A stretch of 39,800 nucleotides of DNA from the NCBI GenBank assembly GCA_017656505.1, contig JACDNU010000021.1:1-39800 (forward strand). Direction: 5' to 3'. The notes below the pieces were generated by a model that made no database searches, was not told where the DNA came from, and saw only the letters and a list, made by a program, of their open reading frames with translations. Positions 1 through 39,800 of the stretch are shown one piece after another. Every line of letters begins with the position of its first letter. The first letter of the stretch is position 1. Origin of the DNA: Archaeoglobus sp. Lineage in GTDB: Archaea; Halobacteriota; Archaeoglobi; Archaeoglobales; Archaeoglobaceae. Position numbers and translations under genes: made by a program.

Positions 1-2
1 TG

Positions 3-77
3 TCGAGATCCGTAGGATGTGGTATGGAACTTGGCGGAAGCCCACATGGGAGTTTAAGTCATCTTATAACTTTATAG
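3..77 (+). mobile_element. possible 3' end of an IS200/IS605 TnpB gene and its right-end RNA (partial)
   Basis: One frame stays open from the left edge to a TAG at 75-77 and ends in a Gly/Ser/His-rich tail (GMELGGSPHGSLSHL). The DNA contains GGAAGCCCACATGGGAG. TnpB genes of IS200/IS605 elements often end in a similar Gly-Ser-Pro tail, where the coding end overlaps a GAAGCCC...GGG stem-loop of the right-end RNA. Base composition drops sharply after about position 60. This is a pattern-based guess from a short fragment; it could be the tail of any protein. Confidence 0.28.
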
Positions 78-316
78 CGCTTTATAGCTTTCTTTACATC
101 TTTCCTACATATTTGTTTGATACTATACACGAAATCACACGAAATATAACCCACCTACACCATCCTATTTTATGACCTTTGCGATTTCTTTACGATAAAA
201 ACGGGGATAGATCTAAAAGGGAGAAAGACAAGAAAGATAAAAAAGATAAAAACAAGATAAAACGAAGCAAACAAAAATTAAAAGTGTTGACATTCTGATT
301 AACTGAAGGTGAAAAG
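78..316. other. AT-rich intergenic region upstream of the first activator gene
   Basis: No convincing gene is seen here. The stretch has short A-rich reiterations of the AGATAAAA type at about 225-262 and two copies of TTTATAGC around 71-90. An SD-like GGTGA lies just before the ATG at 317. A promoter for the next gene must lie here, but no single TATA box stands out. Confidence 0.5.
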
Positions 317-1102
317 ATGTACTTCGCAGGAATCGACATAGGCTCTCTAGCCACAAAAATCTGCATAATCAACGAAAGAAAGGAGATTGTGGGTTATCTA
401 ATAAAAAAAACCACGGCAAATATAGTTGAGGTTGGAAAAGAGGCATACGAGGAATGTCTGAGGAAGAACGGGCTGAAAGATGAGGACATAGCCTACTCAA
501 TCGTAACAGGCTATGGTAGAAATCTTGCCGTTGCAACGCTCGCCGATGAGAAGATAACCGAAATAACATGCCATTCAACCGGAGCGAAGCACCTCTTTCC
601 AAACTGCCATACGGTCATCGACGTGGGAGGACAGGATTCCAAAGCTATGAGGCTCGATGATAATGGCAAGGTTATAAAATTCACGATGAACGATAAATGC
701 GCTGCGGGAACGGGAAGATTCCTGGAGGTTATGGCAGGAGTTTTGGGAATGCAGATGGAGGAGATGGTTGATGCCGCCTTCCGCTCCACGAATAAGGTAT
801 CAATCTCCAGCACGTGCACAGTCTTCGCTGAATCCGAGGTTATCTCGCTAATAGCCTCAGGCAAGAAGCCGGAAGACATAGTTGCCGGATTGAACGAAGC
901 TATAGCGAAGCGCGTCAGCGGACTCGTCAGACAGGTGGGCATTGAAGATGACGTTGTCATGACAGGCGGTGTTGCGAAAAATAAAGGAGTCGTGAAAGCT
1001 CTGGAAAGGGAGCTCAAGCACGAGATAAAAGTTCCCGATGAGCCCCAGATTGTTGGAGCTTTGGGGGCTGCTTTAATAGCCCTGAAAAAGTTTAGCGAGT
1101 AA
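317..1102 (+). CDS. BcrD/HgdC-family activator ATPase (CoA-substrate-specific enzyme activase), stand-alone
   Basis: This 261-residue ASKHA-fold ATPase belongs to the family that drives ATP-dependent low-potential electron transfer into 2-hydroxyacyl-CoA dehydratases and benzoyl-CoA reductases. All hallmarks are present: phosphate-1 motif DIGSLATK at residues 7-14, TGYGR at 64-68, phosphate-2 motif DVGGQDSKA at 102-110, and TGGVAKN plus GALGAA near the C-terminus. The two cysteines expected to bridge a [4Fe-4S] cluster across a homodimer are C128 (KCAAGTG) and C167 (STCTVFAESE). GGTGA precedes the ATG. No dehydratase-type partner lies next to it; the next genes are ring-hydrolysis enzymes. 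It is a third activator besides the two in the reductase operon at 15-16.6 kb, and its direct partner is unknown. It may serve the same reductase or a distant dehydratase. Confidence 0.85.
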   Translation: MYFAGIDIGSLATKICIINERKEIVGYLIKKTTANIVEVGKEAYEECLRKNGLKDEDIAYSIVTGYGRNLAVATLADEKITEITCHSTGAKHLFPNCHTVIDVGGQDSKAMRLDDNGKVIKFTMNDKCAAGTGRFLEVMAGVLGMQMEEMVDAAFRSTNKVSISSTCTVFAESEVISLIASGKKPEDIVAGLNEAIAKRVSGLVRQVGIEDDVVMTGGVAKNKGVVKALERELKHEIKVPDEPQIVGALGAALIALKKFSE

Positions 1103-1215
1103 TGCGCTTGGTCAATTTTTAAATTTAAAATTCCCGAATTGTGCTGCTATATATCATTCAGCAAATCCAAAGAGATTTCGCAAGATTTAAATCCATGATA
1201 AATTCTTTTAAATTT

Positions 1216-2166
1216 ATGTCTGGAGAATCTGGAGAACCAGAGTATAAGGAGATCGTTTATGACAAAAACTGGTACGAGCATACCGCTTTGATTGCTATAA
1301 ATCGCCCCCACGAGTACAATTCCTACACCTTGACTACTCTGCGGGAGATGGTTGATGCCATCGAACGATCGATGTTCGATGATGATGTGCAGTTCATAGT
1401 GCTCAGTGGTGTGGGCGATAAGGCATTCTGCACTGGAGGGAATGTACACGAATACGCCGAAGAGTACAACAAGAAATCATGGGACTTCTGGAAGTGGGGA
1501 GAGATCTATGGCCGAGTTTTCGACATGATCCTTCACTGCGGAAAGCCTGTAATAGCGAGGGTTAACGGGATAACCGCTGGAGGCGGATTCGAATTCGTTT
1601 CAGCCTGCGATCTTGCGATAGCTTCTGAAAACGCAAGGTTCCTATCTCCCGGGCCAAGAGTTGGCATGACATCCATTGGCGGGCTATCGCAGTGGTTGCC
1701 CTTGCACATGGGGCTGAAGAGGGCAGCAAAAATAGTGATGCTGAGCGGTGAGATAGATGCGAAAACCGCTTTGGAGTGGGGAGTCGTAAACGAGGTTGTT
1801 CCGCTTGAAAAGCTGGATGAGAAGGTGAAGGAGTACATTGACAGGATGCTTGATTTGTCTCCATCAAGTCTATGGTACTTCAAAGTTCATCTGAACTGGT
1901 GGAGGGATCTCGTATGGAGGCTGACATGGGAGCACGGCAAGGCATGGTTCTCCCTGAACATCGGAAGCGTTGAGCCGACAGAAGGCTTGTGGTCGTTCAA
2001 AGAGAAGAGGAAAACCGAGATGAGGGAGATTAGAGATTTCATTGCAAAAGGCGGGGATCCCCGCTACCCGTTCGGGCCTTATCGTAAGAGATGCGTCAGG
2101 TGTGGGGCTAAATACCTGCCCGAAGATTCAAAATACTGCCTGAATTGCGGTGCTGAGCTAGAATAA
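1216..2166 (+). CDS. bamA: 6-oxocyclohex-1-ene-1-carbonyl-CoA hydrolase-like crotonase with C-terminal zinc ribbon
   Basis: This is a crotonase-fold protein of 316 residues from the chosen ATG. It carries segments I recognise from BamA/Oah ring-opening hydrolases: EYNSYT, GVGDKAFCTGGN followed by EYAEEYN, GITAGGGFEF, and GPRVGMTSIGGLSQWLP. The known reaction is hydration and hydrolytic C-C cleavage of 6-oxocyclohex-1-ene-1-carbonyl-CoA to 3-hydroxypimelyl-CoA. The last 26 residues form a rubredoxin-like zinc ribbon with C293/C296 and C308/C311, which I do not associate with bacterial BamA. The open frame extends upstream to a GTG at 1141, with another ATG at 1195. I chose 1216 because GATTTAAAT lies about 29 nt upstream, fitting a leaderless start, and the homologous part begins soon after. 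Its neighbour is a dienoyl-CoA hydratase. Exact substrate is inferred from context. Confidence 0.78.
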   Translation: MSGESGEPEYKEIVYDKNWYEHTALIAINRPHEYNSYTLTTLREMVDAIERSMFDDDVQFIVLSGVGDKAFCTGGNVHEYAEEYNKKSWDFWKWGEIYGRVFDMILHCGKPVIARVNGITAGGGFEFVSACDLAIASENARFLSPGPRVGMTSIGGLSQWLPLHMGLKRAAKIVMLSGEIDAKTALEWGVVNEVVPLEKLDEKVKEYIDRMLDLSPSSLWYFKVHLNWWRDLVWRLTWEHGKAWFSLNIGSVEPTEGLWSFKEKRKTEMREIRDFIAKGGDPRYPFGPYRKRCVRCGAKYLPEDSKYCLNCGAELE

Positions 2167-2219
2167 TAGTAATCACAACCGAACAACCTTATTTTTTGAT
2201 AACTTTTCGGGGTGAAAGT

Positions 2220-2981
2220 ATGTATGAAAATGTGAAGGTAGAATATGATGGAAAGATTGCATGGTTAAGAATTTCGAAGCCTCCGCTTAACGTGGTTGAC
2301 ATAAAGACGATGCAGGAGATGATCGATGCTCTAAACGAGATCGAGCAAAAAGATAGCGTTGTGACAATCATAACTGCTGAAGGAAAGCATTTCAGCGCAG
2401 GGGCTGAAGTTAAGGATCATTTCCCCGACAAGGCTCCGGAAATGATAGCGAAGTTCACCGAGCTGATCAAAACGATTTTGGCATCAGAAAAGATTACGAT
2501 TGCAGCCGTTAGAGGGGTTGCTTTGGGTGGCGGCTTTGAGATACCGCTCGCATGCGATATGATTCTTTGTTCCGAGACGGCAAAGCTTGGAACACCTGAG
2601 ATAGTTCTCGCCCACTATCCTCCCATTGCCCTTGCGATCTTGCCTCACATAATTCCAGCCAAGCAGGCTTTTGAGATGATCGTAACCGGAGAGAACTTCG
2701 ACGCGAAAACGGCAAAGCAAATGGGTATCGTGAACCAAGTTTTCCCCGACGAGAACTTCGAAGATGAGGTTAAGAAGTTCGTTGCAAAGCTTGTTGAGAA
2801 GAGTCCAATAGCTTTGAAGCTCGCGAAGAAGGCATTCAAAACATCTCTTGCGCTTTGCTTCGATGAGAAGGGCTTCGTTATCAACGATATCTACCTCTCA
2901 CAGCTTCTCAAAACTGAAGATGCTGTTGAGGGGCTAAAGGCTTTCCTAGAAAAAAGAAAACCCGAGTGGAAAGGGGAATAA
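2220..2981 (+). CDS. dch: cyclohexa-1,5-diene-1-carbonyl-CoA hydratase-like enoyl-CoA hydratase
   Basis: This 253-residue single-domain crotonase has the signature FSAGAEVKDHFPDKAPEMI, which resembles the FSAGV-VKDHTPEKV-EMI segment of dienoyl-CoA hydratases (Dch/BamR/BzdW). It also has the oxyanion loop VALGGGFEIPLACDM. The known role is to add water to the benzoyl-CoA reductase product, giving 6-hydroxycyclohex-1-ene-1-carbonyl-CoA. The start is ATG 2220, preceded by GGGGTGA; an in-frame ATG at 2196 has no SD and would add eight unlikely residues. It lies about 53 nt after the ring hydrolase, so the two are probably co-transcribed or tightly co-regulated. A general enoyl-CoA hydratase is the alternative. 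Confidence 0.8.
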   Translation: MYENVKVEYDGKIAWLRISKPPLNVVDIKTMQEMIDALNEIEQKDSVVTIITAEGKHFSAGAEVKDHFPDKAPEMIAKFTELIKTILASEKITIAAVRGVALGGGFEIPLACDMILCSETAKLGTPEIVLAHYPPIALAILPHIIPAKQAFEMIVTGENFDAKTAKQMGIVNQVFPDENFEDEVKKFVAKLVEKSPIALKLAKKAFKTSLALCFDEKGFVINDIYLSQLLKTEDAVEGLKAFLEKRKPEWKGE

Positions 2982-3039
2982 ATTGTAGAGGAATAAATCA
3001 AAGCAAGTTCAGAATCCAAACTGCCTTAATTCCTAATTC

Positions 3040-4923
3040 CTAACCTCCCTTTTTCTTCGGCTTTATCGCATCCTCCGGGCAAACTCTCGCACAGACTCCG
3101 CATCCAGCGCATTGAGATGCGTCGATCCACACTTTCTTCCCATCGTAGATTATCGCCGGGCAGGCAAAGGAAGAGACGCATTCCAGGCAGAGGTTGCAGT
3201 TATCTAAAACCTCAAACGGCCTAATTTCAATTCCTTTCGACTTCCTCTGCCTGTTCCAAAGGATTGCACAGAGCTGCTTTGCGACTATAACAGCAACGCC
3301 CGGATGCTCAATCGCCCGCTTCAGCGTTTCTTCCATCTTCTTTATGTTATAAGGCCTAACCACCTCAACGAATTCAATGCCTAGTCCCTTTGCCAGCTCT
3401 TCTATACTCACAGCCCTTGCTTCAAGCCCGCAACCCCTCTGAACTATCCCGGGATGCGGCTGATGGCCCGTCATAGCGGTGGTGGAGTTATCCAGCACCA
3501 CCAGCGTGAGATCTGCTTCGTTATGCACGGCATCGATCAAAGCCGGAATCGCCGCATGGAAGAACGTCGAATCTCCAACAGTAATTATGACCTTGTTCCT
3601 CACGAGCTTTGAAAGACCATTGGATATGCCCATTCCTCCTCCCATACAGAGGCAAATGTCAACGGCCTCGAAGGGTTTGTTAACGCCGAGAGTATAGCAG
3701 CCTATGTCGCTTGGCAACGCTGCCTTACCGTATTCATCCGAAACCTTCCTTATCACGTAGAACGATGCCGCATGCGGACAGCCTGGGCAGAAAACGGGAG
3801 GCCTTGGAGGAGCTATCTTCTGGATCTCCGAAGCTTTCTGGACTGCTTCATCGTAGTTTACTGTTGGCTGCATTCCAAGCATCTTCGCAATCCCCTTCTC
3901 AACGATTGGAATGTTAAGCTCATAGCTATCTGGGAAGTAGCCATTCTGCTTTCCGTAAACCTCAATCCCGTACTCCTTTGCAAGGGCTCTGATATGTAAC
4001 TCGACGAATGGATCAACCTCCTCAACTATGGCAACTTTGTCAAGGTTGCTCAGAAAATCTCCAAGAGCTTTTTCCGGTAACGGATACTGTGTGGAGAGCT
4101 TGAAAACAGGTAGATTTGCGTTTAACCTTTCCAGAGCCTCAACAACGTAAACGTAATCCAAACCACAAGCGATTACTCCCTCCTTCCTATTTCCATCTAT
4201 AACCTTGTTGAAGGAGAAGTTATTAAAAGCATCTTTTACTTTCGCCAATCTTTCAAGTAGTAGAAGCTTCCTCTGTCTGGCTATCGCGGGAACGAGAACG
4301 TTGGTAAAGGGATCCCTCTCCCAGTCAACCTTTTCAAGCTTTTTCTCCGGAATCTCACCAAGCTCAACGATCGCGCTAGCATGATTCAGCCTTGTGCAAG
4401 TCCTATACATCACCGGAACGTTGAATTCCTCGGAAACTCTGAATGCTTCCTTTACAAGTTCTTTCGCTTCCGGAACGGTTGATGGCTCGATTACGGGGAT
4501 CTTAGCAGCCTCTCCATACCACCTGTTGTCCTGCTCGTTCTGGCTGCTGTGGAGAGTTGGATCATCCGCACTCACAACGACAAAGCCACCTTTCGCCCCC
4601 ATGTATGCGAAGCTGAATAAAGCGTCGGCAGCAACGTTAACGCCGACATGCTTCATCGCACACATTCCCCGCTTTCCAATCATGGAAGCTGCAGCAGCAA
4701 CCTCAAAAGCAACTTTCTCATTTGTTGAGTATTCCATATAGAACTCCATCTTGTCGAGAAGTCTGCAAACTTCAGAAAGCGTATCTGAGATTTCAGAAGA
4801 TGGTGTGCCGGGGTATGTTGCGTAAATGTCTATTCCAGCTTCTATTGCACCTCTGGCAATCGCTTCATTGCCCAAGAAAAAGACCTTCTCGCCAACAGCA
4901 TCCTTAACAACATCTTTAATCAT
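3040..4923 (-). CDS. iorA: indolepyruvate/arylpyruvate:ferredoxin oxidoreductase alpha subunit
   Basis: This is a TPP-dependent 2-oxoacid:ferredoxin oxidoreductase of about 627 residues. It starts with the pyrimidine-binding domain (GNEAIARGAIEAG, ATYPGTPSSEI) and follows with the TPP domain (PGCPHAASFY, MGGGMGISNGLS, GDSTFFHAAIPA, DNSTTAMTGHQ). It ends in a two-[4Fe-4S] ferredoxin domain with C576, C579, C582, C588 and C605, C608, C611, C615. IorAB oxidatively decarboxylates aryl pyruvates to arylacetyl-CoA and reduces ferredoxin. I chose the ATG at 4923; the frame opens six codons earlier at a TTG (4941). It is divergent from iorB, whereas the two are usually adjacent in one operon. Beside benzoyl-CoA genes it may supply reduced ferredoxin or feed aromatic amino acids into the pathway. 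Confidence 0.88.
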   Translation of the reverse strand: MIKDVVKDAVGEKVFFLGNEAIARGAIEAGIDIYATYPGTPSSEISDTLSEVCRLLDKMEFYMEYSTNEKVAFEVAAAASMIGKRGMCAMKHVGVNVAADALFSFAYMGAKGGFVVVSADDPTLHSSQNEQDNRWYGEAAKIPVIEPSTVPEAKELVKEAFRVSEEFNVPVMYRTCTRLNHASAIVELGEIPEKKLEKVDWERDPFTNVLVPAIARQRKLLLLERLAKVKDAFNNFSFNKVIDGNRKEGVIACGLDYVYVVEALERLNANLPVFKLSTQYPLPEKALGDFLSNLDKVAIVEEVDPFVELHIRALAKEYGIEVYGKQNGYFPDSYELNIPIVEKGIAKMLGMQPTVNYDEAVQKASEIQKIAPPRPPVFCPGCPHAASFYVIRKVSDEYGKAALPSDIGCYTLGVNKPFEAVDICLCMGGGMGISNGLSKLVRNKVIITVGDSTFFHAAIPALIDAVHNEADLTLVVLDNSTTAMTGHQPHPGIVQRGCGLEARAVSIEELAKGLGIEFVEVVRPYNIKKMEETLKRAIEHPGVAVIVAKQLCAILWNRQRKSKGIEIRPFEVLDNCNLCLECVSSFACPAIIYDGKKVWIDASQCAGCGVCARVCPEDAIKPKKKGG

Positions 4924-5058
4924 AATCTTTCTTCTGCCCAAAATCCTTAAAATAATTTCTGATTTTAAAGCTTAAAGCTATAGAGTATGTGACAGTGAAG
5001 CAAAGAGCCTAAAAACTTTAGTAAAATTGAAATACTTCATTTTCAAAAATTAAGAAAG
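4924..5058. promoter_or_regulatory. divergent promoter region between iorA and iorB
   Basis: This 135-nt AT-rich spacer separates two divergently read subunits of one enzyme. Both genes start close to AT-rich runs (for example TTTTAAAGCTTAAAGC near 4963-4978), and neither has a strong SD, so short or leaderless transcripts are likely. A shared operator could keep the subunits balanced; I see no clear palindrome. Confidence 0.45.
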
Positions 5059-5646
5059 ATGAGCAAACTGAATATTCTTCTTGTTGGTGTTGGAGGTCAG
5101 GGGATTCTAACAACCTCCGGAATAATCGCCAGAGCTGCTCTAAAGGCTGGAGTGAACGTTGTGACAGCAGAAACCCACGGGATGGCCCAGAGAGGTGGAA
5201 GTGTTGAGGTTCATGTCAGACTGGGAGATGTGCATTCACCACTAATTCCCTATGCCGGAGCCGATGTCGTTGTATCGCTTGAGCCCGTTGAAGCTGCAAG
5301 ATATGCTCAATACTTGAACGAAAACACCGTTGTAATCCTCAACAATCGGAGCATAGTACCAACGACAGTCTCGGCTGGCCTAGCAACCTATCCAAAGTTC
5401 GAGGACATCGTTGCAAATCTCAAAAAAATTACGGAGAAAGTTAAGGTGGTTGAGGCTTCGAAGATCGCAGAAGAGGTTGCAGGGAATGTTGTAGCGACGA
5501 ATGTTGTCGTGATAGGAATGCTTATCAAGCTCATTGATCTCCCGATAGAATACGAGAAATTTGAGGAGACAATAAGGGATGTATTTCCAGAAAAGCTTCA
5601 AGAGGCAAACATTAGGGCTTTAAAGGCCGGTTACGAAGCTGTTTGA
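5059..5646 (+). CDS. iorB: indolepyruvate:ferredoxin oxidoreductase beta subunit
   Basis: This 195-residue gamma-type subunit of 2-oxoacid:ferredoxin oxidoreductases begins with GVGGQGILTTSGIIARAA and has ETHGMAQRGGSVEVHVRLGD, both typical of IorB and PorC/KorC proteins. It pairs with the IorA encoded divergently next door. The start is the ATG at 5059 after a short A-rich leader with only a weak AAGAAAG purine stretch. The dehydrogenase/hydratase fusion follows after 22 nt and is probably in the same transcript, which links arylpyruvate oxidation with beta-oxidation of the opened ring. Confidence 0.88.
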   Translation: MSKLNILLVGVGGQGILTTSGIIARAALKAGVNVVTAETHGMAQRGGSVEVHVRLGDVHSPLIPYAGADVVVSLEPVEAARYAQYLNENTVVILNNRSIVPTTVSAGLATYPKFEDIVANLKKITEKVKVVEASKIAEEVAGNVVATNVVVIGMLIKLIDLPIEYEKFEETIRDVFPEKLQEANIRALKAGYEAV

Positions 5647-5668
5647 TTTTGATTGAGGGGGTAAATTT

Positions 5669-7645
5669 ATGGAAATCAAGAATGTTTGTGTTTTGGGAGC
5701 AGGAGCAATGGGGCATGCGATCGCAGAGTTATGCGCTGTCTCAGGCTTCAATGTAACGTTGAGGGATATAAGCGATGAGCTGGTTAACAAAGGCTACGAG
5801 AAAATAAAGGCAAGTTTGGAAAAGGACGAGAAAAAGGGAAGGCTGAAGGAAAAGGCTGAGGACATTCTGGCAAGGATAAAGCCGGTAGTTGATATAAAAG
5901 ATGCCGTAAAGGATTCTGACATAATCATCGAGGCGATTCCCGAAATAATGGAGTTAAAGGGTAAGGTATTTCAGGAGTGTGAGGAATACTGCCCGGCCCA
6001 TACGATTTTCGCCACCAATACCTCATCGCTCAGCATAACTAAGCTCGCTGAATACACGAAAAGGCCGGATAAGGTAATCGGACTGCACTTCTTCAACCCG
6101 CCGAAGTACATGAGGCTTGTTGAAATAGTATGGGGCGAGAAGACGAGCGAAGAGGTCGTAAAGATCACAGAAGAATTCTCGAGAAGGCTGAATAGGGTGA
6201 TCATCCACGTAAGAAAGGATGTTCCGGGATTCGTGGTTAACAGAATCTTCGTTACAATGGCAAACGAGGCTGCATGGGCGCTTGAGAATGGAGAAGGAGG
6301 TGTTGAGGAGATAGATTCGGCGGTAAAGTACAAGATGGGTCTGCCTATGGGGCTATTCGAACTCCACGATTTGCTCGGCGGAGGATGCATTGATGTGAGC
6401 TACCACGTTCTCGAGTACTTTGAGGAGACCCTGGGCGAGAGCTATCGGCCAGCCCCTCCATTTGTAAGGCTCTTCAAGGAAGGACATCTGGGCAAGAAGA
6501 GCGGAAAAGGATTCTACGACTGGAGTGAAGGAAAGAGGAACGAGGTAAGCGTTAGAGCTGGGGCGAAGTTCGATGAAATCAGGCTGATAGCCCCAGCTGT
6601 AAACGAGGCTGCTTGGCTGATAGAGAAAGGAGTAGCTACGCCTGAAGAAATTGACCTGGGGGTTCTGCATGGATTGAATTATCCAAGGGGATTGCTGAGG
6701 ATGGCCGACGACATAGGCATTGATAGAATAGTCACAGAACTGGAAAAACTCTACGAGAAGTATAAGGAGGAAAGGTACAAGCCTAATCCTGTTCTGCTGA
6801 AAATGGTCGAAGAAGGGAAGCTCGGTAGAAAAACAGCAAAGGGATTCTTCAATTACATCGGTGAATACGAATTTTTGGAGATTAAAATCGATAAGGAGAA
6901 CAAAATCGCAACCATCGTATTGAACCGTCCGCAGAGGGCAAATGCCTTGAACCCAACTTTTCTCGACGAGCTGAGTTGCGCTCTTATCGAGCTTGAAGCT
7001 AACGATGATGTTAGATGCATAGTTATCACTGGCAAAGGCAGAAACTTCTGCGCCGGAGCGGATCTCGCTGTCTTCGCGAGGGGAAGTACTCAAGCCATGG
7101 TGGATTTCAGCGAGAAGGGTCATAACACCTTCACGAAAATCGAGACCCTCGCAAAACCAGTTATCGCTGCGATTAATGGCCCTGCGATGGGAGGAGGTTT
7201 TGAGCTTGCTTTGGCATGCGACCTGAGAGTTATGAGCAAACGAGCCATTCTTGCTTTGCCCGAGCTGAACCTCGGTCTCTTTCCGGGATGGGGTGGGACG
7301 CAGAGATTAGCGAGGCTTATCGGTCTTTCAAGGGCTAAGCAAATAATTCTGATGAGGGAGAACATCGATGCCGAAACGGCTTTGGACTTCGGAATAGCAA
7401 ACTACATCGCCGATGCTGATAAATTCGAAGAGACGGTCTTCGAAATAGCGAAGAAGATTGCCGAAGGCCCGCCTTTAGCCTACAAGATGGTGAAGAAAGT
7501 GATAAACTACGGCTTCCAGCCAGAGATAAGAACAGGTTTGTTCTTAGAAGCTTCAGCCGGTGGAGACATAGTGCTCTCCGATGATATAGCCGAAGGCATA
7601 ACAGCTTTCATGTACCGCAGAAAACCGGAGTTTAAGGGGAGATGA
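5669..7645 (+). CDS. fused 3-hydroxyacyl-CoA dehydrogenase / enoyl-CoA hydratase
   Basis: This 658-residue bifunctional beta-oxidation enzyme has the dehydrogenase first and the crotonase second, the reverse of bacterial FadB. Residues about 1-180 are the NAD-binding fold (G10-x-G12-x-x-G15). LHFFNPPKYM carries the catalytic His region, and two C-terminal 3HCDH domains run to about residue 390. The crotonase part has NFCAGADLAVFARG, GPAMGGGFELALACDL and LPELNLGLFPGWGGTQRL, so both catalytic glutamates of classical hydratases are present. GGGGGT precedes ATG 5669. In this cluster it would convert 3-hydroxypimelyl-CoA and the following enoyl/hydroxyacyl intermediates towards glutaryl-CoA or acetyl-CoA. 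It might also stand in for the missing 6-hydroxycyclohexene-carbonyl-CoA dehydrogenase, but that is speculation. Confidence 0.92.
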   Translation: MEIKNVCVLGAGAMGHAIAELCAVSGFNVTLRDISDELVNKGYEKIKASLEKDEKKGRLKEKAEDILARIKPVVDIKDAVKDSDIIIEAIPEIMELKGKVFQECEEYCPAHTIFATNTSSLSITKLAEYTKRPDKVIGLHFFNPPKYMRLVEIVWGEKTSEEVVKITEEFSRRLNRVIIHVRKDVPGFVVNRIFVTMANEAAWALENGEGGVEEIDSAVKYKMGLPMGLFELHDLLGGGCIDVSYHVLEYFEETLGESYRPAPPFVRLFKEGHLGKKSGKGFYDWSEGKRNEVSVRAGAKFDEIRLIAPAVNEAAWLIEKGVATPEEIDLGVLHGLNYPRGLLRMADDIGIDRIVTELEKLYEKYKEERYKPNPVLLKMVEEGKLGRKTAKGFFNYIGEYEFLEIKIDKENKIATIVLNRPQRANALNPTFLDELSCALIELEANDDVRCIVITGKGRNFCAGADLAVFARGSTQAMVDFSEKGHNTFTKIETLAKPVIAAINGPAMGGGFELALACDLRVMSKRAILALPELNLGLFPGWGGTQRLARLIGLSRAKQIILMRENIDAETALDFGIANYIADADKFEETVFEIAKKIAEGPPLAYKMVKKVINYGFQPEIRTGLFLEASAGGDIVLSDDIAEGITAFMYRRKPEFKGR

Positions 7646-7691
7646 AAAGTTGAGGGATTAAGGAGTTAAAAGAGTTAATAAAGGTGATAGC

Positions 7692-8888
7692 ATGAGAAAC
7701 GTTGCAATAGTTGCAGCCGGCATAACGAAGTTTGGAGTGAGGGAAGCAAGCTGGAAGGATCTCGTCCAAGAAGCGGGCAAGGCAGTTTTCGACGACTGCC
7801 CCAATCTTGATAGGAAGGATATAGATTCGCTTTTCGTTGGGGCTGCTCAGCCGGAGAGATGGGTTTATCAAACCCATGTAGCTCCTTTGGTTGCGGAACT
7901 CCTCGGCATTGACGTTAGGAGAGTTATCGCAAGAACAGAAATTGCATGTGCCAGCGGTCAGGCAGCTATACGCTACGCATGGCTTTCAATAGCAACCGGC
8001 TTAAGCGATGTGGCCCTCGTTTTAGGGGTAGAAAAGATGAACACGAAATTCATGCCCCTGAGCCAGACGTGCATGGTTAACGTTGGGAATCGAGAATTCG
8101 ATGGGCCGAATGGCTTCACAGCCCCTCCCTTCTTCGCGATGGTTGCCCAGCGACACATGCATAACTACGGCACAACAAAGGAGCAGCTGGCTCTGGTTAG
8201 AGTTAAGAACGCAAAGTACGGGGCTATGAACCCTTACGCTCAGTTCCAGAAAGAAGTAAGCGTTGAGAAGGTTCTTGGCTCGAGAATGATCTCCCCACCC
8301 CTAACGCTCCTCGACTGCTCGGCAATGACCGATGGCGCGGCAGCTGTAATATTAGCTTCGGAAGAAAAAGCGAAGGAGCTAACGGATACTCCCGTATGGA
8401 TTCTAGGTGGGGCTCAAAGCGTTTTGCACTCGCATACTGTGAATCAGTTTGGAGAACTGAGCGAATGGCTTGGTCTAAGAAAAGCTGCTAAGGAATTCTA
8501 CAGCCTAACTGGCCTTTCTCCCGATAAAATTGATTTTGCTGAGGTACACGACTGCTTCACGATAAGCGAGATAATCGAATATGAGGAACTCGGATTCTGC
8601 AAGAAAGGAGAGGGAGGAAAGTTCATCGAAGAGGGAGATAGCTACATAGGTGGAAAGATAGCCGTGAATCCGGGAGGTGGGCTGCTTTCTAACGGTCATC
8701 CTTTAGGGGCTACGGGCATAAGACAGGCTTGGGAGGTTGTGATGCAGTTCCGTGGAGAAGTTCCGAAGGACAGATACGTTGATGGAGCTAAAGTAGCTAT
8801 GACACACAACCTCAGCGGAATGGCACAGCTTCACCATATAATGGGCTACAGCACCGAGAAGCCAAAGGAGATAAAGTTCGGGAGGTAG
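7692..8888 (+). CDS. SCP2-type thiolase (acyl-CoA acetyltransferase)
   Basis: This 398-residue thiolase has nucleophile C86 (EIACASGQAA), H286 and C288 in the HDCF motif, and H336 in NGHPLGATG. The HDCF cysteine with no C-terminal CxG motif marks the SCP2/SCPx class common in archaea, rather than the bacterial FadA class. AAGGTGATAGC precedes the ATG. It lies directly before a DUF35 zinc-ribbon/OB-fold gene, the usual archaeal pairing in which the DUF35 protein forms a complex with the thiolase. In this operon the likely substrate is 3-oxopimeloyl-CoA or acetoacetyl-CoA; the sequence cannot tell which. Confidence 0.9.
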   Translation: MRNVAIVAAGITKFGVREASWKDLVQEAGKAVFDDCPNLDRKDIDSLFVGAAQPERWVYQTHVAPLVAELLGIDVRRVIARTEIACASGQAAIRYAWLSIATGLSDVALVLGVEKMNTKFMPLSQTCMVNVGNREFDGPNGFTAPPFFAMVAQRHMHNYGTTKEQLALVRVKNAKYGAMNPYAQFQKEVSVEKVLGSRMISPPLTLLDCSAMTDGAAAVILASEEKAKELTDTPVWILGGAQSVLHSHTVNQFGELSEWLGLRKAAKEFYSLTGLSPDKIDFAEVHDCFTISEIIEYEELGFCKKGEGGKFIEEGDSYIGGKIAVNPGGGLLSNGHPLGATGIRQAWEVVMQFRGEVPKDRYVDGAKVAMTHNLSGMAQLHHIMGYSTEKPKEIKFGR

Positions 8889-8903
8889 CTCAGGAGGTGA
8901 AAC

Positions 8904-9386
8904 ATGAGGACAATTAAGCTTCCTGATTCGGTTGAACTTCCAACCCTCCTTGACCCTTTCGACCAGCAGGAACCTTCAGGGCCTGACGCTACAGGCATTT
9001 ACGATTTCTACAGGAACTTGGCCGAAGGTGATCTAACGACAACGAAATGCAAAGATTGCGGAAAACTCAACTTTCCACCGGTTATTGTGTGTCCAAACTG
9101 TCTGAGTGACAATCTGGAATGGGTGAGGATTCCTGAGGTTGGAGAGCTTTACGCATTCTCCGTTATGGCTCTCGGCGTTCCAGCGATAATCGACGGCTAT
9201 GCTCCCTTCGTTGTGGCAATTGCTCGCTTCGGAAATTATCCAGATGAGGGAATCCAGATAAGCGGGATAATCTTCGATTCAAAGTACGAGGAGCTTAAGA
9301 TCGGTGACAAGGTGAAATGGGAGATCGTTGAAATCCAAGGACCGGGAGAGAAGAAGAGATACTGGTACTGCTTCAGGAAAATTTGA
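8904..9386 (+). CDS. DUF35 zinc-ribbon / OB-fold acyl-CoA-associated protein
   Basis: This 160-residue protein has a rubredoxin-like zinc ribbon (CKDCGK...CPNC, about residues 50-70) followed by an OB-fold (about 75-155). That is the architecture of DUF35/ChsH2 partners of SCP2 thiolases. GGAGGTGAAAC sits just before the ATG, and only 15 nt separate it from the thiolase stop. It is known to act as a scaffold or substrate-channelling subunit rather than an independent enzyme. The N-terminal 40 residues mention no known motif. Confidence 0.87.
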   Translation: MRTIKLPDSVELPTLLDPFDQQEPSGPDATGIYDFYRNLAEGDLTTTKCKDCGKLNFPPVIVCPNCLSDNLEWVRIPEVGELYAFSVMALGVPAIIDGYAPFVVAIARFGNYPDEGIQISGIIFDSKYEELKIGDKVKWEIVEIQGPGEKKRYWYCFRKI

Positions 9387-9393
9387 ATTTTGA

Positions 9394-9412
9394 ATTAAAT
9401 TTAAAATTTTAA
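9394..9412 (+). promoter_or_regulatory. TATA-like promoter of the first amidohydrolase gene
   Basis: An A/T-only stretch (TTAAATTTAAAATTTT) is centred about 22-25 nt before the ATG at 9424, and no SD precedes that ATG. This fits an archaeal TATA box driving a leaderless mRNA. Confidence 0.5.
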
Positions 9413-9423
9413 TTCTTTTTCCC

Positions 9424-10128
9424 ATGATAATCGACAGCCACATCCACATCGGACCTTCGTTAGCGTTAAACACGGAAGTCACCCCAAGCTACGTTGTAAA
9501 AAGCATGGAAAAAGCGGGAGTTGGCAGATGCCTCGTTTTTCCCTTCCCATCTTATGGAGATGTTTACGGCTGCGAATGGGTTCTTGAGATTTGCGAGAAA
9601 TATCCTTTTTTCCCAGTCTTCTATGTAACCGAAAAATTTGAGCTTCCAGATGAGAGATTCGTTGCCGTGAAATGGCACTGGGTGGGAGGAGTTTCGGATT
9701 CATATTCGAATTACGACACCTTGAACAGCAAAAAACTTCCGGCCTTTGCTGAGAGAGTGGCTGAGCTTGGCATGCCGGTTATCTTCGAAGAAGAGCTGAA
9801 ATTTACCTCCCTCTTTGTAGAAAAATATCCTGAAGTTAAGCTCATCATACCCCATCTTGGCCTGCTCGGAGGAAATCCGCTGGACTTCCTCCAAGAATTC
9901 AGAGATTCCGAGAATGTTTACTTCGATACTGCCCTTGCTTCACCCTTCACAATCAAAAAATTCGTTGAAGAATTAGGGAGTGAGAGAATTTTATACGGTT
10001 CAGACGTTCCGTTCGGAGAAATGTGGAGCGAGCTCAGTAAGGTGAAACGGTTGGAATTGAACAAAAAAGATGAAAAGAGAATTCTTTTCGATAATGTCGT
10101 AGAATTATGCGGACTTAAAATCGATTGA
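9424..10128 (+). CDS. amidohydrolase-2 family TIM-barrel protein, variant metal site
   Basis: This 234-residue protein belongs to the amidohydrolase-2 (PF04909-type) superfamily. It starts with the metal-binding HxH pair (H6, H8 in DSHIHIG), has H144 in IPHLGLLGG, and D194 in YGSDVPFGE. At the strand where relatives have PVIFHT, this protein reads PVIFEEE (120s), so the expected histidine is replaced by glutamate. Known relatives are nonoxidative decarboxylases and lactonases acting on aromatic acids and their products. It is preceded by its own promoter. Located between the thiolase/DUF35 pair and a paralogue, it may act on an aromatic or ring-derived acid, but the reaction cannot be deduced. 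Confidence 0.75.
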   Translation: MIIDSHIHIGPSLALNTEVTPSYVVKSMEKAGVGRCLVFPFPSYGDVYGCEWVLEICEKYPFFPVFYVTEKFELPDERFVAVKWHWVGGVSDSYSNYDTLNSKKLPAFAERVAELGMPVIFEEELKFTSLFVEKYPEVKLIIPHLGLLGGNPLDFLQEFRDSENVYFDTALASPFTIKKFVEELGSERILYGSDVPFGEMWSELSKVKRLELNKKDEKRILFDNVVELCGLKID

Positions 10129-10202
10129 CTCAAAGAATCTAAATTGTAATTCCAATCCTAACCAACCCAAATAATTTTTCATAACAATATATTCTTCTCA
10201 AA

Positions 10203-10215
10203 AAATTTAAAAAAC
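10203..10215 (+). promoter_or_regulatory. TATA-like promoter of the second amidohydrolase gene
   Basis: AAAATTTAAAA lies about 25-30 nt before the ATG at 10237, which has no SD. This points to leaderless transcription. The 108-nt gap before the gene holds nothing else recognisable. Confidence 0.45.
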
Positions 10216-10236
10216 CCCGCCTTCGAAGTTTCTTGG

Positions 10237-11061
10237 ATGCTGATCATAGATTTTCATATGCACGTGTATGAAGAACCATGGAAAGGCTGGGTTGTCGATT
10301 TTCTCAAGAGTATAAACCCATCCGTAGATTACACCAAACCCGTCAAGCCGGAACACTTGCTCAGAGATATGGATAAAGCGGGAGTGAAATACGGGGTCGT
10401 TTTTGCAGAAAGCACGCCCCAAGTAACGGGAATCGTGAGCAACGAGTTCGTTTCCAGATTCTGCAGCGAAACAGAAAGGCTAATCCCATTTGCCTCTGTG
10501 AATCCAAATCTATCTCCCGATGCGGCAGGTGAGCTTGAATACTGTGTGAAAGAACTGGGAATGCGTGGCTTGAAGCTTCTTCCTTCTTACATGTACTTTT
10601 ATCCAAACGAGAGGAGAGTTTATCCCCTTTACGAGATGGCTGAAAAGCTGAAAATACCAGTTATTTTCCACACCGGGACTTCAGTTTTCAAAAAAGTGAG
10701 ACAGAAGTTTGCCGACCCGCTTTATCTGGATGATGTTGCAGTAGATTTCCCTGAGCTCACGATAATCATGGCCCACTCAGGAAGAGGGCTATGGTACAAC
10801 GCCGCTGAGATGCTCGCAAGGATTCACGAGAACGTTTACATGGAGATATCTGGCTTACCCCCAAAAAAACTGATGAGCTACTTCCCCAACCTAGAGAAAC
10901 TCTCAGATAAGGTTATATTTGGATCCGATTGGCCCGGATGCAGGCTCGACAGGCTTGTGAGCGATATAAAGTCCCTGCCATTAAGCGAGGAGGCTATTGA
11001 GAAAATTCTTGGCAGGAACGCGGCTGAGATTCTTGGCCTCAAAAATGGCAAAGATTTTTAA
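10237..11061 (+). CDS. amidohydrolase-2 family TIM-barrel protein
   Basis: This 274-residue amidohydrolase-2 protein has a complete metal/catalytic set: H7 and H9 (DFHMHV), K113 in GLKLLPS, H145 (PVIFHTGT), H180 (IIMAHSG) and D231 (FGSDWPG). It resembles the upstream protein but keeps the histidine that the latter lacks. The family includes aromatic-acid decarboxylases, lactonases and hydrolases, with one divalent metal. The ferredoxin gene follows after 22 nt, so it may be co-transcribed with redox genes serving the reductase. Substrate is unknown; aromatic or cyclic acid metabolism is inferred from location only. Confidence 0.8.
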   Translation: MLIIDFHMHVYEEPWKGWVVDFLKSINPSVDYTKPVKPEHLLRDMDKAGVKYGVVFAESTPQVTGIVSNEFVSRFCSETERLIPFASVNPNLSPDAAGELEYCVKELGMRGLKLLPSYMYFYPNERRVYPLYEMAEKLKIPVIFHTGTSVFKKVRQKFADPLYLDDVAVDFPELTIIMAHSGRGLWYNAAEMLARIHENVYMEISGLPPKKLMSYFPNLEKLSDKVIFGSDWPGCRLDRLVSDIKSLPLSEEAIEKILGRNAAEILGLKNGKDF

Positions 11062-11083
11062 TTAAGCAATCCAACGTTAGGTG

Positions 11084-11392
11084 ATGATTGCACAATACGG
11101 TTATAGGGATGGTTCGGGAGTTTATTACATAAGCATCGATACCGATCTATGCGATGGGTGCACGTCTCTTCCCCAGCCGAAATGTGTGGAGGTTTGCCCA
11201 TCTGGAGTCTTCGAAGTTGGAGAGGATGAGGTCGATCCTTTCAGGGAAGAGCCAGTTGCAAAAGTGAAAGAGGAGCACAGGAAGAAGCTCAGATTCAGCT
11301 GTGCTCCATGCAAGCCGGCTGGAGGATGGGATATAAACGAGCTCCCTTGCGTTAAAAGCTGTCCTAAAAACGCGATAAGTCATTCTTGGTAA
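11084..11392 (+). CDS. 8Fe-8S ferredoxin-like protein
   Basis: This is a 102-residue small iron-sulfur protein. It has one cluster motif at C23, C26, C34 and C38 (CDGC...CVEVCP) and a second at C73, C76, C89 and C93 (CAPC...CVKSCP), separated by a charged linker of 34 residues. The spacing differs from a compact clostridial ferredoxin and resembles the PsrB/DMSO-type electron-transfer ferredoxins. AGGTG abuts the ATG at 11084; a GTG at 11081 is the alternative start. In bacterial benzoate clusters a dedicated ferredoxin donates electrons to benzoyl-CoA reductase, and this one is a candidate for that role. Confidence 0.72.
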   Translation: MIAQYGYRDGSGVYYISIDTDLCDGCTSLPQPKCVEVCPSGVFEVGEDEVDPFREEPVAKVKEEHRKKLRFSCAPCKPAGGWDINELPCVKSCPKNAISHSW

Positions 11393-11437
11393 TCTGGTTT
11401 TGCTTTGAATGGTAAATCAAAAAAATTGTCTGAGAGC

Positions 11438-11662
11438 ATGTCCGAGAGCACGTCCGAATGGAAAAAGGCATTCACAATTGAAAAGGAAAGAGCACAGGAA
11501 TTTGTTGAGTTATATGAATCCATGGGATACGAAGTGAAGGTTGTGGATGCTGCAGAATGTGATTTTAAGGGAGAATGTAAGGTTTGCTATCTGCACGGCG
11601 ATTACGTGGAGATCTTTATAAGAGAGAAGCCCGAAGAGGGAGATTTGGAAGAAGTAGATTAA
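11438..11662 (+). CDS. small cysteine-containing protein of unknown function
   Basis: This is a short protein (74 residues from ATG 11438; up to 85 from a TTG at 11405). The core is acidic, with an alpha-beta pattern (FVELYESMGYEVKVVDA) followed by a C-x5-C-x2-C cluster (AECDFKGECKVC) and a beta strand (YVEIFIR). The start is uncertain because neither candidate has a clear SD. I do not recognise the family. The three cysteines and its place straight after the ferredoxin suggest a metal-binding or redox accessory, but that is inference. Confidence 0.6.
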   Translation: MSESTSEWKKAFTIEKERAQEFVELYESMGYEVKVVDAAECDFKGECKVCYLHGDYVEIFIREKPEEGDLEEVD

Positions 11663-11729
11663 TCGTTAAGCCGGGAAGCTTTAAGCGGTTAATTTGTAAG
11701 AAACTATTTTTAAATTTCTCATACTAAGT

Positions 11730-11745
11730 TAAATTTAAATATATT
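11730..11745 (+). promoter_or_regulatory. TATA box of the Lrp-like regulator gene
   Basis: TTTAAATATA (11734-11743) is centred about 24 nt before the ATG at 11763, and there is no SD. This is the classical spacing of a leaderless archaeal promoter. Confidence 0.6.
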
Positions 11746-11762
11746 GGAAGTTTACAGCTTTT

Positions 11763-12299
11763 ATGGAATTTGACATTCGAATGCCAATCGTAAAGCTCGA
11801 CAAAACCAAGATAGCAATTCTGAGGGAAAAAATATCGGATCCTAACATAACAACGAGAAAGCTCAGCCAAGTTCTGAAAGAGAAGTACAACATTTCAATG
11901 AGCCATGCAAGAATAGCGGAAATAATAAAAGAGATGAAGGAAAGCGAGGTTTTCAGGGAAACGGTCATACCGAACGAGAACTACTTCATATTCTCATTCA
12001 TGGAGTTCAGTTTTGACAACAAAAATTTCGCCGAAAACTGGAGGAAAACTTATGAATATCTTATTAACTGCCCGAACGTCATCCTTTTCTTCATAACAGA
12101 CGGGATCTTTCGTTGGAAATTCATAATGGTATTCAGAAGCTTTCAGGAGGTTTCCAGATGGGTCCATGAGTTTTTGAAGGAACACGGGAAGCTTGTCAAC
12201 GACATGAACATCCTCATAGTCTACCGCATTCTGAAGTTCAAGTTCGATGATAGACTGCTGGCCGACCTTCTCAGCTCGGGTAAGGATGAGGCTTATTAA
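11763..12299 (+). CDS. Lrp/AsnC-like winged-helix transcriptional regulator
   Basis: This is a 178-residue protein. Residues about 15-65 form a helix-turn-helix (ILREKISDPNITTRKLSQ, then MSHARIAEIIKEMKES). A roughly 100-residue alpha-beta domain follows that is rich in aromatic residues and looks like a divergent Lrp/AsnC effector domain (FIFSFMEFSF, VILFFITDGIFRW, ILIVYRILKF). It sits alone directly upstream of the benzoyl-CoA reductase operon, 126 nt away, and has its own leaderless promoter. It is the best candidate in the window for a local regulator of aromatic degradation. The effector ligand is unknown. Confidence 0.7.
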   Translation: MEFDIRMPIVKLDKTKIAILREKISDPNITTRKLSQVLKEKYNISMSHARIAEIIKEMKESEVFRETVIPNENYFIFSFMEFSFDNKNFAENWRKTYEYLINCPNVILFFITDGIFRWKFIMVFRSFQEVSRWVHEFLKEHGKLVNDMNILIVYRILKFKFDDRLLADLLSSGKDEAY

Positions 12300-12345
12300 C
12301 GTCATACAATGTAAAATTAAATCCGGTGAAAAATGTGAAATTGTT

Positions 12346-12361
12346 CGAAATTTTTATATAC
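12346..12361 (+). promoter_or_regulatory. BRE/TATA promoter of the benzoyl-CoA reductase operon
   Basis: CGAAA (12346-12350, BRE-like) is followed by TTTATATA (12353-12360). Transcription would begin near 12385, leaving a leader of about 40 nt that carries the GGGGGTG SD of the first gene. Two GTGAAA repeats (about 12326 and 12335) lie just upstream and could be part of an operator. Confidence 0.6.
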
Positions 12362-12425
12362 TTATTTTACGAGTTATTTTTAAAAAAGTTAAAAAGTTGA
12401 CAAAGTTTTGATTGGGGGTGTATGA

Positions 12426-13604
12426 ATGGGAAAAGATGTGGAAAAGCTTCCACAGATCAAACAGTTCAGGGAGTGGTTTGAAAAACGCCATGACTACGCC
12501 AAGGACTGGAAAAAGAAAAACGGGGGCAGAGTAGTTGGATATTACTGCACATATTGTCCAGAAGAGATTCTTTACGCTGCTGGAGTTCTTCCTGTGAGAA
12601 TCCTCGGTTCACATGAGCCCGAGAGCATAACGAGGCCGTATCTGCATGACATGTACTGTCCCTTCTGCCACGATACCCTTGCCCAAGGCTTGCAGGGAAG
12701 ATACGACTACTTAGATGGAGTTACGCTCGCACAATCCTGCCTTCACATGAGGCAAGCTTACTTCAGCTTTGCCGACAGGGTACCAAACATCGAGTGGAGT
12801 TACTACATGCCGTTTCCGCATGGAGTAAACAATCCTTATGCTGGAGAATACACGAAAGCTGAGTTTGAGAAGTTCAAAGCGAGTGTCGAGGAGTGGACGG
12901 GAACAACGATAACGAACAAAGAGCTTGACGAGGCGATTGAGGTTTACAACAAAAACAGGGAACTGATGATGAAGGTCTTCGAACTAAGAAAGGCGGAAAA
13001 TCCTCCCATAACGGGTTTGCATGCTATGGAAATGGTTGTTTCATCGCAAATGGTTGATAAAAGGGAACATAACGAGGTTCTTGAATCATTTCTGGAGGAT
13101 TTGAAGGATGTAGAGCCGAATAGAGAGACCGGCACAAGGCTTATGCTGATTGGGAGTGAGGATGACGATAGAAGTTTTCTTGAAATGATCGAATACGGAA
13201 TAAACTATCCGGCAACCTTCGTTTATGAGGAGAACTGCACGGGAGCGAGATACTTCTGGGATTTGGTTAGGCCTGAAGAAGACAGGCTAATGGCATTGGC
13301 AAAGAGATACGTTTACCGTGTTCCATGCCCCGCCAAAGACTGGGCCGTAGGAAAGCTTTTCAGAAGGAGATTCAACCACATTGAAAGTGTCATTAAAGAA
13401 TACAACGTTCAGGGGGCGATAATCGCCCAGATGAAGTTCTGTGATCCCCACGAGCTTGATATTCCTTCGTTAAGAAAGCTGTTCGACCAGCATGATGTCA
13501 AGCACTTAACGCTCGAACTCGACATTACTCAGCCGATAGGGCAGTTCAGAACTCGCGTTGAGGCTTTTCTGGAAGCTATGGCGGAGGAGGATTTATTCTT
13601 CTGA
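12426..13604 (+). CDS. bzdN: benzoyl-CoA reductase, BcrC/BzdN-type subunit
   Basis: This 392-residue member of the HgdB/FldC/BcrC family forms one half of the catalytic BC module of class I (ATP-dependent) benzoyl-CoA reductase. Conserved cysteines are C41 and C44 (YYCTYCPEE), C78 and C81 (YCPFCHD), C105 (QSCLHMR), C in EENCTGARYFW, C in VPCPAKDW, and C339 in MKFCDPHELDIP. The last motif is typical of cluster-ligating subunits. Length matches BzdN/BcrC (about 380). GGGGGTG precedes the start. It is the first gene of a five-gene operon, which carries both catalytic subunits, two ATPase subunits and a large electron-transfer protein. Confidence 0.92.
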   Translation: MGKDVEKLPQIKQFREWFEKRHDYAKDWKKKNGGRVVGYYCTYCPEEILYAAGVLPVRILGSHEPESITRPYLHDMYCPFCHDTLAQGLQGRYDYLDGVTLAQSCLHMRQAYFSFADRVPNIEWSYYMPFPHGVNNPYAGEYTKAEFEKFKASVEEWTGTTITNKELDEAIEVYNKNRELMMKVFELRKAENPPITGLHAMEMVVSSQMVDKREHNEVLESFLEDLKDVEPNRETGTRLMLIGSEDDDRSFLEMIEYGINYPATFVYEENCTGARYFWDLVRPEEDRLMALAKRYVYRVPCPAKDWAVGKLFRRRFNHIESVIKEYNVQGAIIAQMKFCDPHELDIPSLRKLFDQHDVKHLTLELDITQPIGQFRTRVEAFLEAMAEEDLFF

Positions 13605-13614
13605 GGTGATGAAG

Positions 13615-14946
13615 ATGGAAGTTAAGGTTAGGCCATTAGATTGCTGGAATGATTTTAAGAAGTATAGAGAGAGATATTACAAGAACTATCTTGAGGCAAA
13701 GGATAAAGGCGGGATAAGATGGGCAGGCTCTGCATGGGCCTTCGATCCCGTGCCCCATGGCTTGGGAGAGGATGTTTATTCTTTAACAGGCGAACCTTAC
13801 GGTGCTACATGCGCATTCTTCCATGATTTCTCGAGGGAGTGCTTAGAGAACATAGAGCGCCAAGGCGTTGCAAGAGATCTTTGCGGATACATGAGAAACT
13901 ACTGGGGCTCAATCGTGCTGGATAAGTACTTGCTTGCCGATGGAAGCACGGTCTCGCCTTTCCCGAAGCCGGATTTCAACTTCACGATTCACATCTGCTG
14001 CAGCCACGCGAAGTGGTATCATTTTGCGGCAGAGCTTGAAGGCGGAATTCCGACCTATGCTGTGGATATTTCCGTTGGCCCCGGATACATGCTCGATGAC
14101 AAGAAGATAGAGTATGTTGTCAGGCAGTTGAGGGATGCAATTCCTTGGATGGAGAAAATAACCGGCAGGGAATACGATGACGAGCTTTTGATAAAAGCCG
14201 TTTATGCTGAGGCTGATGCGATGTCAACTTGGGCAAAGATCTGCAAGCTAAACCAAGCACAGCCCGCTCCGCTTGAGGAGAAGTCAATGTTCAGCCTATA
14301 CGTGCTGAATCTGATAAATCGCGGAGACCCAGAGGTGGCGAAACTCTACCACAAGCTGTACGATGAGGTTGAGAGCAGAGTGAAGAGGGGAATAGGAGCC
14401 TTAACCTACGAGCAGTTCAGGTTCCTAACAGACAACCCACCTCCATGGGCTTTCCTGAAAGTCTATCGTTACCTGGAGAAGGAATACGGAGCGATCTCCT
14501 TAGGAGCTATCTACACTTTCGGCCTTGCAGGAGGATGGATCGGAATGGATGAGAAGGGAGAGAAGTGGATCTGGGAGCCTGCTCCGACTCCCGAAGAGGC
14601 GGGAGTTGAGATAACGAATAGGGAGGAGGCGTTGAGGTGGACGGCTGAATACAACCTCCGCTATCGCGCCTCGTGGCAGCATGAATACTCCCACTGGATT
14701 AGGAAGCAGGAAACGTATCAGATGGTCAAGGACTGGAAGGCCGATGCGATGATCATGCATCTCAATCGAGGATGCGAGCTGTGGAACATGTCAACCTTAG
14801 AAGTCAGAGATTACCTTGTCAAGAACGGAATATCGGTGGCAACCTATGAAGGAAACATGGCAGATCCGAGGGATTTCGACGAGGCGAGAACGTTCAACGT
14901 CATCGACTCCTTCATGCAAAGTCTTGGAATTGAGAAGATCAGCTGA
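13615..14946 (+). CDS. bzdO: benzoyl-CoA reductase, BcrB/BzdO-type subunit
   Basis: This is the second catalytic-module subunit, 443 residues from ATG 13615. The frame opens upstream inside bzdN, but GAGGTGAT (13603-13610) points to the ATG four nt later. Recognisable segments are RWAGSAWAFDPVPHGLGEDV, ATCAFFHDFSRECLENIE and FNFTIHICCSHAKWYHFAAE. The last corresponds to the conserved H-x-C region of BcrB. With BzdN it should bind benzoyl-CoA and a [4Fe-4S] cluster and carry out two-electron ring reduction to the 1,5-diene. It starts 10 nt after the bzdN stop, so the two are translationally coupled. Confidence 0.92.
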   Translation: MEVKVRPLDCWNDFKKYRERYYKNYLEAKDKGGIRWAGSAWAFDPVPHGLGEDVYSLTGEPYGATCAFFHDFSRECLENIERQGVARDLCGYMRNYWGSIVLDKYLLADGSTVSPFPKPDFNFTIHICCSHAKWYHFAAELEGGIPTYAVDISVGPGYMLDDKKIEYVVRQLRDAIPWMEKITGREYDDELLIKAVYAEADAMSTWAKICKLNQAQPAPLEEKSMFSLYVLNLINRGDPEVAKLYHKLYDEVESRVKRGIGALTYEQFRFLTDNPPPWAFLKVYRYLEKEYGAISLGAIYTFGLAGGWIGMDEKGEKWIWEPAPTPEEAGVEITNREEALRWTAEYNLRYRASWQHEYSHWIRKQETYQMVKDWKADAMIMHLNRGCELWNMSTLEVRDYLVKNGISVATYEGNMADPRDFDEARTFNVIDSFMQSLGIEKIS

Positions 14947-14964
14947 GGTTGAGGAGGTGGTTTG

Positions 14965-15735
14965 ATGATCGTTGCAGGAATTGATGTGGGGTCGAAGTTC
15001 ACGAAGGTTGTGATCGTTAATGATGCAAAAGAAATCTTAGGGTATTCTAACATAAGAACGGGGATGGATCATCATAAAACTGTTGAGGAGGCTTTGAATG
15101 AAGCTTTAAAGAATGCGAATCTTAAAAGAGAGGATATCAACAAATTCGTCGCAACGGGCTTTGGGAAGATCTCTGTTCCCTTTGCAGACTCGGAAATAAC
15201 CCAAGTGGTTGCAGCTGGGAAGGGAGCACACTTCGTGTGGCCAACCGTTAGAACGGTCATAGAGGTTGGAGCGGAGGAGTCAAGAGCGGTAAAGGTTGGA
15301 GATGACGGGAACATAAAGGACTTCGCTCTCGCAGATAAATGTGCTGCAGGAGCGGGATCTTTCGTTGACGCGATGGTAAGATACTTGGAAGTTCCATTGG
15401 AGGAGTTCGGGAAAATATCTCTGGAGGCTAAAGAGAGTGTTCCGATGAACGCCCAGTGTGTTATCTTTGCAGAGTCAGAAGTTGTGTCACTTTTGCATGC
15501 CAACTATCCGAAACCGGAAATCTCAAGGGCAATTCACGATGCAATCGCCGATAGGGTTGCTTCGATAGCGAGAAGAGTGGGAATAGAAGATGACGTGGTT
15601 CTAATAGGCGGTCTTGCAAATGATATCGGTTTCGTCGATTCAATGAAAAGGGAGCTGGGAACGGAAGTTTATGTGCCAGATAAGATTGCTCCTGAGCTTG
15701 TGCCAGCCCTGGGAGCAGCGATAGCAGAGCTTTAG
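14965..15735 (+). CDS. bzdP: benzoyl-CoA reductase activator ATPase subunit (BcrD/BzdP-type)
   Basis: This is a 256-residue ASKHA ATPase. It has phosphate-1 DVGSKFTK (7-14), TGFGK (64-68), cluster cysteines C126 (KCAAGAG) and C165 (AQCVIFAESE), and LIGGLAND. In the phosphate-2 motif the usual GGQDSKA is replaced by GAEESRA (102-108). As I recall, that variant also occurs in the BcrD-like subunit of bacterial enzymes. GGAGGTGG precedes ATG 14965; the TTG at 14962 is less likely. It would form a heterodimer with the next gene product around one bridging [4Fe-4S] cluster, coupling ATP hydrolysis to electron transfer. Whether it equals bzdP or bzdQ is judged mainly from gene order. Confidence 0.85.
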   Translation: MIVAGIDVGSKFTKVVIVNDAKEILGYSNIRTGMDHHKTVEEALNEALKNANLKREDINKFVATGFGKISVPFADSEITQVVAAGKGAHFVWPTVRTVIEVGAEESRAVKVGDDGNIKDFALADKCAAGAGSFVDAMVRYLEVPLEEFGKISLEAKESVPMNAQCVIFAESEVVSLLHANYPKPEISRAIHDAIADRVASIARRVGIEDDVVLIGGLANDIGFVDSMKRELGTEVYVPDKIAPELVPALGAAIAEL

Positions 15736-15747
15736 GGGGTGAAGAAA

Positions 15748-16635
15748 ATGGAGGCGATTCAGGAGAGTGAATATTGGAGATGGCCGGAAACCGTTTGGGT
15801 GGATGAGAGCAAGAACTGGAAGGAGGCTGAGGTGATAAGCTGCGGAATAGATCTCGGTTCGGTAAGCTCACAAGCAGTTATAATGCTTGATGGGGAGCTT
15901 TACGCTTACTCAAATCTTAGAACGGGTTCAAGCAGTGCAGCAAGCTCTGAAAAGGCTCTGAAGTCTGTGCTTGAGAAGATCGGAGACATGAAGATGGAGG
16001 ACATCCACTACATAGTCGGAACGGGCTATGGAAGAGTTAGCATACCTTTCGCCCAGAAAACTATAACGGAGATAGCATGCCATGGAAGAGGAGCTAACTA
16101 CATTTATGGCCCATCAGTAAGAACTGTGCTCGACATGGGCGGGCAGGATTTGAAGGCAATAAAAATCGACAATCGAGGCAAGGTTGTTAACTTCCTAATG
16201 AACGACAAGTGTGCTGCGGGAACGGGGAGAGGAATTGAGGTCGTTGCCGATTTGCTTTCGATCCCTATAACAGAGGTTGGTGAGCTCTCGCTGAAAGTTT
16301 ATCCAGACGACGAGCCCGAGCCTGTAAGCACGACATGCATAGTCTTCGGCAAGTCAGAGATTCTTGGCCTCATAAGAAAGGGCTGGCCGAAAGAGAGGAT
16401 ACTTGCAGCTTTCTTCAGATCCGTTGCAACGAGGGTTGTAGAGCTGCTTGAGAGAGTAGGAGTAGAGCCGGATTTTGCGATAACAGGAGGAATCTCAAAG
16501 AATCCCGGCGTTACGGTGAGAGTCCAAGATATGCTCGGAATTAAAGCTCTCGAACCAAAATTCGACCCGCAGCTTGCCGGAGCTGTAGGAGCAGCTCTGT
16601 TTGGAAGAGCACTATATCTTAAATCAAAGAAATAA
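15748..16635 (+). CDS. bzdQ: benzoyl-CoA reductase activator ATPase subunit (BcrA/BzdQ-type)
   Basis: This is a 295-residue ASKHA ATPase with a 30-residue N-terminal extension rich in Trp (EYWRWPETVW). The extension is followed by DLGSVSSQAV (35-44), TGYGR (92-96), the canonical DMGGQDLKA (129-137), cluster cysteines C155 (KCAAGTG) and C197 (TTCIVFGKSE), and TGGISKN. The start is ATG 15748 behind GGGGGTGA, which overlaps the previous stop region; a GTG at 15739 is less likely. Its length fits the short Azoarcus-type ATPase subunits rather than the long Thauera BcrA. With the preceding subunit it powers the BzdNO module. Confidence 0.86.
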   Translation: MEAIQESEYWRWPETVWVDESKNWKEAEVISCGIDLGSVSSQAVIMLDGELYAYSNLRTGSSSAASSEKALKSVLEKIGDMKMEDIHYIVGTGYGRVSIPFAQKTITEIACHGRGANYIYGPSVRTVLDMGGQDLKAIKIDNRGKVVNFLMNDKCAAGTGRGIEVVADLLSIPITEVGELSLKVYPDDEPEPVSTTCIVFGKSEILGLIRKGWPKERILAAFFRSVATRVVELLERVGVEPDFAITGGISKNPGVTVRVQDMLGIKALEPKFDPQLAGAVGAALFGRALYLKSKK

Positions 16636-16664
16636 CCCTTTTTATTTTTATTTTGGGGTGGAAT

Positions 16665-17756
16665 ATGGGAAATATAGGAAATTTCGTTTCGATTTTCATC
16701 AATGGAGAAAGAATTGAGGCTGAAGATGGAAAGACAATTCTCGAAGTTGCTCTGGCAAACGGGATTTACATTCCCAACCTCTGCTACCATCCAAATGTCT
16801 CACCGGCTCCAGGAAAGCAAGCAATTTCAGCAGTTTATAGGGGAGAAACTAGAATTGAAGGTAAAGAAGGAGAATATGAGGGTTGTGGCCTTTGTTTAGT
16901 CTCTGCAGATGGGGAAATCGTTAAGGCTTGCATTTACAAAGTGAGGGATGGACTAAAAGTTGAAACCGAGAGCGAGGAGGTAAAAACTCAGAGGAGGAGG
17001 AATCTCTCCAAAATTTTGGCAAATCACCCCCATGTTTGCATAACGTGCAGCTACCGTGAGGGCTGCGATAGGATCCAGTGTACCTTTGGATACCCAGTTG
17101 AGGAAAGATGTTGCGACCTGTTTCCGAAATGCGAGTTAAGATATGTGGCAGAATACATCGGAGTTCCCGAGGATACACCAAAGTACGTTTTCGCTGATCT
17201 GCCGGTTGTAGAGGAAAAGATGTATCGGTGGAACTGGAACTACTGCATAGGCTGCCTGAGATGTATCAGAGGATGTGAAGAGGTTAGGGAGGCAAAAGCT
17301 CTTGCGTTTACAATCGCAGATGGAATTGTGGTGGGAAGAACCGCACCAAGCGACAAGGAGTCGGGTTGCAAGTACTGCGGAGTTTGCGTTGAAATCTGCC
17401 CAACCGGTGTTGTTAGAGACCTAAAGGTTAAGGCAAGTAATAAGTGGAGGGATTCGATCGTAGCTAAGCAATTACCACAGCTTCGGGAGCTGACTCCTTT
17501 AACGGCTGAGGAAGTTGAGAAGGTACCCCAAAAATCGGGTGTTTATCGGATTTATGACGAGAACATGGAGCTCGTTTACATAAAGGGAACACCAAATCTA
17601 AGGGATGAACTGAGAAACGATATTGACAAAGGCGAATATTTCGATTATGAGGAGTACGAGATGTACACGATGAGGGAGAGCGAGCTTATCCAGGAATTTC
17701 TGCAGAAGCATGGCAGAATGCCAAAATATAACGATGAGCTAGAAGATCTTTTCTAA
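16665..17756 (+). CDS. NuoG-like multi-cluster iron-sulfur protein with degenerate GIY-YIG-like tail
   Basis: This is a 363-residue protein. Residues 8-95 are a plant-type [2Fe-2S] domain (C40, C74, C77, C89). Next comes the His-Cys3 [4Fe-4S] motif of NuoG and Fe-hydrogenases (H121, C125, C128, C134). Two further [4Fe-4S] motifs follow (C194/C197/C200/C204 and C235/C238/C241/C245). Residues about 287-355 read GVYRIYDENMELVYIKGTPN and resemble a GIY-YIG fold without its catalytic residues. SD GGGGTGG precedes ATG 16665; a TTG at 16653 is less likely. As the last gene of the reductase operon it is the likely electron-input subunit from ferredoxin or NAD(P)H to the activator ATPases. The tail's role is unknown. 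Confidence 0.85.
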   Translation: MGNIGNFVSIFINGERIEAEDGKTILEVALANGIYIPNLCYHPNVSPAPGKQAISAVYRGETRIEGKEGEYEGCGLCLVSADGEIVKACIYKVRDGLKVETESEEVKTQRRRNLSKILANHPHVCITCSYREGCDRIQCTFGYPVEERCCDLFPKCELRYVAEYIGVPEDTPKYVFADLPVVEEKMYRWNWNYCIGCLRCIRGCEEVREAKALAFTIADGIVVGRTAPSDKESGCKYCGVCVEICPTGVVRDLKVKASNKWRDSIVAKQLPQLRELTPLTAEEVEKVPQKSGVYRIYDENMELVYIKGTPNLRDELRNDIDKGEYFDYEEYEMYTMRESELIQEFLQKHGRMPKYNDELEDLF

Positions 17757-17807
17757 CTTTCTTTGATTCTTCTGATTTTTTTATAAAAATTTTAAAAATT
17801 AAAAAAT
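17757..17807. terminator. bidirectional U-rich terminator region
   Basis: This 51-nt spacer lies between the convergent benzoyl-CoA reductase and qmo operons. On the plus strand it begins with T-rich sequence ending in TGATTTTTTTAT, and the complementary strand also has runs of T. Archaeal intrinsic terminators are U-rich tracts without a required hairpin, so it can stop both operons. Confidence 0.5.
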
Positions 17808-18995
17808 TTAAGCTTCGGTTGCTTGAACTTGGACTGTCTCCTGAGTTAGCTCAGGCATCCTCCCTGTTCTCTTCGCCCAAACGTATGCTAGGCCCCTATA
17901 CATCAGGTGTGCGAATTTCGAGTAGGGGGCATACACCAAGAGCATGAAGACGAAGTAGAGATGCGCCAAGTAAAGCGGATAGGCTATGCTTGCAGCCCCA
18001 GCAAACCTTGATGCTTCCATTAGGATTCCCGTTATCACAACGAGGTACAAGTCCGTTATGAAAAACCAGTCCTGATAGCTCGGACTCCCTGCCACATCAG
18101 ATCTTGAGAGCCTCGCATAGTAAATCCAGCTTACGCCAACGAACACCAGCAAAAAGCCGAGGTTACCGAGGATCTTTACTGGATCGTAGATTGGCAAAGC
18201 TAATTCGTGTATGCCCAACCCATGCATGTAGATTGTTGCTCCAGCTGTCGAAATTGCAAGCAGGATGAAGCCGTAAAAAGCCCCAAGATGGGCCCAGTAG
18301 CGGTAGCTGTTCGTTGTGCACTCTTTGAACCTTGAATGCTTGATTATTTCTAGCAGTGCTTCCCAAAGTTCCGTAAGAAAGCCCTTAGTTTTCTGTTCTG
18401 TTTTTCCTTCAACCCCTCTTTCAACCTCGAAAGCTAAGTCTTGCGACATCCCGATGGCCTTCCAGTACTTGTAGAAGCTTATCAGAGCCACTAGGATCAC
18501 ATAAGCTCCAGCTGTGAGTCCCGCAACTTCAATAGCGAGATCGTTGATAAAGGAACCGAAGATTACGTGCTCCATATCAGGTGTTTTCAGGACTCCCGGA
18601 ATCTGGAGAACGGCAAACATTAGAACTAGCGGTATCAACAAAACTATCGGGAGATACATCGGAGACGTGAAAAGCTTCCCTATGAACTTCGGTGTTGAGA
18701 ATTCGTAGAATATGTAGTTTCTCACCGCATTGAGCACCTCGCCAGGCTTTGCTCCTCTCGGGCAGTAAACTGAGCAGTCGTTGCACTGATGGCACAGCCA
18801 TATATCCGGATCCTTCAGCAGCTTGTCCTTTAAACCCCATTGCGCCCATATCATCTCCTTTCTCGGAAATGGATTGTCATCAGGCGATAACGGGCATACA
18901 ACGGAGCAAGTTGCACATTGGAAGCATTTCTTTAGCGAAGCTCCACCCATTTTCAGTAGGTCATTTACGAAGTTTACATCCGGCTCTACTTTCAT
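17808..18995 (-). CDS. qmoC: QmoC, quinone-interacting membrane-bound oxidoreductase membrane subunit
   Basis: This 395-residue fusion has an HdrC-like N-terminus with two [4Fe-4S] motifs (C24/C27/C30/C34 and C68/C71/C74/C78). An HdrE/NarI-like membrane part follows, with about six hydrophobic segments: roughly residues 113-133, 155-177, 228-250, 268-288, 306-325 and 337-360. It carries histidines (HLGAFYGF, AHLYFVF, FAHLMYR) able to bind heme b. QmoABC transfers electrons from menaquinol to adenylylsulfate reductase. GAGGTGATGGAAA precedes the ATG. It is the last gene of qmoABC, 26 nt after qmoB. Confidence 0.93.
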   Translation of the reverse strand: MKVEPDVNFVNDLLKMGGASLKKCFQCATCSVVCPLSPDDNPFPRKEMIWAQWGLKDKLLKDPDIWLCHQCNDCSVYCPRGAKPGEVLNAVRNYIFYEFSTPKFIGKLFTSPMYLPIVLLIPLVLMFAVLQIPGVLKTPDMEHVIFGSFINDLAIEVAGLTAGAYVILVALISFYKYWKAIGMSQDLAFEVERGVEGKTEQKTKGFLTELWEALLEIIKHSRFKECTTNSYRYWAHLGAFYGFILLAISTAGATIYMHGLGIHELALPIYDPVKILGNLGFLLVFVGVSWIYYARLSRSDVAGSPSYQDWFFITDLYLVVITGILMEASRFAGAASIAYPLYLAHLYFVFMLLVYAPYSKFAHLMYRGLAYVWAKRTGRMPELTQETVQVQATEA

Positions 18996-19021
18996 TTTCC
19001 ATCACCTCAAAAATAAAGAAA

Positions 19022-21295
19022 TTAGAAGCCCTTGTACGGGTTGGCTCCTATCTCTTCAATTTCTTCAATGAACTCTTGGATTATCTGTGGAATCTTGTCG
19101 TAGTCAGAGATTGGCAGCTGAACAACTTTGACTCTCTCCGGCTCCAAAGCAAGCCTTTCAAGGGTCTCTTTTACGTTCTCCATTCTCCTGTTCGCAAGCT
19201 CGCTACCGCGGAGGAAGTGGCACTGGTAGTCTTCACCATACTTGCAGCCTATAAGGATTGCTCCGTCGATTCCTCTAGAGAGAGCATCGGCAACCCAGAC
19301 AACGTTGAATGAACCGAGACATCTCAGCGGGATGATTCTAACGTTTGGATCCCATTCAAGTTTGTTTAAAGCAGCCATATCGAAAGCTGGATAAGCGTCA
19401 TTTTCGCAGACGAAGGCTATGAATCTCAGCCCCTCGTCTTCATCTTCGGGTACGTAGATGCTTTTCACCATCGAACCGATCATGTCAACGCTGTAGTTCT
19501 TGAACGAAATGATCCTCTCTGGACATGCACCCATGCAGACTCCACACCTTCTGCATCTGTTTGGATTCGGTAGAGGCGTTCCCTTTTCATCCTCATCCAA
19601 AGCGCCAAATGGACATTCTTCGGTGCATCGCTTACACTGTGTGCATCTTTGCAGGAAGAATTCGGGATAGCTCAGATCGCCAACCCTCGGGAAGGTTGCC
19701 GCTCCGTTTCCTATCAGCTCCAAAGCCTGCACCGCTTTCAAAGCTGCTCCTGTTGCGTCGTATTCACTCTCCGCAACTCCCATCGGCTGTCTTATTGGGC
19801 CAGCTGCGTATATCGCGGTCCTCCCGCTTTCATACGGGAAGCATATGAAGTTCGAGTCGGAAAATCCGTACTTCAGCGGAGGTAAGTCAGGCCCTTGTCT
19901 ATACTGCAAATTCAGTATTCCCTTATAGTCTTCCAGCGCCTCCCACAACTTGTCCGAAGCAACCATCATACTTTCTTCCGGTGTAGGTTCACCAAGCCCC
20001 ATTAGTTCTCTTGCTTTGAAGTACCTTTTCTGATATTCATAAAGCCTCGGAACCATTCCGGTTGCAAGAACCACGAGATCAGCTTCAATTTCTATGTCTT
20101 CGCCAAGCAATGTGTCAGCAACCTCCACAACCATCTTGCCGTTCGTCTTGTTGACTCCCTTTATCTCGCCTTTTGTAAGAAATACACCCGGATCCTCCTG
20201 AACTCGCTTGTAGAAGTCCTCATACTTTCCAGGGGTTCTTATGTCCTTGTAAATTATGAAGGCCTTTGCATCCGGATTCTGGTTTCTGACATACAAAGCC
20301 TGCTTCAGCGATACCATGCAGCATATCCCTGAACAATAGGGAAGATGCTCCGGATCTCTCTGTCCAGCGCATTGAATGAAGACCACGCTCTTCGCCTCTT
20401 CGCCTGTTGAAGGGACGACTATCTTTCCATTCGCAGCCATCTCTTCCATCTGTACATTTGTGATCACATCTGGATACTTTCCATACCCTAAATGCTCGAG
20501 CTTTGTCGCATCATACGGCTCCCAGCCAGCAGCCACGACTATCGAGCCAATCTTTATCTCTTCCTGCGTGCCATTCTTGCTTATTACAACATCAAACAGC
20601 CCAGGCTGGCCGGAAATCTTTTCAACATAGGATGACGTGAAGACCTTTATCCTCTCGTCCTCCATCACAGCCTTGATCTTCTCATCGATGTCGGGTTTGC
20701 GAAGGTCTCTGAACGGTGGTTTATCTGGTGTGAGCCAAGCGAACTTCTTCACCCAGCCTCCTAATTCCGGCTCCTTTTCAACCAAATAAACATCATATCC
20801 AGCCTTTGCAGCTTCTAATGCAGCTGTTAAGCCAGTAACCCCTCCACCGATGACCAGAACACTCTTTGTAATTTCCTCCTTGTATGGCTCCGGCAGCTCT
20901 GTTTTCTGGGCTTTGACTATTCCCATCCTTATGTAGTCTTCTGCCAGCATCTGTGTATCCTTATCGTTCGGCTTGTGACTCCAGACAACATGCTCTCTGA
21001 GATTTATTCTCTCTACAATAACATCTGGGAAGTTGAACGTGTCGAAGTTAACTCTAGGAGAGCATGCAGCAATAATTACGGTGTTAACTCCTTCTTCGAT
21101 GTCTTTCTTTATTAGCTCAACTCCCTCTGGGCCACAGAGGAATTCGTGAGTTTTGCTTTCAACTGAGAACTCTTCATCTGCAACTTCTTTAAGCTTGTCA
21201 ATGTCGAGAGACTTTCCAATCTCACAACCCGTGCATATGTAAAGCATATACTTTTTCTCAACCTTTTCAGCTTTTTCAGCTTCGCCATCTGTCAT
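19022..21295 (-). CDS. qmoB: QmoB, HdrA/MvhD-like flavoprotein
   Basis: This 757-residue HdrA-type protein opens with CTGCEIGK (C21, C24) and a domain ending in IIAACSPR. An FAD-binding fold follows (VLVIGGGVTGLTAALEAA), then two [4Fe-4S] motifs (CTQCKRCTEECP and CRRCGVCMGACP). It ends in an MvhD-like domain with cysteines in RCLGSFN and GCKYGEDYQCHF. It is the flavin/iron-sulfur subunit of the Qmo complex, which faces AprBA in the cytoplasm. ATG 21295 is preceded by AGAGGTGA; the GTG at 21304 would overlap the qmoA stop. The MvhD domain is known to support electron-bifurcation-like or confurcation schemes in relatives. Confidence 0.93.
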   Translation of the reverse strand: MTDGEAEKAEKVEKKYMLYICTGCEIGKSLDIDKLKEVADEEFSVESKTHEFLCGPEGVELIKKDIEEGVNTVIIAACSPRVNFDTFNFPDVIVERINLREHVVWSHKPNDKDTQMLAEDYIRMGIVKAQKTELPEPYKEEITKSVLVIGGGVTGLTAALEAAKAGYDVYLVEKEPELGGWVKKFAWLTPDKPPFRDLRKPDIDEKIKAVMEDERIKVFTSSYVEKISGQPGLFDVVISKNGTQEEIKIGSIVVAAGWEPYDATKLEHLGYGKYPDVITNVQMEEMAANGKIVVPSTGEEAKSVVFIQCAGQRDPEHLPYCSGICCMVSLKQALYVRNQNPDAKAFIIYKDIRTPGKYEDFYKRVQEDPGVFLTKGEIKGVNKTNGKMVVEVADTLLGEDIEIEADLVVLATGMVPRLYEYQKRYFKARELMGLGEPTPEESMMVASDKLWEALEDYKGILNLQYRQGPDLPPLKYGFSDSNFICFPYESGRTAIYAAGPIRQPMGVAESEYDATGAALKAVQALELIGNGAATFPRVGDLSYPEFFLQRCTQCKRCTEECPFGALDEDEKGTPLPNPNRCRRCGVCMGACPERIISFKNYSVDMIGSMVKSIYVPEDEDEGLRFIAFVCENDAYPAFDMAALNKLEWDPNVRIIPLRCLGSFNVVWVADALSRGIDGAILIGCKYGEDYQCHFLRGSELANRRMENVKETLERLALEPERVKVVQLPISDYDKIPQIIQEFIEEIEEIGANPYKGF

Positions 21296-21300
21296 CTTAA

Positions 21301-22572
21301 TCACCTCTTAGCTGTCTGGATTCCTTTCAAAGCTGCAGCTGTTCCCTGTTCCACAACCGATGCGACGTCAGCTGGGCCAAGTGCAACACCAGCAGCATAT
21401 ATGCCCGGCGCATCAAAGCTCGCAAATCCATAGTCGTCGAGCTTGAGCTCCTTAATCGGAAGCTTTAGGTCTGAAAGTTCCGGCTGCATTCCTGTAGCGA
21501 GAACTACCATCTCAACCTCCGTCCTCGTTTTCTCTCCCGTTAGTGTGTTCTCGGCAACCACTACCAGATTTCCATCCTCTCCTTCCTCTATTTTCGCAAC
21601 CTTGCCCTTGATGAACTCGATGTTTTCGTCTTGACTTACTTTGGTATAGAAGTCCTCAAACCTCCCCTGGGCTCTTATATCGATGTAGAAGATGTAAACC
21701 TTTGAATCGGGGATCTGCTCTCTCACGTACGTTGCCTGTTTCATTGAAGCGAGACAGCATATGGCCGAGCAGTAAGGTAGATGGTTTTCATCTCTCGAGC
21801 CTGCACACTGCACGAAAGCAATAGTCTTAGGCTCCTTCCCATCGCTCGGCCTTACGATTTTTCCTTTCGTCGGGCCGTTGAAAGCTGCAAGTCTTTCCAT
21901 CATAACATTCGTTATCACGTTCGGGTAAACTCCGAAGCCAAGATTGTCCAGCTTGGTTGCATCATATGGTTTCCAACCGGTAGCGATTACTATGGAATCG
22001 GCCTTGATCCTTATCGTCTTTGGTTCCATGTTCAGATTGATCGCGTCATAGCTGCATACCTCGACACACTTCGCACATTCGAGCTTCTTGCACACCGAAT
22101 CATCAATGACGTACTTCATTGGAAAAGCCAAGTCGTGGGGCAGATAGATAGCTTTAGTCTTGTCCATTCCGTAGTTGAAGTCGTTCTCCCTTTCAACCGG
22201 ACAGACTTCAACACATTCCCCGCATGCAGTGCACTTCTCCAGATCAACGTATCTCGGGTTTAGTCTGATGTCAACATCAAAGGCTCCCGGCTCTCCGCTC
22301 ACATCAACCACTTCGGCCATTGTGAAATACTTGATCTTCGGATTCGTCCTTATTCTTCTGAAGATAATTTCCAAACCGCAGTATGGTGGGCAGAGCTTAG
22401 GGAAATAGCGATAAAGCTGCGCAACCCTTCCGCCGAGATACGGCTTTTTTTCAATCAGATAAACATCGTAGCCAGCCTCTGAAGCTTCCAAAGCAGCACT
22501 CAAGCCAGCCATGCCACCCCCAATAACCAAAATATTTCCGCTTAGCGCCCCTGACGGAATACTATCCCTCAT
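21301..22572 (-). CDS. qmoA: QmoA, HdrA-like flavoprotein
   Basis: This is a 423-residue HdrA-like flavoprotein. The dinucleotide-binding motif is at 18-23 (GGGMAG), with GGRVAQLYRYFPKLCPPYC following. A ferredoxin-like insert comes next (CTACGECVEVCP and CAKCVEVCSYDAI), then the second FAD-binding part (VLATGMQPELSD, GIYAAGVALGPADVASVV). It is the first gene of the qmoABC operon and supplies the shorter soluble subunit of the menaquinol-to-AprBA electron path. The start is ATG 22572 with AGGAGG seven nt upstream; a TTG further upstream (22608) opens the frame but has no SD. Confidence 0.93.
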   Translation of the reverse strand: MRDSIPSGALSGNILVIGGGMAGLSAALEASEAGYDVYLIEKKPYLGGRVAQLYRYFPKLCPPYCGLEIIFRRIRTNPKIKYFTMAEVVDVSGEPGAFDVDIRLNPRYVDLEKCTACGECVEVCPVERENDFNYGMDKTKAIYLPHDLAFPMKYVIDDSVCKKLECAKCVEVCSYDAINLNMEPKTIRIKADSIVIATGWKPYDATKLDNLGFGVYPNVITNVMMERLAAFNGPTKGKIVRPSDGKEPKTIAFVQCAGSRDENHLPYCSAICCLASMKQATYVREQIPDSKVYIFYIDIRAQGRFEDFYTKVSQDENIEFIKGKVAKIEEGEDGNLVVVAENTLTGEKTRTEVEMVVLATGMQPELSDLKLPIKELKLDDYGFASFDAPGIYAAGVALGPADVASVVEQGTAAALKGIQTAKR

Positions 22573-22609
22573 GTTATGCCTCCTGTTTTTAACCTCTTGA
22601 TTTTCCAAT

Positions 22610-22653
22610 CCGATAACTTAAAAGCTTTATCTTATTCGATCTAAATAAAACGG
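22610..22653 (-). promoter_or_regulatory. probable promoter region of qmoABC
   Basis: Two AT-rich candidate TATA boxes lie upstream of qmoA, read on the minus strand: GCTTTTAAGTTAT (about 22613-22625) and CGTTTTATTTAGATCG (about 22638-22652). A terminator-like structure sits between aprA and this region, so a separate promoter is expected. Which box is used is not decided. Confidence 0.35.
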
Positions 22654-22670
22654 ATTTGATAAAATCAGAA

Positions 22671-22756
22671 TCAAAAAGAAAATAAAAAGAATAATGCGGT
22701 GAAAGGGGGTTGGTTTTAAAAAAATTAGAAGGTTTGTTCAACCCCCATTCACGCAT
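22671..22756 (-). terminator. strong hairpin plus U-rich tract after aprA
   Basis: Two arms at 22694-22712 and 22739-22756 pair as ATGCG/CGCAT, TGAA/TTCA and GGGGGTTG/CAACCCCC: 17 base pairs with one bulge and one mismatch, around an A/T-rich loop of 26 nt. Reading on the minus strand, a T-rich tract (TTATTCTTTTTATTTTC) follows directly. This should terminate or attenuate the sat-apr transcript before qmoA. Confidence 0.75.
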
Positions 22757-22766
22757 CTTACCGCCT

Positions 22767-24683
22767 TTACTCTGGGACTAACTGGACGTATGGTCTCTCA
22801 ATAACTTCCCACTCGTCGCTCTGTGGGTTGTACCTGACGTTAACGAACTTTCTCCAGTTTGCATCGTCCAAGTCGGGATAGTCTGATCTGTAGACGTAGC
22901 CCGGATACCTTGTTTCCTTCCTTGCAAGGATCGTTCTTGCGTGAGCTTCAGCGACCCACATTCTGTGGATGTTCTCCCAGCATCTCATGAGCTCGTGCAG
23001 ATCTTCAGCAGCAAGCTTCTCGCTATCCTCTTTGAGGAACTGCAGAAGCTTCAGCAGATGCAGCAGCATCTTTTCGCTGGTTGTGTAGTAGGTGAAGGCT
23101 CCACCGCAGTACTCGCACATCATCTTCTGCAATCTGAACATGAACATCTTTGGCCTAATGTAGTTCGGATTGACGTCTGGTCTTGTCGTTGCTCCTTTGT
23201 GCTCCTCGAACAGGTTCAATGGTCTGTAAACGAGCTCCCTCAGTTTCATTATTCTGTCTTCACTAACTGCTGGTGTGTAGTCCTTGTGATCTCTCGCAAA
23301 CCTAACAGCGGCTTTGGCGGCGATTCTTCCCTCGGTGAATGAACCGCTTGAGAACTTGTGGCCGCTTGCTCCAGCTCCGTCACCGCACGTGAAGAGTCCC
23401 ATAACGGTTGTCATTCTGTTGTAGTGAGCTGGGAATGCATCCTTGTACTCATCTGGCATCAGGTCCGATGGGCCGCACACCCACGCACCGCTCGCTCCTG
23501 CATGGGAGCCGATGAAGTAGGGCTCTGCTGGCATAATTTCGGATGGTTCTTCGGCCGGATCGATGTTCATTGCAGCCCACAGCAAAGCCTGGGAGATTGT
23601 CATGTCGAGGAAGTCTTCCCAAGCCTCGCTTTCAAGCTCCTTGAATTTCTTCTTTCTCTCCTTCTCGTCTGGGATCTCCTCAGCCAGAGCTTTGATAGCC
23701 TCTGGAGTCCTCATGTAGATCGGGCCCTTGCCCTCTTTCATGTCAAGGAGCATTGCATGGTTTCTGAGGCATGTTGGCATTGGCTGCATCGAACCATAGG
23801 GCTGGAATTTCTCTACCTCTGCCTTTCTTGTAACCATGTACTCCTCGCCGTAAGCGTTCGTGGCTTTAGACTTGAACAGCAGGAACCACGCTCCCACAGG
23901 CCCATAACCATCCTTATATCGAGCGGGAACGAATCTGACATCCATGCACGTCAGCTCAGCACCAACCTGAGCCATCAGAGCATAGGTTGAGCCGGAATTC
24001 CAAGGTGGATACCAAGCTCTTCCCAAACCTTCTCCGGTTGATCTCGGCCTGAAGACGTGGACAGCTCCACCCATCGCGCATATTACTGCCTTCGCCTTGA
24101 AGACGTAGAACACATCTTCTCTAACGCTGAAGCCGACAGCACCGCAAACCCTGTTCGGATCGTTGTCATCTGTGAGCAGGTGGGTAATCATTACCCTCTC
24201 ATAGATGTTGTCCATTCCAAGGGCGCTCTTGGCAGCTTCAGCAACTATAACCTTGTAGCTCTCACCGTTTATCATGATCTGCCACGGGCCCTCTCTGATA
24301 TACTTGCCATCCTTGTCTTTCCAAATCGGCAGCCCCCATTTCTCGAAGAGATGAACCGTTGAGTCGACGTGTCTGCCTATATCGTAAACGAGATCTTCTC
24401 TTATTATACCCATGAGGTCTGTTCTGACGTATTTAACGAAATCTTCAGGCCTCCACTGCCCGTAGGTAGCCCTCCCGCTCATTCCAAGGTAAGTGTTTAT
24501 AGCAGAAAGGCCCATTGCAACTGCTCCGCTTCTATCGATAGCAGCCTTGTCAACGAGAGTTACCTTCAGGCCCAAGGGCTTAGCCCAGTACGATGCCTCA
24601 ACAGCGGCCCCGCAGCCTGACATTCCTCCACCAAGTATCAAAACATCTGTCTCAACTTCTCTAATTTCAGCCTCGTATGGCAT
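22767..24683 (-). CDS. aprA: adenylylsulfate (APS) reductase alpha subunit
   Basis: This 638-residue FAD enzyme is close to the length of the Archaeoglobus protein. FAD motif VLILGGGMSGCGAAVEA is at 14-30, followed by VDKAAIDRSGAVAMGLSAIN, a stretch conserved in AprA. Further landmarks are ELTCMDVRFVPARYKDG, with the arginine that contacts APS in known structures, and GSHAGASGAW, with the conserved active-site His. It reduces APS to sulfite and AMP in the cytoplasm, with electrons arriving through AprB. GGAGGTGTAATTT precedes the ATG. aprA follows aprB by 15 nt, and a hairpin terminator lies downstream. Confidence 0.96.
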   Translation of the reverse strand: MPYEAEIREVETDVLILGGGMSGCGAAVEASYWAKPLGLKVTLVDKAAIDRSGAVAMGLSAINTYLGMSGRATYGQWRPEDFVKYVRTDLMGIIREDLVYDIGRHVDSTVHLFEKWGLPIWKDKDGKYIREGPWQIMINGESYKVIVAEAAKSALGMDNIYERVMITHLLTDDNDPNRVCGAVGFSVREDVFYVFKAKAVICAMGGAVHVFRPRSTGEGLGRAWYPPWNSGSTYALMAQVGAELTCMDVRFVPARYKDGYGPVGAWFLLFKSKATNAYGEEYMVTRKAEVEKFQPYGSMQPMPTCLRNHAMLLDMKEGKGPIYMRTPEAIKALAEEIPDEKERKKKFKELESEAWEDFLDMTISQALLWAAMNIDPAEEPSEIMPAEPYFIGSHAGASGAWVCGPSDLMPDEYKDAFPAHYNRMTTVMGLFTCGDGAGASGHKFSSGSFTEGRIAAKAAVRFARDHKDYTPAVSEDRIMKLRELVYRPLNLFEEHKGATTRPDVNPNYIRPKMFMFRLQKMMCEYCGGAFTYYTTSEKMLLHLLKLLQFLKEDSEKLAAEDLHELMRCWENIHRMWVAEAHARTILARKETRYPGYVYRSDYPDLDDANWRKFVNVRYNPQSDEWEVIERPYVQLVPE

Positions 24684-24698
24684 AAATTACACCTCCAA

Positions 24699-25142
24699 TT
24701 ACTTATTCAGGGTTGGAAATTCCACTTCCAACGTATCTGGCTCTGAGAACAGGAGTTCGCTGTCCAAATCCTCTGGTTTTGCCTCTGGGAATCCCTCGTG
24801 GGCTTGAATTGAGCCCTCAGGTGTCGTCCTTATCGGGAACTTGAATCTCTTTATTGTTCCATTTCTAAACTTCACAGTCCACATTATTGAGTCACTGCCC
24901 CTAAGGGGCGTAACACTCGCGCCCAAGGGAACGAAGTCCGCATATCCTCTAACCTCTATCGCCTGCTGTGGGCAGATTTTAACGCAGTTGTAGCACTCCC
25001 AGCACATCTCTGGCTCTCTGTTATACGCTTTCTCAGTCGCCTTGTCCAACACCATCAGGTCGTTGGGGCAGATGTACTGGCACGCTGTTTTGTCCAAAGC
25101 CTTGCATCCATCACACTTTTCCGGGTTCACATAGCTTGGCAT
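24699..25142 (-). CDS. aprB: adenylylsulfate (APS) reductase beta subunit
   Basis: This 147-residue iron-sulfur subunit has two [4Fe-4S] motifs: C10, C13, C21 and C25 (CDGC...CQYICP) and C47, C50, C53 and C57 (CWECYNCVKICP). A C-terminal tail of about 75 residues wraps AprA in known structures. It relays electrons from Qmo to the FAD of AprA. GGAGGTGAAAAA lies directly before the ATG. It is the first gene of the aprBA pair, which is separated from the upstream small gene by 142 nt and probably has its own promoter. Confidence 0.95.
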   Translation of the reverse strand: MPSYVNPEKCDGCKALDKTACQYICPNDLMVLDKATEKAYNREPEMCWECYNCVKICPQQAIEVRGYADFVPLGASVTPLRGSDSIMWTVKFRNGTIKRFKFPIRTTPEGSIQAHEGFPEAKPEDLDSELLFSEPDTLEVEFPTLNK

Positions 25143-25284
25143 TTTTTCACCTCCAATCCAATTTCCTATCCAACTTTCCTACCATTCCACTTTTTTTCCA
25201 ATTTCCTATTTTCTATTTTTAAAACCTTTCTATTTTAAAATTCAAATTTTTTCGACTATTTTACAAAATTTTAAAAAATTAAGC
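25143..25284 (-). promoter_or_regulatory. leader/promoter region of aprBA with repeated GGAAA-type motifs
   Basis: Read on the minus strand, an AT-rich half (about 25210-25284, with TTTTAAAATAG and TTTTAAAAATAG as TATA candidates) is followed by a purine-rich leader. The leader holds ATAGGAAATTGGA twice, exactly (25197-25209 and 25157-25169), plus a degenerate copy (TAGGAAAGTTGGA, 25169-25181). The SD GGAGGTG ends the region. The repeats may be a regulator or RNA-binding site. Confidence 0.45.
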
Positions 25285-25650
25285 TTAAATTTCTGAAGTA
25301 TCGATGTCCGGCGGTGGGATGTATTCGGACTCTTTGGCAGCGAGATCCTTGATTTCTTTGATATTCTGGAATACCGCCTCGATTACCTCCGTTCCAAGGC
25401 TCTTTTTCTCCACGACTTCGTTGAAAAGAGCCCTTTTGAACGCTACAGGTAGATCTTCAAGGTAAGCTCTCGAGTCAATTCTCGCATTCGGGAATTCTGC
25501 GAGGATCTTTTTGCTCCACTCCTCGGGAACCTCAAGCACCAAAGATTTAATCTGACCACCAAAGAGAGTTGTGAGCTTCTCTTCTAAGCCGGTGCCTTTT
25601 ATTTTTGAAAGCCTTACATCGTCCAGCAGCAAACCTATGTAATGTACCAT
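25285..25650 (-). CDS. small conserved unknown protein of the sulfate-activation operon
   Basis: This is a 121-residue protein with no motif I can name. It has a hydrophobic N-terminal strand (MVHYIGLLLDDV), a central alpha-beta pattern (SLVLEVPEEWSKKILAEFP) and an acidic, Pro-rich C-terminus (PPPDIDTSEI). AGAGGTGA overlaps the sat stop, and ATG 25650 follows; the frame opens at GTG 25659. I recall an equally placed small gene between sat and aprBA in Archaeoglobus, so the position appears conserved. It is likely co-translated with ATP sulfurylase. A role in channelling APS or regulating Sat is only a guess. Confidence 0.75.
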   Translation of the reverse strand: MVHYIGLLLDDVRLSKIKGTGLEEKLTTLFGGQIKSLVLEVPEEWSKKILAEFPNARIDSRAYLEDLPVAFKRALFNEVVEKKSLGTEVIEAVFQNIKEIKDLAAKESEYIPPPDIDTSEI

Positions 25651-25655
25651 CGCCA

Positions 25656-27023
25656 TCACCTCTTAAGGTCTACCTCCATCGGAGGAATGTCAACTTCAAG
25701 TGTCTTGTCCTTCTCTGCAAGATACTTCGGATTTACGAAAGGATAGCCGTAGACCTTCCACCACTTTACTATCGCCTTGTAAACCTCTGGTCTCATGATG
25801 ATATTCGGCGGGAAGATTCCTTCTGCAACCATTCCTCGTATGAAGCTCCCACTCAGCTTCTGCTTCTCCTTCTCATGCCCGCAAGTCTCGCTATAAGCCA
25901 TCTCTCCGCACTTCGGGCAGTACCAGAACTCAGCCATGTTCTGTGGGATTATTTTCAAACCGTAGTCAACTTCATTCGGTGGAGCTTCGAAGCCGAAGCT
26001 TGGTATTCCATCTCTCCAAAGAATCTGCGTCGCATACATGTCGTAATATTCACCAACAGCAGCATGATCTCTGCCAAACATGTGATGTGTGCAGCCCATG
26101 TTCTGCCTGATTATGCCATGAAGCAGAGATTCGATTGGGTTTCCGTATCTCATGTCCCAGAGCGTAAACGTAACCATGTGTCTGTCAGGCTTGATGTAGC
26201 CGAACCTGTTAACAGCAGCATGTCCTTCCAGTATCGCTTCATCTGGATAATCTCCTCTCCTCTTTGCTCCTATAATCGCATTAACCAAAATTCCTCTGCA
26301 CGGCTCGATATCGCCGGTGTAGGCGGCGTTCTTCATCAAGGCCTCATGCCCCACATGCGGGACGTTCCTCGTCTGATGGGCTATGGCTGTCCTCCATCCC
26401 TTCTTCTTGAATTCCTCCCTGCACTTAGCCGGCGGGAACCAGAACTTGTTGTAGGGATCTCTGAACTGTGGCTCGTTTATTATCGTGTACTTTCCTGCTA
26501 TGACGTACGGGTTCAGCGATCTATAAATCATGTAGCCCGGATGTTTCGCATCGAAGGGAACTTTTACGACTTCCGGATTTCTCTCCGGCGTTCCGAAGGT
26601 TCTCGTGGCGATGTCAACTGGATCGATCTTGTAGATTTCGTCGATGTCGAGGATGGCAAAGGGCTGACCTTTCAACCTGAGCAGTAATCTGTCACCTTCC
26701 CCAACATCTAATGCTTTGTAATCCTCCTCACTAACATCAAACACGAGGGGATAGGGGAAGATCCATTCATTCAGCAATCTCCTCTCCTCTAGAACTCTCT
26801 CAACCTCATTTCTGACCATGGAACCCTCAACAGGGCTGAAAAAACCATAGCAAATCGACACTATTTCTCTGTAGACGTTCCTTATGGGCACACCATCGAG
26901 CATCGTTGGTTTTATGTCAAAAGCAACGCAGCCATCAGCCATTTTCTTAGCACGATCTGGATTCCTAACCACTCTATCAACTAAATTGCCACCGTGAGGT
27001 GGTGGTGTTCTCAACAATACCAT
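25656..27023 (-). CDS. sat: ATP sulfurylase (sulfate adenylyltransferase)
   Basis: This is a 455-residue homo-oligomeric-type ATP sulfurylase. An N-terminal PUA-like part runs to about residue 150. The catalytic part has QTRNVPHVGHEALM (Q217, R219, N220, H223, H226), the QxRN-HxxH nucleotide site, and GRDHAAVGEYYD near residue 310. A zinc-binding insert CPKCGE...ETCGH follows, as in Archaeoglobus and sulfur bacteria. It activates sulfate with ATP to APS, or works in reverse in sulfite oxidation. GGGGGGTTGAT precedes the ATG. It heads the sulfate-reduction gene run. Confidence 0.96.
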   Translation of the reverse strand: MVLLRTPPPHGGNLVDRVVRNPDRAKKMADGCVAFDIKPTMLDGVPIRNVYREIVSICYGFFSPVEGSMVRNEVERVLEERRLLNEWIFPYPLVFDVSEEDYKALDVGEGDRLLLRLKGQPFAILDIDEIYKIDPVDIATRTFGTPERNPEVVKVPFDAKHPGYMIYRSLNPYVIAGKYTIINEPQFRDPYNKFWFPPAKCREEFKKKGWRTAIAHQTRNVPHVGHEALMKNAAYTGDIEPCRGILVNAIIGAKRRGDYPDEAILEGHAAVNRFGYIKPDRHMVTFTLWDMRYGNPIESLLHGIIRQNMGCTHHMFGRDHAAVGEYYDMYATQILWRDGIPSFGFEAPPNEVDYGLKIIPQNMAEFWYCPKCGEMAYSETCGHEKEKQKLSGSFIRGMVAEGIFPPNIIMRPEVYKAIVKWWKVYGYPFVNPKYLAEKDKTLEVDIPPMEVDLKR

Positions 27024-27063
27024 TCAAATCAACCCCCCTTTCCAAAAAGGGTAAACGCTCAAA

Positions 27064-27080
27064 CCTATATAAGTCTTTCG
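27064..27080 (-). promoter_or_regulatory. BRE/TATA promoter of sat
   Basis: Reading the minus strand, CGAAAGA (BRE-like, 27080-27074) is followed by CTTATATAGG (27073-27064). The sat ATG at 27023 lies about 45 nt further on, after a short CCCTTT/AAAGGG hairpin that overlaps the SD (about 27035-27050). Confidence 0.6.
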
Positions 27081-27310
27081 AATAATATTTACACGATTAA
27101 TCATACTCTAAGATTACGTGACTTCTTTTTAATAAAAAAGGATTAGCTTGGGTCTTAGATTAACTAAAACCTCTTTCAAGCTTTTTTATTAAATTTTCAG
27201 CTCAATTATCAAACTAGCATTAAAAAGAAATTTTTTTAAGATTTTTAAATTTTAAAAATGATTAGAAATGAAAGTTAAAAAGTTAAAAACCCTATACATG
27301 TTGAGGAATC
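27081..27310. other. AT-rich intergenic spacer between sat and the DUF1786 gene
   Basis: No gene is seen. The part near the plus-strand gene contains long A/T runs (TTTTTAAATTTTAAAAATG, about 27241-27260) that could be its TATA box, and the ATG at 27311 has only a weak GAGGA in front. Confidence 0.45.
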
Positions 27311-28387
27311 ATGGAAGCATTAACCATAGATGTGGGAACTGGAACTCAAGACATACTGCTTTACGATAGCGAAAAAAATCTCAAAAATTGCGTGAAGCTC
27401 ATCCTCCCTTCTCCAACCAGAATTGTAGCTTCAAAGATAAGAAAAGCCACAGAGGCTGGGATGGACATCTTCCTCTCAGGCTATACAATGGGTGGTGGAC
27501 CATGCACATTTGCTGCCAGAAAGCACCTTGAAGCTGGGAGAAGAATACTTTCACTTCCCAAACCCGCCCTAACATTCAATGATGATCTGGAAAAAGTTAA
27601 GGAGATGGGAGTTGAGATTGTTGATAGGGTTGTTGATGGAGTTGATGAAATTAACGGAATCGATGGAATTGACACCGAGAACTTTTTCAACATTGAAATG
27701 AGGGATGTGATGCTTTCTGAACTGAGGGCATTTTTGAATTCACTTAATTTAGAGCTTCCGGAGAAAATTTTTGTTGCTGTCCAAGATCACGGTTTTTCGC
27801 CAAAGATGAGCAACAGGAAGTTCAGATTCAAGGTTTTCGAGAAGACAGCAAAGAAGGGCGATATCTATTCATTCTTTTACTCTGAAAAAGAAGTTCCGGA
27901 TTACTTTAACAGAATGACTAGTGTTGTGGAGAGCATAAAAGATTTCAGCAAAGAAAAAGGATTTAATTTTGAAATTTTCGTCATTGACACGGTTTTTGCG
28001 GCTTTGATCGGTGCAATGATCGATGCAAAGGATTTTCCAGCTTTCATTGTAAATTTCGGGAATTCTCACACGATTGGAGCTGTACTGGGAAGAGAAGGAG
28101 AAATTTACTCACTCTTTGAGCATCACACTTCCATTCTCAGGAAAAGGGGAAGGGAATGGATTTCTGACTTCTTCAAACGATTTTTGGATGGGGAAGTTGA
28201 CAACGAAGACGTTTTTAACGATGGTGGGCATGGAGCTTATATAAAAGAGGTCGTTCAGCCTAAGGACTTGGTATCCATAGGGCCCAATACCGATTTGAGT
28301 CCGTATAGGATTGCAGAACTCTACGACACGATGATAGCCGGGAATCTTGGAATGGTGAGGGCTTTTGAGACAAAAAATTCGAGATGA
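27311..28387 (+). CDS. DUF1786 family ASKHA-like protein
   Basis: This 358-residue protein begins with an actin/hexokinase-type phosphate motif (IDVGTGTQDILLYD). Further on come SGYTMGGGPCTFAARKHLEAG, AVQDHGFSP and a second nucleotide-binding-like stretch (FIVNFGNSHTIGAVLG). This matches the DUF1786 family, whose members are annotated only as uncharacterised or pyruvate-formate-lyase-activation related. A poly-Asp/Gly-rich loop (GVDEINGIDGIDTENF) sits in the middle. A weak GAGGA precedes the ATG. It is divergent from sat and overlaps no other gene; the nuclease gene follows after 6 nt. Function unknown. Confidence 0.7.
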   Translation: MEALTIDVGTGTQDILLYDSEKNLKNCVKLILPSPTRIVASKIRKATEAGMDIFLSGYTMGGGPCTFAARKHLEAGRRILSLPKPALTFNDDLEKVKEMGVEIVDRVVDGVDEINGIDGIDTENFFNIEMRDVMLSELRAFLNSLNLELPEKIFVAVQDHGFSPKMSNRKFRFKVFEKTAKKGDIYSFFYSEKEVPDYFNRMTSVVESIKDFSKEKGFNFEIFVIDTVFAALIGAMIDAKDFPAFIVNFGNSHTIGAVLGREGEIYSLFEHHTSILRKRGREWISDFFKRFLDGEVDNEDVFNDGGHGAYIKEVVQPKDLVSIGPNTDLSPYRIAELYDTMIAGNLGMVRAFETKNSR

Positions 28388-28393
28388 AGAGCA

Positions 28394-28801
28394 ATGGAAA
28401 ATGGGATTTCATGGCAGGATTTTGAGCTGCAAGTAAGAGAAATTCTCGAGAGGAACAATTTCGAGACGAGATTCAGGGTTGTTTTTAAGGATGAAGAAGG
28501 TAGAACAGAGATCGATGTTGTTGCTGAGAGATATGGGATAATGCTATGCGTTGATGCGAAAAGGTACAACAGAAACTGGCATAGAAAAAGCGCTCTTAAG
28601 AGGGAATCGGAAAAGCACAGGAAAAGGTGTCTGAGATTCTCAAAAATTGTAAACTCCAAAGTTATCCCAGTTATAGTCTCCCTAATAGATGATGAGCTTT
28701 ATTTGCATGAGGGATGCATCATCGTGCCGTTCAAATCCTTTAATGACTTTCTGCTTAACCTCCATTTTTATCTCGAGGAGCTCGGCTACGATTATCGTTG
28801 A
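28394..28801 (+). CDS. Mrr-like PD-(D/E)xK nuclease
   Basis: This 135-residue protein has the core restriction-endonuclease fold: an N-terminal helix (FELQVREILERN), then RTEIDVVAE (D41) and MLCVDAKRY (D54, K56), the D...DxK active-site arrangement, and a strand-helix tail. Similar stand-alone archaeal proteins are annotated as Mrr-type or Holliday-junction-resolvase-like nucleases. It begins 6 nt after the DUF1786 gene and is probably co-transcribed. No methyltransferase lies beside it, so it is not an ordinary restriction system. Confidence 0.68.
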   Translation: MENGISWQDFELQVREILERNNFETRFRVVFKDEEGRTEIDVVAERYGIMLCVDAKRYNRNWHRKSALKRESEKHRKRCLRFSKIVNSKVIPVIVSLIDDELYLHEGCIIVPFKSFNDFLLNLHFYLEELGYDYR

Positions 28802-28888
28802 TCGGCGATTGATTGGTAAAACCAAACCAGTAATCCCAAGCCCAAAATGTTTTATTACTTCACCCAGTTTCTTCAAAACGGTGATCTC

Positions 28889-29170
28889 ATGATAACTAGG
28901 GAGGACGTTATCCACATCTCAAGGCTCGCGAAAGTCGAGCTTAAAGAAGAGGAAATCGAGAAGTTCAGGAAAGGTTTTCAGGATATTCTAGAATACTTCA
29001 ACATCCTCGACGAGGTTGAGGAGGATGTGGAGCCAACCTTCCAAGTTTTACCCTTAAAAAACGTTTTCAGAGAAGATATTCCTAAAAAATCTCTTGAGAG
29101 AGAGAAGGTTTTGATGAACGCGAAGCATGTCGAAGAAGGTTACTTCAAAGGGCCAAGGGTTGTGGATTAA
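28889..29170 (+). CDS. gatC: Asp/Glu-tRNA amidotransferase subunit C
   Basis: This 93-residue GatC starts MITREDVIHISRLAKVEL and has FRKGFQDILEYFNILDEV followed by EPTF and a C-terminal GYFKGPRVVD, the usual GatC pattern. GGTGATCTC precedes ATG 28889. The frame extends upstream to 28847 without an SD. GatC stabilises GatA in the complex that amidates misacylated Asp-tRNA(Asn). gatA follows after 25 nt. gatB is not in the window. Confidence 0.9.
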   Translation: MITREDVIHISRLAKVELKEEEIEKFRKGFQDILEYFNILDEVEEDVEPTFQVLPLKNVFREDIPKKSLEREKVLMNAKHVEEGYFKGPRVVD

Positions 29171-29195
29171 GTGAAAGACAATCTAAGGTGATCGC

Positions 29196-30569
29196 ATGCT
29201 GATAAGCGAGTGGAGAAAGAAAGTTGAAGATGAAGGGGCAAAGAATGCCGTCGCTGAAGTTTTAGATAAAATTAAGCAGAGTAGGCTAAACGCTTTCATA
29301 ACGATTAACGAGAAATGCATTGAGGATGCAAGAAGATTCGATAAAGGAGAGCTTAAAGGAAGACTTGCTGGAGTGCCAGTTGCCGTCAAAGACTGCATAA
29401 CGACAGAAGGAATCCTTACAACTTGCGGATCCAAAATTCTGCACGATTACATCCCTCCTTTCGATGCCCATGTTGTCGAAAGGCTGAAAGCAGAAGGAGC
29501 GATCATCGTTGGAAAAACAAACATGGACGAGTTTGCAATGGGAACAACTACAGAGACATCATACTATGGCGTTGTTCGAAATCCATATGACTTGGATAGG
29601 GTTGCTGGAGGTAGTAGTGGCGGAAGCGGGGCTTGTGTTGCTGCAGACGAAAGCGTTCTTTCTTTAGGAACAGACACAGGTGGAAGCATCCGATGTCCAG
29701 CGAGCTTTTGCGGTGTTGTAGGATTAAAACCAACTTACGGCTTGGTTTCGAGATATGGCCTGATTCCTTATGCAAATAGCCTAGAACAAATTGGCCCTTT
29801 CGCTTCGAACGTTGACGATCTTGGTTTGCTCCTAGAGGTTATTGCCGGGCCTGATGCGAGAGATTCTACCAATGCAGGAAAAGAGTTCAGGTACGAGCCT
29901 AAAGAGAGAGAAGGCCTGAGAATTGGAGTAATCAAGGAGATGGGTGGAAATGATAATGTAATGAATTCTTTCGATCAGGCAGTTGAACTGATCAAAGCAA
30001 AGCATAAGGTTGCGGAGGTTTCGATGCCATCTTTCAAGTATGCTTTAGCAGCCTACTACATAATTGCGATGAGCGAAGCATCTTCAAACCTAGCAAGGTA
30101 TGATGGGGTTAGATACGGATTATCCGCTGAAAAGCTCAGCTCATGGAACGAGTTTTTCTCAAAGGTGAGAGCTGATGGATTTGGAGATGAGGTCAAGCGC
30201 AGAATCATGCTTGGTAGCTACGCCCTTTCAGCCGGATATTACGGAAAGTACTATCTCAAGGCCTTAAAAGTCAGAACTCTCGTCATTAGAGACTTCAAAA
30301 AAGCTTTGAACGACTTCGATCTTCTGATTGCCCCAACAATGCCTGCCCTGCCTTTTAAAATCGGAGAGCTTGCTGATCCGCTTACTATGTACAAGGCGGA
30401 TGTAAACACCGTCCCTATAAATCTTGCCGGCGTGCCGTCGCTTTCCCTCCCGATTTTCGCGAAGAAGGGTTTGCCGGTTGGTATGCAGATAATAGGAAAT
30501 TATTTTGAGGAGAATTCAATCTTATCTTTCGCAAGATGGCTGGAGCGAGAGATCGCGGAGGTTAGCTGA
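29196..30569 (+). CDS. gatA: Asp/Glu-tRNA amidotransferase subunit A
   Basis: This 457-residue amidase-signature enzyme has the complete catalytic triad: K65 (VAVKDCITT), cis-Ser S140 (AGGSSGGSG) and nucleophile S164 (TGGSIRCPAS). It provides ammonia from glutamine or asparagine for transamidation with GatB and GatC. AAGGTGATCGC precedes the ATG. It forms a gatCA pair, and the SepRS gene follows after 38 nt, so the run is translation-related. Confidence 0.95.
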   Translation: MLISEWRKKVEDEGAKNAVAEVLDKIKQSRLNAFITINEKCIEDARRFDKGELKGRLAGVPVAVKDCITTEGILTTCGSKILHDYIPPFDAHVVERLKAEGAIIVGKTNMDEFAMGTTTETSYYGVVRNPYDLDRVAGGSSGGSGACVAADESVLSLGTDTGGSIRCPASFCGVVGLKPTYGLVSRYGLIPYANSLEQIGPFASNVDDLGLLLEVIAGPDARDSTNAGKEFRYEPKEREGLRIGVIKEMGGNDNVMNSFDQAVELIKAKHKVAEVSMPSFKYALAAYYIIAMSEASSNLARYDGVRYGLSAEKLSSWNEFFSKVRADGFGDEVKRRIMLGSYALSAGYYGKYYLKALKVRTLVIRDFKKALNDFDLLIAPTMPALPFKIGELADPLTMYKADVNTVPINLAGVPSLSLPIFAKKGLPVGMQIIGNYFEENSILSFARWLEREIAEVS

Positions 30570-30607
30570 GTTGATTAGCTGAATTTTACAATGGCCAAGG
30601 GATAAAG

Positions 30608-32224
30608 ATGAGGTTCGATGCAAGGAAGTATCGCAAGTTGGCCGAGGAGGATTTTGAGGCTGCGTGGGAGAGTGGGGTAGAGATTCTAACTCCAAAAGAC
30701 CCAAACAGGATGTTCCCGAGGTACAGCTATTCGATAGGTGAGGAGCATCCCCTCTTCAAAACCATAAACGATTTGAGAAGAGCCTACATTTCTCTGGGAT
30801 TTAAAGAGGTCGTTAATCCGGTTATAGTTGAGGACAGCCACGTCAGAAAGCAGTTCGGTAAAGAAGCGATGGCTGTCCTCGACAGATGCTTTTATTTGGC
30901 TTCGCTCCCAAGGCCAAACATAGGTATATCTGCAGAAAAAATCTCCAAAATTGAGGGAATAATCGGCAAGAAATTGGACAAAAAAGAGGTCAACACCTTA
31001 AGATCGATATTCCAAGAGTTCAAAAAAGGTAAAATTGATGGAGACGATCTGGCTTATGAAATCGCGGTATCGCTTGCAATAACCGATTCTAAAGCGGTTG
31101 AGATCCTTGATGAAGTGTTTCCCGAATTTAAGAGGCTAAAGGCCAAACCTAGCAGTCTTACTTTAAGAAGTCATATGACGACCGGATGGTTCATAACCCT
31201 CAGCAAGATTGCAGACCGTTTCCCTCTACCGATAAAGCTCTTCAGCATTGACAGGTGCTTTAGGAAAGAGCAGGGAGAGGATGCAACAAGGCTTTACACC
31301 TACTTCTCAGCCAGCTGCGTTGTTGTGGATGAGGACGTAGGAATTGATGAAGGAAAGGCTGTGGCAGAGGGACTGCTAAGGCAGTTCGGATTCAAGAAGT
31401 TCAGATTTAGGCCTGACGAGAAAAGGAGCAAGTATTATATTCCAGGAACCCAGACAGAGGTTTTTGCTTTCCATCCGAAAATAGTTGGTTCGAGCACGAA
31501 GTATGCAGATGGATGGATCGAGATAGCAACCTTCGGCGTTTACAGCCCTACTGCCTTAGCACAATACGATGTCGAATACCCGGTTATGAATCTTGGCCTG
31601 GGAGTTGAAAGACTTGCAATGATTTTGTACAATTTCTCCGATGTCAGAGAGCTCGTATATCCATGGCTTTATGGGAGAATTGACCTCTCAGACATGGACA
31701 TAGCGAGAGCGATAAAGCTTATTGAAGTTCCTTACACCCACGAAGGACTCAAAATAGCCCAGAGCATAGCAAGGGCTGCTGAAGAAAATTCTATGCTTCC
31801 TGGGCCAACGGAAGTTTTAGCCTATGAGGGGGAGCTTTATGGAAAGAAAATTAGGGTGAGCATAGTTGAGAGAGAAAAGAATGTCAAACTTTGCGGTCCG
31901 GCTTTTTCCAATGAAGTCGTGGTCTATCAGGGAAGCATTCTCGGGATACCAAGAACGGATAAGTGGAACCATGTTTTTGAACACGGCTTTACCACCGGCC
32001 TGAGATACATAGATTCCTTCGCCTATTTTGCAGCAAGAAAGATAGAAGAGGCAGTTGCAATGGGGCAAAAAGAGATGGAGATTCGAACGAGAGTTGTGGA
32101 AGGACTTTCCGACATAAATCTCGAGCTGCAAGAGAACATAAGGAAGTACATAATAGCAAGCGGTAGGAAAATCGACGTAAGAGGGCCTATGTTTGTTAGT
32201 GTGAGGTATGAATCGGCTGTATGA
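30608..32224 (+). CDS. sepS: O-phosphoseryl-tRNA(Cys) synthetase
   Basis: This 538-residue class II aminoacyl-tRNA synthetase of the PheRS-alpha type is restricted to methanogens and Archaeoglobales. Visible features are SYSIGEEHPLF, class II motif 2 around HMTTGWFITLS and SIDRCFRKEQGED, and the C-terminal motif-3 region MNLGLGVERLAM. It charges tRNA(Cys) with phosphoserine, which SepCysS converts to Cys-tRNA(Cys); sepCysS is not in the window. The ATG follows a GGGATAAAG leader. Its stop overlaps the next gene by four bases (ATGA). Confidence 0.95.
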   Translation: MRFDARKYRKLAEEDFEAAWESGVEILTPKDPNRMFPRYSYSIGEEHPLFKTINDLRRAYISLGFKEVVNPVIVEDSHVRKQFGKEAMAVLDRCFYLASLPRPNIGISAEKISKIEGIIGKKLDKKEVNTLRSIFQEFKKGKIDGDDLAYEIAVSLAITDSKAVEILDEVFPEFKRLKAKPSSLTLRSHMTTGWFITLSKIADRFPLPIKLFSIDRCFRKEQGEDATRLYTYFSASCVVVDEDVGIDEGKAVAEGLLRQFGFKKFRFRPDEKRSKYYIPGTQTEVFAFHPKIVGSSTKYADGWIEIATFGVYSPTALAQYDVEYPVMNLGLGVERLAMILYNFSDVRELVYPWLYGRIDLSDMDIARAIKLIEVPYTHEGLKIAQSIARAAEENSMLPGPTEVLAYEGELYGKKIRVSIVEREKNVKLCGPAFSNEVVVYQGSILGIPRTDKWNHVFEHGFTTGLRYIDSFAYFAARKIEEAVAMGQKEMEIRTRVVEGLSDINLELQENIRKYIIASGRKIDVRGPMFVSVRYESAV

Positions 32225-32979
32225 TTGAGCAGGATAAGAAGACAGACAAGGCATACGATAAAATAGCATACGGCAAAATAGACCTTGAAAAGCTCAAAGC
32301 TGAACAGAACTTCCTTGCAAAGCTTGTAAGGTTGGAAGACAGACTTAAACTCGATGAAATAAAATACGTCATAGGGGTCGATCAGGCATTCGAAGATTTT
32401 AAGGGTGAGAAAACGAATGTAATCTCCGCTGCTGTTCTCATGTCCTTTCCAGAACTTGAAGTGGTGGAAGAGAAAACTCTGGCTGAGGCCGTAAGCTTCC
32501 CGTACATTCCGGGCTATCTCATGTTCAGAGAGGGAGAAAGCGCCATCAAGGTTGTGAAGGAACTGGCTCAGCCTAGAACGGTTGTTCTTGTAGATGGAAG
32601 CGGGATTGCCCATCCTAGAAGATGCGGTCTCGCTTGTTTTGTGGGTATAAAAACGGGGGCACCAACCATTGGTATAACAAAACACAGACTTGTTGGTGAG
32701 TATGAGGAGCCAAAAAGAGTTGGCGAGGCTAAGCCCCTCATTTTTGAGGGGGAGAGAATCGGCTACGTGCTAAAAACTTGCAAAAGATGTAGGCCAATAT
32801 TCATTTCGCCCGGAAGCTACATATCACCAGAGCTCTCGCTTGAAGTCGTAAAAGCATGTTTGCGTGGTTTTAAGCTTCCTGAACCAATAAGGATTGCTGA
32901 TAGGCTCGCGAAACTTGCTAAACTTGATAAACTTGCAAAACCCAGCAAATCTAGTAAAGTGATGAAAAATGGTGGCTGA
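32221..32979 (+). CDS. nfi: endonuclease V
   Basis: This 252-residue DNA repair enzyme cleaves next to deoxyinosine. The active-site residues are D54 (IGVDQAF), E104 (FRE), D125 (LVDGSG) and H131 in AHPRRCGLA. PYIPGYL (residues 94-100) corresponds to the strand-separating wedge. The C-terminus has an added Lys/Ala/Leu/Ser tail (AKLAKLDKLAKPSKSSK) not needed for the fold. The ATG overlaps the sepS stop (ATGA), and its end overlaps the fdhD start by 11 bases, so all three are tightly coupled. Confidence 0.93.
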   Translation: MIEQDKKTDKAYDKIAYGKIDLEKLKAEQNFLAKLVRLEDRLKLDEIKYVIGVDQAFEDFKGEKTNVISAAVLMSFPELEVVEEKTLAEAVSFPYIPGYLMFREGESAIKVVKELAQPRTVVLVDGSGIAHPRRCGLACFVGIKTGAPTIGITKHRLVGEYEEPKRVGEAKPLIFEGERIGYVLKTCKRCRPIFISPGSYISPELSLEVVKACLRGFKLPEPIRIADRLAKLAKLDKLAKPSKSSKVMKNGG

Positions 32980-33694
32980 GAAGATTGAACCCAACAATGT
33001 GAAAATCGTTGAGATGGGCAGGGCCATGAAGCTCGCTAAGGAGAGGGAAATAACCCTCTACATAAACGGTCTACCCTCCCATCTTATGGCAACTCCTATG
33101 AATTTGGAAGAGCTTGCGATGGGCTTCATAGTCTCTGAAGGGTTGATAAGGAAAGAGGATTGGCGAAAGGCAAACATTGTCGTTGAAGGAAATTCGATTC
33201 ATGTGGATGTTGATGCGAACTCCTTCGTTTTAGAGCTTAGGAGTTCGGGCTGTGTTGGAGTTTTCAGAGAGGGTGAGATTCTGCCAAAGGTTAAGGCGGA
33301 GGAAAGTTACAGCTTGGATGAAGCGAGAAACGCTTTGAAGGTTATAGAGGTAGAAGAATACAGGGAGACGAGAGGATATCATTCTGCCGCGATAGTAGGG
33401 AAGGAAGGGATGATTGCAAGAGCGATAGATGTAGGAAGGCACAACGCGGTCGATAAGGTTATAGGAATGGGACTGAAGAAAGAAGTCGATCTTTCAAAGG
33501 TGTTCCTAGTTATATCTGGCAGAATAAGTCGAGGTATTGCTGCTAAAGCTGCGAGAGCAGGAATTCCACTGGTGGTTTCCAAAGCGTCGATTTTGGATTC
33601 TGCTATCGATGTTGCAAGGAAATGCGGCCTATCAATAGTCTCATTCGCCTCCAATATAGCCATAAAAGGTGACGCTTTAATTCTTACGCCCTGA
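32969..33694 (+). CDS. fdhD: FdhD, formate dehydrogenase accessory sulfurtransferase
   Basis: This 241-residue protein has LEELAMGFIVSEGLI, GYHSAAIV, DVGRHNAVDKVIG and ISGRISRGIAAKAARAGIPL, all FdhD hallmarks. FdhD hands sulfur to the molybdenum/tungsten cofactor of formate dehydrogenase. The segment where Escherichia coli has the CxxC pair reads SSGCVG here, with only C95. It starts inside the nfi end, and its own 3' end overlaps the convergent DtxR gene by 18 bases. No formate dehydrogenase is in the window. Confidence 0.9.
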   Translation: MVAEKIEPNNVKIVEMGRAMKLAKEREITLYINGLPSHLMATPMNLEELAMGFIVSEGLIRKEDWRKANIVVEGNSIHVDVDANSFVLELRSSGCVGVFREGEILPKVKAEESYSLDEARNALKVIEVEEYRETRGYHSAAIVGKEGMIARAIDVGRHNAVDKVIGMGLKKEVDLSKVFLVISGRISRGIAAKAARAGIPLVVSKASILDSAIDVARKCGLSIVSFASNIAIKGDALILTP

Positions 33695-34291
33695 ATCTTT
33701 CAACCTTTTCATACCAAGGCTTTTAACGACTATTTTGGAAGAGATCTCTTCCCCAAGGGTAAAGCTCTCCCCATTGATGTGAATCTCTTCTCCTCTTTTT
33801 CTAAGAACCTTTCCAGGCAAAAAACCGAGTTTTTTAACAATAAGCGGTGCAACAACGATTTCATGAGTGCCGTCAGGAGCGTTTTTCAGCAGATAAAGGC
33901 TGCGATCACATTCGCTGCACGCCATACACTCAGCTGAAGATATGAGCATGCAAACCCTGTCCGCTACCTCATCCGTTACGTGATGTTCCAACTCACAGCT
34001 CAGCCTATGAGATTCCTCCTTGTCCAACCCTAAGAAATCCGTGAAAAAAGTCTCAAATATCCTGTGAAACCTTTTTATCCTTTTCGCAACTCCCAGCCCC
34101 TGATCGGTTAGAACAACCCCATAATAGGGCTGATATTCAACGTATCCTCTCTCACTGAGCTTCATCAGCATCTCAGTAACGCTCGATGGCTTCACTCCCA
34201 ATTTCTTTGCAAGATCGCTCGTCTTTACTATTCTCTTCTTTTTCTCCTGAATATCGTAGATTGCTTCGAGATATTCCTCGACTCTCTCCAC
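33677..34291 (-). CDS. DtxR/IdeR-family iron-dependent repressor
   Basis: This is a 204-residue metalloregulator. Residues 5-70 are the winged helix (VEEYLEAIYDI, AKKLGVKPSSVTEMLMKL). The metal-sensing dimer domain follows (FHRIFETFF, LSCELEHHVTDEVADRV) with C99, E102 and H103, the DtxR-type ligand set that favours iron over manganese. A C-x2-C-x2-C patch (C122, C125, C128) comes next, then an SH3-like FeoA domain at about 145-204. I chose GTG 34291; a TTG two codons upstream is also possible. Upstream of its start lie tandem repeats that could be operator sites. Its 3' end overlaps fdhD. Confidence 0.88.
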   Translation of the reverse strand: MERVEEYLEAIYDIQEKKKRIVKTSDLAKKLGVKPSSVTEMLMKLSERGYVEYQPYYGVVLTDQGLGVAKRIKRFHRIFETFFTDFLGLDKEESHRLSCELEHHVTDEVADRVCMLISSAECMACSECDRSLYLLKNAPDGTHEIVVAPLIVKKLGFLPGKVLRKRGEEIHINGESFTLGEEISSKIVVKSLGMKRLKDSGRKN

Positions 34292-34297
34292 AAACAA

Positions 34298-34417
34298 ACT
34301 AAGTCAGCGGATTAGATATGTTTTTCTGTTTCGTATGTTAAGAATGTATGTTAAGAATAATTGAAGTATATTGAAGCACTGAAATACAGATTTATCTGAT
34401 TTATCTGAAATACAGAC
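34298..34417 (-). promoter_or_regulatory. repeat-rich control region of the iron-repressor gene
   Basis: The 120-nt spacer holds a perfect 13-bp tandem repeat (GTATGTTAAGAAT at 34333-34345 and 34346-34358). It also holds a 9-bp tandem repeat (TTTATCTGA at 34391-34399 and 34400-34408) flanked by two copies of GAAATACAGA (34381-34390 and 34407-34416). These repeats precede the DtxR-type gene on the minus strand and may bind it or another regulator. Confidence 0.5.
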
Positions 34418-34981
34418 TCACAGAATTACAGATTCCATGAACTCCCTTATCCTCCTAGCCAACACATCAAATTTACCAAAATAAAAGTGATCCGTTTCAA
34501 GATCAAAAAACTCTTTTGGCGGATAAAACCAATCAAATATCTCCTTCGAATCTTCGAAGGGAACTATCTGATCCTTTCTGGCAGAGATGATAAGTTTCGG
34601 TATCTTGCTGTTCTTAAGCTCGATTTTATCGATTTTTCTGAGAGGTGATACCAAGACCAAAGCATCCGTATATTCTGCAAGATTGGATGCAACAACACTT
34701 CCAAAAGAGTAGCCCACAATGCCAACTGAGGCATGCCGGGCTTTCAAATGAAGTATGCATTTTCTAGCATCCTCTATCTCACCGATTCCAAGCCTGTAGG
34801 GCTTTGAGTAATCAAATCTGAGGGTTGAGAAACCAGCCTTTTTCAGCTCGTCCGCTATTCTCTCCAACCTAACATCGTATCTGCTTCCCCCCATTTCCGG
34901 ATGGGGAGGGCACAGCATGACAGCATTCTCCCCTCGAATTTCATAGGTGCATGCGACCCCTTCAACACTCAACTCAGCCAT
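34418..34981 (-). CDS. small alpha/beta hydrolase
   Basis: This is a compact 187-residue alpha/beta hydrolase. It has nucleophile S92 in GYSFGS, acid D137 (ARKDQIVP) and H165 (TDHFYFG), so the triad is complete. PPHPEMGGSRYD near the N-terminus suggests the oxyanion region. Related archaeal proteins are annotated as serine esterases or dienelactone-hydrolase-like. ATG 34981 follows the stop of the thioredoxin-HEAT gene by one nt, with AGGTGG overlapping that stop, so translation is coupled. Substrate unknown. Confidence 0.8.
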   Translation of the reverse strand: MAELSVEGVACTYEIRGENAVMLCPPHPEMGGSRYDVRLERIADELKKAGFSTLRFDYSKPYRLGIGEIEDARKCILHLKARHASVGIVGYSFGSVVASNLAEYTDALVLVSPLRKIDKIELKNSKIPKLIISARKDQIVPFEDSKEIFDWFYPPKEFFDLETDHFYFGKFDVLARRIREFMESVIL

Positions 34982-34982
34982 C

Positions 34983-35843
34983 TTACCCACCTGAGATATC
35001 TGATGGTCTGATCTTTCTAATCCTACTCTTTATTTCTTCCATTGCCTCGCATATTGCCTCCCTGAGTTCTTCATTCCCCCTATTCTCTCTTGAGAGCCTT
35101 TCAAGAATCTCTAACTCTTTCTCCCCACCTATCTTAGACAGGGCCATTATCACGTCTTCCTTTGTTCTTTCGTCACCTTTGGAGAGAATCTCAGCCAGTT
35201 CATCACACAAGTTAAGTTCCATGCCTCTTTCCGCCATCAATTCAAGGAGATACATAACACCAATTCTAACAAACACATCATTCTCGGAAATTAAGCGTGC
35301 TATAATTCTCTCCGGATTTATATTCGAAAAAGTGTAAATTAGATCTCCAGCCTTTCCTTCTTTTATCGTTCTAAGGGCGAAATTGTATAGAGATTCCTCA
35401 TCCGCAAGACTTTCAACGATTTCAAGCAGTCTTTCAAGACCAAGATTTCCATGAAACCTTATCTTTCCGTTCACGAGAATCGTTGGAGTTGAAACTATCT
35501 CAAACCTGCGTTGGAGATCATCGAATTGGGTTACATCAATTATATGTAACTCCAAATCGGAATTCAAGGCAGCCATCTGGATTGCGGTTTCCACAAAATC
35601 AACACAGTGGGTACAGTACGGTGACACAAAAATCGTGAAGGAGCCTTTGACACGCTTTATCCTGTTGGCATTTTCTTTGATCCTTTCATCAATCTCCTTC
35701 TCTTTTCTCAGAAAAGCAATGGCAGCAGATACAATTTTTCTTTCCAAACCTTCCGGATTGCCATAGAACTTTATTCTACCAAGATCTATCTGCGGGCTAG
35801 CTTCCGAAAGCTCGATCATCCCACGGATCATCCCACGGATCAT
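34983..35843 (-). CDS. thioredoxin-fold protein fused to HEAT-like repeats
   Basis: This is a 286-residue protein. A thioredoxin/PDO-like domain spans about 65-160 with the redox motif C77-T-H-C80 (FVSPYCTHC) and the cis-Pro segment STPTILVNG. The C-terminal 110 residues are helical repeats of the HEAT/PBS-lyase type (NDVFVRIGVMYLLELMAER, RTKEDVIMALSKIGGEKEL). Three in-frame ATGs lie 12 nt apart (35843, 35831, 35819) in a tandem repeat of CGTGGGATGATC; which is used is uncertain. It follows the TPR gene by 7 nt. Role is probably a disulfide reductase tethered to a protein partner. Confidence 0.78.
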   Translation of the reverse strand: MIRGMIRGMIELSEASPQIDLGRIKFYGNPEGLERKIVSAAIAFLRKEKEIDERIKENANRIKRVKGSFTIFVSPYCTHCVDFVETAIQMAALNSDLELHIIDVTQFDDLQRRFEIVSTPTILVNGKIRFHGNLGLERLLEIVESLADEESLYNFALRTIKEGKAGDLIYTFSNINPERIIARLISENDVFVRIGVMYLLELMAERGMELNLCDELAEILSKGDERTKEDVIMALSKIGGEKELEILERLSRENRGNEELREAICEAMEEIKSRIRKIRPSDISGG

Positions 35844-35850
35844 CCTACCC

Positions 35851-36636
35851 CTATTGAGCTTTACCCTTTGACTCTCTGGACTCCTTTCTCTGAATGACGA
35901 ACTGTCTGTTAAACATCGCCACCTCATTCTCTGGCTCAAGCTCTAGAATCTTGTCAAAGACCTCTATTGCCTCATCGTATTTTCCTATTCTTCCCAAAAT
36001 AATTCCGATGTTGTTCATCGCCTGCATGTTCTTTGGATTGAGTTCAAGGACTCTTTTAAAGCACTCAATCGCCTCATCAAACATCTCTCTCGAATAGTTA
36101 AGCATCCCGAGGTTATACCAAGCTGTAGGATTTTCAGGTTCGAGTTCTATGGCTTTTCTCAGAACCTCTTCCGCTTCCTCATACCGCTTTAGATTGAAAA
36201 GTGTGTAGCCCAAATTAGAGAGGGCGTTGTAATCATCCTCATCTATCTTCAGAATCCTTTCGAAGCATTGCAAGGCCTCATTGAACCTCCTGTCGGACAT
36301 CAGAGCAATTCCCAAGTTAAATATTCCATCGACATAATGAGTATCAAGCTCAACGGCCCTAACAAAACACTGGATTGCATCTTCCTGTCTTCCAAGCTGA
36401 AACAGAGCTATTCCAAGATTGTTCCACGCTGAGGGATTATTCGGGTTTTTCTCAAGGCTTTTCTGAAAGTAAATTATCTCATCTTGAAGGTTATCAGCTT
36501 TCAAACCTTTTTCAAACCACTCCTCAGCTGAGAGGTTAGCATCTTTTTTTTCGGTTTCAGTATCTTTCCTACTTTCAATATTTTTAGTATTCTCGTCCTT
36601 CTCCACATTCTCTTCCACAAAAATTCCCCCTTCCAT
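35851..36636 (-). CDS. tetratricopeptide-repeat (TPR) protein
   Basis: This 261-residue protein has a charged, Asn/Lys/Glu-rich N-terminus (1-50). About six consecutive TPR units follow (roughly 52-250), each with the pattern W/A-x2-LG-x2-L. Examples are AWNNLGIALFQLGR, GIFNLGIALMSDRR, ALSNLGYTLFNLKR, AWYNLGMLNYSREM and AMNNIGIILGRIGK. It is a likely scaffold for protein assembly. The ATG at 36636 is near TTTTTTAATACTG; a GTG at 36618 has the better SD (AAGGGGG), so the start could be six codons later. It heads the operon with the thioredoxin-HEAT protein and the hydrolase. Confidence 0.82.
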   Translation of the reverse strand: MEGGIFVEENVEKDENTKNIESRKDTETEKKDANLSAEEWFEKGLKADNLQDEIIYFQKSLEKNPNNPSAWNNLGIALFQLGRQEDAIQCFVRAVELDTHYVDGIFNLGIALMSDRRFNEALQCFERILKIDEDDYNALSNLGYTLFNLKRYEEAEEVLRKAIELEPENPTAWYNLGMLNYSREMFDEAIECFKRVLELNPKNMQAMNNIGIILGRIGKYDEAIEVFDKILELEPENEVAMFNRQFVIQRKESRESKGKAQ

Positions 36637-36747
36637 CGCTAACTCAAAGTATGAAATTAGGCAGTATTAAAAAAGTTGTGATGTCGCGAAAATTCCAAAA
36701 ATTTTAATACCGTCTAAATTTTACCAGTTAGAAAATAACCAATGGAG

Positions 36748-36760
36748 AGTATATAAATGA
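36748..36760 (+). promoter_or_regulatory. TATA box of the winged-helix regulator/M20 operon
   Basis: AGTATATAAATG (36749-36760) lies about 33 nt before the chosen GTG start at 36788, with GGAGGTG between them. It is a clear archaeal TATA element. Confidence 0.5.
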
Positions 36761-36787
36761 TTTTCAGTGAGCAATGGAGGTGTGAGA

Positions 36788-37258
36788 GTGAGTCTTGAAA
36801 AAATGTTTTTGCATGAAAAGACTGTTGACATAATGCTGAAAATCCTTGAGGCTGAGGAGAAGGGAGAAGATGCATATCCCTTGGGGATCTCAAAGGAAGT
36901 TGGATCTCCATACAGCTATATTTCCAAGGTTCTCAGTGAATTCGAGGAGAACGCGCTCATTGAGAGTGAATTTAAAGGTAGAGTAAGAAAAGTAAGATTT
37001 ACACGCGAAGGAAGGAAAATTGCCGAGATATTCTCAAAGTTGCGTAAAGAGCTGAAAAAGGACTTCGTCGCAAGGAAAAAGCTCAACATTCTCGAGGAGG
37101 TTGTCGAAAGTGCAAATGGAAAGGATGAGACAGAAGTGTTCAAGATACTGGCTCCTGTCAAAACGGAGCTGAGCATTCTTAAAACTCAAACAAAAGATCA
37201 GGAGACTATCGAACTGGCAAACAATCTAGAAAGAAGAATAGATGAAATGATTAAGTGA
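36788..37258 (+). CDS. winged-helix transcriptional regulator
   Basis: This is a 156-residue protein. Residues about 10-70 form a MarR/ArsR-like winged helix (TVDIMLKILEAEE, EVGSPYSYISKVLSEFEENALIE, FTREGRKIAEIF). A Lys-rich alpha-helical C-terminal half follows, with a likely coiled coil (ELKKDFVARKKLNILEEVV). I chose GTG 36788 because GGAGGTG lies five nt upstream; an earlier GTG at 36767 opens the frame. The peptidase gene follows directly and is probably its regulatory target. The signal it senses is unknown. Confidence 0.72.
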   Translation: MSLEKMFLHEKTVDIMLKILEAEEKGEDAYPLGISKEVGSPYSYISKVLSEFEENALIESEFKGRVRKVRFTREGRKIAEIFSKLRKELKKDFVARKKLNILEEVVESANGKDETEVFKILAPVKTELSILKTQTKDQETIELANNLERRIDEMIK

Positions 37259-37301
37259 AATAGATGAGGTGGAAATAGATAATAACAGGAATGATGAGAT
37301 C

Positions 37302-38513
37302 ATGACCGATTTCAAATCGCTTGAGGAGAAGGTTGAAGGGTTGAGGAATTTTGGGGTGGATCTTCTTTCAAATCTAATCGAGATAAAAGCCATCAGCCCC
37401 GATTCTGGTGGAGAAGGAGAACTCAAGAAAGCCGAATATCTCGAGAGGTTTCTTGATGGCTTCGAGGTTGAGAGGATAGATGTTGAGGACGAAAGAGCCT
37501 ATGGGGGTGTGAGGCCGAATATAATAGCAAAAATAAAGGGAAAAAAGAGGCGGACGATATGGATCGTTTCTCATCTTGATGTGGTGCCGGAGGGGGACGA
37601 GAAGTTATGGAAGACTCCACCCTTCAAAGCGGTGATAAAGGAGGGCAAGATCTTTGGTAGGGGAAGCGAAGATAACGGACAAAGCCTTGTCGCATCCCTC
37701 ATGGCAGGGAGGACGATTCTAGATCTCGACCTAACGCCGGAATACACCTTAGCTTTGGCTTTCGTTGCAGACGAAGAGATGGGAAGCGAATTCGGGATTC
37801 AAGAGTTGATAAGGAGGAAAATATTCGAAAAAGACAGCCTTGTCGTTGTTCCCGATGGTGGGACTCCAAAAGGTGATATGATCGAGATTGCAGAGAAGAG
37901 TATTCTCTGGCTGAAATTCTCTGTCTTTGGGAGGCAAACCCATGCAAGCTCACCCCAAAAGGGACTTAACGCAAGTAGAATAGCGATGAAATTCATTCTT
38001 GAGGTTGATAGTAGATTAAAGAAGGAATTCGATGCTGAAAATAACCTCTTTTCCCCGCCTTTCTCAACATTCGAGCCGACCAAGAGGGAGAAAAATGTCG
38101 ATAATGTCAATACGATTCCCGGGCTTGATGTCAGCTACATGGACTGCAGGGTTTTGCCAGAATACTCAATAGACGATGTCATAAGCTTTGTTGAGGGTGT
38201 AAAGAAGGAATTTGAGGTAGAAGGAGCTAGAATAGAAGTAGAAGTCGTTCAGAAAAATTCCTCTCCCCCAACACCGGAAGACTCAGAGATCGTTGAAAAG
38301 CTTAAAAAATCGCTAAAAATTGCACGGGGAGTATCTGCAGGGGTTTACGGTATGGGGGGTAACACATGCGGGGCGTTTTTCAGAAAAGCCGGCTTCGAAA
38401 CTGCTGTCTGGAGCACGGTTGATAACACAGCCCATCAGCCTAACGAATACTGCAGAATCGAAAACTTGGTTAACGATGCGAAGGTCTTTGCAGTTCTTCC
38501 CTTTGTCGAATGA
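37302..38513 (+). CDS. M20-family metallopeptidase / ArgE-DapE-like deacylase
   Basis: This is a 403-residue M20 enzyme. Metal-site motifs are H91 and D93 (SHLDVVPEGD), D124 (GRGSEDNGQ), E158/E159 (VADEEMGSE) and VVPDGGTPKG. The dimerisation insert follows, then NTCGAFFRKAG and TAHQPNEY with the final His ligand. The family removes acyl groups from amino acids or hydrolyses small peptides. The frame opens at GTG 37269, but ATG 37302, preceded by GATGAGATC, aligns better with the family's usual start. It is in one unit with the upstream regulator. The exact substrate is not readable. Confidence 0.85.
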   Translation: MTDFKSLEEKVEGLRNFGVDLLSNLIEIKAISPDSGGEGELKKAEYLERFLDGFEVERIDVEDERAYGGVRPNIIAKIKGKKRRTIWIVSHLDVVPEGDEKLWKTPPFKAVIKEGKIFGRGSEDNGQSLVASLMAGRTILDLDLTPEYTLALAFVADEEMGSEFGIQELIRRKIFEKDSLVVVPDGGTPKGDMIEIAEKSILWLKFSVFGRQTHASSPQKGLNASRIAMKFILEVDSRLKKEFDAENNLFSPPFSTFEPTKREKNVDNVNTIPGLDVSYMDCRVLPEYSIDDVISFVEGVKKEFEVEGARIEVEVVQKNSSPPTPEDSEIVEKLKKSLKIARGVSAGVYGMGGNTCGAFFRKAGFETAVWSTVDNTAHQPNEYCRIENLVNDAKVFAVLPFVE

Positions 38514-38614
38514 CTTCATACCTTCGAATGATATTTTCGGCCACTTTCACCACACCCACAAAAAATTTAATTTTATTTTTACCATAAACCACATAACCTA
38601 GTGAGGGATAGCAA

Positions 38615-39700
38615 ATGGCGAGGAAAAGGGAAGATAAAGAAGAAAAAGATGATGTAAAGGCAAAGAAAGAGGAAAAAGAAGAAAATGAGGCTAAATCCAG
38701 TAATCCAAACTCAGAGGTTTTAGATGTGAACACAAGGATACTCGACCTCGAGGACATACAACATGTAGGAGCAGCAATTGCCGAGAAACTTAGGAGTAGT
38801 GGATTTTCGACAATTGAAGCGGTTGCCGTTGCTTCTCCAGCCGAGCTAAGCTCTGCTGCCGAGATTGGAGAATCCACAGCTGCAAGAATAATAGCCGCTG
38901 CTCGAAAGATGGCAAACATTGGGGGCTTCGAAAGCGGAGACAAAATTCTGGAAAGGAGGATGAAAATTGGCAAGATCACAACCGGCAGCAGAGCTTTGGA
39001 TGATTTGCTGGGAGGTGGAGTTGAGACCCAAGCAATCACAGAACTTTTCGGTGAGTTTGGGTCGGGAAAGACACAGATCTGCCATCAGTTAAGCGTTAAC
39101 GTTCAGCTTCCAAAGGAATTAGGAGGTCTGGAGGGTTCAGTTATCGTCATAGATACCGAGAACACCTTCAGGCCGGAGAGGATCATGCAAATGGCCGAAG
39201 CGAAGGGTCTGGATCCCTCCGAAGTTTTGAGGAACATTTACGTCGCTCAGGCTTACAACTCAAACCACCAAATGCTCCTCGTCGATAACGCAAAGGAGCT
39301 TGCGGAGAAAATAAAGAGAGAAGGTGGAAAGCCTGTAAGGCTCATCATCGTCGATTCCCTGATGTCTCACTTTAGAGCGGAATACGTAGGCAGGGGAACG
39401 CTCGCAGACAGACAACAGAAGCTTAACCGCCATCTGCACGATCTGATGAGGTTGGGAGAGCTTTTTAACGCTGCCATAGTTGTGACAAACCAAGTACAAG
39501 CAAAGCCCGATACCTTCTTCGGCGATCCCACAAAGCCGGTTGGCGGGCATATAGTCGCCCATACCGCAACTTTCAGAATTTACTTGCGAAAAAGCAAGGG
39601 AGAGCTGAGAGTTGCACGACTCATCGACTCACCACATCTGCCGGAGAGTGAGGCTGTTTTCAAAGTGACTGAAAGAGGGATTGAAGACAAGGAGAAATAG
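38615..39700 (+). CDS. radA: RadA recombinase
   Basis: This is the 361-residue archaeal RecA/Rad51 homologue. It has an unusually charged Lys/Glu N-terminus (1-30) and a helix-hairpin-helix domain (about 40-100, [20 protein letters not shown]). Walker A is at 146-153 (GEFGSGKT) and Walker B near 240 (RLIIVDS). [20 protein letters not shown] and [13 protein letters not shown] mark the Rad51 core. The usual archaeal length is about 320-340, so the N-terminus is the long part. It polymerises on single-stranded DNA for strand exchange. TTTAATTTTATT about 38566-38577 is its likely TATA box, and GAGGGATAG precedes the ATG. Confidence 0.96.
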
Positions 39701-39764
39701 GGGAAACGGGAAAGAGAATTGGGGAAATTGTTTAGAAAATAAAAAATTTAGGGTCCTTACAAAA

Positions 39765-39800
39765 CTAACCCTCAGCCAATCTCTGCAAAGCCTTCTTTTC
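39765..39800 (-). CDS. C-terminal end of a minus-strand gene (partial)
   Basis: Reading in from the right edge, the minus strand has an open frame with EKKALQRLAEG followed by TAG at 39767-39765. The amphipathic helix-like ending and the gene-free gap to radA suggest a convergent gene that runs off the window. Only 11 residues are visible, so no function can be given. Confidence 0.35.
   Translation of the reverse strand, partial: EKKALQRLAEG

Follow-up and report, generated by a model that had tools for sequence, protein, structure and literature searches.

A nuclease-like GIY-YIG tail on the electron-input proteins of BZD-type benzoyl-CoA reductase loci, and its possible role in docking to the BzdPQ activator

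Class I benzoyl-CoA reductases (BCRs) must be supplied with electrons at the limit of the redox range that biology covers. The electrons are activated by one dimer, which binds ATP and has a bridging [4Fe-4S] cluster, and used by a second, catalytic one; the encounter between these dimers (BzdPQ and BzdNO) is thought to be only transient in the BZD type, as described in a 2025 structural paper (PMC11971306). The bzd clusters of Azoarcus/Aromatoleum CIB include BzdV, a putative NADPH:ferredoxin oxidoreductase (PMC5658619, PMC5736913), and in F. placidus a co-expressed ferredoxin, Ferp_1180, has been noted (PMC6500515). The locus described here raises the question of why a protein that appears to bring electrons to such a reductase should end in a domain resembling a GIY-YIG nuclease. 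The window, meaning the whole stretch analysed, is 39,800 nt of an Archaeoglobus sp. genome (contig JACDNU010000021.1), and the features considered are collected in Table 1.

The operon in the window is, judging by its predicted products, that of a BZD-type class I BCR, since the NCBIfam models for bzdO and bzdQ score above their cut-offs, a bzdN-like gene falls just under its own, and the bzdP position is filled, all upstream of the electron-input gene. A third BcrAD-type ATPase gene, near the start of the window (317-1099), clusters with BzdP/BzdQ. Convergent to the operon, on the minus strand, is a sulfate-reduction cluster (17808-27023) with genes for QmoC, two HdrA-like proteins, AprA, AprB and ATP-sulfurylase; from gene order, the HdrA-like pair is probably QmoB/QmoA. 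The convergent HdrA-like genes (17808-24683) were considered as BCR partners and rejected: NCBIfam and Pfam give QmoC and AprA here, with AprB and ATP-sulfurylase beyond, and because these belong to sulfate reduction the HdrA-like genes are placed outside the BCR system. In some Archaeoglobus loci (L075, L076, L078), QmoC-like and HdrA-like genes still adjoin the tail protein.

Table 1. Features of the bzd operon and of its electron-input protein, in window coordinates
Feature	Position (nt)	Strand	Basis and remarks
Ferredoxin upstream of bzdN	11081..11392	+	Fer4_9; homologues (cluster c4) adjoin the tail protein in other loci
bzdN-type reductase subunit	12426..13604	+	TIGR03190 432.9 bits, cut-off 453.8 (slightly below); HGD-D
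bzdO-type reductase subunit	13558..14946	+	TIGR03191 477.9 bits, cut-off 448.6; start uncertain, family searches used 13606
bzdP-type ATPase/activase, predicted partner	14962..15735	+	BcrAD_BadFG, TIGR00241 (acyl-CoA dehydratase-type activase)
bzdQ-type ATPase, predicted partner, directly upstream of the tail protein	15739..16635	+	TIGR03192 408.8 bits, cut-off 380.2
Electron-input protein of the bzd operon, short form	16665..17756	+	Fe-S part and tail, without flavin/NAD domain
[2Fe-2S] domain Fer2_4, residues 8-103	16686..16973	+	Pfam, E 6.2e-15; C40, C74, C77, C89
His-Cys cluster region, residues 121-156	17025..17132	+	H121, C125, C128, C134, C139, C149, C150, C156
Two further [4Fe-4S] motifs, C194/C197/C200/C204 and C235/C238/C241/C245	17244..17399	+	Pfam
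Linker, residues 263-276	17451..17492	+	pLDDT <50 at 267-274 in the full-length model
GIY-YIG-like (DUF7508) tail, residues 277-363 (87 residues)	17493..17753	+	Pfam, AlphaFold2, Foldseek, VIA, hhalign
GIY...YIG-equivalent segment GVYRIYDENMELVYIKG, residues 292-308	17538..17588	+	G292, I306, G308 invariant; YIG Gly replaced by K307
Long C-terminal helix, residues 334-349	17664..17711	+	DSSP of models; R337-E338-S339-E340; E338, Q343 invariant (49/49)
Acidic-aromatic C-terminal peptide DELEDLF	17733..17753	+	Low pLDDT at 360-363

Relatives were collected by scanning 84,980 species genomes with two motif patterns, which matched 148 stretches, 41 of them relatives of the window protein. The archaeal ones are from Archaeoglobi, Bathyarchaeota, Thermoplasmata and other groups, the bacterial ones, by record title, from Planctomycetota, Chloroflexota, Deltaproteobacteria, Brocadiaceae and Kapaibacterium. 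A tree and column counts were made from 49 proteins, comprising the window protein, 33 from the 41 motif loci and 15 taken from genome searches; loci that were cut, masked or split (L080, L082, L084, L090, L097, L099, L100, L101) were left out. The full-length alignment (A5) holds 27 of the 41 loci plus the window, and the tail alignment (A4) all 41 plus the window. A plasmid search for tail-bearing relatives matched 183 records, and none of the best 20 reached the tail; the Cys-rich segment of the electron-input protein had no plasmid match.

The tail is retained on proteins of two kinds. Short forms of about 360-375 aa are found in Archaeoglobi; orthologues with the same short architecture as the window protein occur in nine other archaeal genomes, with a similar 394-aa form in locus L142. 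Long forms (740-880 aa) have Fer4_20 and Pyr_redox_2 (FAD, NAD(P)) domains between the Fe-S part and the tail, in the position of the linker, and their FAD modules are NAD(P)-binding and resemble glutamate synthase small subunits. In a quick tree of the 49 proteins, the eight Archaeoglobi short forms make up one clade, beside an FAD-containing form (L086; support 88), with L142 elsewhere. The FAD domain has likely been lost twice: this tree needs two changes, though a single one is still compatible with it. Within the window's own genus, loci L074-L078 encode a different input protein of about 750 aa, with both FAD domain and tail; it is preceded by a NuoF gene and a gene for a 148-155-aa protein, all downstream of the BCR genes. 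At L207, a homologue at 9468-10535 follows immediately on the BCR genes.

The window protein itself has 363 residues from an ATG start, with an upstream TTG at 16653 as a possible alternative. Its full-length model is structurally like HydA and NuoG input modules, and the Pfam NADH-G His-Cys and 4Fe-4S dicluster models match residues 110-134 and approximately 190-250, partly below cut-off. It falls outside the NuoG equivalog TIGR01973, scoring 72.5 bits against a cut-off of 470.05. Since no flavin or pyridine-nucleotide domain is among the families that it matches, it is best read as an Fe-S wire, which would be fed by ferredoxin or another donor.

The cluster ligands are well kept. The four Cys of the [2Fe-2S] domain are present in 46-47 of the 49 rows, the remaining rows being gaps, and those of the two further [4Fe-4S] motifs in all 49, except for C238 (45/49). 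In the segment between them, His121 and each of seven Cys are found in 49/49. Canonical paralogues from the same genomes have just one His and three Cys here and are without the insert within residues 121-156. The four invariant Cys additional to the canonical NuoG His-Cys3 set probably bind an extra [4Fe-4S] cluster. The preliminary description had listed a [2Fe-2S] motif, a His-Cys3 motif and two more [4Fe-4S] motifs; all are present, and its count of clusters is probably one too few. Two distant tail-less relatives (L194, L196) have a Cys-containing insert at the equivalent place, with different spacing.

Is the tail really a GIY-YIG domain? Its sequence had been given as GVYRIYDENMELVYIKGT, which is exactly what residues 292-309 read. 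The window tail belongs to DUF7508 (PF24348) by score (29.0 bits against a gathering cut-off of 26), and this model matches all 42 tails at E<=10, with a best value of 1.2e-12, and 25 of 28 full proteins at E<=0.01. AlphaFold2 gave a mean pLDDT of 86.7 on the 42 tails, with core blocks at 91-96; the strands (28-33, 39-45, 61-66) and helices (48-54, 70-85) of the tail model give the beta-beta-alpha-beta-alpha arrangement of a GIY-YIG structure. Foldseek comparison with the PDB returned UvrC GIY-YIG domains or the N-terminal domain of GrxS16 at ranks 1-10 (E 5.9e-4 to 1.6e-2, probability 1.00), with ranks 11-50 at a probability of 0.41 or less. VIA aligned the tail with UvrC (1yd6_D; Z 9.7, rmsd 2.2, 77 residues aligned) and with GrxS16 (2lwf; Z 9.2, rmsd 3.3, 89 aligned); further rows down to Z 4.5 are UvrC and other endonucleases, several titled GIY-YIG, and unrelated rows begin at 4.0. 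Among PDB sequences, 8fje has the best E-value against the tail profile; this repetitive hit on a short helix was disregarded.

Profile comparisons agree with the structural ones. With hhalign, the tails matched six archaeal UvrC domains at a probability of 94.6 and 15 haloarchaeal DUF7508 proteins at 94.5. The corresponding scores of the 42-tail profile (44.3 and 43.8) were reached by none of 200 column-shuffled controls in either case, the maxima being 21.3 for UvrC and 17.2 for DUF7508. Chance resemblance is rejected on this shuffled null, the fold search and the Pfam match, and the models confirm the predicted fold as GIY-YIG, of the DUF7508 group. The suggestion of a nuclease-like fold on an electron-transfer protein has therefore held up under the structure prediction and fold search named beforehand as its check, GIY-YIG domains being the best rows of both Foldseek and VIA. 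Nor is the tail missing or random in orthologues: its mean pairwise identity over the 49 proteins is 52.5%, equal to that of the Fe-S part (52.2%), and among the eight Archaeoglobi the values are 70.5% and 64.7%.

What has been conserved is not the nuclease. GIY-YIG nucleases are characterised by the GIY and YIG motifs, a central Arg and a C-terminal Glu, according to a 2006 superfamily survey (PMC1564403). In the 49 tails aligned to UvrC, the GIY Tyr is found in 23 and the YIG Tyr in 25, the YIG Gly in none (K in 38) and the helix Arg in one, so the tail lacks the set of GIY and YIG motifs plus central Arg, with Gly292 kept in 49/49. The earlier statement that the tail has no catalytic residues stands for the YIG Gly and the helix Arg and needs amending for the two Tyr, which are present in the window tail and variable in the family. 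Candidates for the C-terminal Glu are E338 (49/49), E340 (48/49) and E344 (variable). The placement of E338 depends on the method: a low-confidence profile alignment puts it at a Glu at the start of the helix, and a hand alignment of the preceding strand at the UvrC catalytic Glu.

The invariant positions of the tail, 14 columns among the 42 tails, are of another kind. Besides E338, residues G292, I306, G308, Q343, G350 and L362 are found in 49/49, and E329, M333 and P353, like E340, in 48/49; R337 varies in the more divergent tails. The sequence [DE]L[FY] occurs within the last seven residues of every one of the 49. Tails have a median net charge of -9 and a pI of 4.5, as against +4 and 9.4 for six UvrC domains. 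Cys is not conserved anywhere in the tail, its highest count at one position being 5/49, and disulfide control as in GrxS16 was set aside on these grounds. On the evidence of residues and charge the tail is not taken for an active nuclease, the Glu being left aside; with the nuclease residues lost or variable, the tail acidic, and an acidic [DE]L[FY] end throughout, a nuclease role appears unlikely.

If not with nucleic acids, then with what does the tail travel? A BcrAD-type ATPase gene is found upstream on the same strand at 33 of the 41 motif-found loci, which is 33 of the 34 assessable, seven being interrupted by a contig end (L077, L082, L084, L097) or runs of N (L080, L100, L101). The exception (L104, genome G396) has an HdrA-like gene in the place of the ATPase, and a 71-72% identical BzdQ homologue beside a ferredoxin on another contig. 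Motif-free profile searches (E<=1e-20) identified 11 strong tails in 297 genomes, two in 301 and nine in 300. Three of these 22 genomes have cut loci (G405, G605, G1109) and five are shared with the motif set (G392, G394, G402, G405, G1279). BzdP/BzdQ-type genes are directly upstream of the tail protein in 18 of the 19 assessable, the exception being G700, where BzdP, BzdQ and a ferredoxin are on a contig other than that of the tail protein. The tail marks BZD-type class I BCR loci across archaea and bacteria, an observation that is new here.

The association appears to be specific to the tail. Searches of 17 genomes gave a single strong tail in each, with one further weak match in three, while 12 genomes have between 1 and 15 matches to the Fe-S and FAD part, most of which stop before the tail. 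The closest tail-less paralogue examined, L206, has 36% identity to the query across residues 1-741, and no BzdN, BzdO, BzdP, BzdQ or ferredoxin was found in the 16 kb around it.

Two loci bear on which of the neighbours matters. At L146 (genome G680; 9630-14417) and L149 (G579; 9542-13849), BzdP and then BzdQ precede the tail protein, and no match to BzdN or BzdO was found within 19 kb. The genome-wide search for reductase subunits used BzdO only; the best matches in G680, G579 and G700 are about 25-31% identical (E 6.9e-25, 6.4e-28 and 1.6e-18), as compared with E 4.3e-157 in G689, where a full operon is present. Assembly incompleteness may account for the lack of BzdNO in these three genomes. 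As they stand, the gene sets of the two loci favour the ATPase as the constant companion of the tail protein.

The reading preferred here, to which we give a probability of roughly 0.55, is that the tail is a non-nuclease module by which the BCR electron-input protein docks, with the BzdPQ activator as its most likely partner. Docking, which the preliminary description had proposed for the reductase or ATPase subunits without choosing between them, is suggested indirectly by the linkage to BzdPQ, conservation equal to that of the Fe-S part, the acidic, nuclease-dead character of the domain and its invariant acidic-aromatic C-terminus, and the ATPase is favoured as partner because BzdPQ and the tail protein occur without nearby BzdNO in two genomes. 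Several points weigh against it. Gene order can mirror a shared pathway instead of contact; BzdPQ is separate from the tail protein in G700, as is the BzdQ homologue in G396; the invariant E338 could reflect a residual catalytic or metal-binding role; and standalone relatives of the tail, in small haloarchaeal and thermoproteotal proteins, place the domain outside BCR systems as well. The tail might instead bind another common partner, the operon's small ferredoxin or the BzdNO reductase, which we regard as possible but doubtful. The ferredoxin (cluster c4) is in the upstream operon of many loci and BzdN/BzdO in most, and PMC11971306 gives reduced ferredoxin as the accepted electron donor for class I BCR; at L145, L146 and L149, however, the ferredoxin query used has no match, nor do BzdN/O at the latter two, and the ATPases are present.

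A purely structural or assembly domain, which acts in self-association, folding or thermal stability and has no partner outside the protein, would fit a tail that sits on a flexible linker in short and long forms alike. It seems a less likely account again, since L206 and the many tail-less FAD paralogues imply a core generally independent of the tail, and the linkage to BzdPQ is too regular for it. That the tail keeps a nucleic-acid role, as a residual nuclease or in DNA or RNA binding, and couples redox state to a nucleic-acid process as in GrxS16, draws on the fold, on the GrxS16 domain (2lwf) being among the best matches, and on the endonuclease activity reported for the GIY-YIG domain of GrxS16, coupled to its redox domain (PMC5890173). 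The residue losses, the lack of conserved Cys and the charge opposite to that of UvrC make this very improbable. Least credible of all is a passive, functionless relic inherited with the gene: loss of the nuclease residues is what such a relic would display, but a neutral one would not hold invariant columns from archaea to bacteria, nor match the Fe-S part in conservation.

Under the docking reading, the window protein would supply electrons to an archaeal class I BCR of the BZD type, as its electron-input subunit. Its NuoG-like chain of one [2Fe-2S] and probably four [4Fe-4S] clusters would pass low-potential electrons to the ATP-driven BzdPQ, the direction of flow being our assumption; the long relatives presumably accept electrons from NAD(P)H. 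The tail, on its flexible linker and with its acidic [DE]DL[FY] peptide, may tether the wire to BzdPQ, or to a BzdPQ-BzdNO assembly, such that electrons would reach the bridging cluster of BzdPQ. A wider version can be offered tentatively, in which BzdPQ-type activators have the nuclease-dead GIY-YIG domain with its acidic DDLF end as their own docking or gating module; it would deliver electrons to them from interchangeable input proteins (Fe-S only or Fe-S plus FAD), and the BzdPQ-tail operons without BzdNO may serve unrecognised low-potential reductases.

Tail-like domains also occur in other settings. Many genomes of the phylum of L092 have one or two standalone relatives of about 95-125 aa (95-107-aa ORFs in L152-L158 and L164); most of those shown are without the helix Arg, and of three sampled, two matched DUF7508 only and one GIY-YIG only, weakly. 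Proteins of about 250-260 aa in L162 (3381-4124), L163 (3095-3880) and L139 (3216-3986) include a tail-like domain; in L162, the one scanned, a DUF5752-like stretch comes after it and the protein ends like a zinc ribbon. Small GIY-YIG/DUF7508-like proteins of 94-95 aa are encoded in L064 (1584-1868) and L066 (5281-5562), two loci from relatives of the window's family, where they adjoin a gene set common to both loci and unrelated to BCR.

The GIY-YIG fold, DUF7508, NuoG-like input modules and BZD operons have each been described before, and GrxS16 is a published GIY-YIG/redox fusion; the new element is the fixed attachment of a non-nuclease GIY-YIG domain to the electron-input proteins of BCR. 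A word search of the main text of the 2006 survey (PMC1564403) found no ferredoxin, oxidoreductase or glutaredoxin, and the open-access literature searched, to which subscription papers are mostly external, yielded neither "DUF7508" nor GIY-YIG together with benzoyl-CoA reductase. The tail is a concrete, testable candidate for donor docking at BZD-type loci, and a sequence marker separating BCR-linked input proteins from the many similar FAD/Fe-S paralogues of the same genomes.

Among known systems, NuoG, HydA and HoxU input proteins share with the window protein the [2Fe-2S], the His-Cys3 and two 4Fe-4S ferredoxin-type motifs; the window protein differs in its four extra invariant Cys (121-156) and its GIY-YIG-like tail, and has no NuoG or hydrogenase catalytic part. 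BzdV of CIB, likened by description only, would correspond less to the window protein, which is without an FAD module, than to the long relatives, which have one. Like the tail, DUF7508 is missing the helix Arg and has an N-terminal segment before the GIY, but its best-scoring members here are small haloarchaeal ORFs without the RESE helix motif or the DDLF end. The UvrC GIY-YIG domain (1yd6, 1ycz) shares the fold (Foldseek E 5.9e-4, probability 1.00), from which the tail departs in its replaced YIG Gly and helix Arg, its acidic instead of basic character and its acidic C-terminal peptide. The nearest parallel in arrangement is the N-terminal domain of GrxS16 (2lwf), a GIY-YIG fold on a redox/Fe-S protein, although GrxS16 is a plant protein whose regulation, as reported in PMC5890173, uses a Cys of the GIY-YIG domain, and the tails have no conserved Cys. 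The tail is a further example of the GIY-YIG fold carried by a redox protein, in this instance one of central catabolism, and it seems to have no nuclease residues.
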